Of a stretch of 54,496 nt of DNA, positions 1-54,496 are shown piece after piece; position 1 is the stretch's first letter, and each line of letters begins with the position of its first letter. The translations under genes were made by a program, and so were the position numbers. Below the pieces are notes generated by a model. It had not been told where the DNA came from. It saw only the letters and a program-made list of their open reading frames with translations, and did no database searches. This DNA is from Chthonomonas calidirosea (GTDB taxonomy: Bacteria > Armatimonadota > Fimbriimonadia > Fimbriimonadales > Fimbriimonadaceae), in the NCBI GenBank assembly GCA_945882415.1, contig CAMCWC010000017.1:1-54496 (forward strand), in the 5' to 3' direction.

Positions 1-1209
<1,209 letters not shown>

Positions 1210-1218
1210 CTATACGAA

Positions 1219-1929
1219 ATGGCACTGGCGCTCAACAAAGAAAATTACGTGTTACACCGGTTACATTCGTTGACCGGCATCGTTCCGGTCGGCTACTACA
1301 TGGCTCAGCACCTTACGCTGAACACGTTCTCCGTGGCCGGTCCCGCAGCTTTTGATGGTCTGATTGGCTTCTTCGAAGGCATGCCAAAGCACATTCTGCT
1401 TGCCTTGGAAGTCGTGGCGATTTGGTTGCCGCTGATCTTCCACGCCGTTTACGGTCTGTTTATCGCCGGTCGCGCGCAGAGCAACTTCATCGGCACCAAG
1501 TACGGATTCTCCGAGAACCGTATGTACTGGTTACAGCGGGTGAGCGGCATCTACCTGTTCTTCGCGCTGATCATTCACGTTTCGATGACGACGGTTCGGA
1601 AGTACGCGACGGGTGATCCCGAGATCATCAAGTACGCGGCTTGGCAGGAAAAGCTGACTTCTTACGGCGGAGTTTGGATGATCTTCTATCTGGTTCTGGT
1701 CTTGACCGCAAGCTATCACCTGGCTTACGGCATCTGGAACTTCTGCGTCCGATGGGGCATCACGATTTCCGACAAGGCTCAGGTCCGAGTTCAGAAATTT
1801 TCGCTCGGCGCGTTTGTGCTCTTGACCCTTATGGGCTGGTCGGCGCTTGCTGGCTTCCTGATCCACAAGCCAGAAGCCAAGAAGGCTGAGTCTGTTCAGG
1901 CCATGATCGTTCGCCCGCAGTCCTTCTAA
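1219..1929 (+). CDS. sdhC: Succinate dehydrogenase/fumarate reductase cytochrome b subunit (b558 family)
   Basis: This 236-residue membrane protein resembles the single-chain dihaem cytochrome b subunit of class B succinate:quinone oxidoreductases (Bacillus SdhC type). It anchors the SdhAB catalytic subunits and passes electrons to quinone. About five hydrophobic segments are visible. Histidines sit in the pattern expected for haem ligation: HRLHSLTG near residue 15, FHAVYGLF near 75, LIIHVSMTT near 115 and SYHLAYGIW near 170. The Arg/His-rich N-terminus before the first helix is typical. sdhA and sdhB are not next to it; the neighbours are divergent eno and a convergent E1 gene, so the catalytic subunits must be encoded elsewhere. 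A perfect terminator hairpin follows the stop. Confidence 0.85.
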   Translation: MALALNKENYVLHRLHSLTGIVPVGYYMAQHLTLNTFSVAGPAAFDGLIGFFEGMPKHILLALEVVAIWLPLIFHAVYGLFIAGRAQSNFIGTKYGFSENRMYWLQRVSGIYLFFALIIHVSMTTVRKYATGDPEIIKYAAWQEKLTSYGGVWMIFYLVLVLTASYHLAYGIWNFCVRWGITISDKAQVRVQKFSLGAFVLLTLMGWSALAGFLIHKPEAKKAESVQAMIVRPQSF

Positions 1930-1940
1930 GCTCGCGTTCT

Positions 1941-1971
1941 TAAGGGTGAGGTCCTGTGGACCTCACCCTTA
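1941..1971. terminator. Bidirectional terminator between sdhC and the E1 gene
   Basis: A perfect 14-bp inverted repeat (1941-1954 with 1958-1971) with a 3-base TGT loop lies between two convergent genes. Its right arm contains the stop codon of the E1 gene (1969-1971). The palindrome and convergent layout suggest it ends transcription from both sides. The T-tract is weak on both strands. Confidence 0.75.
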
Positions 1972-3930
1972 TTCCATTACGGTCGCGATTGCTTCCAGAA
2001 CATTGCCGAGATCCGGCAGGGCAGCGTATTCAAAGATCGGGTTGTAGCCGATGTGAACATCCGGTCGAGCCACCAACTGTGGTGGCGACAAGAAGAGGTT
2101 CCAACGCTCTGGAATTCGGGTCATTTCCGCGATGACGGCTTGTCCAACGCCGCACGTGATGTTGTCCTCGTGAAGGACTACCAGGCGACCGGTTTTCTCA
2201 ACGGACTTGGTGATCGTGTCGTAGTCGATCGGTTGCAGGCTACGCAGGTCGATTACTTCAATGCTCGCGGACGACTTCGCAGCGGCTTCTTCAGCGAGCT
2301 CAACGCAGTTGCCGAAAGTGACCAGCGTCACGTCGGTGCCTTCACGCACGATCCGAGCGGAGCCGAACGGAACTGCCTCAACCTGGCTAATCGCCACCGG
2401 CTTTCGGAAGACGTGTTTCGGAATCAGAACGAAGTGTGGATCGTCGCCGTGAATAGCAGACCAGATGAGGCCAGCCGCATCCTGCGGGGTGCTCGGAACG
2501 GCGACCTTTAGGCCCGGAGTGTGCAAGAGGTAGCTTTCATTCGCCTGGCTGTGCCACAGCGAGCCGCCGGGCAGGTAGGCGCCGTACGGCGTGTAGATCA
2601 CCATCGGGCACTTCCAGTCCCCGTTGGAGCGCCAGCGCAGGGTGCTCATGTTCGTGGTGATCTGGTTCCAGCCAGGGGCCATGAAGTCGACAAACTGGAG
2701 TTCGAAGACCGGTAGCCAGCCGTAGGCGGACATTCCGACCGCGACGCCCATGATCGTGGCTTCGGCGAGCGGGGAGTTGAAAACTTGATGTGGGAACGAC
2801 TCGCTGAGGCCCTTGGTCAGGCCGAACACGCCACCTTTCGGATCTTCAATGTCTTGACCAAAGAAGACCACTTTGCGATTGGCCTCTAGGGCAGCGCGGA
2901 AGGTGGTGTTCATTGCCTGGACCATCGTGGTTCGATCGGTCGGCTCAATTGGCGGAGCGGGGCTCGGATTCACGGTGCCGTAGCTGTGATCGAGCACGGT
3001 AGACGCACTTGGATCGGGCTGCTTCTCGGCGCGAAGATAGTCTTGATCGACGCTTGCGACCACTTCATCCTGAATGGCTTGCCACGTTTCTTGGTCGAGT
3101 TCGCCAGCCAGGATGAGTTCTTCGGCAAGAAGACGAATCGGGTCTCGCAACGCCATCTCTTCGATCTCGGCGAGATCGCGATAGATGCGGTGATCGTCGG
3201 AGGAGGTGTGAGACGAGAGTCGGTCGAGATCGGCCCAGATCACGGTCGGACCATCTCCTCGGCGTGCACGATCAATGGCTGGCCCAAAGGCGTCCATGAC
3301 TCGGTCAGGATGTCGAGCATCGACCTTGACCACATGCTCGTCGCTGAGCATTTCCAGGTGGAACGGAAGGAACTTCGCGGTCGGAGTGGAAATACCGTAC
3401 TTGTTGTCCTCGACCACGAAAACCACGGGGAGCTTTTCTTGCAGGGCAAAGGCGACGGCTTCGAAGAACTCTCCCTGGCGGGCGGCCGCGTCTCCAACGG
3501 AGGCCACGCAGACGCTGTCCTTACCATCCATTTTCATGGCCCAGGCGGTTCCGCAGGCGGGGAGCAAACTGCCTCCGGTGGGAGTACAGACGCTAAAAAC
3601 GTTGTGGGCACGGCTGGAATAGTGGCCGGGCATTTGCCGTCCACCAGAGCTACTTTCGGCTTTTGCTAGGTACGCGAGCGCCAACTCGTAGTTGGAGAGC
3701 CCTCGAGCCAGCATGAGGGCGCGGTCGCGGTAGTACGGGAAGATGTAGTCATCCTCTCGAAGCAAATAGGCAACGGAGCCAAGGGCTTCGTGACCCATGC
3801 CGCTGACCTGGAACCAGCCCTTACTTTGGCGGAGAAGAATGCCTTCACGGCGATCGCCTTCTCGACTTAGGAGCATTAAACGGAGGAAATCTAGCTTCGA
3901 GTAGGCGCGATTCGCTGATGGTTCAGACAT
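1969..3930 (-). CDS. 2-oxoacid dehydrogenase E1 component, alpha-beta fusion (branched-chain type)
   Basis: This 653-residue protein joins the alpha and beta chains of a thiamine-diphosphate-dependent 2-oxoacid dehydrogenase E1, which decarboxylates a 2-oxoacid and acylates the lipoyl group of E2. Residues ~40-310 are E1 alpha, with the ThDP/Mg motif from Gly146-Asp147 to Asn176 (ends EDNKYGIS). Residues ~335-653 are the transketolase-like E1 beta domain (FFGQDIEDPKGGVFGLTKG). The loop SSHTSSDDHRIYR near residue 240 resembles the branched-chain E1 alpha loop more than the pyruvate one, so branched-chain 2-oxoacids are the likelier substrate. ATG 3930 follows AGGA at a 9-base spacing. No E2 or E3 gene is nearby. 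Fused forms occur in several bacterial phyla. Confidence 0.85.
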   Translation of the reverse strand: MSEPSANRAYSKLDFLRLMLLSREGDRREGILLRQSKGWFQVSGMGHEALGSVAYLLREDDYIFPYYRDRALMLARGLSNYELALAYLAKAESSSGGRQMPGHYSSRAHNVFSVCTPTGGSLLPACGTAWAMKMDGKDSVCVASVGDAAARQGEFFEAVAFALQEKLPVVFVVEDNKYGISTPTAKFLPFHLEMLSDEHVVKVDARHPDRVMDAFGPAIDRARRGDGPTVIWADLDRLSSHTSSDDHRIYRDLAEIEEMALRDPIRLLAEELILAGELDQETWQAIQDEVVASVDQDYLRAEKQPDPSASTVLDHSYGTVNPSPAPPIEPTDRTTMVQAMNTTFRAALEANRKVVFFGQDIEDPKGGVFGLTKGLSESFPHQVFNSPLAEATIMGVAVGMSAYGWLPVFELQFVDFMAPGWNQITTNMSTLRWRSNGDWKCPMVIYTPYGAYLPGGSLWHSQANESYLLHTPGLKVAVPSTPQDAAGLIWSAIHGDDPHFVLIPKHVFRKPVAISQVEAVPFGSARIVREGTDVTLVTFGNCVELAEEAAAKSSASIEVIDLRSLQPIDYDTITKSVEKTGRLVVLHEDNITCGVGQAVIAEMTRIPERWNLFLSPPQLVARPDVHIGYNPIFEYAALPDLGNVLEAIATVME

Positions 3931-3944
3931 GCGTTTTTTCCTGG

Positions 3945-3990
3945 GTCAATCTTCATTGACAACCCAAACTCAAGGCTTCCGCCCGGAAGC
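3945..3990 (-). promoter_or_regulatory. Two tandem hairpins in the E1 leader
   Basis: The E1 leader holds two perfect 6-bp hairpins: GTCAAT/ATTGAC with a 4-base loop (3945-3960) just before the Shine-Dalgarno, and GCTTCC/GGAAGC with a 4-base loop (3975-3990). They lie between a TATACT hexamer and the start codon. They could affect translation or be incidental; no known riboswitch is recognised. Confidence 0.3.
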
Positions 3991-3993
3991 TGA

Positions 3994-3999
3994 AGTATA
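3994..3999 (-). promoter_or_regulatory. Candidate -10 TATACT for the E1 gene
   Basis: A consensus-like TATACT on the minus strand would start an E1 mRNA with a leader of about 55 bases, a length that fits the Shine-Dalgarno seen before ATG 3930. Confidence 0.45.
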
Positions 4000-4009
4000 C
4001 CGACGGCAC

Positions 4010-4049
4010 AAAAAAAGAGACGCCCAAGCCAGGACTGGCTTGGGCGTCT
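4010..4049 (-). terminator. Intrinsic terminator of the subtilase gene
   Basis: A perfect 14-bp inverted repeat (4018-4031 with 4036-4049, 4-base loop) is followed on the minus strand by CTTTTTTT (A-run 4010-4016 on the plus strand). It begins about 14 bases after the subtilase stop codon and separates that gene from the E1 gene. Confidence 0.9.
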
Positions 4050-4062
4050 GAGCGGAGTTACC

Positions 4063-7005
4063 TTAGTTGGTTACGACGATCGGAATGTTCGTGCTTGCTG
4101 CGCCGAACGTGCCGCCCGAGTACATTTGCCACTGGAAGTTGTAGGTTCCAGCCGTGTTCGGTGCGGTGATGTTGAAGGTGAAGGTCTTCTCGGCGTCCGG
4201 AGCAATGGTCTCTCCAGCGCCTAGAGGGACGCTCTTGACTCCCCATCGCGTGTTGCCAAGGGTGTTCTGCGAGATGAGCGAGTAACCGCTTCCCCATGTG
4301 AACGCACCGGTGTTTCGCATGCGTACCGTGACGGACTGGGTTGTTCCCTTGACCATCGTGGTTGGAGCCGTTTGCGAGACAAACGAACTGTTTCTAGGGG
4401 TTCGGACGGTGACGGCTACGTTTGGCGTGAGGTCACCAAAGTCCTCAACTCCGAGTCGTCGCATTCTCCACTGCATGTTGTAGGTTCCGGGCGTGCTTGG
4501 CGCTTGGACCTTGAAGTACCACTGCTTGAGTCCACCTGGATTGATCGTTTCCGTTGGACCCATCTGAACGTTCGAGATGCCCCAGGTTGTGTTGTTGTAC
4601 GGGTTCTGCGAGATCAATCGATAGAGGTCGAAGGTCCAAGGTCGCGAACCGGTGTTGAAGTACCGAATCAGAACTTCGTACTTCGTTCCCGCGCCCATCA
4701 TGGTTGGGATCGACTGCTCGAAGAATCCGGCATTGTTGCCGTCGATGACGTTGACCGGAACGTTAGTCGTGAATTCGCCAAAGCTAGCGACTGGAGCCGA
4801 TCGTCGGCGCATTCGCCATTGGAAGTTGTAGGTTCCGGCGGTGGCTGGAGCCGTTGCGGTGAAGGTGAAGGTTCGAGACGCTCCTGGAGGAACGGTCTCA
4901 CCCGTGCTCAGGTCGCGTCGGTTGGTACCGAAGTTCGAGTTGCTGAAAGGATTCTCGGAAACGAGCGAGAACAAGTCCGCCTGTGACCAAGTGGTCGTTC
5001 CGCTGTTTCGAACGGTGACGGAGACCGAGTACGGTCGTCCGAGGTACATCGTGGTAGGAACGCTCTGGCTGATGAACTGGGCATCGTTTACCGGTGTGCC
5101 AGCGATCAACTCACCTTGTCGCATCGTAACGTTGTAGTTGGTCCACGTACCGGTGTCTCCGACGAAGTAGTCGCGAAGTTCGATAGTCCAAGTTCCGGCT
5201 GGGTTCTCTCCCCAGAATGCGTTTGTGCTGAACGTCCAGTTGAGGTTGTCGTTTCCGTCGCTACCAACTCGGGAGATCAAGCGCGACTTCAGTCCGCTCG
5301 GCGAGGTGATGTATGCCTCAATGTCGCCTCGGAAGGTGTGCGTGAGGTTGAGCGAAACCTGAACTTCTTCAAGCTTCGCAGTTGAGTTGATGCTGAAAGT
5401 GCGAGAGACGATTCCCGGCGAGGTGGTGTCCACCGTTGCATCTGGAATCGCGGCGTTAACCGTCGTGACGCCAGTGGTCGTCGTTGCCAGCGCTGTGACT
5501 CCGGAATACAGTGGAGCGTTCGTGATGAGCTTCTGCACGTTGATGTTGCCGAAGCCGAAGTTCGGGTTGAACTTGAGGCCAGCTCCGTTGGTTTTCCAAC
5601 CGCCGTCACTGCTGAAGCTGGTATCCCCAACATTCACTTGATCGCTGAAACGGGCAAGGAGGTGCTTAGCGAACCGGGTGTTCAGTGCCGGTTGAACTTG
5701 CTTAACCAGACCCAGAACGCCAGCAACTAGCGGGCTGGAGGAAGACGTTCCACCAAAGACACTGGTGTAGTTGGTGTTTGGTAGCGTATCGAACGATGGG
5801 TTGTAGCCCGGAGCACCGGTTCGGTCGACCGTCATGATGCCGGTCGAATCTGAGCTAGGCGCGGTGATGAAGACCGACGAGCCGAAGCTGCTGTAGCTCG
5901 TGAAAGTTCCGCCATCGTTCAAAGCGGCGACTACGATCGCGTTCGGATCGGACTGCAACTGTGCCCGGGCGGTGTCCTGCATGGTGGAACCGCGGGAGTT
6001 GCCTGCAGAGAAGCAGTGGATCGTGCCGTCGGCGGTGGAGGTCGCGAGGGCCGCGGCTTCGGCCGTCGCAGCTAGAAAGCTTGCGGTGTAGCCGTAAGAG
6101 TGGTTCTTAATCTTGATCTGCTTGTTGGCCCCGCTTGAGCGGTGACTGGTTGCCGACGAGAACATGGTTGTCGTTCCGGAGACAAAGTCGCAGCGCAAAC
6201 CAGCCAGCGTGGCGAAAGGTGCGATTCCGGTGACGCCGATGCCGTTTCCGCCTCGGGCGCCAATGACGCCGGAGACCGCGGTTCCGTGGTCGTCATCCGA
6301 GTAGACCGGGGTTGGGTCGCCATCGCTCTGCCCGAAGTCGAATGAGTCGGCAGCGGAGTAGTTGGTTACGAGATCTTCGTGAGTTCGCTCAAGGCCGTCG
6401 TCAACGATGCCAATCACGACTCCGAGTCCGGTGATGTCGATGTTCCAGGCCGATCCAGCCTTGACGTCGATGTTCGCGCCGCCGTGGTTGTTCGTGTTAA
6501 TCAGGTGCCACTGGCCCTTGAACCCAGCTGGGTTGTTAAAGGCATAGAAAGGATCGTTCGGCGTGAAAGCGTGCTTCGCGCGAGGAATCTTGGTTTCCTG
6601 CACCGCGAGTTCCACGGCGGTGTCCTTCGCCATCGCTTTCAGGATGCTCGGGATCGCGCTTTGAGGCGCGTTGAGGACAACCTGGTTTCCGGGAAAAACG
6701 CGGCTGACGGTTAGGCCGTAGTACGCCGCAAACAGATCGACGTTGACATTAGCTTTCAGCTTTACAGAAATCTGCGGAAGGAAAAGAACGGCCTCTTCTT
6801 GCGAGATCGCGTTCGGATACTTCTTCAGGGCGACCTTGCGAGCGATGTCCGCCCGGCCGTCTCCGGCATATTTGCCTGCGGTGATGATTTGACCTTGGCC
6901 GGCGAACGCCGAACCGCTTGCTCCGATCAACGTGCCGACTACCGCAAGCGCAAGCGCCCCAGTTCGGCTCATTGATGTGAGTTTGAAACGAATGCTCGAT
7001 TTCAT
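4063..7005 (-). CDS. Secreted subtilisin-like (S8) serine protease with P domain and three C-terminal NBR1-Ig-like repeats
   Basis: This 980-residue protein is predicted to be an exported serine protease. A Sec signal peptide spans residues 1-35, with cleavage after AFA. A propeptide-like segment (~40-145) precedes the S8 domain, which has catalytic Asp202 (GIVDDGLERTHED), His240 (DDDHGTAVSG), oxyanion Asn336 (SAGN) and Ser421 (GGTSSSSPLVAG). A proprotein-convertase P-like domain covers ~525-632 (SPSGLKSRLISRVG, NPAGTWTIELRD). Three repeats of ~110 residues follow (from ~640, ~755 and ~870), each with a TW..YsLiSqNp core and ending near GTYNFQWRMRR. They resemble the Ig-like NBR1 domain. Start ATG 7005 is chosen for the signal peptide; the open frame runs upstream to 7203 without adding sense. 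No PEP-CTERM tail is present. A strong terminator follows. Confidence 0.9.
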   Translation of the reverse strand: MKSSIRFKLTSMSRTGALALAVVGTLIGASGSAFAGQGQIITAGKYAGDGRADIARKVALKKYPNAISQEEAVLFLPQISVKLKANVNVDLFAAYYGLTVSRVFPGNQVVLNAPQSAIPSILKAMAKDTAVELAVQETKIPRAKHAFTPNDPFYAFNNPAGFKGQWHLINTNNHGGANIDVKAGSAWNIDITGLGVVIGIVDDGLERTHEDLVTNYSAADSFDFGQSDGDPTPVYSDDDHGTAVSGVIGARGGNGIGVTGIAPFATLAGLRCDFVSGTTTMFSSATSHRSSGANKQIKIKNHSYGYTASFLAATAEAAALATSTADGTIHCFSAGNSRGSTMQDTARAQLQSDPNAIVVAALNDGGTFTSYSSFGSSVFITAPSSDSTGIMTVDRTGAPGYNPSFDTLPNTNYTSVFGGTSSSSPLVAGVLGLVKQVQPALNTRFAKHLLARFSDQVNVGDTSFSSDGGWKTNGAGLKFNPNFGFGNINVQKLITNAPLYSGVTALATTTTGVTTVNAAIPDATVDTTSPGIVSRTFSINSTAKLEEVQVSLNLTHTFRGDIEAYITSPSGLKSRLISRVGSDGNDNLNWTFSTNAFWGENPAGTWTIELRDYFVGDTGTWTNYNVTMRQGELIAGTPVNDAQFISQSVPTTMYLGRPYSVSVTVRNSGTTTWSQADLFSLVSENPFSNSNFGTNRRDLSTGETVPPGASRTFTFTATAPATAGTYNFQWRMRRRSAPVASFGEFTTNVPVNVIDGNNAGFFEQSIPTMMGAGTKYEVLIRYFNTGSRPWTFDLYRLISQNPYNNTTWGISNVQMGPTETINPGGLKQWYFKVQAPSTPGTYNMQWRMRRLGVEDFGDLTPNVAVTVRTPRNSSFVSQTAPTTMVKGTTQSVTVRMRNTGAFTWGSGYSLISQNTLGNTRWGVKSVPLGAGETIAPDAEKTFTFNITAPNTAGTYNFQWQMYSGGTFGAASTNIPIVVTN

Positions 7006-7499
7006 AATTAACTCTAAAGGGCCTAGACGTAGGAACCCCACAACCTCCAACAGGATAGCGGACTTCTCTCGGGACAAGAACGTTCCCAAAACTTTCTGCC
7101 AGGTTTTTTGACTTTTTCTTTCGGCTCTGTCCCATTTTCGCCGGTACCGGCTTCGTCTGAGGCGCCTCACGATTGGATGTGCTTGCAGTTCGTGGCCAAG
7201 CACGGCTCATCGTCGCTCAATCGAGTCGGAACACGTCAGGAAAAGTCTATAGGAAAGCAACTTCAAGTTCGAGGGATCCGGCTCGCTTCGGAAACCTGGG
7301 AAAAGTAAACAATCCCGTGACAATCTCAACTGCGCTAGCCAAAGGGAAACCTGAATTTACGCATCAAATAGTATTTAATAGCGAATGTTGAAATGTAATT
7401 CAAGAGATACCAATCTGGCCGAGACCTGAACGTTAGATCTGCAGAATCTTGAGATGTTGATTGTGATTTGGATGTGCCTAAAGTGCTTCGTGTCGTCAA
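7006..7499. other. Intergenic region upstream of the subtilase gene
   Basis: About 490 bases hold no convincing gene. The leftmost part carries the candidate subtilase promoter. From about 7300 onward the sequence becomes clearly more AT-rich than its surroundings. No terminator hairpin, tRNA or repeat was recognised. Confidence 0.5.
7011..7016 (-). promoter_or_regulatory. Candidate -10 TAGAGT for the subtilase gene
   Basis: TAGAGT on the minus strand ends 5 bases before ATG 7005, with no Shine-Dalgarno in the short gap. This fits a leaderless or near-leaderless start. Confidence 0.4.
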
Positions 7500-7988
7500 C
7501 TAGAAGTCTGAGTACTTCGAATGCTGTGCGTATGACTCCATCCACTCAATCATCTCTTTCGCCGAATGTGTACTCTTACGCAGCGATGCTCGTTCTGAAG
7601 AATCCTGCCAAACATCTTCGCTCGCCCAGCCCATGTAATCCCGGGCGAGTTGCTTGAAGGCACCGATCCATCGAGTTGGCGGGCCATCGAGTTTGACGAG
7701 CTGATACTCGGCAAGCATCAAGTGTTTTGGGTTGAAGAGGCGGTTCCAGATCGGCAGTCGCCCGACTTTACGAATGTTGACCGCCCGGTACCACTGGCCC
7801 GTGCTGTCCCAAAAATACTGCGGAACGGCACCGTTGTCATCGAGAGCGCTGTCGCTCATGACCTTGAGCATTTCTTGCTCCTGGTCCAAGCGAACACCGT
7901 TCCCGATCCGGATTACGGGGAGCGAGAGATCTTCTTGTCGAATCATTTCAGGGACTTTCTCGTGTTGGACATGTTTCTCAGCTGCCAT
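7500..7988 (-). CDS. Protein of unknown function, paralogue of the next gene upstream
   Basis: This 162-residue soluble-looking protein is not recognised. It has no signal peptide or membrane segment and is rich in Trp and charged residues. It aligns along most of its length with the 157-residue product at 8078-8551: shared blocks include LPVxRIG, a D(S/A)AL stretch, YxWD....W..AVNI.K, LM.A.YQL..LD..P..W and ERASL/EARASL. The two genes therefore arose by duplication. ATG 7988 is the start; no clear Shine-Dalgarno is seen. The local sequence is more AT-rich than the flanks, which could mean recent acquisition. Confidence 0.7.
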   Translation of the reverse strand: MAAEKHVQHEKVPEMIRQEDLSLPVIRIGNGVRLDQEQEMLKVMSDSALDDNGAVPQYFWDSTGQWYRAVNIRKVGRLPIWNRLFNPKHLMLAEYQLVKLDGPPTRWIGAFKQLARDYMGWASEDVWQDSSERASLRKSTHSAKEMIEWMESYAQHSKYSDF

Positions 7989-8077
7989 TTGGTAACGATG
8001 AAACTTTATGATACCGATTGCAAATCAAGCAAGAAGTGTCCGATCCAATGTGGTCAGTCCTGCCAGAATTTCGTCGT

Positions 8078-8551
8078 TTATAATCCCTCGAAGGGCCACC
8101 TTGGAGGGATGTAGGTCTTGAGCCACATCACTAACTTTAAGGACGTATCGCATTTGTGAAGGCTCGCTCTTGCCTCGTTTGCCTGGTCTGGCGGATACTC
8201 TACCAACCCCCTCATGTGACTATATGCACGCCGCCATTCGCGAGGTCGTTCATCCAGCAACTGCAATTGATAGTTTGCAATCATTAGGTCGTTTCCGCCC
8301 ATGAACCTGAGCCAGAGCGATGGTCGTTTGATCTTAACAATATTTACCGCCTCGAACCAGCGATCCGAGCCATCCCAGTAATAGTATGTCAAACGAGCTG
8401 GTGAACCATCTTTCGCAGGCAGCGCAGCGTCTCTCATCAGTCGCAAATCGTCCAACGTCTCATCAAACCGAATCGAACCACCTATTCGAAAGACTGGAAG
8501 TGCTAATTCTTCGAGATTAATGATTACCGCTTTCGATTTGTCAGGCTCCAA
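8078..8551 (-). CDS. Protein of unknown function, tandem paralogue
   Basis: This 157-residue protein is homologous to the product of 7500-7988 (shared LPVxRIG, YYYWDGSDRWFEAVNI, LMIANYQLQLLD and EARASLH blocks). No catalytic motif, signal peptide or membrane helix is visible. The start is taken as TTG 8551, preceded by GGGGA at ~8 bases; an upstream ATG in the same area is out of frame. It lies 89 bases upstream of its paralogue in the same orientation, and 30 bases downstream of the small membrane protein gene, so all three may be co-transcribed. Function is unknown. Confidence 0.65.
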   Translation of the reverse strand: MEPDKSKAVIINLEELALPVFRIGGSIRFDETLDDLRLMRDAALPAKDGSPARLTYYYWDGSDRWFEAVNIVKIKRPSLWLRFMGGNDLMIANYQLQLLDERPREWRRAYSHMRGLVEYPPDQANEARASLHKCDTSLKLVMWLKTYIPPRWPFEGL

Positions 8552-8581
8552 TTTCTGTCCCCATTCTTGCGTTTTTCGTTC

Positions 8582-9085
8582 TCATTTCAATTCTGAAGAT
8601 GAGCTTCGACTCTTCTTGGTGCCATCCACGACATCGCCGTTGACGTAAATGGCCCAGCGGTCGGTCGCAGTTCCCGTGGATTCTGTAACTAAGGGGACGG
8701 CTTTAGACGTCAGGTCGCCTTCGAACTTTCCGGCCACGGCTGGGCTCAGGGCGTATTCGATTTGGCCCTTGGCAGCGGTAGCTGGGTTGTCGAATTTGCG
8801 GAGGGCTTCGGCTTCGGACATTCCGTTTGAGGCGATTCTGGGTTTGATGGCGTCTACCCAGCCGTTGGCTTCGGGAAAGATTCCTTCCGACTCGTGGTAG
8901 AGCATCAGCGCGGTTCGCAGGGCTTTGAGGTTTCCAACGCGGTCGGCGGTGTATTCCTCGCGGTCCACGCGGTCAAGGAAGCCGTTCTTAACGAGGTCTC
9001 GAACGACCGGTCCGACCCAGATGATGAGTCCGAAAAGGACAAACAGGACAAAGCCGCACCCGATTCGAACCCACTTATTTTTCAT
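8582..9085 (-). CDS. Membrane-anchored protein of unknown function
   Basis: This 167-residue protein has one N-terminal membrane segment (about residues 7-28, GCGFVLFVLFGLIIWVG) followed by a mostly soluble domain, so it is probably anchored with the domain outside the cytoplasm. The layout, a hydrophobic N-terminus and then NLKALRTALMLYHESEGIFP, resembles pseudopilin or prepilin-like proteins, but a clear prepilin cleavage site (G followed by F-T-L-x-E) is missing. The C-terminal part contains KGQIEYALSP and RWAIYVNGDVVDG. Start ATG 9085 faces the divergent gene at 9128 with only 42 bases between them. No firm family assignment is made. Confidence 0.65.
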   Translation of the reverse strand: MKNKWVRIGCGFVLFVLFGLIIWVGPVVRDLVKNGFLDRVDREEYTADRVGNLKALRTALMLYHESEGIFPEANGWVDAIKPRIASNGMSEAEALRKFDNPATAAKGQIEYALSPAVAGKFEGDLTSKAVPLVTESTGTATDRWAIYVNGDVVDGTKKSRSSSSELK

Positions 9086-9104
9086 CTGCTCTTGCCTGCT
9101 CCCA

Positions 9105-9110
9105 TATACT
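9105..9110 (+). promoter_or_regulatory. Candidate -10 TATACT for the desulfhydrase-like gene
   Basis: A consensus-like TATACT lies in the 42-base divergent spacer, 17 bases before ATG 9128. No good TTGACA-like -35 sits at the usual distance. Confidence 0.4.
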
Positions 9111-9127
9111 GGACACCTCTCGACGCC

Positions 9128-10108
9128 ATGAGTATTCCCGTTAGAAAACCCCTATGCCTGCTGCCGACGCCGCTCCATCGTCTTGATGGCGTTTCGGACG
9201 ATCTCGGAATGGACGTTTGGATCAAGAGGGACGATCTCACGGGTTTTGGCTTTGGCGGCAACAAAGGTCGGAAGCTGGAATATCTGATTCCGGACGTGTT
9301 GGCGAGCGGGGCCGATACGGTCATCACTTGCGGCAGTATTCAGAGCAACTTCATCCGCCAGCTCGGAGCGGCTTGCGCGATGGTTGGAGTTCGATGCGTG
9401 GCGGTGGTGATGGATAAACCGTATGAGTACGAGTTGCCGGAAGGGCACGGGCTCAGGGCGGAATCTGGCAATCGTTTGCTTGGCGACATCCTTGGTATCG
9501 GATGGGTCGTATTGCCGAACGGCACTTGGGACACCCTGTTTGAGGAGCTTGCCAACCGGGCCGCAGAACTCAGACGCGAAGGGAAGAACGTTTACGAAAT
9601 TCCCGTAGGCGGCAGCACGGCCCTCGGAGCGTATGGATTTTTGAAGGCCGCCGAGGAAATCCGCGCGGATCAGTTTGATGCGGTCATCTTCGCTTCCAGC
9701 AGCGGCAGCACTCATTCCGGCTTGCTATACGGGCTACACGGCACGGGAACTCGAGTGTTAGGAGTTGCATGCGACCCGGAGCCGGAGATCGCGGAAGAGT
9801 TCGCTGCGCTCGGGAAATCTTTGGCTGCTCTGGCGTCTTTGGAGGTCGAGTTGGATGCGACGGATTACTCGGTGGACTTTCGTTTCGTCGGGGCGGGCTA
9901 CGGAATTCCAAGCGATGCCGGGCAAGCTGCGCTCGAATATCTGGCGCAGAGGGAAGGGATCTTTCTTGATCCGATCTACAGCGCAAAGGCCTTTGCCGGA
10001 TTAATAGCCATGGCAAAAAACGGAGAGATCAGCGGCAAGGTTTGCTTCTGGCATACGGGCGGAACGCCGGCTATTTTTGCCCAAACTGATGCCGAACGTT
10101 CTCAATAA
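9128..10108 (+). CDS. PLP-dependent D-cysteine desulfhydrase / ACC deaminase family enzyme
   Basis: This 326-residue enzyme belongs to the fold-type II PLP family that contains D-cysteine desulfhydrase and 1-aminocyclopropane-1-carboxylate deaminase. The N-terminus LLPTPLHRLD..WIKRDDLTG and the PLP lysine in GGNKGRKLEYL (about residue 45) are diagnostic. TCGSIQSNF is the phosphate/substrate loop, and IYSAKAFAGL with WHTGGTPAIF closes the fold. Members release sulfide and ammonia from D-cysteine or open ACC; the two activities cannot be separated safely here. ATG 9128 (MSIPVRKPLC) is chosen because the longer open frame upstream overlaps the divergent gene. The 3' end overlaps the convergent DUF2752 gene by 38 bases. 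Confidence 0.85.
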   Translation: MSIPVRKPLCLLPTPLHRLDGVSDDLGMDVWIKRDDLTGFGFGGNKGRKLEYLIPDVLASGADTVITCGSIQSNFIRQLGAACAMVGVRCVAVVMDKPYEYELPEGHGLRAESGNRLLGDILGIGWVVLPNGTWDTLFEELANRAAELRREGKNVYEIPVGGSTALGAYGFLKAAEEIRADQFDAVIFASSSGSTHSGLLYGLHGTGTRVLGVACDPEPEIAEEFAALGKSLAALASLEVELDATDYSVDFRFVGAGYGIPSDAGQAALEYLAQREGIFLDPIYSAKAFAGLIAMAKNGEISGKVCFWHTGGTPAIFAQTDAERSQ

Positions 10109-10562
10109 TCATGCGCTCTTTGGGCGATCGAAAGTCGTTGACCAACGCCATTCGTCCGAAGCCGTATACAAAGAACACCACGCCGAGCGCGATCATGCAA
10201 CGGTTCATGATCGGACCATCAGTGTTGAACTTCTGCTTCGTCACAATCCCGGCGAGCGCCATGAACGCAGACCACGTGAAGATCAGATAGAGGAACGGAC
10301 CTAGCCAGTGCGATTCGAACGAGCGTTCGAATTGACCGTGAACGAGGGCGGTCCAGCTTGTCGTAAGTCCGCAGCCTGGGCATGGGCGGTTAAGAATCAG
10401 CGCACTGGGGCAGGGCGAGAGGCCAAGTTGCTGGTGCGTGCCGTGCCCATCCGCGCTTGGATTTAGATAGAGCGCAATGCCCGTGACCGCAAGCCAACAG
10501 CCGAACCAGAAAGTCTGGAAAGTAATCGGGTTGCGCGAGTCCGTTGGTTCAAGCAACGGCAT
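10071..10562 (-). CDS. DUF2752 family membrane protein
   Basis: This 163-residue integral membrane protein has the DUF2752 hallmark CPGCGLTTSW (residues ~60-69) between hydrophobic segments; three or four helices are visible (FQTFWFGCWLAVTGIALYL, the FLYLIFTWSAFMALAGI stretch, CMIALGVVFFVYGFG). The family is uncharacterised. The paired Cys of the CPGCG motif could bind metal or form a disulfide, but this is inference. ATG 10562 lies inside the end of truB, 5 bases after GAGGTG, so it is translationally coupled as the last gene of the long minus-strand operon. Its 3' end overlaps the convergent desulfhydrase-like gene. Confidence 0.8.
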   Translation of the reverse strand: MPLLEPTDSRNPITFQTFWFGCWLAVTGIALYLNPSADGHGTHQQLGLSPCPSALILNRPCPGCGLTTSWTALVHGQFERSFESHWLGPFLYLIFTWSAFMALAGIVTKQKFNTDGPIMNRCMIALGVVFFVYGFGRMALVNDFRSPKERMIIENVRHQFGQK

Positions 10563-11421
10563 CCGGCACCTCGGCGGGAATCACGCATTCCGGCTGCAAC
10601 ATGTCACCCATGACGCGGGCGACGGAGAAAACATTGCCTCGGGGGTCCAATAGCCCCACGATGCTGCGTTCGGTGGGCACGGGAAGGCTGAGCTGCTTGC
10701 CCTGCCGAATGGCCGCCACTTCAATATCAGTGAGCTCCATGAGCTGCATTGGCGGTAGGGCATCTGCCAAAACGATCACGTGCTGCGGGCCGATTTCGGA
10801 CATTGGGATCGCCATTTCTTCGGTGAAACGCCCGACTCGGGTCCGCTTGAGGCCCACGAGGTGTGCGCCGCAGCCCATCGCTTGCCCGAGATCGTGCGCC
10901 AGCGAGCGAACATAGGTGCCGCCGGAGCAAATGATGCGGGCGGTGGCAACGTCGCCTTCCAGATCGAGGATAGAGAACTCCGTGATATGCACGGTGCGGG
11001 CTTCGCGCTCGATCGTTTGGCCCTGCCGCGCGAGTCGGTAGAGCGGCTGACCATTCACCTTTACCGCGCTGTACATCGGCGGGAACTGTTGAATCAGTCC
11101 GCGGAAAGCGGCCAGGTGAGTCTCGATTTCTGCGCCAAGGTTTTCCGGGAGCGGCTTCGGGTCCGACGGTTGCCCCTCAAGATCGTACGTGGAAGTCTCC
11201 ACACCAAAGCGAATCTTGGCGATGTACTCCTTAGGCTCAAGGGGGAGGTATTGAAGGAAACGAGTGGCAGAACCGATGGCGACCACAAGAAGGCCGGAGG
11301 CCATCGGGTCTAGCGTGCCAGCGTGGCCCACTCGTTTGGTTGAGAATCGCCGCCGCATTTGGTTCACGACATCGTGCGATGTCATTCCAAGCGGTTTGTT
11401 GATTAGGAGGATTCCAAACAC
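10549..11421 (-). CDS. truB: tRNA pseudouridine(55) synthase
   Basis: TruB converts U55 of the T-arm of tRNAs to pseudouridine. The 290-residue protein opens with FGILLINKPLGMTSHDVV and contains VGHAGTLDPMASGLL with the catalytic aspartate at about residue 38. It also has the TruB blocks YIAKIRFGVETSTYD, FPPMYSAVKVNGQPLYRLAR and CSGGTYVRSLAHDLG. A C-terminal PUA-like region follows (RQGKQLSLPVP). Length is typical. GTG 11421 is the start, inside the 3' end of nrnA (19-base overlap), which implies translational coupling. nrnA-truB adjacency is common in bacteria, often in the rbfA cluster. Confidence 0.96.
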   Translation of the reverse strand: MFGILLINKPLGMTSHDVVNQMRRRFSTKRVGHAGTLDPMASGLLVVAIGSATRFLQYLPLEPKEYIAKIRFGVETSTYDLEGQPSDPKPLPENLGAEIETHLAAFRGLIQQFPPMYSAVKVNGQPLYRLARQGQTIEREARTVHITEFSILDLEGDVATARIICSGGTYVRSLAHDLGQAMGCGAHLVGLKRTRVGRFTEEMAIPMSEIGPQHVIVLADALPPMQLMELTDIEVAAIRQGKQLSLPVPTERSIVGLLDPRGNVFSVARVMGDMLQPECVIPAEVPDAVA

Positions 11422-12374
11422 TTTTCAAGTTCGGCGACTAGTTGCGACTCGGCGGACTCGATGGTCCCTTCGAAGGTGCAGCCGGCGGCGTTTTTGTGTC
11501 CCCCACCCCCAAACTTGCGAGCTACCTGGGCCACGTCAAGATCGGAGCGAGAGCGAATGGAACACCTTACCTTTCCTGGGTTGGGTTCCCGGAAAATGGC
11601 CGCAATTCGGACGCAGTCGGTGAACAGCATTTCGTTCACAAAGCCTTCGGTGTCTTCGTCCGAAGCGTTAGCTAGTTTAAAGGCGGAGTTCGGGATGACG
11701 GTCCAGGCCAAAGAGCCGTTCATCGACATCTTCATCCCGTTGAGCGCATAGCCCAGGAGTCGGGTTGCGCTGAGCGGCTTGCGCTGGAAGACCTCTTCGC
11801 TGATGCGGTTCAGATTGCCGCCGTGCTCCAGTAGGAACGCGGCCATGCTGAGGGCTTCGGGGGTGGTGTTTCGGTAGCGGAAGGACCCGGTGTCGGTTAC
11901 GATTCCGGCGAGCAAGAGGGTGGAAATCTCGGGCGTGAAGTGGGCGTCGACTTGCTTCAGCAATCGGGCCAGGATGAGCGCTGCGGCGGGAGCACTGGTA
12001 TCGATGATCCGGATCTGACCGGGCATTTCGTGCGGCATGTGGTGATCGATCACCATCAGCGGAGCGCCGGTTTGGAAGTACGGAGCAACGGTTCCGAGTC
12101 GATCGATGGATTCCAAGTCGATCATTATCGCGAGATCGACCTCTGCAGCAATCGGCGTTTGGCGGACGCGGTTTACGCTGGGCAAGAATTGGAGATTGCG
12201 AGGGGCCGAGTTGTGGCAAAGAACCTCGTTGGCAATACCAAGCTGGTCCAAATAGTGCGAAAGCGCCAAGGCGCTACCGAGGGCGTCCCCGTCGGGATTT
12301 TGGTGGGTGCCGATCCGGACAGATTTGACTCCGTCGAGAGCGGACTTAAAGGCAGCGGCATCTGATTTGATCAC
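11403..12374 (-). CDS. nrnA: DHH-family bifunctional oligoribonuclease / pAp phosphatase
   Basis: NrnA degrades short RNA oligonucleotides and dephosphorylates 3'-phosphoadenosine 5'-phosphate in the cytosol. The 323-residue protein has the DHH metal motifs HQNPDGDALGSALAL (~23-37), IMIDLESIDR, and VIDHHMPHE, followed by a C-terminal DHHA1 domain with KFGGGGHKNAAGC. All the metal-binding Asp and His residues of the family appear intact. GTG 12374 is the start codon; an AGGGAG stands upstream but at an unusually long spacing. The gene is followed by overlapping truB and lies 27 bases after the DprE1-like gene in one minus-strand operon. Confidence 0.93.
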   Translation of the reverse strand: MIKSDAAAFKSALDGVKSVRIGTHQNPDGDALGSALALSHYLDQLGIANEVLCHNSAPRNLQFLPSVNRVRQTPIAAEVDLAIMIDLESIDRLGTVAPYFQTGAPLMVIDHHMPHEMPGQIRIIDTSAPAAALILARLLKQVDAHFTPEISTLLLAGIVTDTGSFRYRNTTPEALSMAAFLLEHGGNLNRISEEVFQRKPLSATRLLGYALNGMKMSMNGSLAWTVIPNSAFKLANASDEDTEGFVNEMLFTDCVRIAAIFREPNPGKVRCSIRSRSDLDVAQVARKFGGGGHKNAAGCTFEGTIESAESQLVAELEKCLESS

Positions 12375-12401
12375 CGGAAAAATTCACTCCCTTGGGGACC
12401 A

Positions 12402-13823
12402 TTACGGTCTGGCGTATTGTACACACTCATCAAGCCCAATCCGGCAACTCAACTGGGTCTTGAACCTGCGCTTGGGGTCCCAGTCGTCCCTTAGAGCGGT
12501 AAATCTCGCAATCGCCGCCTCGCCTAGGCTTCGTTGGGCTTGGGCTGGGGAGAGTAAACCGTCTTTGGCGAAATAGAAGCGGCCACCGGCGTTGAGGACG
12601 ACTTCGGCCATCTCGTTGTACAAATTGTTCAGCGCTCCGGCATTGCGCGGGGTTTGCCGGAAATCAAGCGCGAGGGAATAACCGTGGTCGAGGTAGCGCA
12701 GCCAGGTTTCGTCGGGGCGGTGCTTTTTAAGGACGACCAAGTACGGCTCTAATTTGTCGCTTTGCCAGCGGCGAGTCAGTTCGTTGAAAACGTTCTCAGC
12801 ATGGGCGGTGGGCACGATGGCTTGGAACTGGAGCAATCCGTTCGGCACGTAAGCTCTTTGCCAATTCGGTAGGTAATCCAGCGGAAAGTTGTACTGAACC
12901 AGGCTCATAACCTTTGGTGCGCCTTCGGATATTCGTGCGGCGTTGCTCTTTAGCGCCGATGCGAGTTTCATGCCTGGGCGGTTTGTGATCCGGCGAAGAT
13001 GCTTCCAAGCGGTGTCGCGATGTATCAGTCCTGCGAGCTTTCCTTCGATTATCTGATGTCGGAGGTCGAGGGTTTCGGGTTCGGAAGATTCGCCGTGCCA
13101 GGCGGCTTGGAAGACTCCGGAACCGTTCGTGAAGCCGTTGACCCAACTCACGGAATAATCCGCGTCGGCGAAGGTTTCGAAGAGTTCAAAGTGATCTGCC
13201 CAACTGTGCACTCGCCGTTGGACCACGCGGACGTTGCCGCTAGTGATTTTCTTGAGTCGAAACCGGACTTTGGTCACGATCCCAAGCAGACCGAGACCGC
13301 CATGGACGGCCCAGAATTCGGGCTGGGATGGCACGAGTTGTCTGACTTCGCCGCTTGCGAGCATGATTTCGACCATCTCGACGTGTTCGGCAAAGGTGCC
13401 GTGGGTCAGGTTGTTTTTCCCGTGAATGTTGGTCGAGACGGCCCCGGCTAGGGTCGGCTTCATCGTGCCGCTAACGACGTTGAACCACCAACCGTCTTGC
13501 AGTACGTACTGCCAAATGGCTTCCAACGTGGCCCCGCCTTCGGCTTCGATAACGCCTGTCTCTTTGTCCCAGGTGAGTACGCGGTTCATCCGGGCGAGGG
13601 AGATGGTTACCGATTCGAGCGGACTCGAGGTGTCTCCGTAAGACCTTCCGCTGCCGCGGAGCGTAATTGGGACGTTGAGTTCTTCCGCCAGAAGGACGAC
13701 GCTCCGAAGTTCATCGAGGCTGGTCGGTTCGAAGAGGTATCCGTCACCCGGCGAAAGGCCGCCGAAGCCGTCAAAGCGCCGGATTCGCGCGAGGTCTAGA
13801 TGCCCAGCCGCTGCATGATCCAA
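12402..13823 (-). CDS. dprE1: DprE1-like FAD-dependent decaprenylphosphoryl-ribose 2'-oxidase
   Basis: DprE1 oxidises the 2'-hydroxyl of polyprenyl-phosphoryl-ribose, the first half of its epimerisation to the arabinose form. The 473-residue protein has the FAD (PCMH) motifs RGSGRSYGDTS and SGTMKPTLAGAVSTNIHG, then GKNNLTHGTFAEHV, matching the mycobacterial GKN-x-H-GxFGNHV region. The C-terminal FAKDG supplies the lysine (Lys420) that aligns with catalytic Lys418 of M. tuberculosis. The position of Cys387, the benzothiazinone target, appears to be Ala385 (YSLALDF). TTG 13823 is the likely start, because the conserved RRFDGFGGL N-terminus needs it; it overlaps the end of the SDR gene by 28 bases. 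A generic sugar or alditol oxidase is the alternative, made unlikely by the neighbours. Confidence 0.85.
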   Translation of the reverse strand: MDHAAAGHLDLARIRRFDGFGGLSPGDGYLFEPTSLDELRSVVLLAEELNVPITLRGSGRSYGDTSSPLESVTISLARMNRVLTWDKETGVIEAEGGATLEAIWQYVLQDGWWFNVVSGTMKPTLAGAVSTNIHGKNNLTHGTFAEHVEMVEIMLASGEVRQLVPSQPEFWAVHGGLGLLGIVTKVRFRLKKITSGNVRVVQRRVHSWADHFELFETFADADYSVSWVNGFTNGSGVFQAAWHGESSEPETLDLRHQIIEGKLAGLIHRDTAWKHLRRITNRPGMKLASALKSNAARISEGAPKVMSLVQYNFPLDYLPNWQRAYVPNGLLQFQAIVPTAHAENVFNELTRRWQSDKLEPYLVVLKKHRPDETWLRYLDHGYSLALDFRQTPRNAGALNNLYNEMAEVVLNAGGRFYFAKDGLLSPAQAQRSLGEAAIARFTALRDDWDPKRRFKTQLSCRIGLDECVQYARP

Positions 13824-14527
13824 GACGGCAACCTCCGAATGATCGCAAAGATCAAGTGGTGTTTCGGTTCCAAGTAGTACTCACGTGAGCGAGTCGTTTT
13901 CGAGAGGATGATTCTCGCCGCGTCGTCTGCGGAAATGGCATTCTTAAAGCCTAGATGCCGGGTCATTTCCGTATCGACCGGACCTGGCTTCACGTTGATG
14001 ACAATCACGCCAAGCTTCGAAAGCCGATTTCGTAGGGCTTCCAGGAAAGTCGAAAGCGCGGCTTTGGAAGTGTTGTAAACCGGCTGTCCGGGACGCCCAC
14101 GGTCTCCGGCAACGCTGCCGATGCCGATGATCGTGCCGGTCTGGGAGCCTTGGAAGCGGATCGCGGCTTGGTTCAGCCAAGCAATGGCGCCGAGGACGTT
14201 GACGTTAATCGTCGAAATGTCCTTGTCGGTGTTGAACTCGGTCTTGCCGACCTCGGGCATGATGCCGGAGGCGTAGATGATGAGGTCCAATCCGCCCAGT
14301 TGTGCGGTGATTTGCTGGAATAGCTCGGGCACTTCGGCGAACTCGGTCACGTCGTGCGCGAAGGGAAGGACGAGGTTAGGAAATCGCGTGGCGAGTTCAT
14401 CGAGCCGGTCTTTCCGCCGGGCGATTGCGGCGACGCGGCAGCCCGAGGCCGCGAGTTGTTCGGCCAAGGCAAGTCCGATGCCCGAGGACGCGCCAACGAC
14501 GATCGCGGTGCGAAAGGTTTGTGACAC
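13796..14527 (-). CDS. dprE2: DprE2-like short-chain reductase (2-keto-pentofuranosyl-phosphoprenol reductase)
   Basis: This 243-residue classical short-chain dehydrogenase would reduce the 2-keto intermediate made by DprE1 to polyprenyl-phosphoryl-arabinose using NAD(P)H. The cofactor motif is VVGASSGIGLALAEQLAASG, NAG is replaced by YASG, and the catalytic Ser and YxxxK lie in GIGSVAGDRGRPGQPVYNTSK. A C-terminal extension (HHLIFAIIRRLPSWIMQRLGI) is hydrophobic, as in mycobacterial DprE2. GTG 14527 is the start, with AAGGAG 11 bases upstream inside the end of ubiA. SDRs are hard to assign by sequence alone; the call rests on its position between the UbiA and DprE1 genes. Confidence 0.8.
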   Translation of the reverse strand: MSQTFRTAIVVGASSGIGLALAEQLAASGCRVAAIARRKDRLDELATRFPNLVLPFAHDVTEFAEVPELFQQITAQLGGLDLIIYASGIMPEVGKTEFNTDKDISTINVNVLGAIAWLNQAAIRFQGSQTGTIIGIGSVAGDRGRPGQPVYNTSKAALSTFLEALRNRLSKLGVIVINVKPGPVDTEMTRHLGFKNAISADDAARIILSKTTRSREYYLEPKHHLIFAIIRRLPSWIMQRLGI

Positions 14528-14530
14528 CGT

Positions 14531-15445
14531 TTACTTCGCTCCTTGCGAAATTGAGCCTACTTTTAAGCCGAGGTCATTCAATCGCGGCGAAACCATCGCG
14601 AAGAGCGCAGTGAGGCCGAAAAGCACGACAGCCGTGATCATCGGGATGTCTTTCAAGAAGAGGTTCTCTGGCTCCGCGCCGTCGTTCTCGGTGAAGGTGA
14701 GGAACAGGAACCGGAACACCGCGAAGGCCACCCAGAGGTAGGTGAACTTCAGAAGAGGGTGGTCCATCGCCGTCTGGCTTTCGATGCAGTAGACGCCATA
14801 GCCAAGCAACGAGGCTGCAGCGCACACGACGACCGCGGTGTCCAGGAAGCGAAGGTTGTAGGCTCCCAAGCTGGTCCGCGTGGAACTGGCGTTATCGCCC
14901 ATGAGAATTCGTTCGCCTCGCCTCTTACCGAACCCGAGCATGAGGGCAAGGGAAAAGGTGCAGTAGAGAAGCCACGAGGACACTTCAACGTTCATCGCCG
15001 CCGCGCCGACTGCGGCTCGGAGGACGAATCCGGAAGACAGGCAGAAGACATCTGCGATCGGCTGGCTTTTGAGCACCAAGTTGTAGGCCGCTTGAATCGC
15101 GATGTACAAAACGATGATGATCGTTGCGAGCATCGGCAATAGGGTCAGCAGCCCGAAGGCAGCTGCGGTCAGAAGCACGGCCAGACCCAAGGCAATCGGT
15201 ACTTTCACCTCTCCCGAAGCAATGGGGCGGAACTTCTTTTTTGGGTGGAGTCGGTCCTGCGGCGCGTCTAGGGTGTCGTTGACGATGTAGGTCGCCGATC
15301 CGACTAAGCCGAAAATCAGGAAAGCGAGGAGGCTGAGTCGCCAGCCTTCGGGGTTGTTCAGCGGATCGGTGAAGAGGATCGCAGCAAAGACAACAAAGCC
15401 CTTGATCCACTGTTTCGGGCGTAACAGGCGGAAGTACGGGGCCAT
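14531..15445 (-). CDS. ubiA: UbiA-type polyprenyl-phosphate phosphoribosyltransferase (DPPR synthase-like)
   Basis: This 304-residue membrane enzyme belongs to the UbiA branch that moves 5-phosphoribose from PRPP to a polyprenyl phosphate, giving the precursor of polyprenyl-phosphoryl-ribose. The family start RPKQWIKGFVVFAA is present, with the Asp-rich active-site motif NDTLDAPQDRLHPKKKFRPI (about residues 56-75) and the second block YNLVLKSQPIADV followed by SSGFVLRAAVGA. About eight hydrophobic helices are visible. These features match mycobacterial Rv3806c rather than ubiquinone or haem prenyltransferases. ATG 15445 lies 36 bases after rmlD. The reading frames of dprE2 and dprE1 follow directly, which supports a single pathway. 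The phosphatase step (Rv3807c in mycobacteria) is not encoded nearby. Confidence 0.85.
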   Translation of the reverse strand: MAPYFRLLRPKQWIKGFVVFAAILFTDPLNNPEGWRLSLLAFLIFGLVGSATYIVNDTLDAPQDRLHPKKKFRPIASGEVKVPIALGLAVLLTAAAFGLLTLLPMLATIIIVLYIAIQAAYNLVLKSQPIADVFCLSSGFVLRAAVGAAAMNVEVSSWLLYCTFSLALMLGFGKRRGERILMGDNASSTRTSLGAYNLRFLDTAVVVCAAASLLGYGVYCIESQTAMDHPLLKFTYLWVAFAVFRFLFLTFTENDGAEPENLFLKDIPMITAVVLFGLTALFAMVSPRLNDLGLKVGSISQGAK

Positions 15446-15481
15446 TTGCTTTCAGGAACGCTTTCGGTCGCGTTTTCGTGC

Positions 15482-16330
15482 CTAAGCGGTTGGCTCGGGC
15501 TGGTTGAGTCTATCCGTAAACCGGCGGAGGGCGGAATCGAGGTCCGGCATTTTCGGAATCCCGGCGGCGATGAGCTTCTCGTTGCTGAGTACCGAGTACT
15601 TCGGTCGCGCGGCCGGGGTTGGCCAGTCTTCGGTTTGAATCGGCGAGATGTCGGCATCGAGGATTCCGGCAGCGGACACGGCTCGCTTGGCAAAGTCGAA
15701 CCAAGACATCGGTTCATGACCGGTGGCGTGGTAGATGCCATCGGGCAGGTTTGCCTGAACGACATCGGCGATAGTTTGGGCGAGGTCCTCGGTGTAGGTC
15801 GGGCAACCGATCTGATCTGCGACCACGCGGAGTGGCTTGCCAGACGAAGCAACGCGGATCATGGTTTTCGGGAAGCAGGGGCCCTCGGCACCAAAGAGCC
15901 AACTCGTTCGCAAGATGATCGCGGGCAGGATGTTTCGTTCACCCGCGAGCTTGGTCCGACCGTACTCGTTTAGCGGGTTGGTCTCGTCGGTTTCGAGGTA
16001 CGGGCTCGTCTTCGATCCGTCAAAGACGAAGTCCGTGCTGATGTGGATCACACGTGCGTTTAGGTCGGCGGCGGCAGAGCTGAGGTAGGACGGCCCGAGA
16101 GCGTTGGCGTCGTACCCAGCTTGTTTCTCTTGCTCGGCAAGGTCCACCTTGGTGTACGCCGCGCAATTGATGATCCAGGTTGGGCGCCCAAATTCGCCCA
16201 TGCCGAGCTTGGCGATGTGCGTCGGATCGGCAATGTCGCACTCCGCCCGAGGTAAGCCGGTCGCTTTTTCGCCTAAGGCACGCAGAACGTCTTTCCCGAG
16301 CATTCCGCCCGCGCCGAGGACGAGGATCAT
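15482..16330 (-). CDS. rmlD: dTDP-4-dehydrorhamnose reductase
   Basis: RmlD reduces dTDP-4-keto-L-rhamnose to dTDP-L-rhamnose in the cytosol. The 282-residue extended SDR has the N-terminal cofactor motif LVLGAGGMLGKDV, NCAAYTKVDLAE, the STDFVFDG strand, and YGRTKLAGE carrying the catalytic Tyr and Lys. RTSWLFG and GCPTYTEDLA are further RmlD blocks. It overlaps the small membrane protein gene by 4 bases (ATGA). The other rhamnose genes, rmlB and rmlC, lie 20 kb away and rmlA is not in the window, so the pathway is split. Sitting next to the DprE-like trio, it may serve the same glycan. Confidence 0.93.
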   Translation of the reverse strand: MILVLGAGGMLGKDVLRALGEKATGLPRAECDIADPTHIAKLGMGEFGRPTWIINCAAYTKVDLAEQEKQAGYDANALGPSYLSSAAADLNARVIHISTDFVFDGSKTSPYLETDETNPLNEYGRTKLAGERNILPAIILRTSWLFGAEGPCFPKTMIRVASSGKPLRVVADQIGCPTYTEDLAQTIADVVQANLPDGIYHATGHEPMSWFDFAKRAVSAAGILDADISPIQTEDWPTPAARPKYSVLSNEKLIAAGIPKMPDLDSALRRFTDRLNQPEPTA

Positions 16331-16683
16331 CCGGCTTGCTCTTGCGCGGCTTTCTTCATCTTCAGATCCAGCACGAAGTACAAGATGATGAAGATTAGCG
16401 GAATCAACGGCGCAACGTAGTGCGCGGCGACCATAAATCGGGTCGTAATCGTTGTTCGGTAAGCGTATGAGTCAACGCTCGGATTTATGTAACGCCAGAA
16501 CCAGGTGAAGCCGAAGAAGAAGCCAACAACGAAAAGCACGAGGCTGATCCAACGCCACTTTGGCAAATCGCCCGAGTTCTTGAAAGAGATCCAGCCAAGA
16601 ATGAGCGAGAAGAATCCGAGCACCGAAAAGAGTGCCGGCATCATCAAAATTTGGGTTGAGTTCCATGCGACTTCGCCTGGCAT
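16327..16683 (-). CDS. Small integral membrane protein of unknown function
   Basis: This 118-residue protein has three strongly hydrophobic segments: ILMMPALFSVLGFFSLILGW, ISLVLFVVGFFFGFTWFW and YVAPLIPLIFIILYFVLDL. The last ends in a basic tail (KMKKAAQEQAG). No family is recognised. ATG 16683 is preferred over the TTG two codons upstream because a TACCCT hexamer ends exactly 6 bases before it, giving a leaderless start like others in the window. It lies between galE and rmlD and overlaps rmlD by 4 bases, so it is probably part of the same operon and may be a membrane helper of glycan synthesis, though nothing shows this directly. Confidence 0.7.
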   Translation of the reverse strand: MPGEVAWNSTQILMMPALFSVLGFFSLILGWISFKNSGDLPKWRWISLVLFVVGFFFGFTWFWRYINPSVDSYAYRTTITTRFMVAAHYVAPLIPLIFIILYFVLDLKMKKAAQEQAG

Positions 16684-16689
16684 CGCCAA

Positions 16690-16695
16690 AGGGTA
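16690..16695 (-). promoter_or_regulatory. Candidate leaderless -10 TACCCT inside the galE operon
   Basis: TACCCT ends 6 bases before ATG 16683 within GGGTACCCT. It suggests an internal promoter that can drive rmlD and the DprE genes without galE. Confidence 0.45.
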
Positions 16696-16704
16696 CCCGC
16701 CGGG

Positions 16705-17697
16705 TTAGGCGTGATCTTCGTAGCCGTTTGGATGCCGTGAATGCCATGCCCAAGCGTGCTCAATAATGGAGCGAAGGTCGGGATACTGCGGATTCCAATT
16801 CCAATCGGCTTTGACCTTTGCGCTGGAGCCGATCAAGCGGGCAGGGTCGCCCGGTCGACGGGGTCCAATCGTGTGCGGAACGGGGAGCCCAGTGACTTCC
16901 TCGATCGTTTGGATGACCTCCGCTACCGAATAGCCGTTGCCGTTGCCGAGGTTGTAAAAGCGCGAATCGCCGCCATCGCGCAGGTGGGTGATGGCAAGGG
17001 CGTGGGCTTGGGCTAGATCGACAACGTGGATGTAATCGCGAATGCAGGTGCCGTCTGGGGTGTCGTAGTCATTGCCAAAAATCGTGAGCGGCGGCTTATT
17101 TCCGGTTGCGGCGAAGATAGCGTTCGGGATGAGGTGGGCTTCGGGTCGGTGGTCTTCGCCGATGGCTCCATTGGGGTCCGCCCCGGCGGCATTGAAGTAG
17201 CGCAGGGCCACGCTTCGAAGGCCGTAAGCATGGTCGAAGTCCTTCAAGATCATCTCGACGGCGAGCTTAGTTTGGCCATAAGGGGATATCGGATTTTGGG
17301 GGTGGTCTTCGGTTAGTGGAATTCGCTGGGGCTCGCCAAAGGTTGCGCAAGTGGAGCTGAAGATGAATTTCTTTATTTCTCGCTCTCGCATGATTTCGAG
17401 GAGGGCAAGCACGGCCGAGGTGTTGTTCTTCCAATACTTGCCGGGCTCCGTCACGCTCTCGCCGACGTAGGTGTAGGCCGCAAAGTGCATCACCACGTCG
17501 ATCTCGGGGTGGGCGTCGAAGACGGCATTGAGATCGGCCTCGTTGCGTAGGTCACCTTTCACGAACGGTGAACCAGCGACGGCGGCTTCGTGACCGTATT
17601 CGAGGTTATCGAAAACGAGGTGTGGCCAGTCTTGATTGCGGAGCCATTGCGTCATGTGAGATCCGATGTATCCCGCGCCGCCCACTACCAAAACCAT
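16705..17697 (-). CDS. galE: UDP-glucose 4-epimerase
   Basis: GalE interconverts UDP-glucose and UDP-galactose (or the N-acetyl forms) in the cytosol. The 330-residue extended SDR begins VLVVGGAGYIGSHM and carries FAAYTYVGESVTEPGKYW, the catalytic Ser in SSTCATFGEP and YxxxK in YGQTKLAVE. LRYFNAAGADP, GTCIRDYIHVVDLA and YNLGNGNGYSV are GalE hallmarks. It heads a minus-strand operon of nine closely spaced or overlapping genes. A TAGCAT hexamer lies 6 bases upstream of the ATG, with no Shine-Dalgarno, and the divergent phosphodiesterase gene has the mirror arrangement. In the DprE context, the operon position suggests a role in surface glycan supply. Confidence 0.96.
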   Translation of the reverse strand: MVLVVGGAGYIGSHMTQWLRNQDWPHLVFDNLEYGHEAAVAGSPFVKGDLRNEADLNAVFDAHPEIDVVMHFAAYTYVGESVTEPGKYWKNNTSAVLALLEIMREREIKKFIFSSTCATFGEPQRIPLTEDHPQNPISPYGQTKLAVEMILKDFDHAYGLRSVALRYFNAAGADPNGAIGEDHRPEAHLIPNAIFAATGNKPPLTIFGNDYDTPDGTCIRDYIHVVDLAQAHALAITHLRDGGDSRFYNLGNGNGYSVAEVIQTIEEVTGLPVPHTIGPRRPGDPARLIGSSAKVKADWNWNPQYPDLRSIIEHAWAWHSRHPNGYEDHA

Positions 17698-17703
17698 GCG
17701 GTG

Positions 17704-17709
17704 ATGCTA
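17704..17709 (-). promoter_or_regulatory. Leaderless promoter -10 TAGCAT of galE
   Basis: TAGCAT on the minus strand ends 6 bases before ATG 17697, leaving room for transcription to begin at the A of the start codon. Confidence 0.6.
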
Positions 17710-17720
17710 CCTTCGGGCCG

Positions 17721-17726
17721 TACACT
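17721..17726 (+). promoter_or_regulatory. Leaderless promoter -10 TACACT of the phosphodiesterase gene
   Basis: TACACT ends 6 bases before GTG 17733. It lies only 11 bases from the oppositely oriented galE hexamer, so the two promoters must share or compete for the same region. Confidence 0.55.
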
Positions 17727-17732
17727 ACAGGA

Positions 17733-18542
17733 GTGGTGCGACGTCGGTTAACCCGGAGAGAGTTTATTGCGGGTGGAACGCTCGCGGCTGCCTCCGCGGT
17801 CGGGGTCTGGGGCAGTATTGAGAGTGATGCCGTTACCGTCATCCGACGCCGCATTGAAGTGCCAGGGCGAGACCTGAAGGGGCTGCGATTGGCGTTTCTC
17901 ACCGACTGGCACCTCGACAATGCCGCGGCGGTGACTCGGGCGGATCGAAGTATCCAGATGGCCTTCAAAGAGAAGCCCGACCTCATCATGTTAGGCGGCG
18001 ACTATTGCTCGCGCGGAAGGGAAGTCTGGAAAGAGCGAGTGACGACAGACCGACTGAAGCTACTGTTCGATGCGGGGATTCCCGTGTTTGGGATGCTTGG
18101 GAACCATGACTACGCACTTCAGGCGACCGAGCATTTGAGGGCAACCTTTGAGCAACTCGGAATGACGCTCTTGGTAAATCGAGTGGTGACGTTCCAAGGG
18201 ATCCAGATTGCCGGGATCGACGACATGCTGTTTGGCGAGCCGCAGATGAACTTGCTGGAGAAGCGCGGCGATGGCAATACGATCTTGCTGGTTCACGAGC
18301 CGGACTTTGTTCCGAGTGTGGGTGGAAGTTACGGCCTGGCCCTGAGCGGACACACCCACGGAGGCCAGGTTTGTTGGGCACCCGGTGTGCCGATTCACTT
18401 GCCAAAAGGGGGTCGGAAATACGTTCATGGCGAGTTTCGGCAAGGGGACGCGGCGATGTACGTTAGCCGAGGAATTGGCATGACCGGGGTCAATTTGCGG
18501 GTGTTCGCCCCGCCCGAGCTGACTATCTTAGATTTGGCCTAG
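17733..18542 (+). CDS. Tat-exported metallophosphoesterase
   Basis: This ~269-residue calcineurin-like phosphoesterase resembles the YaeI/YkuE group, which act on phospholipids or UDP-linked lipids outside the cytoplasm. The N-terminus RRRLTRREFIAGG then TLAAASAVGVWG is a twin-arginine signal. All metal motifs are present: DWHLDN, GGDYCSR, GNHDY and GHTHGGQ, with VHEPDF between. GTG 17733 is chosen because it gives the Tat signal directly and has a TACACT hexamer 6 bases upstream; GTG 17736 is also possible. The much longer open frame from 17568 would overlap the divergent galE gene and is rejected. Its substrate is unknown. Confidence 0.85.
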   Translation: MVRRRLTRREFIAGGTLAAASAVGVWGSIESDAVTVIRRRIEVPGRDLKGLRLAFLTDWHLDNAAAVTRADRSIQMAFKEKPDLIMLGGDYCSRGREVWKERVTTDRLKLLFDAGIPVFGMLGNHDYALQATEHLRATFEQLGMTLLVNRVVTFQGIQIAGIDDMLFGEPQMNLLEKRGDGNTILLVHEPDFVPSVGGSYGLALSGHTHGGQVCWAPGVPIHLPKGGRKYVHGEFRQGDAAMYVSRGIGMTGVNLRVFAPPELTILDLA

Positions 18543-18555
18543 GGCCCTCGTGAGC

Positions 18556-18561
18556 TATAGT
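18556..18561 (+). promoter_or_regulatory. Candidate -10 TATAGT of glmS
   Basis: TATAGT ends 9 bases before ATG 18571 with no Shine-Dalgarno in the gap, giving at most a two- or three-base leader. Confidence 0.5.
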
Positions 18562-18570
18562 AACGGCGAT

Positions 18571-20397
18571 ATGTGCGGTATTGCCGGTTACGTGGGAGAG
18601 CGAAACGGGGTTGAGGTTGCTTACGATCAGCTGAAGCGGTTGGAGTATCGGGGATACGACAGCGCGGGCATCGCGGTTCAGGTGGATGGCCGACTCGACT
18701 TGGTCAAGAAAGCAGGCACTTTGAACATGCTGGCCAAGGAGCTTGAGCTTCATCCGATTACAGGAACCTGCGCGATTGGCCACAGCCGATGGGCCACCCA
18801 CGGTGGACCGACGGACCTAAACGCGCACCCGCATTTCGACGGGGAGCAGGACGTCGTGCTGGTGCACAACGGCATTATCGAGAACTACCTTGAGCTTAAA
18901 GAAGAGCTGATGCAGAAGGGCCACACCTTCCTCAGCCAGACCGACACCGAAGTTGCCGCGCACGTGATTGGTGAGGAGTACCGAAAGGGCGGAACGTTGC
19001 TTGAGGCTGTTCGTCATGCGGTACGCCGATTCCGCGGGGCCTACGCTTTCGTGGTCATGAGCAAGTCCGAGATCGGCACCATTGTTGCGGTCCGAAATGC
19101 GAGCCCGCTGGTGCTTGGACTGGGACAGGGCGAGAATTTGCTCGCGAGTGACATTCCGGCTTTATTGCCATACACCCGCCAGGTGGTCGCGATGGAAGAG
19201 GGGCACCTTGCGGAGCTGAAGAAGGACTCCCTGAGGATTGTCGACGGCGATGGACGGGACGTTCCGGTTCGGCCGCAGATCATTGAGTGGGACGTTGCAG
19301 CGGCTGAGCGCGGCGGCTACGAGCACTTTATGCTCAAAGAGATCCACGAGCAGCCACAGGTTATTCGGCAGTGCTTGGCCGGACGACTCACGGAAGATCG
19401 CGTTTTCCTTGAGAACATTTTCTCGGATACGGTTTGGAATGAGATTGACCGCGTAAACATCATCGCCTGCGGCACGGCTTTCCATGCGGGCCTGATGGGC
19501 AAGCACCTGTTCGAGAAGTTGCTTCGCTTGCCGACCGATGTTTATTTCTCCAGCGAATTCCGCTATGGAGATCCGGTTTTGTCGCCGAAGTCATTGGCCG
19601 TTTTTGTGAGCCAGAGTGGCGAAACGGCGGACACGCTTGCGGCCCTGCGGTTGTGCAAGTCGCGACGAATTCGGACGCTGGGAATCGTGAACGTGGTTGG
19701 ATCGAGCATTGCCCGCGAGTGCGACCGGACGATCTTCACCCAGGCTGGTCCAGAGATTTCTGTTGCCTCGACCAAGGCGTATACCGCTCAGGTGCTGGTG
19801 CTTTCTCTGCTCGCGCTCCACATTGCCCAGGTGCAAGAAACTCCCGGTTTGCGCGTTGCGGATTGGGTGGAGGAGCTGCGGCTGCTCTCGGATCACGCAC
19901 AAACGGTACTGACATTGGAGCCAGAAACGGTTAAGCTTGCAGAGCAACTAAAGAACATGCCGCTATGTTTCTTCCTCGGTCGAGGGGCAGATGCTTACGT
20001 GGGTTATGAAGGCGCTTTGAAGCTCAAAGAGATCGCCTACATTCCAACCCAAGAATCGCCAGCAGGCGAGATGAAGCACGGCCCACTTGCCCTTGTGGAA
20101 GCAGGAGTCGGCGCGATCTTTGGTGCGACCGATCCTAGCACGGTTGACAAGGTTGTCTCCAACATTAAGGAAATCCAGGCGCGAGCAGGGACCGTACTTT
20201 CGATTACTTCGGACACATCCGGAGCGATTCGAAAGGCGAGCGATCACACGCTCGAGTTCCAGCCAACGCGGTTTGATTTCTTGAATGCACTGCTTTCGGT
20301 GATCCCGATGCAGCTTCTGGCTTATCACATTGCGAATGCCAAAGGATGCTCGATCGATCAGCCGCGCAACCTTGCTAAATCGGTGACCGTCGAGTGA
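18571..20397 (+). CDS. glmS: Glutamine-fructose-6-phosphate aminotransferase (isomerizing)
   Basis: GlmS makes glucosamine-6-phosphate from fructose-6-phosphate and glutamine, the entry to UDP-GlcNAc for peptidoglycan and LPS. The start ATG 18571 gives MCGIAGYVG, so Cys2 becomes the N-terminal catalytic cysteine after Met removal; an upstream GTG 18550 would mask it and is rejected. The glutaminase domain shows RLEYRGYDSAGIA, GHSRWATHGGPTDLNAHPH and VHNGIIENY. Two SIS domains follow, with CGTAFHAGL, FVSQSGETADTLAAL, STKAYTAQ and ESPAGEMKHGPLAL. The C-terminus DQPRNLAKSVTVE is standard. The 608-residue length matches the family. No glmS ribozyme was seen upstream. The priming sugar transferase follows after one base. 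Confidence 0.98.
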   Translation: MCGIAGYVGERNGVEVAYDQLKRLEYRGYDSAGIAVQVDGRLDLVKKAGTLNMLAKELELHPITGTCAIGHSRWATHGGPTDLNAHPHFDGEQDVVLVHNGIIENYLELKEELMQKGHTFLSQTDTEVAAHVIGEEYRKGGTLLEAVRHAVRRFRGAYAFVVMSKSEIGTIVAVRNASPLVLGLGQGENLLASDIPALLPYTRQVVAMEEGHLAELKKDSLRIVDGDGRDVPVRPQIIEWDVAAAERGGYEHFMLKEIHEQPQVIRQCLAGRLTEDRVFLENIFSDTVWNEIDRVNIIACGTAFHAGLMGKHLFEKLLRLPTDVYFSSEFRYGDPVLSPKSLAVFVSQSGETADTLAALRLCKSRRIRTLGIVNVVGSSIARECDRTIFTQAGPEISVASTKAYTAQVLVLSLLALHIAQVQETPGLRVADWVEELRLLSDHAQTVLTLEPETVKLAEQLKNMPLCFFLGRGADAYVGYEGALKLKEIAYIPTQESPAGEMKHGPLALVEAGVGAIFGATDPSTVDKVVSNIKEIQARAGTVLSITSDTSGAIRKASDHTLEFQPTRFDFLNALLSVIPMQLLAYHIANAKGCSIDQPRNLAKSVTVE

Positions 20398-20398
20398 C

Positions 20399-21082
20399 AT
20401 GAGCAGCGAACCCGAAAAAGCCGGCCAGACATTACCGCCCTTTGCGTCGAATCTTGTTCGACGTGGAAAATACGGTTATCAGTCGTACCGTGCGCTGAAG
20501 CGGGTCGTTGACATTGTTGTTTCTCTCGGCGCACTGATCGTGTTCTCTCCGGTTTTCTTGGTCCTCACGATATGCATTGCAGCCGCTGACGGGTTCCCGG
20601 TCCTGTTTCGTCAGCGGCGGCTCGGCGAGAATGGCGTAATGTTTTCCATGCTGAAGTTCCGAAGCATGGTGAAGAACGCCGAAGAAGTTTTGAAGCGCGA
20701 TCCAGTGCTTTACGAAGAGTTTAAAACGAACTTTAAGCTGAAGAACGACCCCCGCATTTTGCCGATTGGAAAATTCATCCGCAAGACAAGTTTGGACGAA
20801 TTGCCGCAGCTTATTAATGTTTTGCGCGGCGAGATGAGTATCGTTGGCCCACGCCCTATTATTGAGAAAGAGCTCGAAATGTATGGCGATAAGAAGGATA
20901 TTTATCTCTCGATGAAGCCAGGATGCGCAGGGCTTTGGCAGTGTAGTGGCCGGAGCGAAACTTCTTACGAAGAGCGAGTTGCATTGGACGAACAGTATTA
21001 CGTCACGGCGAGCATTCGAAACGATATCAAGATTTTGGTAATGACGTTCCTCGCCATCCTTAAGAAGGAAGGGGCGCAGTGA
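20399..21082 (+). CDS. Polyprenyl-phosphate sugar-1-phosphate transferase (priming enzyme)
   Basis: This 227-residue bacterial sugar transferase (WcaJ/CpsE C-terminal type) would move a sugar phosphate from a nucleotide sugar to undecaprenyl phosphate, starting assembly of an exopolysaccharide or O-antigen unit at the inner membrane. One membrane helix (VVDIVVSLGALIVFSPVFLV, ~35-55) is followed by the family motifs PVLFRQRRLGENG, FSMLKFRSM, RKTSLDELPQLINVL and MSIVGPRP. It ends with PGCAGLWQCSGRS and the usual LDEQYYV. It is the short form, lacking the N-terminal four-helix region. The ATG follows the glmS stop directly, and GTGA overlap couples it to the next glycosyltransferase. Confidence 0.93.
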   Translation: MSSEPEKAGQTLPPFASNLVRRGKYGYQSYRALKRVVDIVVSLGALIVFSPVFLVLTICIAAADGFPVLFRQRRLGENGVMFSMLKFRSMVKNAEEVLKRDPVLYEEFKTNFKLKNDPRILPIGKFIRKTSLDELPQLINVLRGEMSIVGPRPIIEKELEMYGDKKDIYLSMKPGCAGLWQCSGRSETSYEERVALDEQYYVTASIRNDIKILVMTFLAILKKEGAQ

Positions 21083-22182
21083 CCCCGGAACATGTTGTTC
21101 TGGTCGTAGAAGCAACTTCAGGGGGATGTGGTCGTCATACGGGCGACTTGGCGCTAGAACTCGCGCGTCGCGGTTTTGGTCTGACTTTGTTCTATGGAAC
21201 ACGTCGAATCGATGCTCGATTTAGAGGCATTGTGAGTCAGCTTGAAGCCCAAGGGGTGACGTGCCGAGCGATGGATATCGCGCAGAAGCCCACGGTGACT
21301 GACCTTAAGTGGATTCGCGAAATACGCGCAGCCGCTCCGAAGGGGTCGATTATTCATGGACAAGCGACGACGGGCGGATTTTATGCGCGACTCGCCGCGT
21401 CCCGGTCTCGCCCGGCGGTGTTTACTCCTCACTCTTTCGTGACGATGATGCCTTACGTAGGAGACCGAGCCCGAGTGGTTTACGGTCAGATGGAGCGCTT
21501 TTTGGCGCGTCGGACGGCGCGCATCATTTGTGTAAGTAAGTTCGAGGCCGAGCACGGCAAGACCTTGGGCATCGATTCAAACAAGCTTCGAGTCGTCTAC
21601 AACGGTATCGCGCCCTTGAAATGTCTCGACCGGGCAACGGTCCGGGCGCAATGGGACGTTGGGCCGGAGACGATGGTTATCGGCTTTGTGGGTCGGTTTG
21701 ATCCTCCTAAGAATCCCGCTTTGGCCGTGCGGGCGTTTGCGCACTTACGTGGTCTCGATGCGCGACTGGTCATGATTGGCTCCGGCTCGCTCCAAGGAGA
21801 GGTGGATGCCGCAGTTGGTGACCTGCCGGTGACCCTGCTTGGCGGCGTTCATGCAGAGCCGCTGCTCGCGGGGATGGACGTTCATTTGATGTCCAGCGAC
21901 GCCGAGAGCCTTCCGTATGTGTTGATCGAAGCCCAGAGTCTGGGGCAGCCGATTGTGACAACCGACGTTGGGGCAGCTCGAGAAATCGTGACGGACGGTC
22001 GCGACGGGTTCGTACGGCCCGCTGGCGATGCAGAAGGCTTAGGAAGCGCGCTGCGGCAGATCGCAGAGAACCAAGAGCTTCGAAACCGGTTGGGTCAAGA
22101 AGCGGTTGTGGCAGGCTCGAGATTCTCGCTGGACCGAATGGTCGAAGGAACGCTTTCCGTGTACTCCGAAGCTCTCTCGTAA
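21079..22182 (+). CDS. GT4-family glycosyltransferase
   Basis: This 367-residue GT-B glycosyltransferase probably adds a sugar to the lipid-linked repeat on the cytoplasmic face. The N-terminal domain has the acceptor loop SGGCGRHTGDLALELARRG. The C-terminal donor domain has GFVGRFDPPKNP and the EX7E-like SDAESLPYVLIEAQSLGQP followed by VTTDVGAAREIV. The GTG start 21079 overlaps the stop of the priming transferase (GTGA), so the two are translationally coupled. The last 88 bases overlap the 3' end of the convergent ligase/polymerase gene. Donor and linkage are unknown. It is more distant from the three GT4 genes on the other strand than those are from each other. Confidence 0.9.
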   Translation: MTPEHVVLVVEATSGGCGRHTGDLALELARRGFGLTLFYGTRRIDARFRGIVSQLEAQGVTCRAMDIAQKPTVTDLKWIREIRAAAPKGSIIHGQATTGGFYARLAASRSRPAVFTPHSFVTMMPYVGDRARVVYGQMERFLARRTARIICVSKFEAEHGKTLGIDSNKLRVVYNGIAPLKCLDRATVRAQWDVGPETMVIGFVGRFDPPKNPALAVRAFAHLRGLDARLVMIGSGSLQGEVDAAVGDLPVTLLGGVHAEPLLAGMDVHLMSSDAESLPYVLIEAQSLGQPIVTTDVGAAREIVTDGRDGFVRPAGDAEGLGSALRQIAENQELRNRLGQEAVVAGSRFSLDRMVEGTLSVYSEALS

Positions 22183-23366
22183 GCGGCAGCGCGTTCGAGT
22201 TGGGAGATCTTGGCAACCGATAGCCCAATGCCGATGAAGATCCATGTGAAGTATCGGGCTTCAATCATCTCACTTATCATTGCGTTCGCCAGCGAGAGCA
22301 AGCCGGTCATAAAGGCGAGCCGATATCCAGGCAAGAGCGTTCGATAGTTCAAGAAAATCGAGAAGAGCAGCCCAACGAAGATTGAGAGGCCAACGATTCC
22401 GAGCTCCGAGGCGAACTGGAGATAACTACTATGCGCTCCCAACGGCTCGCCCGTTTCGGAGTGAATCGCATAGGTTCCGTAGTCGCGGGTTGCCGGTCGA
22501 TAGCCGCCGGCGCCGACTCCGATGATCGGATTGTCCTTGAAGATTTCGATGGCGGCCTTCCACCGGTCGCCTCGACCCGTAAATCCATCTGCACTTGCGC
22601 TTTCTGAGATTGAGCCGATACGCTCGATGTTCTTCTGAACCGAAGGGTTTGCGAGTAGCCCCGGAAGCGCCGCCAAGATGATCCCGGCGGTGATAATCGC
22701 AGACCCGGGCTTCCGAAACAGATGGATGGCAATAACGATGAGACTCGGGACGCAGGCGATAAAGCCACCGCGTGATCCGGTGAGCATGACGCCGTAGAGC
22801 GCGACAAGGACATAGGAGAAGTTAAAAATTCGCCAGAACTTGTTGAGGGGCTTCTCACCAACCGCAAGCAACCAGGCAACCGCCAGCCCGGAACCAAGCA
22901 TGACGGCGGCGTGGTTTGGGTGGATTCCTTCTGCACCGTAGCGACCATCGGATAGCTGAGGGCGCCCCTGAAGGTACGTAATGAAAATCTGGATGAAGAC
23001 CGCGTACAGCCCAACGACGTATGCCTGTAGCGCAATCTGAATCTCCTTCCACGACCTAAAGCTGTCGTAGATAAGGAAAACCGCGACGAGGCACAAAAGG
23101 AACCGGAACGCGTACAGAATCGCGTCGGTCGGTTCGATAGCCCACAAACTGGATGCGTACAGAAGGGTCACGAACAAACTGAGCAATCCGACGGTCGCGG
23201 GTACGGGCCGGACTCGGAACTTCGGAAACCGATCTAGTATCCAGGTGAAAGCAAAAAGGCTCAGCGACAGGCGCACCATGAAGCTGAGCAGGGTGCCATT
23301 CATGTTCAAGCTCAGCGCGACGATGATGAACAGCGCGCCAGAGTACAGCAACACCGGTCGGGTCAT
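22095..23366 (-). CDS. O-antigen ligase / polymerase (Wzy_C family)
   Basis: This 423-residue polytopic membrane protein belongs to the O-antigen ligase/polymerase superfamily, which polymerises lipid-linked repeats or attaches glycans to acceptors at the periplasmic face. About ten to twelve helices are visible. The diagnostic region is GVMLTGSRGGFIA, then a long loop with GRGDRWKAAIEIFKDNPI and GVGAGGY, and HSSYLQFASELGIVGL with the conserved His. In this locus a Wzy-type polymerase is the likelier role. The start ATG overlaps the stop of the upstream GT4 gene (ATGA). The C-terminal ~29 codons lie opposite the end of the convergent GT4 gene. Confidence 0.88.
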   Translation of the reverse strand: MTRPVLLYSGALFIIVALSLNMNGTLLSFMVRLSLSLFAFTWILDRFPKFRVRPVPATVGLLSLFVTLLYASSLWAIEPTDAILYAFRFLLCLVAVFLIYDSFRSWKEIQIALQAYVVGLYAVFIQIFITYLQGRPQLSDGRYGAEGIHPNHAAVMLGSGLAVAWLLAVGEKPLNKFWRIFNFSYVLVALYGVMLTGSRGGFIACVPSLIVIAIHLFRKPGSAIITAGIILAALPGLLANPSVQKNIERIGSISESASADGFTGRGDRWKAAIEIFKDNPIIGVGAGGYRPATRDYGTYAIHSETGEPLGAHSSYLQFASELGIVGLSIFVGLLFSIFLNYRTLLPGYRLAFMTGLLSLANAMISEMIEARYFTWIFIGIGLSVAKISQLERAAAYERASEYTESVPSTIRSSENLEPATTAS

Positions 23367-24433
23367 TGGAGAAGCACCTCTCGATAGGCTTCAAAAGCTC
23401 GATCTTCCAAAAATGGCTCCCAAGCGGCCGCACTGACTTCCGGTTTGGGCTCGGACATTCGGTGATTTAAGGCTTGATGGAATGCGGGCCAGTCGTTTTG
23501 AGGAATCAGATCGCCGTACTCTCCGTCCGCCAAGATTTCTCGTGGGCCGCTCTTGCAGTCAAAGCTGATGACCGGAGTGCCTAAGGCGAGGGCCTCAACG
23601 AGTACGGTTGGCAGTCCTTCCAGTCGCGAGGGAAGGATGAGCACTTGGGCCGCTTTGATCCAAGGGTACGGATTGTCCTTGAATCCTACGAGCGTGATCT
23701 TCGATCGAAATCCGCGATTCGCGATCGCTTCTTGAATCTTCGCCTTCGTAGGACCCTCACCGAGAATGACAACGTTTTGGGGCTCAGTGGGCATCGTCTC
23801 AATCAATTCGACGACCTGCTTGGTCTCGGTGAGACGGCCCACAAAAATTGCGTACGGCCGCTGATCTTGGGTGATCGGCTGATCGGCAAGATCAAAGAAG
23901 CGCTTGGAGACTACGGGGTTGTAGATGGTCCGCATCTTGTCGGATGGAATGCCTAGAAACTGGCCCGCATCACTCATGCCGTCTTTCGAGACACAAACAA
24001 CCCGATCGGCCTTTGGATACCACTTCCGCATCAGCGCTAGCCGTTTTCTTTTTGTTTCATCTAGTTCTGCGTACGCCGCACTTACAAAGGTGTGAATGCT
24101 GATGACTGTTCTTGTGCGACGGAGGAGTCTCCCGGCCATCACATTCGCCAGGTTCACGCTATCCAAAGCGCTCAAAATGGCGACCGGTTTTTGGCTGAAG
24201 GCGTATCGCAAGAGCGGGATCAGGGCTTGGAGCGTACTTTGGTGTCCTAGGGTGACGGTCCGAATCCTGTTCGGTACCTGATGCTCCATTTCGCCCCCGG
24301 AAACTTGGGTGATGAGGTCAACCTGATAGTCACGTGACGCGAAGGCTTCGGACAGGTTAAGGATAATTCGCTCTGCTCCACCTCCGCCAAGGCGTGGCAG
24401 CAGGAATGCAACTCTCGGTTTACTTTCGGGCAA
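23363..24433 (-). CDS. GT4-family glycosyltransferase
   Basis: This 356-residue GT-B glycosyltransferase is one of three tandem paralogues. The N-terminal loop is LLPRLGGGGAERIILNLSEA; the donor domain has FVGRLTETKQV, VILGEGPTK and SRLEGLPTVLVEALALGTP followed by CKSGPREIL. The start is placed at TTG 24433, which gives MPESKPRVAFLLP, has GGAGG six bases upstream, and overlaps the end of the preceding gene by 14 bases. The open frame reaches upstream to 24643, but those extra residues are out of character and lie within the neighbour. It is coupled to the downstream ligase/polymerase gene by an ATGA overlap. Donor sugar unknown. Confidence 0.9.
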   Translation of the reverse strand: MPESKPRVAFLLPRLGGGGAERIILNLSEAFASRDYQVDLITQVSGGEMEHQVPNRIRTVTLGHQSTLQALIPLLRYAFSQKPVAILSALDSVNLANVMAGRLLRRTRTVISIHTFVSAAYAELDETKRKRLALMRKWYPKADRVVCVSKDGMSDAGQFLGIPSDKMRTIYNPVVSKRFFDLADQPITQDQRPYAIFVGRLTETKQVVELIETMPTEPQNVVILGEGPTKAKIQEAIANRGFRSKITLVGFKDNPYPWIKAAQVLILPSRLEGLPTVLVEALALGTPVISFDCKSGPREILADGEYGDLIPQNDWPAFHQALNHRMSEPKPEVSAAAWEPFLEDRAFEAYREVLLQ

Positions 24434-25532
24434 GGCATTCCTCCACAAGATCAAGATATTGCTGAGCAGCGGCCGCAAAGGTGAACGGCTCCCATGATTC
24501 GCTGGTAGCCCGGATCGGGTCTGGGCTGAGTTGACGCTCGATTGCTTTCGCAAGCTGGTCGGCGTCACCCACGGGAACGAGGGGACCGAATTTACCGCCT
24601 TGCAGGATCTCTCGTGGGCCACTCTTGCAGTCGGTGGAAACAACGGGAACGCCGCAACCTAACGCCTCAATGAGGACGGATGGCAGCCCTTCCCATTTAC
24701 TTGAGAGCACAAAGAGGTCCGCTTTTGAGATTTCGGCGAGCACGTTTTTGCTGAAACCGGGAAGGGAAATCGATTCCTGCAATCCGAGGCTGGCAATCTG
24801 TTGAGTGAGTTCGGCGCGTAGATCGCCCTCGCCAAAAATGATCAGTCTCGCGTTCAGGCTCTTGGGCAATTTGCTGAAGGCGTTCAGCAGAAGGGCGAAA
24901 TCCTTTGGAGGCATAAGCCGACCAGCGGCCACAACGACCGGGCCACTTTTCTGCGTTAACCAAGGATGAGTCGCGGGTTCTGCTGCACGCTTTAGCGAGT
25001 CGGGGGAGACAATTGGGTTGAAGATGAGGCGGATCTTGGATCGATCCATTCCAAGAAATTCGCAAGCATCCTGAGCGACACCTTCTGATACGGCCACGAG
25101 CGCATCGGCTTTTGCGTAAAGGGCCTTCACGATGTACGGCATGATTCGGAGCCGCAAGGAGTTTGCGTTCTTCGCTTCCTGACTTAGGCTGGTGTGAATC
25201 GTCGCGATGGCCTTGACCTTGGACCGTTTCTGCGCGAGGATGGCGACCACGTTTGGCTGATTGAGAGCGCTAATCGTGATGAGCGGATTCTCCTTGCGGT
25301 AGTACGCCTGCAGCGCTTTCCCAGCACGGATGGGTGTCCCCACGCCGAGGTCAATCACGCGCACGTTGACAGGCACGGAGTTCAAGAACTCGCCCTGAGC
25401 CGAGGCAAGGACGAGATCCACCCGGTGCCCGAGATCGGCCAGGGCAGTCGCGAGGTTGAGCATCACGCGTTCGGCGCCGCCGACTTCCAAGTTCTGGGTG
25501 AACAGCGCGATGGGCCGGGAGCTTAGCGACAC
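24420..25532 (-). CDS. GT4-family glycosyltransferase
   Basis: This 370-residue GT-B enzyme is the middle member of the three-gene paralogous set. It shows LFTQNLEVGGAERVMLNLAT at the N-terminus, VVAAGRLMPPKDF, LIIFGEGDLRAEL and SKWEGLPSVLIEALGCGVP followed by CKSGPREIL. The conserved DCKSGPREIL ending is shared with the 23363-24433 gene, and IIFGEG.LR with the 25523-26617 gene. GTG 25532 follows GAGGAG by six bases and lies inside the end of the upstream gene. It probably adds one sugar of the repeat unit; the donor is not predictable from sequence. Confidence 0.9.
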   Translation of the reverse strand: MSLSSRPIALFTQNLEVGGAERVMLNLATALADLGHRVDLVLASAQGEFLNSVPVNVRVIDLGVGTPIRAGKALQAYYRKENPLITISALNQPNVVAILAQKRSKVKAIATIHTSLSQEAKNANSLRLRIMPYIVKALYAKADALVAVSEGVAQDACEFLGMDRSKIRLIFNPIVSPDSLKRAAEPATHPWLTQKSGPVVVAAGRLMPPKDFALLLNAFSKLPKSLNARLIIFGEGDLRAELTQQIASLGLQESISLPGFSKNVLAEISKADLFVLSSKWEGLPSVLIEALGCGVPVVSTDCKSGPREILQGGKFGPLVPVGDADQLAKAIERQLSPDPIRATSESWEPFTFAAAAQQYLDLVEECLARK

Positions 25533-26617
25533 AAGAGCTCCTCGTACTTCGAAATCACGGTCTCTTGGGTGAAGGCGGCTAGTTGCGAAAGAGGAACGGA
25601 TTTGCGTTTTCGATCTAGTTCTCGTTGGATGGCCGCTGCCAGGCTGGCGTAATCGCCCACGGGCACCAACTCACCTAGTTCGCCTTGCTCCAAAATTTCC
25701 TCCGGCCCGCTTGGGCAGTTTGTGGCGACGACCGGCGCACCGCAGGCCATAGCCTGAATGAGAACTCCCGGCAGCCCTTCATATCGAGACGAAAGGACGA
25801 ACATTCGAGCCGCTCGAAAATGAGGGAAAGGATTTTGGGCGAAGCCGGGAAGGCGGACATCCTCATCAAGGCCAAGTTCATACACTTCGGTCTCCAATTG
25901 CGTCCGAAGTTCGCCCTCCCCAAAGATGATCAGCTTTGCTGGGTGCCCGCCCTGCTTGACCAGTTGGAAAGCCCTCAAAAGCGTACTGAAGTCCTTTTGA
26001 TGATTCAATCGCCCTGCCGCGACGATCGTTTCGTTCGCAGGCTGGAGCCAAGGATCGGTTTCTGGCTTTTGTGCCGCAGCCAGAAGGCCCTCGTTTATCA
26101 CCGGGTTGTAAATGACCGTGATTCGGTCAAGCGGGATGTTCAAGAACTGAGCGGTCTGTGTCGCAACGCCCTTTGAAACGGCGTGGATTCCACTTGCCCT
26201 CGGATACAGGAACTTGGCAAGCTTGAGCAGCAGTCGATCTTTTCGGCCGGTGAGCACCGAGTTCTCCTCGCCAAGGGAGTTTCGGATGGACACAATCACT
26301 TTGGGCTTGCGGGCGAGCGTCATTGTCGCCAGCTGTAACGTTACATTCGCCTTCTCAAGCGCTCCTAAAACGCAACGAGGTTTGTTTGTCGCCAGATACT
26401 TTCTGAGGCTAGGAAGAGACTTGATCGTGTTCTCTTTTCCGAAGTCATAGACCGGCATATTCGCCGGGATATGTTCAACGTAAGGACCCACTTTGTTTGC
26501 AAGGACAAGCTCAACCGGATGGCCGCGATCTAGTAGCGCCGAAGCGACTTGCAGAACAGACCGTTCTGCTCCGCCCCCTTCTAAGTTTGGCAAAAAGAAC
26601 GCAATCGGTTGACTCAA
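25523..26617 (-). CDS. GT4-family glycosyltransferase
   Basis: This 364-residue GT-B enzyme is the first-transcribed of the three paralogues. Motifs are FFLPNLEGGGAERSVLQVAS, IVAAGRLNHQKDFSTLL, LIIFGEGELRTQLETEV and SRYEGLPGVLIQAMACGAP followed by CPSGPEEIL. The EX7E-type donor glutamates are replaced in part by Gln (LIQAMAC in place of LIEALxC), so the second Glu of the motif is not strictly kept. The TTG start 26617 overlaps the stop of the wzx-like gene (TTGA) and has GGAGG seven bases upstream. It probably acts on the same lipid-linked repeat. Confidence 0.9.
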   Translation of the reverse strand: MSQPIAFFLPNLEGGGAERSVLQVASALLDRGHPVELVLANKVGPYVEHIPANMPVYDFGKENTIKSLPSLRKYLATNKPRCVLGALEKANVTLQLATMTLARKPKVIVSIRNSLGEENSVLTGRKDRLLLKLAKFLYPRASGIHAVSKGVATQTAQFLNIPLDRITVIYNPVINEGLLAAAQKPETDPWLQPANETIVAAGRLNHQKDFSTLLRAFQLVKQGGHPAKLIIFGEGELRTQLETEVYELGLDEDVRLPGFAQNPFPHFRAARMFVLSSRYEGLPGVLIQAMACGAPVVATNCPSGPEEILEQGELGELVPVGDYASLAAAIQRELDRKRKSVPLSQLAAFTQETVISKYEELLCR

Positions 26618-27843
26618 GCTGCCACCTCCGGAGAGAGCTGCCGACTGGCCCGCAGGAAAACAATCGCAGAGAGCACGGTTTGGATTCCAGAACTCGCGGC
26701 ATAAGCAATGGCCGCCCCGTTGATTCCAAGCCGCGGTACCAGAGTTAAGAGACAGGCCAATCCGACCACGAAGGCAACCAGCTTTATTGGAAACTGGACT
26801 TTCAATTCCCGCATTGCCGTGAGCGCGTATCCGAAGACGTTGTTGTAGTACGAGAACGCTCCACCTAGAAGGATGATCATAAACGCTTGCTGTTGAGTTG
26901 CGTATTCGGGGCGAAAGATCGTCGAAATCAGGGGTTGCCCGAAAAATTGTCCGGCAAATAATCCAACTGCTCCAAAGGCAGTGGCAAGCAAGAGCAGACG
27001 TGTAGTTAGGAAGACAAAGCGTGGGCCGTTTCGGTTGGCCACCGCTTCTCCAAGGGCAGTTGAGGTCGATTGACTTACGGCAACAACCACGGTGCTGCCG
27101 ATGAGCACAAAGAAGTACATCGCGGTGTAGATGGCGATATCCGTGATGTTGAGTCCGTAGCGGCTCATCTGGGTGATGAAGCTTCCAAGGGCAACGTTAG
27201 CGGCCAGTGGTAGCACAAGAACGAGCAAGTGCCGCATTCGCGTGAAGTCCCACTCGGGCTTTATGTCGGAGAGCGAAACGACTTTGAGCGCATTTGGAAG
27301 GTCGTACGCGGCAAGGATGATCGTCGAGCAGACGAGGTGCGCGATAAGCGCCGGAACGAGGTCGCGGGTTTGATAGAACACGGCGGCAAAAACGCTCGTG
27401 CCTAGAATGCCGCGGAAGGTCATCGATAGACCTACCTGGGGCATTCTATGGTTCTTCTGAAGGATGCCAAACAGGATGTCGGAAACGGACTCAACGGTGA
27501 GTCGGGCCGTGAGTAAACCGAAGGCAGCCAACAATCCTGGCTGGTTGTACTGGACCATTGCGATGACCAGGCAGGCCAGGCTTGCGCAAAGCATGCCTAG
27601 CAATCGCAAGGACATAAACACGCCGTACTTAAATTCAGACCTCGCGTCCGTGTTCAGCACTCCTCGCAGGCTGAGCAAGCCCAAGTCGGTCGCCGGAGTA
27701 CTAATTGCGGTCATGAGTGCGAGCAGTCCCGCTGAGTTCGATTGGTCCAGCCGAGTTACCAGGTTGAAATTGAGGAAGTTGCAGGCTGCCCAAACTGCAT
27801 AGCCAAGGAGTGAATAGGCAGCTGCCTTTTTAAGCCCGGCCAT
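26614..27843 (-). CDS. Wzx-type oligosaccharide flippase
   Basis: This 409-residue polytopic membrane protein resembles the polysaccharide-biosynthesis (MOP/MATE-like) flippases that turn lipid-linked repeat units to the periplasmic side. About twelve hydrophobic segments are visible and the start MAGLKKAAAYSLLGYAVWAA is typical. Positively charged loops such as the one around DFTRMRHLL separate helices. The late segment VPRLGINGAAIAYAASSGIQ matches the family's last conserved helix pair. It lies between the acetyltransferase and the first of three GT4 genes; the downstream GT4 start overlaps its stop. No Shine-Dalgarno is visible before its ATG, so coupling to the gene upstream is likely. 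Confidence 0.87.
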   Translation of the reverse strand: MAGLKKAAAYSLLGYAVWAACNFLNFNLVTRLDQSNSAGLLALMTAISTPATDLGLLSLRGVLNTDARSEFKYGVFMSLRLLGMLCASLACLVIAMVQYNQPGLLAAFGLLTARLTVESVSDILFGILQKNHRMPQVGLSMTFRGILGTSVFAAVFYQTRDLVPALIAHLVCSTIILAAYDLPNALKVVSLSDIKPEWDFTRMRHLLVLVLPLAANVALGSFITQMSRYGLNITDIAIYTAMYFFVLIGSTVVVAVSQSTSTALGEAVANRNGPRFVFLTTRLLLLATAFGAVGLFAGQFFGQPLISTIFRPEYATQQQAFMIILLGGAFSYYNNVFGYALTAMRELKVQFPIKLVAFVVGLACLLTLVPRLGINGAAIAYAASSGIQTVLSAIVFLRASRQLSPEVAA

Positions 27844-27852
27844 GAGGAGGAT

Positions 27853-28362
27853 TCACCACGGGTAAGGATACAGCCGAAGGAGTTCGGCTCGTTTGTCCGA
27901 TTTGTACAGGTCTCGATCGTAGTCAGGGGTGGCGGCTTTTACTTTCTCTGCGTATTCGTCCACGGTCATCATCACTTTTGCTGGCAGTCCGGCCACGACG
28001 GTGCCTTCGGGCACATCTTTCGTCACGAGCGCTCCGGCCGCAACGATGGCGTTCGGTCCAATGCTTACGCCTGGAAGGATCGTCACACCATAGCCAATGA
28101 AGCAGTTATCGTGAACGGTGATGCGGCCAAACTTGATCACATCGGAATACTCCGGGCGGTTTCTGAAAACGAAAGTGCTGCCATCGTGAGTGATGAAGGT
28201 CACCTTTCCCGAAAGCAAACAGTGCTTGCCAATGCTGACCAAGTACGGCTCGCTACCGAACATCGGCATGCCCTCCATGCGGCAATCGTCGGCAATCTGG
28301 AGTCCACGTTTCTTGTAGCGATCCAATCGCCAGCGGAAAATGCGGCGCATGATCGCATCCAT
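27853..28362 (-). CDS. Left-handed beta-helix acyltransferase (likely O-acetyltransferase)
   Basis: This 169-residue hexapeptide-repeat protein resembles the maltose/galactoside acetyltransferase-like enzymes found in capsule clusters (WbbJ, CapG). Hexapeptide turns are visible from about residue 35: VSIGKHCLLSGKVTFI, then FGRITVHDNCFIGYGVTILP, GVSIGPNAIVAAGALVTKDV and PEGTVVAGLPAKV. The HD in FITHDGS is the probable catalytic His region. Such enzymes acetylate a sugar of the repeat using acetyl-CoA. ATG 28362 lies two bases after the stop of the Wzc-like gene, so it is in the same operon. The N-terminal 30 residues (MRRIFRWRLDRYKKRG) are basic and may touch the membrane. Confidence 0.87.
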   Translation of the reverse strand: MDAIMRRIFRWRLDRYKKRGLQIADDCRMEGMPMFGSEPYLVSIGKHCLLSGKVTFITHDGSTFVFRNRPEYSDVIKFGRITVHDNCFIGYGVTILPGVSIGPNAIVAAGALVTKDVPEGTVVAGLPAKVMMTVDEYAEKVKAATPDYDRDLYKSDKRAELLRLYPYPW

Positions 28363-28364
28363 GG

Positions 28365-30422
28365 CTAGTTCAAGTCCTCGGAATAGAACTCGGTGTTGGT
28401 GAAGACAACTCCGAGCAAGCGTGCGTGGGCGTGGCGGAGAAGCTCGATGCAGTACCGCATGAGGGTCTTGGTCGTTGCTCCGGGTTTCACAACGAAGACA
28501 ACGGTATCGACCGTCGCGGAAAGGCTCAATGCATCAGAGCGGGGAAGCATCGCGGGCGTGTCGAAGATGACGAGGTCGTACCGCTCAATCATTTCGCGAT
28601 ACATTTTTTGCATCGCGCCGCTGCCCAAGCCATCGGCCAGGCTAACTTCTCCGGACCCAGCCGTGATGACGTGCAGGCCTTCAATTTCAGCGCTCCGGGT
28701 CACGGTTCCGAGATCCTGTTGGTTAGAGAGCAGGTCGGAAAGTCCAGGTCCGCGCTCTAGGCTAAATCGGTCATGGATCGCGGGTCGGTGCATGTTTGCG
28801 TCCACCAAGAGGACCGATTTGCCGGTTCCCGCCATTGCGATGGCCAGGTTTGAGGCAACTTCCGACTTTCCTTCACCCGCTCCGGTACTCGTAATCATCA
28901 TGGATTTGAACGGATGCTCGGTGAGCGAGAAGAGAACGTTCGACCGAACGATTCGGTAGTTCTCCATCACCCGAGAGGGCAGAGCCTTCGACTTTCGGGC
29001 CGCCTTTCCGAAGGCTCGCGGCGGCACGTAGCCAAGGGTTGGTGCATTCGCAATTCGGTACGCCTGATCTAGCGTCGTGACCTTGTCCTCGAGGCGATCT
29101 CGAACAATTGTGATGATGAAAGCGACGACCAGTCCCGCAACGAGCGCAAAGCCGATGTAGAGCGGTGGATTTGGCTTGTTTCGCTTTGGCTCGGACGGCA
29201 ACTGAATGATTTCGACCGGGTTTCGGATCGAGTTCTCGTAGACCTTCAACTGTTGCGAGGACCGCGAAGTGTTATCAAGGTCTGCCTTCAGAAGTTCGAC
29301 TTGCCGGCGCAACCCAGAGATCTTGTCTCTAAGCTCGCTGTACTTGTTCAATCGTTCCCGAGCTTCGTCCCAAACTCGTTTTCGCTGGGTCACTCGTGCT
29401 TCGGCAGCTTTCATTCGCGCTTGCGACTCGGCAATTTTGTCGTCGTAAAGCTGCAGGGCTGGGTTGCGGACTACTCGCTGGTTATCCAGAACTTTAGGCA
29501 GACTCGCGATATACGATTCCTGCGACTTGACCTGAGCATCGATTTGTTTGAATTCGACGGCGCGGTCGTCAAAAATTTGTGAGACGCGATCTCGTTCGGA
29601 TTTCAGGTCGCTCAGCTTTTGGTTGGCGGCCTGGATTTGGTCAATATTCTTCTCGATCGTTTGGTTTGGAATCGTTTTTGGCAGCTTGTCCCGCTCGGAT
29701 TTGACTTGTTTGAGATATTCCGTTTCCGAATCAAATTCGGTGAGGGTGGCGTTGTATTCCTGTTCTGCTCGAATTTCAACCGCACTTCGGTCAACGGCTT
29801 CAGTCTCGCTCGGAGAAAGTTTGTTATCCAACAAGAACTTTCCAAGCTGGGTTTCAGCTTCGGCAAGGCTAGTCTTTGCCTTCTCCTGAAGACCATCTAA
29901 GAAGACGATGGCTTGTCGAAGTTCGGCACTGTTGCGGTCGACGACCAGGGTTTTGTAAGTCTCGGGCAGCTGGTCGGCAACTCGACGAGCGAGCTCGCCG
30001 TTTGACGACGTTACGGTGACTTCGATAACGTTCGTGAGTCCGACTTGGCGGGCGGAGACCTCCGGGTCGCCCGGCTCTTTTGGCGTAAGCGAGGCGTCGC
30101 GGCCGATGACGGTTTGGACCGCGTTGCTCACGACAACGCCGGATTGAATCTGTTCAAGCTGAGTGGGGATGTCCGTAACGATCGGCGCCGTGACCTTAAA
30201 GAGCGGGTCCTGGGTGTTGACCGGGGCGGCTTGCTGGCCCGAGCGACCTTCGACAACGATTCGCGTGGAGGACTGATAAGTCGGTTCAACAAGTAGGATC
30301 GCGGCGAGCCCGGCTCCGGCGGCGATGACAAGGGAAATGATGACGACCCAACGCTGGCGCTTCACCGCCTCCAAGAAATCTCGGAACGATGCATCCGTCG
30401 GTTGAGCTTTCACAACATCCAT
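28365..30422 (-). CDS. Polysaccharide copolymerase fused to tyrosine kinase (Wzc-like)
   Basis: This 685-residue protein controls chain length and export in Wzy-dependent polysaccharide systems. An N-terminal Wzz-like domain is bounded by two membrane helices (about 28-50, RWVVIISLVIAAGAGLAA, and about 425-445, YIGFALVAGLVVAF), with a long coiled-coil-rich periplasmic part between. The cytoplasmic BY-kinase domain has Walker A GAGEGKS (514-520), Walker A' VLLVDANMHRP and Walker B VIFDTP (Asp621). The C-terminus FTNTEFYSEDLN holds only one tyrosine, not the Tyr cluster of E. coli Wzc, so trans-phosphorylation at the tail may be reduced. It heads the minus-strand polysaccharide operon and is divergent from the exosortase gene. 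Confidence 0.92.
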   Translation of the reverse strand: MDVVKAQPTDASFRDFLEAVKRQRWVVIISLVIAAGAGLAAILLVEPTYQSSTRIVVEGRSGQQAAPVNTQDPLFKVTAPIVTDIPTQLEQIQSGVVVSNAVQTVIGRDASLTPKEPGDPEVSARQVGLTNVIEVTVTSSNGELARRVADQLPETYKTLVVDRNSAELRQAIVFLDGLQEKAKTSLAEAETQLGKFLLDNKLSPSETEAVDRSAVEIRAEQEYNATLTEFDSETEYLKQVKSERDKLPKTIPNQTIEKNIDQIQAANQKLSDLKSERDRVSQIFDDRAVEFKQIDAQVKSQESYIASLPKVLDNQRVVRNPALQLYDDKIAESQARMKAAEARVTQRKRVWDEARERLNKYSELRDKISGLRRQVELLKADLDNTSRSSQQLKVYENSIRNPVEIIQLPSEPKRNKPNPPLYIGFALVAGLVVAFIITIVRDRLEDKVTTLDQAYRIANAPTLGYVPPRAFGKAARKSKALPSRVMENYRIVRSNVLFSLTEHPFKSMMITSTGAGEGKSEVASNLAIAMAGTGKSVLLVDANMHRPAIHDRFSLERGPGLSDLLSNQQDLGTVTRSAEIEGLHVITAGSGEVSLADGLGSGAMQKMYREMIERYDLVIFDTPAMLPRSDALSLSATVDTVVFVVKPGATTKTLMRYCIELLRHAHARLLGVVFTNTEFYSEDLN

Positions 30423-30458
30423 ATCTGGCTCACTAGGACAATCAATCCAAGCTGTCCC

Positions 30459-30464
30459 ATTGTA
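30459..30464 (-). promoter_or_regulatory. Candidate -10 TACAAT of the Wzc-like operon
   Basis: TACAAT on the minus strand lies 36 bases before ATG 30422. A moderate leader follows. It is one of two promoters in the 143-base divergent spacer. Confidence 0.35.
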
Positions 30465-30500
30465 AGGATGGCGAAAATGGACATCATCTTTAGAGGCACG

Positions 30501-30536
30501 AAAGGGTTACCCCCTCAGATGAGCGATAAAGGGTTA
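30501..30536 (+). repeat. Direct repeat AAAGGGTTA in the divergent wzc/exosortase spacer
   Basis: AAAGGGTTA occurs at 30501-30509 and again at 30528-30536, start to start 27 bases. Both copies lie just upstream of the exosortase -10 candidate. A regulator binding pair is possible; chance is not excluded. Confidence 0.3.
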
Positions 30537-30549
30537 TCTATCGTTGTCC

Positions 30550-30555
30550 TATTAT
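30550..30555 (+). promoter_or_regulatory. Candidate -10 TATTAT of the exosortase gene
   Basis: TATTAT lies 10 bases before ATG 30566, with GGGAG just upstream of the start, so either a short-leader or a Shine-Dalgarno initiation is possible. Confidence 0.35.
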
Positions 30556-30565
30556 AGGGAGAAAG

Positions 30566-31474
30566 ATGGCGAGTCAAGCAACCAATGTGGGTCCAAGTGC
30601 AACGGTGACCGAACCGGTAAAGGAAAAAACGGCGTCGGTCGATTGGCAGACCATCGTTAAATCTGAGGGGTTTCCGTGGGCGGTGGCGCTGACGGTAGCC
30701 ATCTGTGCCCTGTTCTCTGGGCTTCTGGCTGGTTTGCCGAGCCTCTGGTTCCGGTCCGAGTCGTACTACTCCCACGGCATTTTGGTGCCGATTATCTCGG
30801 GCTACATGTTGTGGACGCGCTGGCCTGAGCTAGAGAAGATCAATAAGAAGCCGGCATATTTGGCCGCGATTCTGCTCATACCCATCTTGTACATCACATG
30901 GGTGGCCGCAAGAACGAGCATGGCTTTCACCTTGTCCCTGTTGTTTATTGCAACCATCGCACTTGCGGTTTGGGCGATTGCAGGTTGGAAAATGCTGGTG
31001 GCCGCTCTCCCAGCGACCCTGTACTTGCTGTTTGGGCTTCCGGTTTGGAACTGGGTGATTGACCGATTTACTCAGCCAATGCAGGAGATTTCGGCCAAAG
31101 TTTCGTTCGAGCTACTGCGCGGCATGGGCTACCAGATGTACCGGGCGGACAGCGTCACGATCATGCTGGATCAGTTTGAAATGAACGTGGGTGCGCCGTG
31201 CAGTGGCTTGCGGCTCATGTTGTCGCTCATCGCGCTGATGGTGTTCTTTATGTACATCGCGAAGCTGCAATGGTGGGCAAACGCGTTTCTTGCCGTGTTC
31301 ATCATTCCGTTTGCAATTCTGATTAATGGAGTCCGAATCGCGATGATTGGCGTAGTTGGTAATACGTACGGCTACGATGCGGGCCACCAGTTCCACGATT
31401 ACAGCGGTTACATCAGCTTGGTGATCTGCTTCATCGTTCTACAAAAGGTTTGCCGCGCTCTGGGGTGGAAGTAA
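30566..31474 (+). CDS. Exosortase (EpsH/Xrt family)
   Basis: Exosortases are inner-membrane cysteine transpeptidases that recognise C-terminal sorting tails such as PEP-CTERM and process the proteins for the cell surface. This 302-residue protein has about eight helices and an intact catalytic triad: Cys212 in APCSGLRLML, Arg257 in NGVRIAMIG and His277 in FHDYSG. A soluble N-terminal stretch of ~35 residues precedes the first helix. The next gene, an EpsI-like partner, overlaps its stop codon (TAATG). No protein with a PEP-CTERM-like tail was found in the window, so the substrates are elsewhere. Linkage to a Wzx/Wzy polysaccharide cluster is the usual context for exosortases. Confidence 0.93.
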   Translation: MASQATNVGPSATVTEPVKEKTASVDWQTIVKSEGFPWAVALTVAICALFSGLLAGLPSLWFRSESYYSHGILVPIISGYMLWTRWPELEKINKKPAYLAAILLIPILYITWVAARTSMAFTLSLLFIATIALAVWAIAGWKMLVAALPATLYLLFGLPVWNWVIDRFTQPMQEISAKVSFELLRGMGYQMYRADSVTIMLDQFEMNVGAPCSGLRLMLSLIALMVFFMYIAKLQWWANAFLAVFIIPFAILINGVRIAMIGVVGNTYGYDAGHQFHDYSGYISLVICFIVLQKVCRALGWK

Positions 31475-32124
31475 TGAACAAAACTGGATTTATCGTCGTG
31501 ATCGCTTTGGTGGGTCTGACGGCGGTCGCCTCAACGCTTGCGCCGCGTCCGGTTGCAGCCAAGCGAACCGAATCCTGGCTTGAGGATCAAATCCCGGAGA
31601 AGATCGATGGTTTCGAGTACGTGCCCAGCGAGGACAATCCGAAGCAGAGCTACAAAATGGACAAGATGGTCTACGACACTCTGAACCCATCGGGCATCGT
31701 GTCTCGTGTCTATTCGAAGGGCGGAGAGCAATACGATGTCGTTCTCGTCAACAGCGATAACAGCGACAGCTTCCACGACCCGCGCGTTTGCTTCCAGTCC
31801 CAAGGTTCGGAACTGATCAACGAGCGTGGCGTGTCCGTGACCACAAGTACCGGCGAGAAAATACCGGTTTCGTTTGTCGAGACCAAAATGAACGGCGAGT
31901 CGCGACTCGCGGCTTACACTTACAAGGGGCCAGCGGGCTACAACCCGGCGCCACTTCGGTTGCTTTTCGACATCTTCAAGGCTGAGCTTTCGACCGGCAA
32001 GGTGCAGGAAGGGACTTTCTATCGAATCATCGCTCTCAGTCCAAGCACGGATGAGGAGCAGATGAAAAAATTCACCGCTTCCTTGCTGGAAGCGGTGAAT
32101 AAGCAGAGCAATGGAGTTCTGTAG
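31474..32124 (+). CDS. EpsI-like exosortase-associated protein (DUF3485)
   Basis: This 216-residue protein resembles the EpsI/DUF3485 proteins found next to, or fused to, exosortases; its exact role is unknown. The N-terminal helix GFIVVIALVGLTAVASTLAP anchors it in the membrane, with the rest outside. Family features visible are the RVCFQSQGSELI block (where many members have HxPxxCxxxxG) and the late KFTASLLEAVNK helix. ATG 31474 overlaps the exosortase stop. Its 3' end carries, on the opposite strand, a terminator hairpin for the convergent ugd gene. A separate EpsI-like gene, not a fusion, is present here. Confidence 0.82.
   Translation: MNKTGFIVVIALVGLTAVASTLAPRPVAAKRTESWLEDQIPEKIDGFEYVPSEDNPKQSYKMDKMVYDTLNPSGIVSRVYSKGGEQYDVVLVNSDNSDSFHDPRVCFQSQGSELINERGVSVTTSTGEKIPVSFVETKMNGESRLAAYTYKGPAGYNPAPLRLLFDIFKAELSTGKVQEGTFYRIIALSPSTDEEQMKKFTASLLEAVNKQSNGVL
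32065..32099 (-). terminator. Intrinsic terminator of ugd, located inside the EpsI-like coding region
   Basis: A perfect 12-bp inverted repeat (32071-32082 with 32088-32099, 5-base loop) is followed on the minus strand by six Ts (32070-32065). It begins 27 bases after the ugd stop at 32126 and lies wholly within the last codons of the convergent EpsI-like gene. Confidence 0.8.
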
Positions 32125-32125
32125 T

Positions 32126-33418
32126 TCAGCGACTGCCGATGGTGTAGTAATCGAAGCCAGCTCTTTCGGCGGTTTCGCGCTTGTAAACGCGTCGGCCATC
32201 AAACAGGACTCGGCTCTTCATCTTGCTGCCCAAGCGGTTCAGGTCTAGCTGGCGGAACTCGTTCCACTCGGTAACGAGTACGAGAGCGTCGGCATCCTCG
32301 GAGACGTCGTAAACGCCGTCCTTGTATTCAATGTCTGGGAAGACGCGCTTGAAGTTTTCTGCGGCGATCGGGTCGTAAGCGGAGACGATTCCACCGGCTT
32401 TCACGATTTCCTCGACGATGATCAGCGACTTGGCGTCGCGGATGTCGTCGGTGTTCGGCTTAAAGGCGAGGCCCATGATTCCGATTCGCTTGCCGGCGAG
32501 CCCGCCAAGTCGCTTTTCGATGCGGCGAACGAAGTTCAGGGTTTGGTCATCGTTGATGTCGATGACGTTTTGCATGAGATCGAAATCGTAGCCGTACCGC
32601 TTCGCCGTGCTGAGCATGCCGAGGACGTCTTTCGGGAAGCAAGAACCGCCCCAGCCGAGACCGGCCGAGAGGAACTGCGAACCGATTCGCTTGTCCATGC
32701 CCATGCCCTTCGAAACGTCAGCGACGTTGGCGTCCGCGAGTTCGCAGATGCGGCTGATCGCGTTGATAAAGCTGATCTTCATCGCCAAGAACGAGTTGCT
32801 GGCGTACTTGATGAGTTCGGCCGAGTTGAGGTCGGTGATGACCATTGGCGCTTCAAGCGTCGCGTAAAGCTCGACGAGTCGCATGGCGGCTTCTTTCTTC
32901 TTGGCGCCGATGACGATTCGATCCGGGTGCAGAGTGTCGTGGATTGCCGAGCCTTCTCGCAGGAATTCTGGGTTCGAAACCACGTCGAAGAGGTGGGCAG
33001 GAACGCCTTGCTCAAGGATGATCTGTTCAACCAATTCGCCAGATCCAACCGGAACGGTGGACTTGTTGACGACCACAGTTTGGTGGGTAATGGCTTGGCC
33101 GATGCTCTTGGCGACGGCGCGAACGGCGGTCAGATCGGGAGTGCCATCATCGCCTGGCGGGGTGCCAACGGCGATGAAGATGACGTCGCTCTTGCTCGCG
33201 GCGTCGGCGATGGAATTCGAAACGGTGAGAAATCCTTCGTGGATTCCTTTTCGCATCAGCTCTTCCAGCCCTGGTTCGTAGATCGGCGATTCGCCCCGTT
33301 GGATGCTGTCCAGCTTCGACTGGTCGTTATCCACGCAGATCACATCGTTGCCTAGCTCTGCTAGCACAACACCCGTTACCAGGCCAACGTATCCCGTTCC
33401 TATAACCGCAACTTTCAT
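32126..33418 (-). CDS. ugd: UDP-glucose 6-dehydrogenase
   Basis: Ugd oxidises UDP-glucose to UDP-glucuronate with two NAD+. The 430-residue protein starts MKVAVIGTGYVGLVTGVVLA, carries AVGTPPGDDGTPDL, STVPVGSG, NPEFLREGSAIHD, the helix AELIKYASNSFLAMKISFIN and the catalytic cysteine in GWGGSCFPKD. ATG 33418 is chosen because it gives the Rossmann start at residue 1; the open frame runs upstream to 33481 without matching the family. It is divergent from the UDP-xylose synthase gene, which uses its product, and ends in a terminator inside the convergent neighbour. Confidence 0.97.
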   Translation of the reverse strand: MKVAVIGTGYVGLVTGVVLAELGNDVICVDNDQSKLDSIQRGESPIYEPGLEELMRKGIHEGFLTVSNSIADAASKSDVIFIAVGTPPGDDGTPDLTAVRAVAKSIGQAITHQTVVVNKSTVPVGSGELVEQIILEQGVPAHLFDVVSNPEFLREGSAIHDTLHPDRIVIGAKKKEAAMRLVELYATLEAPMVITDLNSAELIKYASNSFLAMKISFINAISRICELADANVADVSKGMGMDKRIGSQFLSAGLGWGGSCFPKDVLGMLSTAKRYGYDFDLMQNVIDINDDQTLNFVRRIEKRLGGLAGKRIGIMGLAFKPNTDDIRDAKSLIIVEEIVKAGGIVSAYDPIAAENFKRVFPDIEYKDGVYDVSEDADALVLVTEWNEFRQLDLNRLGSKMKSRVLFDGRRVYKRETAERAGFDYYTIGSR

Positions 33419-33516
33419 CTTGCTCTCGCTTGTTTCTCGGAAGGCGACATCCGCCAAACCGACGGACGGATTCTGACACATGCCCTGTAAAGATGACTTT
33501 AAGGGCGGCTCTGGGC

Positions 33517-33522
33517 TAATCT
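33517..33522 (+). promoter_or_regulatory. Candidate -10 TAATCT of the UDP-xylose synthase gene
   Basis: TAATCT ends 10 bases before ATG 33533; no Shine-Dalgarno is seen in the gap. Confidence 0.35.
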
Positions 33523-33532
33523 ATAGGCACCG

Positions 33533-34471
33533 ATGCACGCCGTAATTACAGGTGGAGCGGGATTCTTGGGGTCGCATTTGGCGGACTCCTTGATCGCGCG
33601 GAATTTTAGAGTTACGGTCATCGATAATTTGATCACCGGACAGTTGCGGAACCTCGCGCACTTGGAAGGAAATCCAAATCTTGTGTTTGTTCAGCACGAT
33701 GTTGCGGATCCTTTTGATGTTGATGGGCCGGTTGATTTCATCTTCCACTTTGCGAGCCCGGCGAGCCCGGCCGAGTTCAAACGCATTCCGGTTGAGGTTT
33801 TGCGTTGTGGATCGTTTGCCACCCACCACGGGCTGGATCTAGCCGAGCGTAAAGGGGCAACCTTCTTCCTCGCTTCAACTAGCGAAGTCTACGGCGACCC
33901 GATTGTTCACCCGCAGCCTGAAACCTACTGGGGCAATGTGAATTCGGTTGGTCCGAGGGCGTGTTACGACGAAGGGAAGCGGTACGCCGAGGCGGCGACG
34001 GTCACCTATCGCGATTATCGCGGAGTGCAAGTCCGGATCGCACGATTCTTCAATACCTACGGCCCGCGGATGCGCATGGACGACGGCCGCGTAGTGCCGA
34101 ACTTCATCCGTCAAGCCCTGATGGGCGAGCCGCTGACGATCTACGGCGAGGGACACCAGACCCGGTCTTTTGGTTATTACGAGGATATCCTCGACGGCGT
34201 GGTTCGCCTTGCTTTGAGCGATTACCAGGACCCGGTCAACTTCGGCACGCACCAGGAGATGACCATGCTGCAGTTTGCAGAAGCGGTCTCGGAGGCCGTT
34301 GGGATTCCTTGCCGAACGGTACATTATCCGGCGGCGGAGGATGACCCGAAGCAACGCCATCCCGACATTCAGCGAGCCTACGAAGTGCTCGGCTGGCAGC
34401 CGACTACAAGCTTGATGGAAGGTCTACGCAAGACCGTTGAGTATTACCGAGCTGAGCTCAATGTGAGCTAG
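33533..34471 (+). CDS. uxs: UDP-glucuronate decarboxylase (UDP-xylose synthase)
   Basis: This 312-residue extended SDR converts UDP-glucuronate to UDP-xylose with bound NAD+. It begins HAVITGGAGFLGSHLADSLI and shows FHFASPASPAEF, ASTSEVYGDP, HPQPETYWGNVN, the catalytic block GPRACYDEGKRYAE, ARFFNTYGPRM and the RSFGYYEDILDG region, all standard for UXS rather than other epimerases. The length fits soluble bacterial UXS. It is divergent from ugd and followed after 12 bases by the UDP-glucuronate 4-epimerase gene, so UDP-GlcA can be drawn to UDP-xylose and UDP-galacturonate. Confidence 0.93.
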   Translation: MHAVITGGAGFLGSHLADSLIARNFRVTVIDNLITGQLRNLAHLEGNPNLVFVQHDVADPFDVDGPVDFIFHFASPASPAEFKRIPVEVLRCGSFATHHGLDLAERKGATFFLASTSEVYGDPIVHPQPETYWGNVNSVGPRACYDEGKRYAEAATVTYRDYRGVQVRIARFFNTYGPRMRMDDGRVVPNFIRQALMGEPLTIYGEGHQTRSFGYYEDILDGVVRLALSDYQDPVNFGTHQEMTMLQFAEAVSEAVGIPCRTVHYPAAEDDPKQRHPDIQRAYEVLGWQPTTSLMEGLRKTVEYYRAELNVS

Positions 34472-34483
34472 GAAAGAGCAATC

Positions 34484-35491
34484 ATGGACACTATTCTTGT
34501 TACCGGAGCCGCGGGCTTCATTGGATTCCACACGAGTTTGGAGCTTATTCGGCGCGGTTATCGCGTGGTCGGACTCGACAACGTCAACGACTATTACGAA
34601 GTTCAACTGAAGCGAGATAGGTTGGCTCAGCTTGCTGGAGAGGCCAATTTCTCGTTCATCGAAGGTGACTTTGCCAACAACGATACGGTTCTTGATGCCT
34701 TTAAGGCCAACGAGTTCCGATACGTCATCCACCTTGGAGCGCAGGCAGGGGTTCGTTACTCCTTAGAGAATCCGGGTGCTTACATCCAGAGCAACTTGGT
34801 CGGATTCGGAAACATGTTGGAAGCATGCCGACACAACAAGGTCGAGCACTTGGTCTATGCGTCGTCCAGCTCGGTTTATGGTTTGAACGGCAAGATGCCG
34901 TTTGCCGAAACCGATGGCGTGAACCACCCGGTCAGCATGTATGCCGCGACCAAGAAGAGCAACGAATTGCTCGCGCACAGTTATAGCCACCTTTTCCGCT
35001 TGCCTACGACGGGACTGCGCTTCTTCACCGTCTACGGACCCTGGGGCCGACCGGATATGGCGCCGATGCTCTTCGCAAAAGCAATCTCCAAGGGTGACCC
35101 CATTAAGGTGTTTAACTTTGGAAAGATGAAGCGCGACTTCACCTTTGTGGATGACATCGTGAAGGGAGTTGTGGATTCGTGTTTCGCGGTTCCAACGCCA
35201 GATGAAAGCTGGTCTAACCTTGACCCAGCACCGGACACGTCATCTGCCCCGTACCGAATTTTTAATATCGGGAATAGCGAACCGGTAGAACTGCTCTACT
35301 TCATCGAGTGCATGGAGAAAGCCTTCGGCAAGGAAGTCGAAAAGATCATGCTGCCGATGCAACCGGGCGATGTGGTAGCGACCTTTGCCGACATGTCGAA
35401 GCTGGAAACGGCAATCGGATTCCGCCCGTCTACATCAATTGAGGATGGGGTGGCGAAGTTTGCGGAATGGTACAAAGGCTACTATCGTTAA
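34484..35491 (+). CDS. UDP-glucuronate 4-epimerase
   Basis: This 335-residue extended SDR likely interconverts UDP-glucuronate and UDP-galacturonate. It shows the cofactor start LVTGAAGFIGFHTSLELI, GLDNVNDYYEVQLK, HLGAQAGVRYSLENP, the catalytic SSSSVYG and YAATKKSNE, FFTVYGPWGRPDMA and KMKRDFTFVDDIV. The AQAGVRYS and GPWGRPDM signatures are those of the GAE/LpsL/WbpU-like group. AGGA stands upstream of ATG 34484. The 3' end overlaps the likely start of the TIGR03790-like lipoprotein gene. A related 4-epimerase acting on a different UDP-sugar cannot be fully excluded. Confidence 0.9.
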   Translation: MDTILVTGAAGFIGFHTSLELIRRGYRVVGLDNVNDYYEVQLKRDRLAQLAGEANFSFIEGDFANNDTVLDAFKANEFRYVIHLGAQAGVRYSLENPGAYIQSNLVGFGNMLEACRHNKVEHLVYASSSSVYGLNGKMPFAETDGVNHPVSMYAATKKSNELLAHSYSHLFRLPTTGLRFFTVYGPWGRPDMAPMLFAKAISKGDPIKVFNFGKMKRDFTFVDDIVKGVVDSCFAVPTPDESWSNLDPAPDTSSAPYRIFNIGNSEPVELLYFIECMEKAFGKEVEKIMLPMQPGDVVATFADMSKLETAIGFRPSTSIEDGVAKFAEWYKGYYR

Positions 35492-36557
35492 TGTGATCTT
35501 TCCCGCTTTGATCCTAGCGGCGGGTTGCTCAGGTCCTCGCACGCCGGTGACTTACGCGATGCCCAGTGTAGAAGCATCGCGAGTGCTTGTCGTTGTTAAC
35601 AGCCGAAGCGAACTCAGTTTGGAAATCGGGAATTACTATCTCGCAAAGCGGGGGATTCCGGCGAGCAATCTTTGTACGATCTCGGTGGCCCCGACTGAAG
35701 AGGTCGTTGTTGCCAGTTACAAGCAAGACATTGAGAACCCGATTCGGCAAAAGCTCACCGGCCTAAATCGTCCGATTGACTACATTGTGTTCACGAAAGG
35801 CATCCCGTTCCGAATGAACAACAAAGGGCTTTCGATTGATGCCGCAGTTGCCGGAATGGACATCAAAGACCTAGAAAGTGCCGCGAAAGACCCGAACGCT
35901 GGCTTCCTGCCCAATCCGTATTACGGCAAGACCGAACCGTTTACCCACGAAAAGTTCGGAATGTACTTAGTCACGCGACTTGATGGCTACACGATCGACG
36001 ACGTCAAGAAACTTATCGAGCAGTCCATCAAGGCGTACAAAGTTGACGGTACCTTTTTGATCGACGAAGCCGATGATCGCAAAACGGGCGACTACGGCAC
36101 TTTTCAAGAGAGCTTTAGCGAAGGCGTCATGAAGCTTCGAGATAAGAAGTTTCAAGTCATTCACGACCAGAAGCGTGAGTTTGCGTCACCGTCCGACGCT
36201 TTGATTGGCTACGCAAGTTGGGGTTCAAACGACCGGCAGTTTCGACCGGAGATGTATCGCAAGTTGAAGTTTGCCCCGGGAGCAATTGCTGAGACCTTTG
36301 TGTCTACCTCGGCGCGAACGTTCAAACCAACTTCCGGCGGACAGAGCTTGATTGCCGACCTTATTCATCAGGGAGTGACCGGGGTGAAGGGATACTGCAG
36401 CGAGCCGTACTTGTTTGCGATGGCCAACCCGTCGATCCTGTTTGATCGGTATACCGATGGCTACAATCTCGCCGAGAGTTTCTACATGGCCTCGCCGGTT
36501 ATTAAGTGGAAGGACATCATCATTGGCGACCCGATTTGTCGCCCATTTAAGAAGTGA
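35445..36557 (+). CDS. TIGR03790-like putative lipoprotein of unknown function
   Basis: The ~370-residue product carries a lipoprotein signal, KATIVNVIFPALILAAGC, with Cys as the likely lipidation site. The mature protein matches what I recall of the TIGR03790 family: VLVVVNSRSELSLEIGNYYL, AKRGIPASNLCTI, IDYIVFTKGIPFR and IGYASWGSND. Function is unknown. ATG 35445 (MGWRSLRNGTKATIVN) is preferred because it provides a basic n-region; GTG 35493 would leave a signal too short to work. With that start it overlaps the upstream epimerase by 47 bases. The stop overlaps the gmhB GTG start. Its place in a polysaccharide/exosortase locus suggests a surface role. Confidence 0.78.
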   Translation: MGWRSLRNGTKATIVNVIFPALILAAGCSGPRTPVTYAMPSVEASRVLVVVNSRSELSLEIGNYYLAKRGIPASNLCTISVAPTEEVVVASYKQDIENPIRQKLTGLNRPIDYIVFTKGIPFRMNNKGLSIDAAVAGMDIKDLESAAKDPNAGFLPNPYYGKTEPFTHEKFGMYLVTRLDGYTIDDVKKLIEQSIKAYKVDGTFLIDEADDRKTGDYGTFQESFSEGVMKLRDKKFQVIHDQKREFASPSDALIGYASWGSNDRQFRPEMYRKLKFAPGAIAETFVSTSARTFKPTSGGQSLIADLIHQGVTGVKGYCSEPYLFAMANPSILFDRYTDGYNLAESFYMASPVIKWKDIIIGDPICRPFKK

Positions 36558-37039
36558 GAAAAGCTGCCTTTCTGGATCGTGATGGGGTGATCAACGTCGA
36601 CACGGGCTATGTCTCTCGGATCGAGGACGTTGAATGGACCGCCGGTGCTCTCGATGCCATCGAGAGATTGAAGGCACTGGACTATCTAGTTTTCGTTGTT
36701 ACGAATCAATCCGGGATCGCTCGTGGCTACTATTCAGAAGAACAGTTTCGCCGGTTTACGGCCGCGATGTTCGCTTCCTCACAGGTGGACGCCGTGCTTT
36801 TCTGCCCGCACTATCCAGAGATCACGGGGAGATGTGAGTGTCGGAAGCCTGAGCCGGGCATGCTTCTCCACGCAGCCAATATATTCTCGATTGACCCAGC
36901 GCAGTCATTCTTCGTAGGTGATCAGCCCACCGATTTAGAGGCAGGCTCCCGTGCCCTTGTCACCACGTGGCAGTTCCAAGGTGGCCGGTTAGATCAGTTT
37001 ATAGAAGATCGCCTAAGTACTTTCCGTAGTACTGCTTGA
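36554..37039 (+). CDS. gmhB: D-glycero-D-manno-heptose 1,7-bisphosphate 7-phosphatase
   Basis: GmhB removes the 7-phosphate of heptose 1,7-bisphosphate on the way to ADP- or GDP-heptose. The 161-residue HAD-IIIA enzyme opens AAFLDRDGVINVDTGYVSR with the nucleophile and acid Asp (DRDG), has VVTNQSGIARGYYSEEQF, the zinc loop CPHYPEITGRCECRKPEPG and FFVGDQPTDLEAG. GTG 36554 overlaps the preceding stop. The 3' end overlaps the convergent rmlB gene by 41 bases. gmhA is encoded 1.5 kb away in the same direction; kinase and nucleotidyltransferase genes (hldE or hddA/hddC) are not in the window. Confidence 0.92.
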   Translation: MRKAAFLDRDGVINVDTGYVSRIEDVEWTAGALDAIERLKALDYLVFVVTNQSGIARGYYSEEQFRRFTAAMFASSQVDAVLFCPHYPEITGRCECRKPEPGMLLHAANIFSIDPAQSFFVGDQPTDLEAGSRALVTTWQFQGGRLDQFIEDRLSTFRSTA

Positions 37040-38027
37040 CGAACGCTTGGTACTGGGGGTCTTGAACGATCGGTTCCCACCAATCGCGGTTCTCCCGATA
37101 CCACTGGATCGTGCTGCGAAGCGACGGAATGAATTCCTTCTCGGGCTTCCAACCAAGTGCTTGCAGCTTGTCGGTCGCCATGCTGTAGCGCGCATCGTGT
37201 GCGCCTTTGCGAGGGTCCTCGATGTTGATCACCAACTCCTGACCACGGCCGGTTTCCTCTAGCAACACCTCAAGAATTTCTAGGTTAGTGCGCTCGTTGA
37301 CATCGCCAATGTTGTAAGCCTCGCCAACCAAACCATTCTCCAAAACATGAAGGACTCCGGCGGCGTGATCTTCGGCGTGGATCCATTCGCGGATTTGGCT
37401 ACCGTCGCCATAAAGGGGAACGTGCTTTCCCTGAATCAGCCGGGTGGCGAAGAAGGGGATCAGCTTTTCTGGGTACTGGAATGGGCCAAATGTATTGCCG
37501 CCACGAGTGAGGACGACGGGAGTTTTGTAAGCCTTAAAGTGTGCGCGGCACTGAAGGTCGCCGGCGGCTTTGCTTGCGCTATATGGGGTGTTTGGGGCGA
37601 TCGGGGTTTCTTCGGTGAACTGACCTTCGGCGATCGTTCCGTAAACTTCGTCGGTAGAAACTTGCACAAATCGCTGGAGTTGATTCTCACGAACGACGTT
37701 GAGCAAGTTTTCAACGCCCATGGCGTTCGAGACCAAAAACGACGATCCCGAAACGAGGGAGCGATCGTTGTGACTCTCTGCGGCAAAATTGACGATCTGA
37801 TGAATCTGGTTGCCTTGGACGATTTCGGTGACCTTCGTGTGGTCTTCGATCCGCCCGTGGTGAAACATCACGCCACCGTCGGCGAGGAAGTCGGCCATCG
37901 TCGTACCGTTGCCCGAATAGGTCAGGGCGTCGAGAACATGCACGGTCCAGTCAGGTCGAACGCGGCGCACTAAGCGCACGAAGTGTGACCCGATGAAGCC
38001 GGCCGCGCCGGTGACGAGCAGGTTCAA
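36999..38027 (-). CDS. rmlB: dTDP-glucose 4,6-dehydratase
   Basis: RmlB converts dTDP-glucose to dTDP-4-keto-6-deoxyglucose, the second step to dTDP-rhamnose. The 342-residue protein shows LLVTGAAGFIGSHFVRLV, LDALTYSGN, NFAAESHNDRS, the active-site block VSTDEVYGTIAEGQFTEETP and YSASKAAGD, GNTFGPFQYPEKLIP and REWIHAEDHAAGV. These are standard RmlB motifs. The start ATG overlaps the rmlC-like stop (ATGA), so rmlC and rmlB form an operon running against gmhB. rmlD is in a different operon. Confidence 0.95.
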   Translation of the reverse strand: MNLLVTGAAGFIGSHFVRLVRRVRPDWTVHVLDALTYSGNGTTMADFLADGGVMFHHGRIEDHTKVTEIVQGNQIHQIVNFAAESHNDRSLVSGSSFLVSNAMGVENLLNVVRENQLQRFVQVSTDEVYGTIAEGQFTEETPIAPNTPYSASKAAGDLQCRAHFKAYKTPVVLTRGGNTFGPFQYPEKLIPFFATRLIQGKHVPLYGDGSQIREWIHAEDHAAGVLHVLENGLVGEAYNIGDVNERTNLEILEVLLEETGRGQELVINIEDPRKGAHDARYSMATDKLQALGWKPEKEFIPSLRSTIQWYRENRDWWEPIVQDPQYQAFVKQYYGKYLGDLL

Positions 38028-38470
38028 AGCTTAAACCTCGAGTCCGGATCGTTCTCGTGGCGGATTTCATCCACCTCTTCCTTTCGATCCCAACCCGCGT
38101 AGAGTCGGTCTGGCACGTTGACCACCATGGCGTCTTGGTCGCCAACGTTGCGGTAGGCGTGAACAACTCCTGGCGGCACGGTGACAAAAGTCGGATTTTC
38201 GCGACCGACCTTCAAAATCTCGTAACTCTCCGGTTCGCCTTCACGGTTTTCCCAAAGGTGCAACTCGTATGCGCCGTCGAAAAAGAGGAAGCCGTCGGTC
38301 TGGTCGTGGTGCTCGTGAGGGCCGCGGGCAACGCCAGGCTTAGTGACGCTGAGATAACCCATCGCCGGGGAAAAACCTTCGGGAAGGCTATCAACTCGGA
38401 ATAACTCGACGAGCCAACCCCGTGCGTCCTCGTAGCGAGGGACCGATTTCACGACAACACCTTTCATCAT
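38024..38470 (-). CDS. rmlC: dTDP-4-dehydrorhamnose 3,5-epimerase family protein
   Basis: This 148-residue cupin-type protein resembles dTDP-4-dehydrorhamnose 3,5-epimerase (RmlC) and related dTDP-sugar isomerases. It shows RGWLVELFR, GYLSVTKPGVARGPHEHHDQ with the active-site histidine region, and VTVPPGVVHAYRNVG. It is shorter than typical RmlC (~180), so a 3-epimerase or a WxcM-like isomerase is possible. The adjacent rmlB favours RmlC. Start ATG 38470 (a second ATG is at 38467) with no Shine-Dalgarno; a TACCCT hexamer lies 12 bases upstream. It is divergent from gmhA. Confidence 0.8.
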   Translation of the reverse strand: MMKGVVVKSVPRYEDARGWLVELFRVDSLPEGFSPAMGYLSVTKPGVARGPHEHHDQTDGFLFFDGAYELHLWENREGEPESYEILKVGRENPTFVTVPPGVVHAYRNVGDQDAMVVNVPDRLYAGWDRKEEVDEIRHENDPDSRFKL

Positions 38471-38482
38471 TGCGGCGGGAAA

Positions 38483-38488
38483 AGGGTA
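38483..38488 (-). promoter_or_regulatory. Candidate -10 TACCCT of rmlC
   Basis: TACCCT on the minus strand ends 12 bases before ATG 38470, again within GGGTACCCT. It lies 9 bases from the divergent gmhA hexamer. Confidence 0.4.
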
Positions 38489-38497
38489 CCCCTCGGT

Positions 38498-38503
38498 TAG
38501 ACT
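38498..38503 (+). promoter_or_regulatory. Leaderless promoter -10 TAGACT of gmhA
   Basis: TAGACT ends 7 bases before ATG 38511 and only 1 base before ATG 38505. This decides the start at 38511. Confidence 0.55.
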
Positions 38504-38510
38504 AATGGGG

Positions 38511-39080
38511 ATGACGAGCAGATTTCAGCTGGCCTTGGCCGATCATCAATCTGCGCTCAACCAGATCGCGGCGCTAGAGCCCGAACTGACTCGACTTGCT
38601 CAGGCCTGCATTTTGAGCTTGCGTGAAGGTGGGAAGATTCTTTTTTGCGGCAACGGTGGTAGTTCTTGTGACGCTGATCACCTCGCGGCCGAGCTTGTTG
38701 GCCGATTCCAGCTGGACCGAAAAGGCTGGGCAGCGATCAGCCTTGCCACTTCTACGGCCGGTTTAACCGCGATTGCGAATGACTATGGCTTTGAAGCGGT
38801 GTTTGAACGGCAGGTTGAGGCACTTGGCCGAGCCGGTGATGTTCTGATTGCCATCAGCACTTCTGGAAAGAGTCCAAACGTGCTCCGCGCGGCGACTCTA
38901 GCAAAGGAAATGGGCATTCACGTTTCGGCGTGGACCGGACAAAACCCGTCGCCGTTGTCTGATCTCGCGGAAACGCGAATTCTTGCACCAAGCACCGTCA
39001 CTGCGCGAGTCCAAGAAATGCACATTCTGATGGGCCACATTCTCTGCGATCTCATCGAAACCGAGTTGACGGCGTCTTAA
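38511..39080 (+). CDS. gmhA: Sedoheptulose 7-phosphate isomerase
   Basis: GmhA turns sedoheptulose 7-phosphate into D-glycero-D-manno-heptose 7-phosphate, the first step to activated heptose for LPS core or S-layer glycans. The 189-residue SIS-domain protein shows GKILFCGNGGSSCDADHLAA, AELVGRFQLDRKGWAA, TAIANDYGFEAVF and ISTSGKSPNVLRA; metal-binding His and Glu residues are kept, including VQEMHILMGHILCDLIE. ATG 38511 is chosen over 38505 from the promoter spacing. The stop overlaps the nth start (TAATG). gmhB lies on the other side of the rml genes. Confidence 0.94.
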   Translation: MTSRFQLALADHQSALNQIAALEPELTRLAQACILSLREGGKILFCGNGGSSCDADHLAAELVGRFQLDRKGWAAISLATSTAGLTAIANDYGFEAVFERQVEALGRAGDVLIAISTSGKSPNVLRAATLAKEMGIHVSAWTGQNPSPLSDLAETRILAPSTVTARVQEMHILMGHILCDLIETELTAS

Positions 39081-39853
39081 TGGCGGCCCGTCGCTGGAAT
39101 CCGGCAACGATTGCCGACATGCTGACCACGCTCGAGAACACGCACGGAAAGAGCCGCTTCATTCCTCGGTTCGATCCGATGGATGAACTCATCTCTTGCA
39201 TCCTGAGTCAGCACACCACCGACGCCCACAGCTTTCCGGCATTTACTCAGCTTCGAGAACGGTATCCAACTTGGCAGGATGTCGCGAACGCGCCAGCGGC
39301 GGAAGTGGCGAGCACGGTTCGGCTAGCGGGGCTGAGCAACCAGAAGGCAAAGAACATCATCGGCTCGCTCCAGAAGATAAACGAACAGTTTGGGGTCTTC
39401 AGCCTGGATGCGCTCCGTACTTGGCCAACGGATGAAGCCATGATCTGGCTGCAAACCCTGCCTGGAGTCGGACCGAAAACCGCGAGTATCGTGCTGTGTT
39501 TTGCGATGGGGCGAGGAACGATCCCGGTGGACACACACGTCTTCCGGGTGTCTTGGCGGCTCGGACTGATCAAGGAAGAAATTGGCGAGGTCAAGGCGCA
39601 TGGCGTCTTGATGAAACTCGTTCCCCGCGAGTTGGCTTTTCCGTTTCACACGTTGCTTATCCAACATGGTCGTACCGTTTGCCGAGCACCACTGCCGGTT
39701 TGCGAAAAGTGTGGTCTTGCAGAGAGATGTGCTTGGCTAAAATCAGACGGACCAGGGAAGCGGCAGCGCGAAATGGCGCGGACGCGGAAACGGTCACTTA
39801 AAGCGCGACGAGCAAAGAAAGGGGAGGTGCCCGGTGGATCAGTCAACGATTGA
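39080..39853 (+). CDS. nth: Endonuclease III-type DNA glycosylase
   Basis: This 257-residue HhH-GPD protein removes oxidised pyrimidines and nicks abasic sites. It shows ISCILSQHTTDAHSFPAF, the helix-hairpin-helix LPGVGPKTASIVL with the catalytic Lys, VDTHVFRVSWRLGL with the catalytic Asp, and a 4Fe-4S set spaced Cys-x6-Cys-x2-Cys-x5-Cys (CRAPLPVCEKCGLAERC). A basic tail of ~40 residues rich in Lys and Arg extends past the cluster and may help DNA binding. ATG 39080 overlaps the gmhA stop. The 3' end overlaps the GTG start of glnE by 20 bases. Confidence 0.93.
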   Translation: MAARRWNPATIADMLTTLENTHGKSRFIPRFDPMDELISCILSQHTTDAHSFPAFTQLRERYPTWQDVANAPAAEVASTVRLAGLSNQKAKNIIGSLQKINEQFGVFSLDALRTWPTDEAMIWLQTLPGVGPKTASIVLCFAMGRGTIPVDTHVFRVSWRLGLIKEEIGEVKAHGVLMKLVPRELAFPFHTLLIQHGRTVCRAPLPVCEKCGLAERCAWLKSDGPGKRQREMARTRKRSLKARRAKKGEVPGGSVND

Positions 39854-42395
39854 GAGAATTGAAGGTCTAACGCAAGCACCGGCAGGATGGCTCGGTGCCT
39901 TGCTGCCAGGACTCGCCGATGCCGACATGGCTTTGCGTGGATTGGAAACGTGGCTTGTAGCCTCAGGCAGTCCAGCGCTGTACGCGGAAGAGCTTTGGGC
40001 TCATCCGGCCGGGGCACATCGCTTACTTCAATTACTCGGCACCTCTGGCCCCGTAGCGCAGTCTTTCCAGCAGAACCCGGAACTCGGGATTGCCTTGCTT
40101 GATGAGGCGATTTACAACGACCAACTCGAAGCGGATGATCTGTTGGTCGAAGGTCAGCTCCTGCTTCAGGCGAGCCGGAGCTATACGCATGGCCTAGATC
40201 GGATTAGATTTCTGAAGCAGAAATGGTCGGCGGTCATTGTTTCGCATGATCTCGACGAAAGCTGGCCCCAACCGAAGGTTTGGACGGCGCTCAGCACCTT
40301 GGCCGATGTTGTTTTGGAACTTGCGACGGAGTGGGTTTGGAAGTCGGTCGCTCCGGGGCAAACCGGCCCGTGTCCGGTCGGGATAGTCGCCTTTGGCAAG
40401 CATGGTGGTAGGGAGGTGAACTACAGTTCGGACCTCGATTTAGTCTATGTTTTGCACGAAAATATAGAAGAATCGCTTGAGCCAGTGGCAGTTCGGTTTT
40501 GTGAGACGTTAGGGCGTGCTTTAGAAGACCCGATGGGGCGCGGCAAACTGTATCGCGTCGATTTGCGCCTTCGTCCGTACGGTGCGGCCGGTCCGCTGCT
40601 CGCCAAATTCCGCGCTTACCGGGCTTATTACGAGCTGTACGCGGAGGCATGGGAGGTGCAGGCTTTACTTCGGTCTCGCGTCGTCTGGGGCTCTGACGGG
40701 TTGCGAAAAGACTGGGAGCAACTTCGCAAGGCGACCTGCTTCGGCCGTCCGTTGTCAGAAGTCAGCCTCGACGCCATGCTGGCGATGCGCGAGCGGATAG
40801 AGCAAACCTGCTCGGCCAACGATATCAAACGCGGAGCAGGAGGAATCCGAGATGTCGAGTTCATTGGTCAAATCCTGCAACTGGCCACTGGATTGGATCC
40901 GGCTGAGCCAACAACGCTAAGAGTTCTCACCGAGCTTGGCCGCACGGGCCGCTTGAGCAAGTCGGATTGCGAGATCTTGGCCCGTGGGTACGAATGGCTA
41001 CGCAAGCTAGAGCACCGAATTCAATTCGAAGATAGTCGGCAGACCCACGAGGTGCCGACCAACGGGCCAGCCTTGATCAAACTTGCACGGCTGATGAACG
41101 AAGGCTCGGCGGACCAGTTTGTCGCGGAGCTAAAGCGGCGTCGCGCCCAAGTGAGTAGCGTTTACAATCGGCTGTTGCCTACGACATCACTTTCGTACCG
41201 CGACCAAGTGCTCGCGCAAGAGCCACGGGTTCAGGACTGGTTCGACACCTTGCCCGAGCGGGACGAGTTCTATCGGCAACTTGCGATGAACGCTGATTCG
41301 ATGGACCGGGTGCTACCTCTCGTTCGGTATTCGCCTCGGTTGGTGGAATCTCTTAAGCAGTCGCTCCCGATTACGGAAGAGATTTTGAGCGGAGAGGTAC
41401 TGGAGGACTTTCCACAGCAACTCTCGTTCACGAGCTCGGAGGAATTGCCGGTCGTGTACCGAGAGGCGTTCTTGGGGAACCTGGTGCAGTTTGCTATCGC
41501 TGGCGGCTCACCTCCAGTCCTCGCGCTTACGCGGCTGGCAGAGCAAGCCATCGTGCTTGCGGCTCAGGAGGCCGAGTTTGTCGGCAGCGTCATCGCGCTC
41601 GGAAGTTTGGGACGGGAAGACATGGGTCCGGGCTCAGACGCGGATGTGCTTTTGTTGGTGGCAGATAAGCAGCAGACATCAGAGCAATCTGCACAGGTGA
41701 TGCTGCGCTTGCTCCAAAACTGGCGACAGCGTGGCATGCCTTTGGAAGTTGATTCACGCCTCCGTCCGGACGGGAGCAAAGGACTGTTGGTCCGCACCCT
41801 GCACGGATTTGATAGCTACGCCGCGCGAGATATGGAGAACTGGGAAAGGTTTGCCTTGGGAAATGCCCGGCTGATTTTTGGCGAGTCACACGCCCTGCAG
41901 CATGTTCTGGCCGCGGCGCGGATCGAAACCGACCGTCAGCAAGCGTGGACAGAACTTGTCGGCATGAAAGCCAGAATCGAACAGGAGCGTGTACAGGCGC
42001 ATCACGTTCAGCGAGACGTGAAGCTCGGCTACGGCGGACTATCGGATATTGAGTGGACGGTTCGCATGATCGAGTTGCTTGGGCCCTGTGCGCGTCGAGC
42101 CCAGGAGGGGGCTGATCTGAAATCGCGTATTCGAAAGCTCAACCAAGAGGGGTTTCTGAATGTGTTTGAGGCAGAGATTCTCAACGTCGGCCTGACGTTT
42201 TTGCTCGAAGTGAGAATGCGGCTAGTGCTGGCTGGTTTTGAAGGGGACTTGATTCCGGAGAATCCCGATAAGCTTCAGATGCTGGCCGAACCCATGGGCT
42301 TGGTTAACGCAAACGAGTTTCTTGATCGAAAACAACGAGTCTGCGATGACGTTCGGAACCTTTTTCAGGAGACAATAGAGCGACTTCGCGGATGA
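39834..42395 (+). CDS. glnE: Glutamine synthetase adenylyltransferase / adenylyl-removing enzyme
   Basis: GlnE adds and removes AMP on glutamine synthetase to match nitrogen supply. The 853-residue protein has two nucleotidyltransferase domains: the N-terminal adenylyl-removing domain with AFGKHGGREVNYSSDLDLVY and RVDLRLRPYGAAGPL, and the C-terminal adenylyltransferase domain with ALGSLGREDMGPGSDADVLL and VDSRLRPDGSKGLLV. The DxD metal pairs are present in both, so both activities may be retained. KRGAGGIRDVEF and KLGYGGLSDIEW are the repeated GlnE blocks. It is shorter than the E. coli protein (~945). GTG 39834 has a strong GGGGAGG 6 bases upstream. No glnA or glnB is in the window. Confidence 0.93.
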   Translation: MDQSTIERIEGLTQAPAGWLGALLPGLADADMALRGLETWLVASGSPALYAEELWAHPAGAHRLLQLLGTSGPVAQSFQQNPELGIALLDEAIYNDQLEADDLLVEGQLLLQASRSYTHGLDRIRFLKQKWSAVIVSHDLDESWPQPKVWTALSTLADVVLELATEWVWKSVAPGQTGPCPVGIVAFGKHGGREVNYSSDLDLVYVLHENIEESLEPVAVRFCETLGRALEDPMGRGKLYRVDLRLRPYGAAGPLLAKFRAYRAYYELYAEAWEVQALLRSRVVWGSDGLRKDWEQLRKATCFGRPLSEVSLDAMLAMRERIEQTCSANDIKRGAGGIRDVEFIGQILQLATGLDPAEPTTLRVLTELGRTGRLSKSDCEILARGYEWLRKLEHRIQFEDSRQTHEVPTNGPALIKLARLMNEGSADQFVAELKRRRAQVSSVYNRLLPTTSLSYRDQVLAQEPRVQDWFDTLPERDEFYRQLAMNADSMDRVLPLVRYSPRLVESLKQSLPITEEILSGEVLEDFPQQLSFTSSEELPVVYREAFLGNLVQFAIAGGSPPVLALTRLAEQAIVLAAQEAEFVGSVIALGSLGREDMGPGSDADVLLLVADKQQTSEQSAQVMLRLLQNWRQRGMPLEVDSRLRPDGSKGLLVRTLHGFDSYAARDMENWERFALGNARLIFGESHALQHVLAAARIETDRQQAWTELVGMKARIEQERVQAHHVQRDVKLGYGGLSDIEWTVRMIELLGPCARRAQEGADLKSRIRKLNQEGFLNVFEAEILNVGLTFLLEVRMRLVLAGFEGDLIPENPDKLQMLAEPMGLVNANEFLDRKQRVCDDVRNLFQETIERLRG

Positions 42396-43069
42396 AAGTG
42401 TTTGGACTGACTTTGCTTGGGGCGTATTTTTTAGGCGGCATTCCTTTTGGAGTGCTGATTGCGCGCATGCAAGGCATCGACATTACGCAGGTTGGCAGCG
42501 GCAATATCGGCGCGACGAATGTGGTTCGAGCGCTCGGGCCACGCTGGGGCACGGTGACATTCGTGCTCGACATGCTCAAGGGCCTGATCCCGAGCTTGGT
42601 CGCCCGGCAACTTTTCGTCGAGCCCCTCATGGGCGTAGACCCGCAGGCGCTCTGGTTTATCTGCGGATTGGTTGCCGTGATCGGTCACGCCAAGAGCCCA
42701 TTTCTGAAGTTTAAAGGCGGCAAGGGGGTCTCCACGGCGCTCGGGGCGGGGCTGGGTTCTGCACCACTCGTGGCGCTGGGCGCCATCGTCGTATTCGCGA
42801 TTATCCTTGGCACGATCCGCTACATGGCGGTGGCGAGCATGGTTGCGGTCTGCTCGGCGGTGGTCTTCTCCGTCATCTTGCCGGGACAATCTCTGCAAGT
42901 TGTCCCACTTTTCGTGCTGATGGCGGCGCTTGTGGTGTTTCTGCATCACAAAAACATTGCTAGACTCAAGGCGGGAACCGAGCCGAAGTTCGAATTCCGC
43001 AAATCAAGCGAGCAAGAGTCAGCAGCGTCAAGTCGGGACAACGTGGAAGTCCCGTCTCACAAGGAATAA
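42392..43069 (+). CDS. plsY: Acyl-phosphate glycerol-3-phosphate acyltransferase
   Basis: PlsY, an inner-membrane enzyme, makes lysophosphatidic acid from acyl phosphate and glycerol-3-phosphate, starting phospholipid synthesis. The 225-residue protein has the three family motifs: SGNIGATNVVRALG, KFKGGKGVSTALGAG and HHKNIARLKAGTEPKF, with about five helices between. A polar C-terminal tail of ~30 residues extends past the usual end. ATG 42392 overlaps the glnE stop (ATGA). Confidence 0.96.
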   Translation: MKVFGLTLLGAYFLGGIPFGVLIARMQGIDITQVGSGNIGATNVVRALGPRWGTVTFVLDMLKGLIPSLVARQLFVEPLMGVDPQALWFICGLVAVIGHAKSPFLKFKGGKGVSTALGAGLGSAPLVALGAIVVFAIILGTIRYMAVASMVAVCSAVVFSVILPGQSLQVVPLFVLMAALVVFLHHKNIARLKAGTEPKFEFRKSSEQESAASSRDNVEVPSHKE

Positions 43070-43071
43070 CT

Positions 43072-43860
43072 ATGCCGGTAGATCTATTTACAGTTGGTGC
43101 AGGATGCCTAACTTGGATTCCGGTTGCCATCATGGCGGTGAGCCTGATCCAGTGGATGATCGCGGGAGACATTGATCTGCCGAGCGGTTTTCTGGGACTC
43201 CTGGTCAGCATTGGTCTAGGAACCGTGGCGATGCGGCCACCCGCGCCAATTCATGCCCCAATCGCCCTCTTCGTCGCGATCGCAACCGTCGTGGTCTATC
43301 CGTTCCTCCGCGGCACGATGCAAAAGCGGGAGCTAAAGAACTTTGAAGTCGACGAGCTCGAGCGCGCTTACGATTTGCTCGGTCAGCAGCCGATGAATCC
43401 GTTGCCGAAGTTCCGCGTTGCAAAACAGCTTTATGTTCTGGGTCTGCATGGCCACGCCATCCGAATCGCGGAAGCCGTTCTGCCACAGTTGCCGAAGGAC
43501 CTCTTCACCGATGAGCACCGAATCTGGCGACAGTGGCAATACACGCCGCAGACGCCGAGCATGTTTGCGCCGATCAGTTGTAGCGAGTGCGGGCACCGAA
43601 ACGATCCTGGTCGAACTCATTGCTTCCAGTGCGGAGCGCCTCACCTTCTCAATCGCTTCCGCGGAAAGATCGTGCCGAAAACCCAGGGGCGAAAGATTCT
43701 CGCCGCGTGGATTGCCCTTGTCATCATGCTCGTTGGCTTGCCCTTTGCTGGAAATTTGCCGATTGGCGGGGCGGTTGCCGTGGTTGTGGCGTGCTTGCTT
43801 GGAGCTGCGCTTGTGCTGTTTCTTGCTTTCCGTCCATCAAACGAAGGCGCGACGGCTTAA
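43072..43860 (+). CDS. Membrane protein with zinc-ribbon, function unknown
   Basis: This 262-residue protein has about three hydrophobic segments in its N-terminal 85 residues, a soluble middle, and a zinc-ribbon-like CSECGHRNDPGRTHCFQCG (around residues 170-188), followed by two C-terminal helices (ILAAWIALVIMLVGLPFAG, GGAVAVVVACLLGAALVL). The four cysteines in two CxxC pairs suggest one structural Zn. No family is recognised. ATG 43072 has AAGGA 6 bases upstream and lies 2 bases after plsY, so it is probably co-expressed. Confidence 0.7.
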   Translation: MPVDLFTVGAGCLTWIPVAIMAVSLIQWMIAGDIDLPSGFLGLLVSIGLGTVAMRPPAPIHAPIALFVAIATVVVYPFLRGTMQKRELKNFEVDELERAYDLLGQQPMNPLPKFRVAKQLYVLGLHGHAIRIAEAVLPQLPKDLFTDEHRIWRQWQYTPQTPSMFAPISCSECGHRNDPGRTHCFQCGAPHLLNRFRGKIVPKTQGRKILAAWIALVIMLVGLPFAGNLPIGGAVAVVVACLLGAALVLFLAFRPSNEGATA

Positions 43861-43863
43861 ACT
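43858..43863 (+). promoter_or_regulatory. Candidate -10 TAAACT of the lptF/lptG gene
   Basis: TAAACT ends 12 bases before ATG 43876 and begins with the last two bases of the preceding stop codon. It suggests an internal promoter for the LPS-transport pair. Confidence 0.35.
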
Positions 43864-43875
43864 AAGCCCCGTCGC

Positions 43876-44952
43876 ATGAAAAAACTCGATCTGTACATCC
43901 TCCGCGAGATGGTGGTGCCATTTATCCTGGGCACTTTCCTCGTGGTGCTCATGTTCCAGATCAACGCCTACATGTTCATGGCGAAGACGTACAACCTGGA
44001 GAACGTGCCGTATACGGCCGTTTTGCAGTACATCCTGTTTCGAACTCCGGAGTTCATGAAGCAGACGTTGCCGGTGGGCGTTTCGCTCGGGGCGTCGCTT
44101 GCGATTACGAGGTTGGCGCGAGAGAGCGAGATCACGGCGATGAGGGCAGCAGGCACCCGATTGCTGCGGATTGTGCTTCCGGTCGCGATCTTCGGAATTT
44201 TTGTTTCGGTTGGAAACTTCTTCCTGGTTGAGAATTTGATTCCGGATTGGACTCGCCGAGCGAATGCGATCTTGATTCAGTCCGGCATCATGGGCCTCAG
44301 TCGGCCAACGATGAAGGCAAACTCGATCATCGAGCTGAATCAGTACACCGCATCGTTTGGAATCATCAAGCGAGTGGATGAGTACCGGTTTGACATCTCA
44401 AACATAACGCTATTTGAGCAAGTTGGGCCGAAGAAAGTTGGCATCATCACCGCCGAAACTGCCCGATACGACCGCGGCGTTTGGACGTTCAATAATGGCT
44501 ACTACGTCGAGATCGAGGGTGGGAACGTGATCGTGGCGAAGCCAAAGAAGAGTTTTCAGGTGAACCAGAAAATCGTGGTTGATGGACTCTTTGGCGCGGG
44601 GCAAGTTGCGGAGCGCACGATTGCCGAACTTCAGGCGTCAATTGACACGGCGAAAAAACTGGGTGCCGACCCAAAGAAGGAAGAGCTTGAGCTGCAATCG
44701 CGCTACAGCATTCCGGTGGCCTGCTTTGTTTTTGCCATCACCTCTCCCGTTTTCGCGCTCGTTTTCGCGCGGACGGGTGGATTTGTTGGCGTTATGGTCA
44801 GCTTCGTGGTCGTATTGTTGTACTTTAACGCCTACGTAGTCTCGACCGAGATCTTGAGTAAGTCTTCCGCTGTGCCGGTTTTGGTCGCGGCGTGGGCTCC
44901 CAATTTCATCTTCTTTGCCCTCGGTGTGCTTGCGATTTGGAGATTGGAGTGA
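43876..44952 (+). CDS. LptF/LptG family LPS-export permease
   Basis: This 358-residue permease belongs to the YjgP/YjgQ family that, with LptB, extracts LPS from the inner membrane for transport to the outer membrane. It starts MKKLDLYILREMVVPFILG, the family opening, and has the coupling helix ITRLARESEITAMRAAGTR facing the ATPase. A periplasmic jellyroll region (~140-250) is flanked by three helices on each side; the C-terminal helices include RYSIPVACFVFAITSP. Only one permease gene is present here, so the second subunit or LptB must be elsewhere, or a homodimer is used. GTGA overlap links it to the LptD gene. Confidence 0.9.
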   Translation: MKKLDLYILREMVVPFILGTFLVVLMFQINAYMFMAKTYNLENVPYTAVLQYILFRTPEFMKQTLPVGVSLGASLAITRLARESEITAMRAAGTRLLRIVLPVAIFGIFVSVGNFFLVENLIPDWTRRANAILIQSGIMGLSRPTMKANSIIELNQYTASFGIIKRVDEYRFDISNITLFEQVGPKKVGIITAETARYDRGVWTFNNGYYVEIEGGNVIVAKPKKSFQVNQKIVVDGLFGAGQVAERTIAELQASIDTAKKLGADPKKEELELQSRYSIPVACFVFAITSPVFALVFARTGGFVGVMVSFVVVLLYFNAYVVSTEILSKSSAVPVLVAAWAPNFIFFALGVLAIWRLE

Positions 44953-47243
44953 AGTGCGGCCGCGCCCTTTGCTTTGTCCTTGCGCTTTCTTCCTCACCAC
45001 TGGCAGCCGCCCAAGTGTTCGGGAGTTACGAACTCCTTCGGGCTGGCTATCCGCTTATCAACCGTGACCCAAACCGCGCGCCGGTGAATCTGCCGGGTGG
45101 TAGCTCAACTGAACCTGCCGCACCCGCGCGGACTGACGATCGCGAGCTTGAGATCATCCGCGCTGGGTCGTTGAACCGTGACGGCAAAAAGATTCAGATC
45201 ACGGGTGGTACGGAGGTTTTGTATCGCGGCTATCGCTGTTTTGCCGACCAGATTGACGGCGATCTGGACACGGAAGTTTTCGACCTAAGCGGCAACGTAA
45301 AGATCATCGGTGCGGACGCGGTTGTGTATGGCGACAAAGTCCGGTTCAACTTCAAAAACGAAAGCTACGTGTCGGAGCGTGGCGGCGGGATGCTCCGACC
45401 TTCACTCTTGAAGGGTGCGGTGACCGACAATGTGTACATTTCCTCCGTCGCAGCCGACGGGACGGAGCGGGAGAATCACTTCAAAGAGGGCGATTTCACG
45501 ACCTGCAGTTTGGGGGACCATTCGCATTACGAGATCGAATCTGCCGACACGGTCGTGCGGACAAGCAAACGGATCATTTTCCGAAAAGCGCGGATTCGAT
45601 TCTTCGGCAAAACGATCATCACGATTCCGTTCCTCTCGATCCCGATCGAGGATCAGCAGTCGCGATACACGCCGGACGTGGGCCAGAGCCGTGACGAGGG
45701 CTATTACGTCAAGAGTCGCTTTGGGCTTTCGGCCTCCGACCGAATGGCAACGGACCTGCGCGTGGATTACATGTCTAAGTTCGGGCCGGCGCTTGGGACT
45801 GACTATGCCTATGCAAACGGCAAGATGGACGGCCTTACGCAGATCTACACCGTATTAGGCGCGGTGGGAACGCTGACGATGAAGAATCAACACCGCCAAC
45901 AGCTGGGAAGCGGCGAGATTTCGATTCAAAACGACTATCAGCGGAACAACTATCTCACTTCTCCAGGATCGACCCTCTTCAATACCAACGCCCAGTACAA
46001 CCTCCGATCTCAAACTGCAAACACGAACCTCAATTTCCAAAGGAACCGGAGTGAGTTCGGCGAGAGTGTTTCGGAAACGGAAGTCATTTCTATCAGCGAT
46101 GACCGGAATATTGGAGCGCTTCAAACTTCAAGTAATTTGAGCTATTCGGTCAACCGCAACGCGTATGGAGATTCAAACTCCTTTGAATCTAAACAACTAG
46201 ACGTTAGGTTGCGCGCAAACCAGAACCTCCCGTTTGCGAACGCTGTGTTGGAGTATCAGCGGCTTGTGCCGGTTGGAGACAGTGTTGGTAGCTTTGGAAC
46301 AGCGGACCGGACGCCGGTCCTTACGTTGACTTCTGACGCATCCAAGATTCTTGGGAAACGACAGGGACTCGCACTTCCGTTTCGTACAAGCTTGTCTATC
46401 GGTGAGTTCGGCGGACTACAAGGATCGCGAGTGACGCGAAGCATTTTTGATTGGACGCTCAACAAAAGCTCTGGCGGCCGCTCACGCTTGAGCTTCGACT
46501 ATTCAAGCGTTTTCAAGCAGTCGATGTACTCGGATGACACCGCGCAGTACGTCGTCGGCGCAGGTTGGAACGCGGCATACAAGCTAGGCGGCGATACCTC
46601 GGCAAACTTGCGCTACAACTACTTACGTCCGGAGGGGTACACGCCGCTGGCACAGGACCGGACCGGCCGCACCCACACTTCGACGTTCGACGTCTCGACC
46701 CGTCCCTTGAGAACCTTCTTGGTGGGAGCGCAAACCGGCTTTGACTTCAATCAGTCGAAGCAGAGCGACATCGGCTGGCAGCAATTCAACTTGCGCACGG
46801 AATACCGCCCTCGGGACTATCTCAACTTTCGAACGTTGACCACCTACGACACGATCTCGCAGAACTGGAGCAGTGTCCGGCTTGATTTCACGTACCAACC
46901 GGGCGCGACCTTTGTAACCCTCGGTGCCCGATACGACGGCTTTCAGAAGCGATGGTCGAATGCAAATCTGTACTTAGCCAACTTGAAGTGGGGCCGGACG
47001 CGCGTTGGAGCCGTGCTTTCTTACAACGGCTTCACCAAGGAAATTGATGCGGCCCAGTACAACGCCGTCTACGATTTGCACTGTTGGGAGCTCGTTCTGA
47101 GCCTTTCGGAATACAAAACTGGATTCCGCCCCGGCCGTGAAGTCCAGGTGTTTTTCCGGCTGAAGGCGTTCCCGACGGACTTGCCGTTTGGCATTGGTCG
47201 CCGCGGACAATCCATCGGTTCAAACATCGGCTTCAACAACTAA
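44949..47243 (+). CDS. lptD: LPS-assembly outer-membrane protein LptD-like
   Basis: LptD forms the outer-membrane beta-barrel that inserts LPS into the outer leaflet. The 764-residue product has a signal peptide (CGRALCFVLALSSSPLAAAQ), an OstA/LptA-like N-terminal domain (about 55-170, with KKIQITGGTEVLYRGYRCFA, DLSGNVKII and YGDKVRFNF), then a long barrel region of alternating strands to a C-terminal end. The GTG 44949 start overlaps the permease stop and gives the signal peptide; an open frame from 44892 is rejected. The usual LptD cysteines are few: one in TTCSLGD and one in LHCWELV. Identity as LptD rests on domain order and the permease neighbour. Confidence 0.85.
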   Translation: MKCGRALCFVLALSSSPLAAAQVFGSYELLRAGYPLINRDPNRAPVNLPGGSSTEPAAPARTDDRELEIIRAGSLNRDGKKIQITGGTEVLYRGYRCFADQIDGDLDTEVFDLSGNVKIIGADAVVYGDKVRFNFKNESYVSERGGGMLRPSLLKGAVTDNVYISSVAADGTERENHFKEGDFTTCSLGDHSHYEIESADTVVRTSKRIIFRKARIRFFGKTIITIPFLSIPIEDQQSRYTPDVGQSRDEGYYVKSRFGLSASDRMATDLRVDYMSKFGPALGTDYAYANGKMDGLTQIYTVLGAVGTLTMKNQHRQQLGSGEISIQNDYQRNNYLTSPGSTLFNTNAQYNLRSQTANTNLNFQRNRSEFGESVSETEVISISDDRNIGALQTSSNLSYSVNRNAYGDSNSFESKQLDVRLRANQNLPFANAVLEYQRLVPVGDSVGSFGTADRTPVLTLTSDASKILGKRQGLALPFRTSLSIGEFGGLQGSRVTRSIFDWTLNKSSGGRSRLSFDYSSVFKQSMYSDDTAQYVVGAGWNAAYKLGGDTSANLRYNYLRPEGYTPLAQDRTGRTHTSTFDVSTRPLRTFLVGAQTGFDFNQSKQSDIGWQQFNLRTEYRPRDYLNFRTLTTYDTISQNWSSVRLDFTYQPGATFVTLGARYDGFQKRWSNANLYLANLKWGRTRVGAVLSYNGFTKEIDAAQYNAVYDLHCWELVLSLSEYKTGFRPGREVQVFFRLKAFPTDLPFGIGRRGQSIGSNIGFNN

Positions 47244-47261
47244 GGGCCGTCCGGGCAGATT

Positions 47262-47267
47262 AAACTG
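47262..47267 (+). promoter_or_regulatory. Leaderless promoter -10 TAAACT of the GT-C-like gene
   Basis: TAAACT ends 7 bases before ATG 47275, and no Shine-Dalgarno lies between. This decides the start among in-frame candidates. Confidence 0.55.
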
Positions 47268-47274
47268 TCGGGCA

Positions 47275-49203
47275 ATGCTCGCCGTACTCATCACGTTCAT
47301 CTTTTGCCTTGGATGGCTTGGGATCGGCAAGGGGCTTCTTGGCAAGCATTTGGAGCACGAAGGGGGCACACTTGGCTTCAGCGTCGCCGGACTCGTGGGG
47401 CTCGGCGCGTGTGGCTGGCTTACCTTTTTCATCGGTTTGTTACCCGGTGGCCTCAGTTGGGGGCTGTATGTTGTGGCTGCAATTGCCGCTGTGGGACTTG
47501 GGCTTTTGGTAAAGGCCGGTGTTCGGGACTTTCAACCGACAGCCGTGGTTGCAGCCGTACCAGTGCTGTTTACAGGCCTGATTGGCGCACTCGCACCGAG
47601 TACGACCCTCGACTGGGACACGCTGGCGTATCACTTTGCCGTACCGAAGATTTGGCTCCAACACGGGCAAATTGATTTCGTCTCGTTTATTCACCACTCC
47701 AACTTTCCGTTTGCGGTCGATAACCTATTCATTTGGGGTTTGACCTGGGGTGGGGAGACCGGTGCGAAAGCCTTTAGCGTATGGTTCGCGGTGCTTGCCG
47801 TTCTGGCGGCTTTTGGAGCGGCGAGTTCGGCTTACGGGAAGAAAGCCGGCATCTGGGCGGCGGTGAGCTTCGGCTGCTTGCCCATGGTTCTTTGGCTAAG
47901 TGGTACGGGCTACATCGATGTTAGTCAGGGCGTCTATGCTGGCCTAGCGCTGTACTACTTGGGACAGTGGATACAGAATCCAGAGACGCCAAGTCGTGCC
48001 GTCCTTGGTGTGCTGTTGCTTGGGTTTGCGATGGCAAGCAAATACACCGGATTGCAGACGGCGATTGTTTTTGCACTCATTTTCGGGTTTGCCCTCACTC
48101 GAAAGGGAAACGGGTTGAAACTTTCTCCCGCCCTTGTTCTGATCCCAATTGTCATTTGCGCCCCGTGGTACATGCGCAATATCGTGAACACGGGTAATCC
48201 GGTTTATCCCTTCTTCTACAGCGTGCTTAAAGGGAAGAACTGGAGCGACTACAACGCCAAAATCTATGCCAACGAGCAGCAGACATTTGGTGTCGGACGC
48301 GAGATCGCGACCGCGGAGAAACCCGACTACACGGGGAATCCATTAGAAGTCTCCCGGCTACCTCACGCCATTTTTGGCCTGGCATATCAGCCGGGCCGAT
48401 ACATAAACCCCGCTCCAACCCAGGGGCAAGGCGTACCGATGGGAGCCCTAGGCGCGGTTGGGTTGGTTGCGCTTCTCGCTTGGCTCGCGAGCGGTCGCTC
48501 CCGCAAGTTTGAAGCAACGCTGATCGCCGGGGTAGGGGTTAGTTTGCTAATGTGGTTCTTCCTCAGCCAGCAGAGCCGGTACATCGTCGGCTTGATGTTT
48601 CCGCTCTCGCTTCTTGCAGCAGGGGCAATTTCACGACTTTCGATTGGCAAGGTGTTTCAACTCCTCATCCCGGTTCAAGCTCTGGCAGGACTTTACGTGA
48701 CCTACACTGCGGTGACGAGCGACCAGCTCGAAGTCGCTCTGGGGCAAACGGACCGAGAGGCCTATCGGGTTCGCCGGATCTCGTTCGCGGAACCTGCGGC
48801 AGAAATCAACTCGACGATCAAGCCGGAAAAGATTGCTCTCTTCGATGAAGTCTTTGGCTTCTTGCTCGATGTGCCGTACTTCTGGGGCAACCCTGGGCAT
48901 ACGACGGAGATCGGCTACGAAGCCATGGAAACTCCGGACGACTTTGTTAACGGGCTCCAGAAGCAAGGGATTACTCACGTGTATTGGAACTTGAGTCTGA
49001 CCCCGAAACCGTTGCGCGATGAACTTCTTCAGGCATCTGGTTTGGTGAGCACGCCGGTCCCGTTAAGTGCCGAGGCAAGGACCAATCTAATGTCCGACAC
49101 GCAGAGCAAGTGGAAGCCGTTACTTGTCGAAGCCATCGCTAGCGGAAGAATTCGGCTCATAAAAGAGTTCGGTAGCCGGGTGATCCTAGAAATCGTTCGG
49201 TAA
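47275..49203 (+). CDS. GT-C-type membrane glycosyltransferase-like protein
   Basis: This 642-residue protein has about eleven to twelve helices in its first ~440 residues and a soluble C-terminal domain, a layout seen in GT-C glycosyltransferases (ArnT/PMT or GT39-like) that use polyprenyl-phosphate sugars outside the membrane. The first large loop has DWDTLAYHFAVPKIW, resembling the acidic catalytic loop (D..D/E), and CAPWYMRNIVNTGNPVYP matches the late conserved PWYxRN-GNPvyP block of such membrane proteins. Donor and acceptor are not known. ATG 47275 is favoured by the leaderless promoter. It might use a Dpr-pathway pentose donor, but this is inference. Confidence 0.75.
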   Translation: MLAVLITFIFCLGWLGIGKGLLGKHLEHEGGTLGFSVAGLVGLGACGWLTFFIGLLPGGLSWGLYVVAAIAAVGLGLLVKAGVRDFQPTAVVAAVPVLFTGLIGALAPSTTLDWDTLAYHFAVPKIWLQHGQIDFVSFIHHSNFPFAVDNLFIWGLTWGGETGAKAFSVWFAVLAVLAAFGAASSAYGKKAGIWAAVSFGCLPMVLWLSGTGYIDVSQGVYAGLALYYLGQWIQNPETPSRAVLGVLLLGFAMASKYTGLQTAIVFALIFGFALTRKGNGLKLSPALVLIPIVICAPWYMRNIVNTGNPVYPFFYSVLKGKNWSDYNAKIYANEQQTFGVGREIATAEKPDYTGNPLEVSRLPHAIFGLAYQPGRYINPAPTQGQGVPMGALGAVGLVALLAWLASGRSRKFEATLIAGVGVSLLMWFFLSQQSRYIVGLMFPLSLLAAGAISRLSIGKVFQLLIPVQALAGLYVTYTAVTSDQLEVALGQTDREAYRVRRISFAEPAAEINSTIKPEKIALFDEVFGFLLDVPYFWGNPGHTTEIGYEAMETPDDFVNGLQKQGITHVYWNLSLTPKPLRDELLQASGLVSTPVPLSAEARTNLMSDTQSKWKPLLVEAIASGRIRLIKEFGSRVILEIVR

Positions 49204-49206
49204 CCT
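49201..49206 (+). promoter_or_regulatory. Candidate -10 TAACCT of the aldo/keto reductase gene
   Basis: TAACCT ends 10 bases before ATG 49217 and begins with the stop codon of the previous gene. No convincing Shine-Dalgarno is present. Confidence 0.3.
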
Positions 49207-49216
49207 TTGGGGCAAC

Positions 49217-50176
49217 ATGCAATATCGCAAGCTAGGCCGTTACGGAATTCGCGTCAGTGAAGTTGGGGTCGGTGGTTGGCTCACCCATGGTCGGACGATT
49301 GACGACTCGGTTACGGCCGAAATCGTGCACCGAGCTTTCGACTTGGGAATCAACTTCTTTGACACGGCCGATGTGTACAACACGGGCGAAGCAGAGAAGT
49401 CGCTCGGGCTTGCGATCAAGGACATCAAGCGCGAATCGCTGGTTGTCGCGACCAAGTGCTTCTTCCCGATGTCTCAGGAAACGAACGACCGAGGACTCAG
49501 CCGAAAGCACATCACCGAGTCGGTGAACGCGAGCCTTAAGCGACTGCAGACCGACTACATCGACCTGATGCAATTCCACCGGTTTGACTCGGAAACGCCG
49601 CTGGACGAAACGGTGCGAGCGATTGACGACCTGATCCGAGCCGGAAAGGTTCTTTACTGGGGCGTCAGCGAGTGGAACGCTCACCAGATCACGGAAGTTG
49701 TACACATTGCCAAGCAGCTGAACGCCAACTTGCCAGCTAGCAACCAGCCGAGCTACAGCATGCTTCAGCGCTCGATCGAAGACAGCGTGATTCCGGTCTC
49801 GGAACTTCACGGTCTCGGCCAGGTGGTTTTCTCGCCGCTTGCTCAGGGCGTTCTTACCGGTAAGTACTTGCCAGGTCAGCCTGCACCAGCCGGAACGCGT
49901 GGCGCTGATGACAGTTCGAACATGTGGATGCGCGACACGCTGGCGAATGATGCACTTCTTCAGCGCATTCAAGACCTGAAAACATACGTAGAGTCTCTCG
50001 GCTTTGAATTGCCTGCGTTTGCCCTAGCTTGGTGCCTGCGCAAGCAGAACGTGAGCTCGGTGATCATCGGCGCGAGCCGAACCGCACAGGTTGAGCAGAA
50101 CGTTTTGGCTGCAACCCTCAAGCCAGAGCCAGAAGTATTTGAGAAGGCGGAAGCCATTCTTCGCGGGAATTCGTAA
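49217..50176 (+). CDS. Aldo/keto reductase (Kv-beta/YghZ-like)
   Basis: This 319-residue TIM-barrel NADPH reductase has the AKR catalytic tetrad: Asp and Tyr in FDTADVYNTGEAE, Lys in VVATKCF and His in LMQFHRFD. The Kv-beta-like features are YRKLGRYGIRVSEVGVGG, WGVSEWNAHQI, NQPSYSMLQRSIE, FSPLAQGVLTGKYLPG and VIIGASRTAQVEQNV. Substrates of this group are aldehydes such as methylglyoxal, but none can be predicted here. The following ACT gene starts 2 bases after the stop. Confidence 0.93.
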   Translation: MQYRKLGRYGIRVSEVGVGGWLTHGRTIDDSVTAEIVHRAFDLGINFFDTADVYNTGEAEKSLGLAIKDIKRESLVVATKCFFPMSQETNDRGLSRKHITESVNASLKRLQTDYIDLMQFHRFDSETPLDETVRAIDDLIRAGKVLYWGVSEWNAHQITEVVHIAKQLNANLPASNQPSYSMLQRSIEDSVIPVSELHGLGQVVFSPLAQGVLTGKYLPGQPAPAGTRGADDSSNMWMRDTLANDALLQRIQDLKTYVESLGFELPAFALAWCLRKQNVSSVIIGASRTAQVEQNVLAATLKPEPEVFEKAEAILRGNS

Positions 50177-50178
50177 CG

Positions 50179-50679
50179 TTGAACGTAGCAAACCTAAATC
50201 CACAGCAAACTCAAGAAACCGAATTTGAAAAACGGCGTGGCATAAGCCGCGTCGAGGTTCGGTACGGTTTTGCCCAAGTACACATCACGAATCTCGATGG
50301 AGAAATTCAGGCGGCCCGTTTGCGGGTGCTCAAAGCCGTCAACGAGGCGGGGATCAGCGTTGACTTTTTGAAGCTGACGCCGACCGGGCTTTCTTTCCTC
50401 GTAACGAACAGTTGTGCGGAAGGCGTAGCAACGGCGATTCAGCCGGTGGCAAGCGATTCCAGCATCCGTCCTGAACGAGCCATTGTGCTGGTTCACGCGG
50501 TGAACATTCGAGATGAGGAAGGTCTGATCGGCCATATCGTGCGTGAAGTCATCGAGACCGGCACGACGATCGACCACATCGGGGACATGCACGACCGGTT
50601 GCTGATGATTGTTTCGGCTAAAGATGCACCTCGGCTCGAGAAATTGTTGGCCGAAAAACTGCTGGCGGGGCAAGAGTAA
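50179..50679 (+). CDS. ACT-domain protein adjacent to aspartate kinase
   Basis: This 166-residue protein appears to consist of two ACT-like regulatory domains, VHITNLDGEIQAARLRVLKA and later DEEGLIGHIVREVIETGTT with IDHIGDMHDRLLMIVSA. No catalytic domain is present. TTG 50179 is the start; its stop overlaps the lysC ATG (TAATG). Such small ACT proteins could bind an amino acid and regulate aspartate kinase, which fits the gene order, but no direct evidence exists. The first ~15 residues are variable. Confidence 0.75.
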   Translation: MNVANLNPQQTQETEFEKRRGISRVEVRYGFAQVHITNLDGEIQAARLRVLKAVNEAGISVDFLKLTPTGLSFLVTNSCAEGVATAIQPVASDSSIRPERAIVLVHAVNIRDEEGLIGHIVREVIETGTTIDHIGDMHDRLLMIVSAKDAPRLEKLLAEKLLAGQE

Positions 50680-52034
50680 TGCGAATTAAGGTGATGAAGT
50701 TTGGTGGCACCTCGGTCGCCACGGCAGAAGCGCGAATGCAGTCGGCGATGCGGGTCATCTCCGCAAAAGATCAGGGTTTTCGACCGGTGGTCGTCGTCAG
50801 CGCAATTGGTCGCAAGGGTGCGCCGTACGCAACGGACACGCTGATCAATCTGCTGAATGAAATCGATCCGAATGTCGACCCAGATCCACGCGAGCTCGAT
50901 CTCTTGGTGGCTTGCGGAGAAATTTTGAGCGCGGTGGTTTTTGCCCACACGCTGAAGACCCTCGGCCACAGCGCAATGGCATTCCGCGGCGGCCAGGCGG
51001 GAATCCGCACGGACGGGGTTTATGGCAACGCTCGCATCGTCAGCATCAATCCGGTCGCGCTGCTCAAGAGCATTAGCGGCGGACACATTCCGGTCGTTTG
51101 CGGTTTCCAAGGAGTTTTCGTTGACGGTCCGGGAATGCCCGGCGGGGAACTCACGACCCTGGGACGCGGTGGAAGCGACACCACCGGAGCTGCCCTGGGC
51201 GCCGCCCTAAAGGCGGAGGCGGTCGAAATCTTCACAGACGTGGACGGCGTGAAAACGGCGGACCCGGATGCGGTTCGCAATGCGCCAACGCTTCGGACGG
51301 TCACCTACGACGAAGTCGCCGAAATCGCCCACTTGGGCGCGAAAGTTGTTCATCCCCGTGCGGCAGAAATCGCCATGATGTATGGGATTCCGCTTTGGGT
51401 TAAGAACACGTTTACTGACGATGAAGGTACACAAATCGTGCCGAAATCGGACTTTCCTGGTCGGCGGGTGACGGGCGTGACCCACACCGGAAAACTGGTC
51501 TATCTTCAGTTCGATCTGAGTGGTGCCGCATCCGAAGCTGAACGCGTGATGCTCGAGACTCGCATCTACGAGACGATGGCGCGTTATGACGTGAATCTGT
51601 TTATGCTCGATATGAGCCCAAGCAGCACGGGCTTTGCGGTTCCGCGAGACCAGTATCCGATCGTCGAAAACGTCCTCGACGGCCTTGTCATTCCGGTTGG
51701 AGGAGCCGAGCGGAGGGTTTATCTGTTCCAAGTGGGGCGGAATGCGTCTCGGGAAGTTGAAACTCAGGCGGCGCTCTTGGGATCTCTCGGAGAGGTTCGC
51801 CGTGTTCCAGCCGAGTTGACCGAAGGTTGCACCATGGTTTCCCTCGTTGGGCATGAATACATGCAGCAACCGGGTGTGTTCTACAACGTCATGCATGCGC
51901 TTGCCGAGGCGCAAATCCAGGTTCTGCAAACCAGCGACTCGGACTACTCTTTGAGTGTTTTGGTCACCGAGAGCGAGAGCCTTCGAGCCGTCCGACTCCT
52001 TCACGATCGATTTGGGTTGAGCGAGGTTAGTTAG
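50679..52034 (+). CDS. lysC: Aspartate kinase
   Basis: Aspartate kinase phosphorylates aspartate, the first step to lysine, threonine, methionine and diaminopimelate. The 451-residue monofunctional enzyme shows VMKFGGTSVATAEAR, GFQGVFVDG, TLGRGGSDTTGAALGAAL and EIFTDVDGVKTADP. C-terminal ACT domains (~300-451) carry the feedback site, including VSLVGHEYMQQPGVFYNVMH. ATG 50679 overlaps the ACT gene stop. folP follows after two bases, an unusual pairing with no obvious pathway link. No asd or dapA gene is in the window. Confidence 0.96.
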   Translation: MRIKVMKFGGTSVATAEARMQSAMRVISAKDQGFRPVVVVSAIGRKGAPYATDTLINLLNEIDPNVDPDPRELDLLVACGEILSAVVFAHTLKTLGHSAMAFRGGQAGIRTDGVYGNARIVSINPVALLKSISGGHIPVVCGFQGVFVDGPGMPGGELTTLGRGGSDTTGAALGAALKAEAVEIFTDVDGVKTADPDAVRNAPTLRTVTYDEVAEIAHLGAKVVHPRAAEIAMMYGIPLWVKNTFTDDEGTQIVPKSDFPGRRVTGVTHTGKLVYLQFDLSGAASEAERVMLETRIYETMARYDVNLFMLDMSPSSTGFAVPRDQYPIVENVLDGLVIPVGGAERRVYLFQVGRNASREVETQAALLGSLGEVRRVPAELTEGCTMVSLVGHEYMQQPGVFYNVMHALAEAQIQVLQTSDSDYSLSVLVTESESLRAVRLLHDRFGLSEVS

Positions 52035-52036
52035 CC

Positions 52037-52843
52037 TTGCCAACCCAGATCATGGGGATTTTGAACGTCACCCCGGATTCCTTTTCGGATGGTGGGCGGT
52101 TTTTCTCCTCTGACTCGGCAATCGCGCACGGTTTGCAAATGGCCGCCGAAGGCGCAGACTGGATCGATGTCGGTGGGGAAAGTACCCGCCCCGGCGCGCT
52201 TCCGGTCTTGGTTGACGAAGAACTCGATCGCGTCCTTCCGGTTATTGAGGGCTTGGTTCAGCGAGGGTTGCGCGTATCGATTGACACGATGAAGCCGGCC
52301 GTGGCTCGTGAGGCCGTGCGGGCTGGGGCATCGCTAATCAACGACGTCACCGGTTGGAGCGACCCCGAGATGGGCTCCGTCTGCGCGGAGTCTGGCGCGG
52401 CGGTGTGCCTGATGCACATGCAGGGGGAGCCTCGAACGATGCAGGCCAATCCGACTTACGCGAATGTCGTTGAAGAGATTCGGGATTTTCTGGTCTCGAG
52501 GGCCGATCTGGCAGAGTCGCTCGGGATTGAGCGCGACCGAATCTATATCGATCCTGGGATCGGCTTCGGCAAAACGATCAAGCACAACCTGGACTTGCTT
52601 CGGCACCTCGGAACGTTCGTCCAGAGCGGCTACCCGGTGCTCTTAGGCACAAGCCGCAAGAGTTTCATCGGACGCATACTGGGCTCCGACGGTGAACCGC
52701 TGCCAACCGAGGAGCGACTTGAAGGAACGCTCGCGACTCAAGCGGTTGCAGAGGCGGCCGGGGTCGCCATCCTCCGCGTTCACGATGTTCAGAGCGCCGC
52801 TCGATTCTCTAGGATGTACCGCGCAATCACGCAACCCGATTAG
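52037..52843 (+). CDS. folP: Dihydropteroate synthase
   Basis: FolP joins pABA and 6-hydroxymethyl-7,8-dihydropterin diphosphate, a folate step and the target of sulfonamides. The 268-residue TIM barrel begins TQIMGILNVTPDSFSDGG and has IDVGGESTRPGA, SIDTMKPAVAREAV, LINDVTGW, LMHMQGEPRTMQ, YIDPGIGFGKT and LLGTSRKSFIG, all standard. The start is taken as TTG 52037; ATG 52052 is the alternative. The 3' end overlaps the convergent dehydrogenase gene by 17 bases. Confidence 0.96.
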   Translation: MPTQIMGILNVTPDSFSDGGRFFSSDSAIAHGLQMAAEGADWIDVGGESTRPGALPVLVDEELDRVLPVIEGLVQRGLRVSIDTMKPAVAREAVRAGASLINDVTGWSDPEMGSVCAESGAAVCLMHMQGEPRTMQANPTYANVVEEIRDFLVSRADLAESLGIERDRIYIDPGIGFGKTIKHNLDLLRHLGTFVQSGYPVLLGTSRKSFIGRILGSDGEPLPTEERLEGTLATQAVAEAAGVAILRVHDVQSAARFSRMYRAITQPD

Positions 52844-53810
52844 CTTCAATCGGATTACCGTCTCGGAATGCCGCGAGATTTTGCGCGGTCGTTTCGGCAA
52901 TGGCTTCCAAAGCTTCGGTAGTAAGAAATGCCTGGTGGCCGGTGATAAGGACGTTCGGAAATGTGAGTAATCGAGCAAATGTCTCGTCGGTCGGGAGTGA
53001 TCCGCTCAAGTCGCGGAAAAACAGCCCAGACTCTTCCTCGTAGACATCGAGTCCGAGGGCACCAATCTTGTGGGACTGAAGGGCCTCAATCGCCGCTGGC
53101 GTATCGATCACGGCACCTCGGGAGGTGTTCAGTAGGACCACCCCGGGCTTCATCCCCTCTAAGGTTGCTTGGTTCACAAGATGGTGAGTATCTGGCGTTA
53201 GCGGGCAGTGAAGGGAGATGATGTCGGCCTCTGCCCAGATCCGCTCCAGCGAAACGAATTCCCAAGGAGAATCCTTCGGTGGAAATGGATCATAGGCAAG
53301 TACCTTCATGCCAAATCCAGCGGCAATTCTGCAGAAAGCGAGCCCGATTTTTCCGCAACCAACCACGCCGACGGTCCGACGGTGGAGATTGAATCCGACC
53401 AGCCCATTGAGACTGAAGTTCATTTCCCGCACCCGGTTGTAAGCGCGGTGGGTTTTGCGACTTAGGGTTAGCAGAAGTGCGAAGGCGTGCTCGGCAACGG
53501 CCTCCGGCGAGTATGCGGGAACACGCGCAATGGAGAAGTTGAGCTCCCGAGCGGTTTCCAGGTGCACGGAGTTGAATCCCGCGCAACGAAGTGCGATGTT
53601 GCGAACCCCTAGTTCAGCGAGAAGGTGTAGCACCGGAGCAGAAAGGTCATCGTTGACAAAGGCGCAAATGGCCTCGGAGCCACGTGCCAAGCTCACCGTA
53701 GACGGTTCAAGCGGGAACTCGACAAACACCGGCTCCAAATTGAGACGAGCGGCCGCTTCCGCAAGGAAGGGCCGCTCGAAGGATTTTGTGCTGTAGACCG
53801 TAACTCGCAT
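52827..53810 (-). CDS. D-lactate dehydrogenase-like 2-hydroxyacid dehydrogenase
   Basis: This 327-residue NAD-dependent D-2-hydroxyacid dehydrogenase resembles fermentative D-lactate dehydrogenase (LdhA). It shows ALRCAGFNSVHLETA, the cofactor motif GVVGCGKIGLAFCRI, the catalytic Arg in LLNTSRGAVIDT, Glu in GLDVYEEESGLFF and His in LITGHQAFLT. The RCAGFNxVHL and YEEEsglFF blocks point to D-LDH rather than to glyoxylate or phosphoglycerate enzymes. ATG 53810 has a TAGACT hexamer 6 bases upstream, so it may be transcribed on its own although another minus-strand gene ends only 19 bases before it. Confidence 0.9.
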   Translation of the reverse strand: MRVTVYSTKSFERPFLAEAAARLNLEPVFVEFPLEPSTVSLARGSEAICAFVNDDLSAPVLHLLAELGVRNIALRCAGFNSVHLETARELNFSIARVPAYSPEAVAEHAFALLLTLSRKTHRAYNRVREMNFSLNGLVGFNLHRRTVGVVGCGKIGLAFCRIAAGFGMKVLAYDPFPPKDSPWEFVSLERIWAEADIISLHCPLTPDTHHLVNQATLEGMKPGVVLLNTSRGAVIDTPAAIEALQSHKIGALGLDVYEEESGLFFRDLSGSLPTDETFARLLTFPNVLITGHQAFLTTEALEAIAETTAQNLAAFRDGNPIEANRVA

Positions 53811-53816
53811 GGAACG

Positions 53817-53822
53817 AGTCTA
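53817..53822 (-). promoter_or_regulatory. Leaderless promoter -10 TAGACT of the D-LDH-like gene
   Basis: TAGACT on the minus strand ends 6 bases before ATG 53810, the same spacing as at galE, at the phosphodiesterase gene and before 16683. Confidence 0.55.
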
Positions 53823-53829
53823 CGTCGGC

Positions 53830-54496
53830 TTACTGCTTGAGGGCTAGGTCTTCGTTTAGTCGAACACCGAGGAGAGTTCCCCGGGCTAGCTTGACGTCCG
53901 AAGGATTCTGCTTCGGCTTTTCTGCCGAACCGATGACATAGCCGAGGAGTCCACCCAAAAGGGCTTTCTCCAGCGAGAGCTTGCCGCCGCTCAGCAGTCC
54001 TACCAGAACGCCAGCGCCTGCTCCGTAGCCAGCATAGACAATTCGGTTGTCCTTGTTCTTATTCTTAGCGGTCATCACACCATCGGCATCCCGATCAACG
54101 GCTTCTGAATCAAGGCTGTAGAGGCTGCCAGCAAGCGGAGTTGTCTTTCCGTTCGGCAGTCGAATTCGGTCGAAAGAAAGGTCCAGAACGCCTGGCTCTG
54201 ATCCCTTCTTGGCGCGAACGTCGCTCACGTGGCCTTCGATGTAGCTGCCGAGGGGGATTCCGCCGTAAGCCTTTTCATCGGTGGTTTGGATGATCGCGGT
54301 GAACTTGTCACCCTTCTTGGAATCCGTGCTGGAGAGCGTCTGATTCAAGCTGATGGGGAGAACCGTGTAGGCTTCAATGAGCTTTGGAACGGGCATCGAC
54401 TCATCGTTACCGTTGTTGAAGTTCTCGCCTGAGCCCATGCCTTCGCCGGTGGTGATGGCAACCATCATTTGGTCGGGCATGTACTTGACGTCTGCG
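53830..54496 (-). CDS. Unrecognised protein, probably continuing beyond the right edge
   Basis: The frame is open to the end of the window: an ATG lies at 54480 but in-frame codons without a stop continue upstream of it, so the true start may lie outside. At least 216 residues are seen. A soluble region (KGDKFTAIIQTTDEKAYGGI, then VDRDADGVMTAKNK) is followed by a glycine-rich, zipper-like hydrophobic stretch (GYGAGAGVLVGLLSGG, ALLGGLLGYVIGS) and a tail ending KLARGTLLGVRLNEDLALKQ. This is consistent with an exported or envelope protein. No family is recognised. It is followed after 19 bases by the D-LDH-like gene. Confidence 0.6.
   Translation of the reverse strand, partial: ADVKYMPDQMMVAITTGEGMGSGENFNNGNDESMPVPKLIEAYTVLPISLNQTLSSTDSKKGDKFTAIIQTTDEKAYGGIPLGSYIEGHVSDVRAKKGSEPGVLDLSFDRIRLPNGKTTPLAGSLYSLDSEAVDRDADGVMTAKNKNKDNRIVYAGYGAGAGVLVGLLSGGKLSLEKALLGGLLGYVIGSAEKPKQNPSDVKLARGTLLGVRLNEDLALKQ

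Follow-up and report, generated by a model that had tools for sequence, protein, structure and literature searches.

A divergent DprE1-like oxidase and SDR pair beside a predicted DPPR synthase points to lipid-linked D-arabinofuranose in Armatimonadota

The DPA pathway of mycobacteria involves Rv3806c, Rv3807c, DprE1 (Rv3790), DprE2 (Rv3791) and the GtrA protein Rv3789. To our knowledge, almost nothing is known about the envelope of Armatimonadota. The trio of UbiA, oxidase and SDR genes is already documented outside Actinobacteria, and the generic system is known from mycobacteria, nod clusters and Kelly et al. (2024); trio-type gene sets are also found in the nod cluster of Sinorhizobium, in Ruegeria and in one cyanobacterium. 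Homologues of DprE1 and DprE2 accompany Araf-containing glycans (PMC11127046). Here, we analyzed such a trio of Chthonomonas calidirosea in a window, meaning the whole stretch of DNA under study, of 54,496 nucleotides. Judged from sequence comparisons, its products very probably make polyprenyl-phosphate-linked D-arabinofuranose, as used for the cell wall of the tuberculosis bacterium.

The list of open reading frames bore out the claim of an earlier note that genes for UbiA, an SDR and a DprE1-like oxidase are consecutive, as all three lie on the minus strand and together cover exactly 12402-15445 (Table 1). The gap between ubiA and the SDR gene is 3 bp and the SDR and dprE1 genes overlap by 28 bp, and from this spacing we infer co-transcription. 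The same note had placed galE and rmlD in one operon with the trio; together with a membrane ORF they are indeed neighbours upstream of ubiA on the same strand, but other genera carry UbiA-SDR-DprE1 without them, which rules them out as conserved partners. An rmlD-like gene adjoins ubiA also in the loci L073, L074, L075 and L096, and this adjacency recurs in families f12-f14.

Table 1. Predicted features of the window discussed in the text
Feature	Position	Strand	Remarks
truB-like ORF	10549-11421	-	downstream of trio; assigned by eye
DHH/NrnA-like gene	11403-12374	-	downstream of trio
DprE1-like FAD oxidase ('type B'), predicted polyprenyl-P-ribose 2'-oxidase	12402-13823	-	473 aa; NF053785, active-site residues, tree
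SDR, putative DprE2-like 2-keto reductase of 'type B' pair	13796-14527	-	243 aa; best NCBIfam NF005489/PRK07102
ubiA-family polyprenyl-phosphate 5-phosphoribosyltransferase (predicted DPPR synthase)	14531-15445	-	304 aa; profile, PDB match, tree, motifs
rmlD, dTDP-4-dehydrorhamnose reductase, non-core neighbour	15482-16330	-	TIGR01214 271 bits, cut-off 224
Orphan membrane ORF	16327-16689	-	120 aa; between rmlD and galE
galE, UDP-glucose 4-epimerase, non-core neighbour	16705-17697	-	TIGR01179 419 bits, cut-off 262
LptF/G	43876-44952		same window
Orphan GT-C glycosyltransferase, candidate user of lipid-linked pentofuranose	47188-49203	+	distribution, predicted fold

The UbiA protein passed the curated cut-off of NF008977 (236.9 bits, cut-off 234, E 3e-70), and its top PDB match, 8j8j (E 7e-32), is the synthase from mycobacteria. 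In the alignment, the UbiA rows of the phylum keep the DPPR motifs ND..D...D..H..K..RP.A.G and KR..E, which are absent from the haem- and quinone-type UbiA proteins of the window genome itself. In the tree, the protein clusters with Rv3806c and with the DPPR synthases of Nocardia and cyanobacteria and is split from these haem- and quinone-type paralogues with a support of 95/98, so that the grouping with quinone or haem prenyltransferases considered in the earlier note was not found. We predict that this UbiA is a DPPR synthase, which would transfer ribose-5-P from PRPP onto polyprenyl phosphate.

This synthase is present in 188 of 194 good Armatimonadota genomes and DprE1 in 111 of 194, whereas the reduced genomes G142 and G143 lack UbiA, DprE1, the GtrA half discussed below and an orphan GT-C protein. 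By its gene distribution the predicted pathway is phylum-wide rather than local, and the near-universality of UbiA is new here. As the entry enzyme is encoded in nearly every genome, the surface sugar seems to belong to the fundamental traits of Armatimonadota. Families f2-f4 have UbiA without DprE1, f2 and f3 have GtrA too, with UbiA-GtrA located inside an exosortase operon, so that in these three families the lipid-linked ribose may already be the final donor, a point that counts against the arabinofuranose reading. We consider it slightly less than an even chance that ribofuranosylation is the ancestral role in the phylum and that DprE1 and the SDR were added later in some classes to diversify the sugar. 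The surplus of UbiA over DprE1 and the DprE1-free exosortase operons are in line with this scenario, whereas the contiguity of the three genes in the window and the possibility that a more distant epimerase hides in f2-f4 speak against it. It is compatible with the arabinofuranose reading, because the product of the window genes would still be arabinose.

Pfam searches with the oxidase and SDR pair returned FAD_binding_4 and adh_short and nothing else. Against the DprE1 profile NF053785 the oxidase scored 231 bits over its full length, with the next family at 62 bits, and its best PDB match is DprE1 (E 7e-40); as the equivalog cut-off of 500 bits is missed, we call the protein DprE1-like, type B. 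Y60, H132, K134, Q334, K367, D389, Y415 and K418 are invariant in every aligned row and Q336 is kept in all rows except one; the window oxidase and 22 type B relatives retain Y60, H132, K134, Q334, Q336, D389, Y415 and K418. The position of mycobacterial Tyr314 is occupied by Asn in the window oxidase, by Ala, Ser, Asn or Gln across type B and by Phe in type A. C387, the covalent target of benzothiazinones with no catalytic requirement as far as known, is replaced by Ala in the window oxidase and all type B rows. In the tree, the oxidase joins the DprE1 relatives, among which type B forms a separate single clade (94/95), and a 100/100 split sets it apart from the lactone-oxidase-like (TIGR01679-like) enzymes of its own genome and of relatives; the grouping with unrelated sugar oxidases, which the earlier note had considered, is not seen. 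As both trees place the proteins with pathway enzymes, the proposal of a polyprenyl-phosphate pentose donor stands.

The SDR scored 172 bits against its best NCBIfam family (cut-off 267) and 106 bits against the DprE2 family NF053786 (equivalog cut-off 250), while SDRs at the DprE2 position in nod-cluster trios and Ruegeria pass the cut-off of NF005489/PRK07102. By profile score, the window SDR is nearest to the family serving as DprE2 in rhizobial nod-cluster trios. Of about 60 loci inspected, nearly all have an SDR next to the DprE1 homologue. The window pair is by sequence a divergent type B, new here, with the SDR before DprE1. Type B and the canonical pair, type A, were never found together: among 85 genomes of one family 14 have A, 66 have B, five have neither and none has both, as compared with about 11 of 85 expected to carry both. 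This mutual replacement without overlap suggests one shared role.

Both proteins score well below the equivalog cut-offs, and this and the replacement of Tyr314 throughout type B count against our reading of the trio. It is conceivable, but improbable, that the lipid-linked sugar is correct and type B yields another pentofuranose, either by acting at C3 (xylofuranose) or by only interconverting ribose forms. The separate clade, the lost Tyr314 and the distance of the SDR from mycobacterial DprE2 would fit, as would Citrobacter O2, which turns the same precursor into Xylf with another epimerase; however, the catalytic residues are kept, the A/B replacement argues for a common role, and in the known Xylf system the epimerase is GalE-like and not a DprE1 flavoenzyme (PMC11127046). 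That an aldonolactone or polyol oxidase and a generic SDR of unrelated sugar metabolism merely lie beside ubiA would agree with the sub-cut-off scores and the unspecific Pfam hits, but is very improbable in view of the 100/100 split, the near-universal SDR pairing and the recurrence of DprE1/SDR next to ubiA, with varying gene order, in f1, f13, Alphaproteobacteria and Cyanobacteria.

In the arabinofuranose pathway that we propose, UbiA would convert PRPP to polyprenyl-P-ribose-5-P, and a phosphatase would strip the 5'-phosphate. The oxidase and the SDR would then invert C2 via a 2-keto intermediate to give polyprenyl-P-arabinofuranose, a step for which the sequences argue strongly. A GtrA protein may move the donor to the periplasm or help to do so, as synteny suggests, and a GT-C enzyme, possibly the orphan encoded in the window, might transfer the sugar to a glycan or protein of the envelope.

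No probable flippase was found within the window, and synteny located one elsewhere. ubiA adjoins gtrA in families f2, f3, f5 and f19, and the sister family f5 has the order mltG-yqeG-ubiA-gtrA-aroE, whereas in the window family a fused yqeG~gtrA gene lies between mltG and aroE and ubiA stands beside SDR-dprE1 instead. Searches of the window genome, run family by family, found this YqeG~GtrA fusion (contig 4) as the sole GtrA domain, and its GtrA half is a probable flippase candidate, new here. For the phosphatase, the HAD half of the fusion and three PAP2 proteins of the window genome are candidates. A dedicated role of the YqeG HAD is weakened, since mltG-yqeG-aroE is a backbone of the phylum also without ubiA, and since G142 and G143 keep yqeG after ubiA loss.

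The orphan GT-C is found in 188 of 194 good genomes and is absent together with UbiA in G142, G143 and G190. Foldseek with its AlphaFold model (pLDDT 93.3) matched ArnT best (6.5e-7), followed by AftA (1.8e-6); AftB, AftD and Emb were no better than other GT-C folds, and the fold alone is not decisive. The gene is unlinked to the trio, and no shared GT-C was found beside the trio across 20-kb loci. Of three further PMT_2-like GT-C proteins in the window genome, the ArnT-like one, taken as control, is patchier (151/194). The co-distribution hints that the orphan, a candidate also new here, might be the transferase.

A more general model is possible but doubtful: nearly all Armatimonadota would attach pentofuranose, supplied by a polyprenyl-phosphate donor, to a core glycan of their envelope. 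The proteins involved would form a set specific to the phylum, namely a DPPR synthase that stands alone, an oxidase/SDR pair that is divergent but interchangeable with the canonical DprE1/DprE2, the YqeG~GtrA fusion left when ubiA quit mltG-yqeG-ubiA-gtrA-aroE (perhaps phosphatase and flippase), and the orphan GT-C as founder of a new pentofuranosyltransferase family. If our reading of the trio is right, a lipid-linked arabinose or ribose donor best known from mycobacteria would be part of the core biology of an entire diderm phylum, and pentofuranose would be predicted in its surface glycans. Moreover, there would be an independent natural variant of the tuberculosis drug target DprE1 without the cysteine attacked by benzothiazinones, and defined candidates for the flippase and transferase steps.

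Like the mycobacterial DPA pathway, the predicted system has a DPPR synthase, a DprE1-like oxidase with conserved active site, an SDR reductase and a GtrA-family protein. In contrast to mycobacteria, the SDR precedes the oxidase, the epimerase belongs to the type B clade with Ala for C387, the flippase candidate forms a fusion with YqeG that is encoded far from the trio, and the host is a diderm with Lpt genes; LPS transport, as noted earlier, is represented by LptF/G in the same window. EmbA/B/C (PF04602) were found in none of 291 genomes, with Corynebacterium detected as positive control, and therefore an arabinogalactan-like polymer is not implied. The alphaproteobacterial trio (Sinorhizobium nod-cluster plasmid, Ruegeria and Rhizobium) shares UbiA, FAD oxidase and SDR, encoded there together with GtrA; it differs in its long UbiA (NF006088; a HAD-UbiA fusion in Ruegeria) and in the order UbiA-GtrA-DprE1-SDR, whereas the window has an unfused UbiA, a HAD/GtrA pair fused elsewhere and the SDR before the oxidase. 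The three-component pentofuranose systems of Citrobacter youngae O1/O2 follow the same logic of a polyprenyl-phosphoribose synthase, an optional epimerase, a flippase and a GT-C (PMC11127046). In the window, however, the genes for synthase and DprE1-type epimerase lie side by side, the candidate flippase is GtrA instead of MATE, the candidate GT-C is of an orphan family, and the synthase, serotype-specific in Citrobacter, is nearly universal in the phylum.

The three consecutive genes for which the earlier note had proposed a role in making a polyprenyl-phosphate pentose donor were found at 12402-15445 in the order ubiA, SDR, dprE1-like, with a gap of 3 bp between the first two ORFs and an overlap of 28 bp between the last two, and we infer that they are co-transcribed. 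The UbiA protein lies above the curated NCBIfam cut-off of NF008977 (decaprenyl-phosphate phosphoribosyltransferase; 236.9 versus 234) and, among solved structures, the mycobacterial synthase 8j8j is its closest relative (E 7e-32). For the oxidase, the DprE1 model gives a full-length match of 231 bits, the runner-up family reaching 62 bits mainly through the FAD domain; because the protein misses the equivalog cut-off of 500 bits, we call it DprE1-like. The SDR scores highest with NF005489/PRK07102 (172 bits, cut-off 267), a family whose cut-off is passed by the SDRs in the DprE2 position of Ruegeria, Rhizobium and the Sinorhizobium nod-cluster trio. Gene content, family membership, conservation and synteny are read directly from sequence; the enzymatic steps are deduced from these.

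Features of the window discussed in the text
Feature	Position	Strand	Remark
dprE1-like FAD oxidase	12402-13823	-	full-length match to DprE1 model
SDR, DprE2 position	13796-14527	-	best family NF005489/PRK07102
ubiA, DPPR-synthase type	14531-15445	-	NF008977
120-aa membrane ORF	16327-16689	-	lies between galE and rmlD; no family assigned
Wzz/AAA protein	28365-30422		accompanies exosortase/EpsI pair
Exosortase	30566-31474	+	PF09721; amid polysaccharide genes
EpsI-type DUF3485 protein	31450-32124	+	paired with exosortase
LptF/G	43876-44952		
783-aa ORF	44892-47243	+	after LptF/G; without Pfam match
Orphan GT-C glycosyltransferase, 671 aa	47188-49203	+	GT-C fold; adjoins Lpt genes

In the tree, UbiA falls outside the quinone and haem prenyltransferases: the two further UbiA-family proteins of the same genome are split (95/98) from all DPPR-type proteins, among them Rv3806c and proteins of Nocardia and cyanobacteria, both outgroup branches being very long. 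The motifs ND..D...D..H..K..RP.A.G and KR..E show little or no variation across 43 rows from the phylum and the references, and are absent from both outgroup proteins in the alignment. Likewise, the oxidase stands apart from unrelated sugar oxidases: a 100/100 split separates it from the TIGR01679-like enzymes that this genome and its relatives encode, and both assignments of the earlier note held. In M. tuberculosis DprE1 numbering, Y60, H132, K134, Q334, K367, D389, Y415 and K418 are conserved in the window oxidase and throughout the relatives examined; Q336 is kept in all proteins except one. Y314 is replaced by Asn (Ala, Ser, Asn or Gln across the window's class, type B) and C387 by Ala, as in 22/22 type B relatives, 14/15 type A rows and four rhizobial, Ruegeria and cyanobacterial proteins. 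C387 is the residue attacked by benzothiazinones, and its replacement predicts insensitivity to these compounds and not loss of activity.

The DprE1 homologues of Armatimonadota fall into two score classes: type A (>425 bits) has the mycobacterial order DprE1 then SDR, whereas type B (about 210-305 bits), a single clade in the tree (support 94/95), has the reverse order. In nearly every locus read, DprE1 has an SDR as direct neighbour; the exceptions, with one gene of the pair unseen, are L119 and loci truncated at a contig or locus end, L014 among them. Within the window's family (85 genomes), 14 carry type A, 66 type B (four typed less surely, from fragments only), five neither and none both, against about 11 with both expected if these related genomes are treated as independent. 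The direction of the trend is clear, and by this pattern the two pairs substitute for each other.

Across the phylum, NF008977 is matched (E<=1e-30) in 188 of the 194 good genomes and DprE1 (E<=1e-35) in 111; families f2-f4 have UbiA without DprE1. Three loci of f2 and f3 (L064, L066, L067) show a run UbiA-GtrA-exosortase-EpsI without DprE1, with a co-directional extended-SDR epimerase gene immediately upstream of UbiA, and possibly make a ribose or xylose donor in place of arabinose. A Haloterrigena plasmid (L155) carries a haloarchaeal DPPR-synthase homologue in the vicinity of an epimerase gene and genes of the GT-39/DolP-mannose transferase type, a hint that archaea may have a comparable donor. 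Two near-complete genomes of the window's family, G142 and G143 (1.5 Mb, 97% complete; L201, L202), have neither UbiA nor DprE1; this reduced lineage has also lost GtrA and the orphan GT-C.

Synteny points to a candidate flippase. A GtrA-family protein directly adjoins ubiA in f2, f3, f5 and f19 (PF04138 above cut-off in those tested); in f2, f3 and f19, exosortase and EpsI-like genes come next. In f5, a sister family of the window's, 5/5 loci read have mltG-yqeG-ubiA-gtrA-aroE(-sua5); the arrangement is mltG-yqeG(-aroE) in families other than f5 and the window's, and mltG-[yqeG then gtrA]-aroE-sua5 within the window's family, in the own genome and the six relatives read, G142/G143 apart. In the own genome, a YqeG-like HAD phosphatase is fused in frame to the GtrA membrane domain (contig C4:75738-76796; L147:886-1944), the sole GtrA domain found there; the fusion is conserved through the family, matching over the entire query in most of its genomes. 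An economical reading would be that ubiA was excised from mltG-yqeG-ubiA-gtrA-aroE and moved beside SDR-dprE1, leaving yqeG and gtrA joined. Members of the GtrA family, the Rv3789 protein of mycobacterial arabinose synthesis among them, have been considered as flippases or anchors for lipid-linked sugars (PMC7389260). In the present genome, GtrA may flip the lipid-linked sugar. G142/G143 keep yqeG and have lost gtrA, which fits a GtrA that serves the lost pathway and a YqeG independent of it. A role of the YqeG half as pathway phosphatase is conceivable, since B. subtilis YqeG is reported to be one of the minor 5'-nucleotidases (PMC5080769); the three PAP2 proteins of the own genome would be alternative candidates.

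The window, one entire contig from a 38-contig genome (3.36 Mb, 99% complete), also encodes glycosyltransferases and heptose-type SIS/HAD proteins. Its 783-aa ORF resembles, on visual inspection, a divergent outer-membrane protein of the LptD/OstA type, and the 120-aa membrane ORF recurs only in the closest relative. EmbA/B/C-type transferases were found in 0/291 genomes, the Corynebacterium control being detected. The orphan GT-C, to which no Pfam or NCBIfam family was assigned, is a candidate pentofuranosyltransferase, no more. It forms a single-copy family in 188/194 good genomes (151/194 for an ArnT-like control protein of the own genome); UbiA and the GT-C are each absent from six, three of them shared (G142, G143, G190; P 3e-4, phylogeny ignored). 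Its predicted structure (pLDDT 93.3) has a GT-C fold with ArnT and mycobacterial AftA as top Foldseek matches, and many GT-C enzymes score alike against it in VIA-align. It lies 33 kb from the trio, and in none of the other genomes read does it fall within 10 kb of these genes. A contig labelled Methanoregulaceae archaeon (L311) bears a Fimbriimonadaceae-type GT-C and is most likely mis-binned or mislabelled.

D-arabinofuranose made by the trio route is known in mycobacteria and has been proposed for P. aeruginosa pilin. A trio outside Actinobacteria is not new, because UbiA-GtrA-oxidase-SDR sets occur on plasmids of Ruegeria and, beside nodABC, of Sinorhizobium, and a UbiA-DprE1-SDR run occurs in a cyanobacterium. 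A general pentofuranose system has been published by Kelly et al. (2024; PMC11127046), who also point out DprE1/E2 homologues alongside Araf glycans. Our literature search found no paper naming both DPPR synthase and Armatimonadota. New are the near-universal UbiA/DPPR synthase of this phylum, the type B epimerase pair, the synteny placing a putative flippase and the orphan GT-C as candidate transferase.
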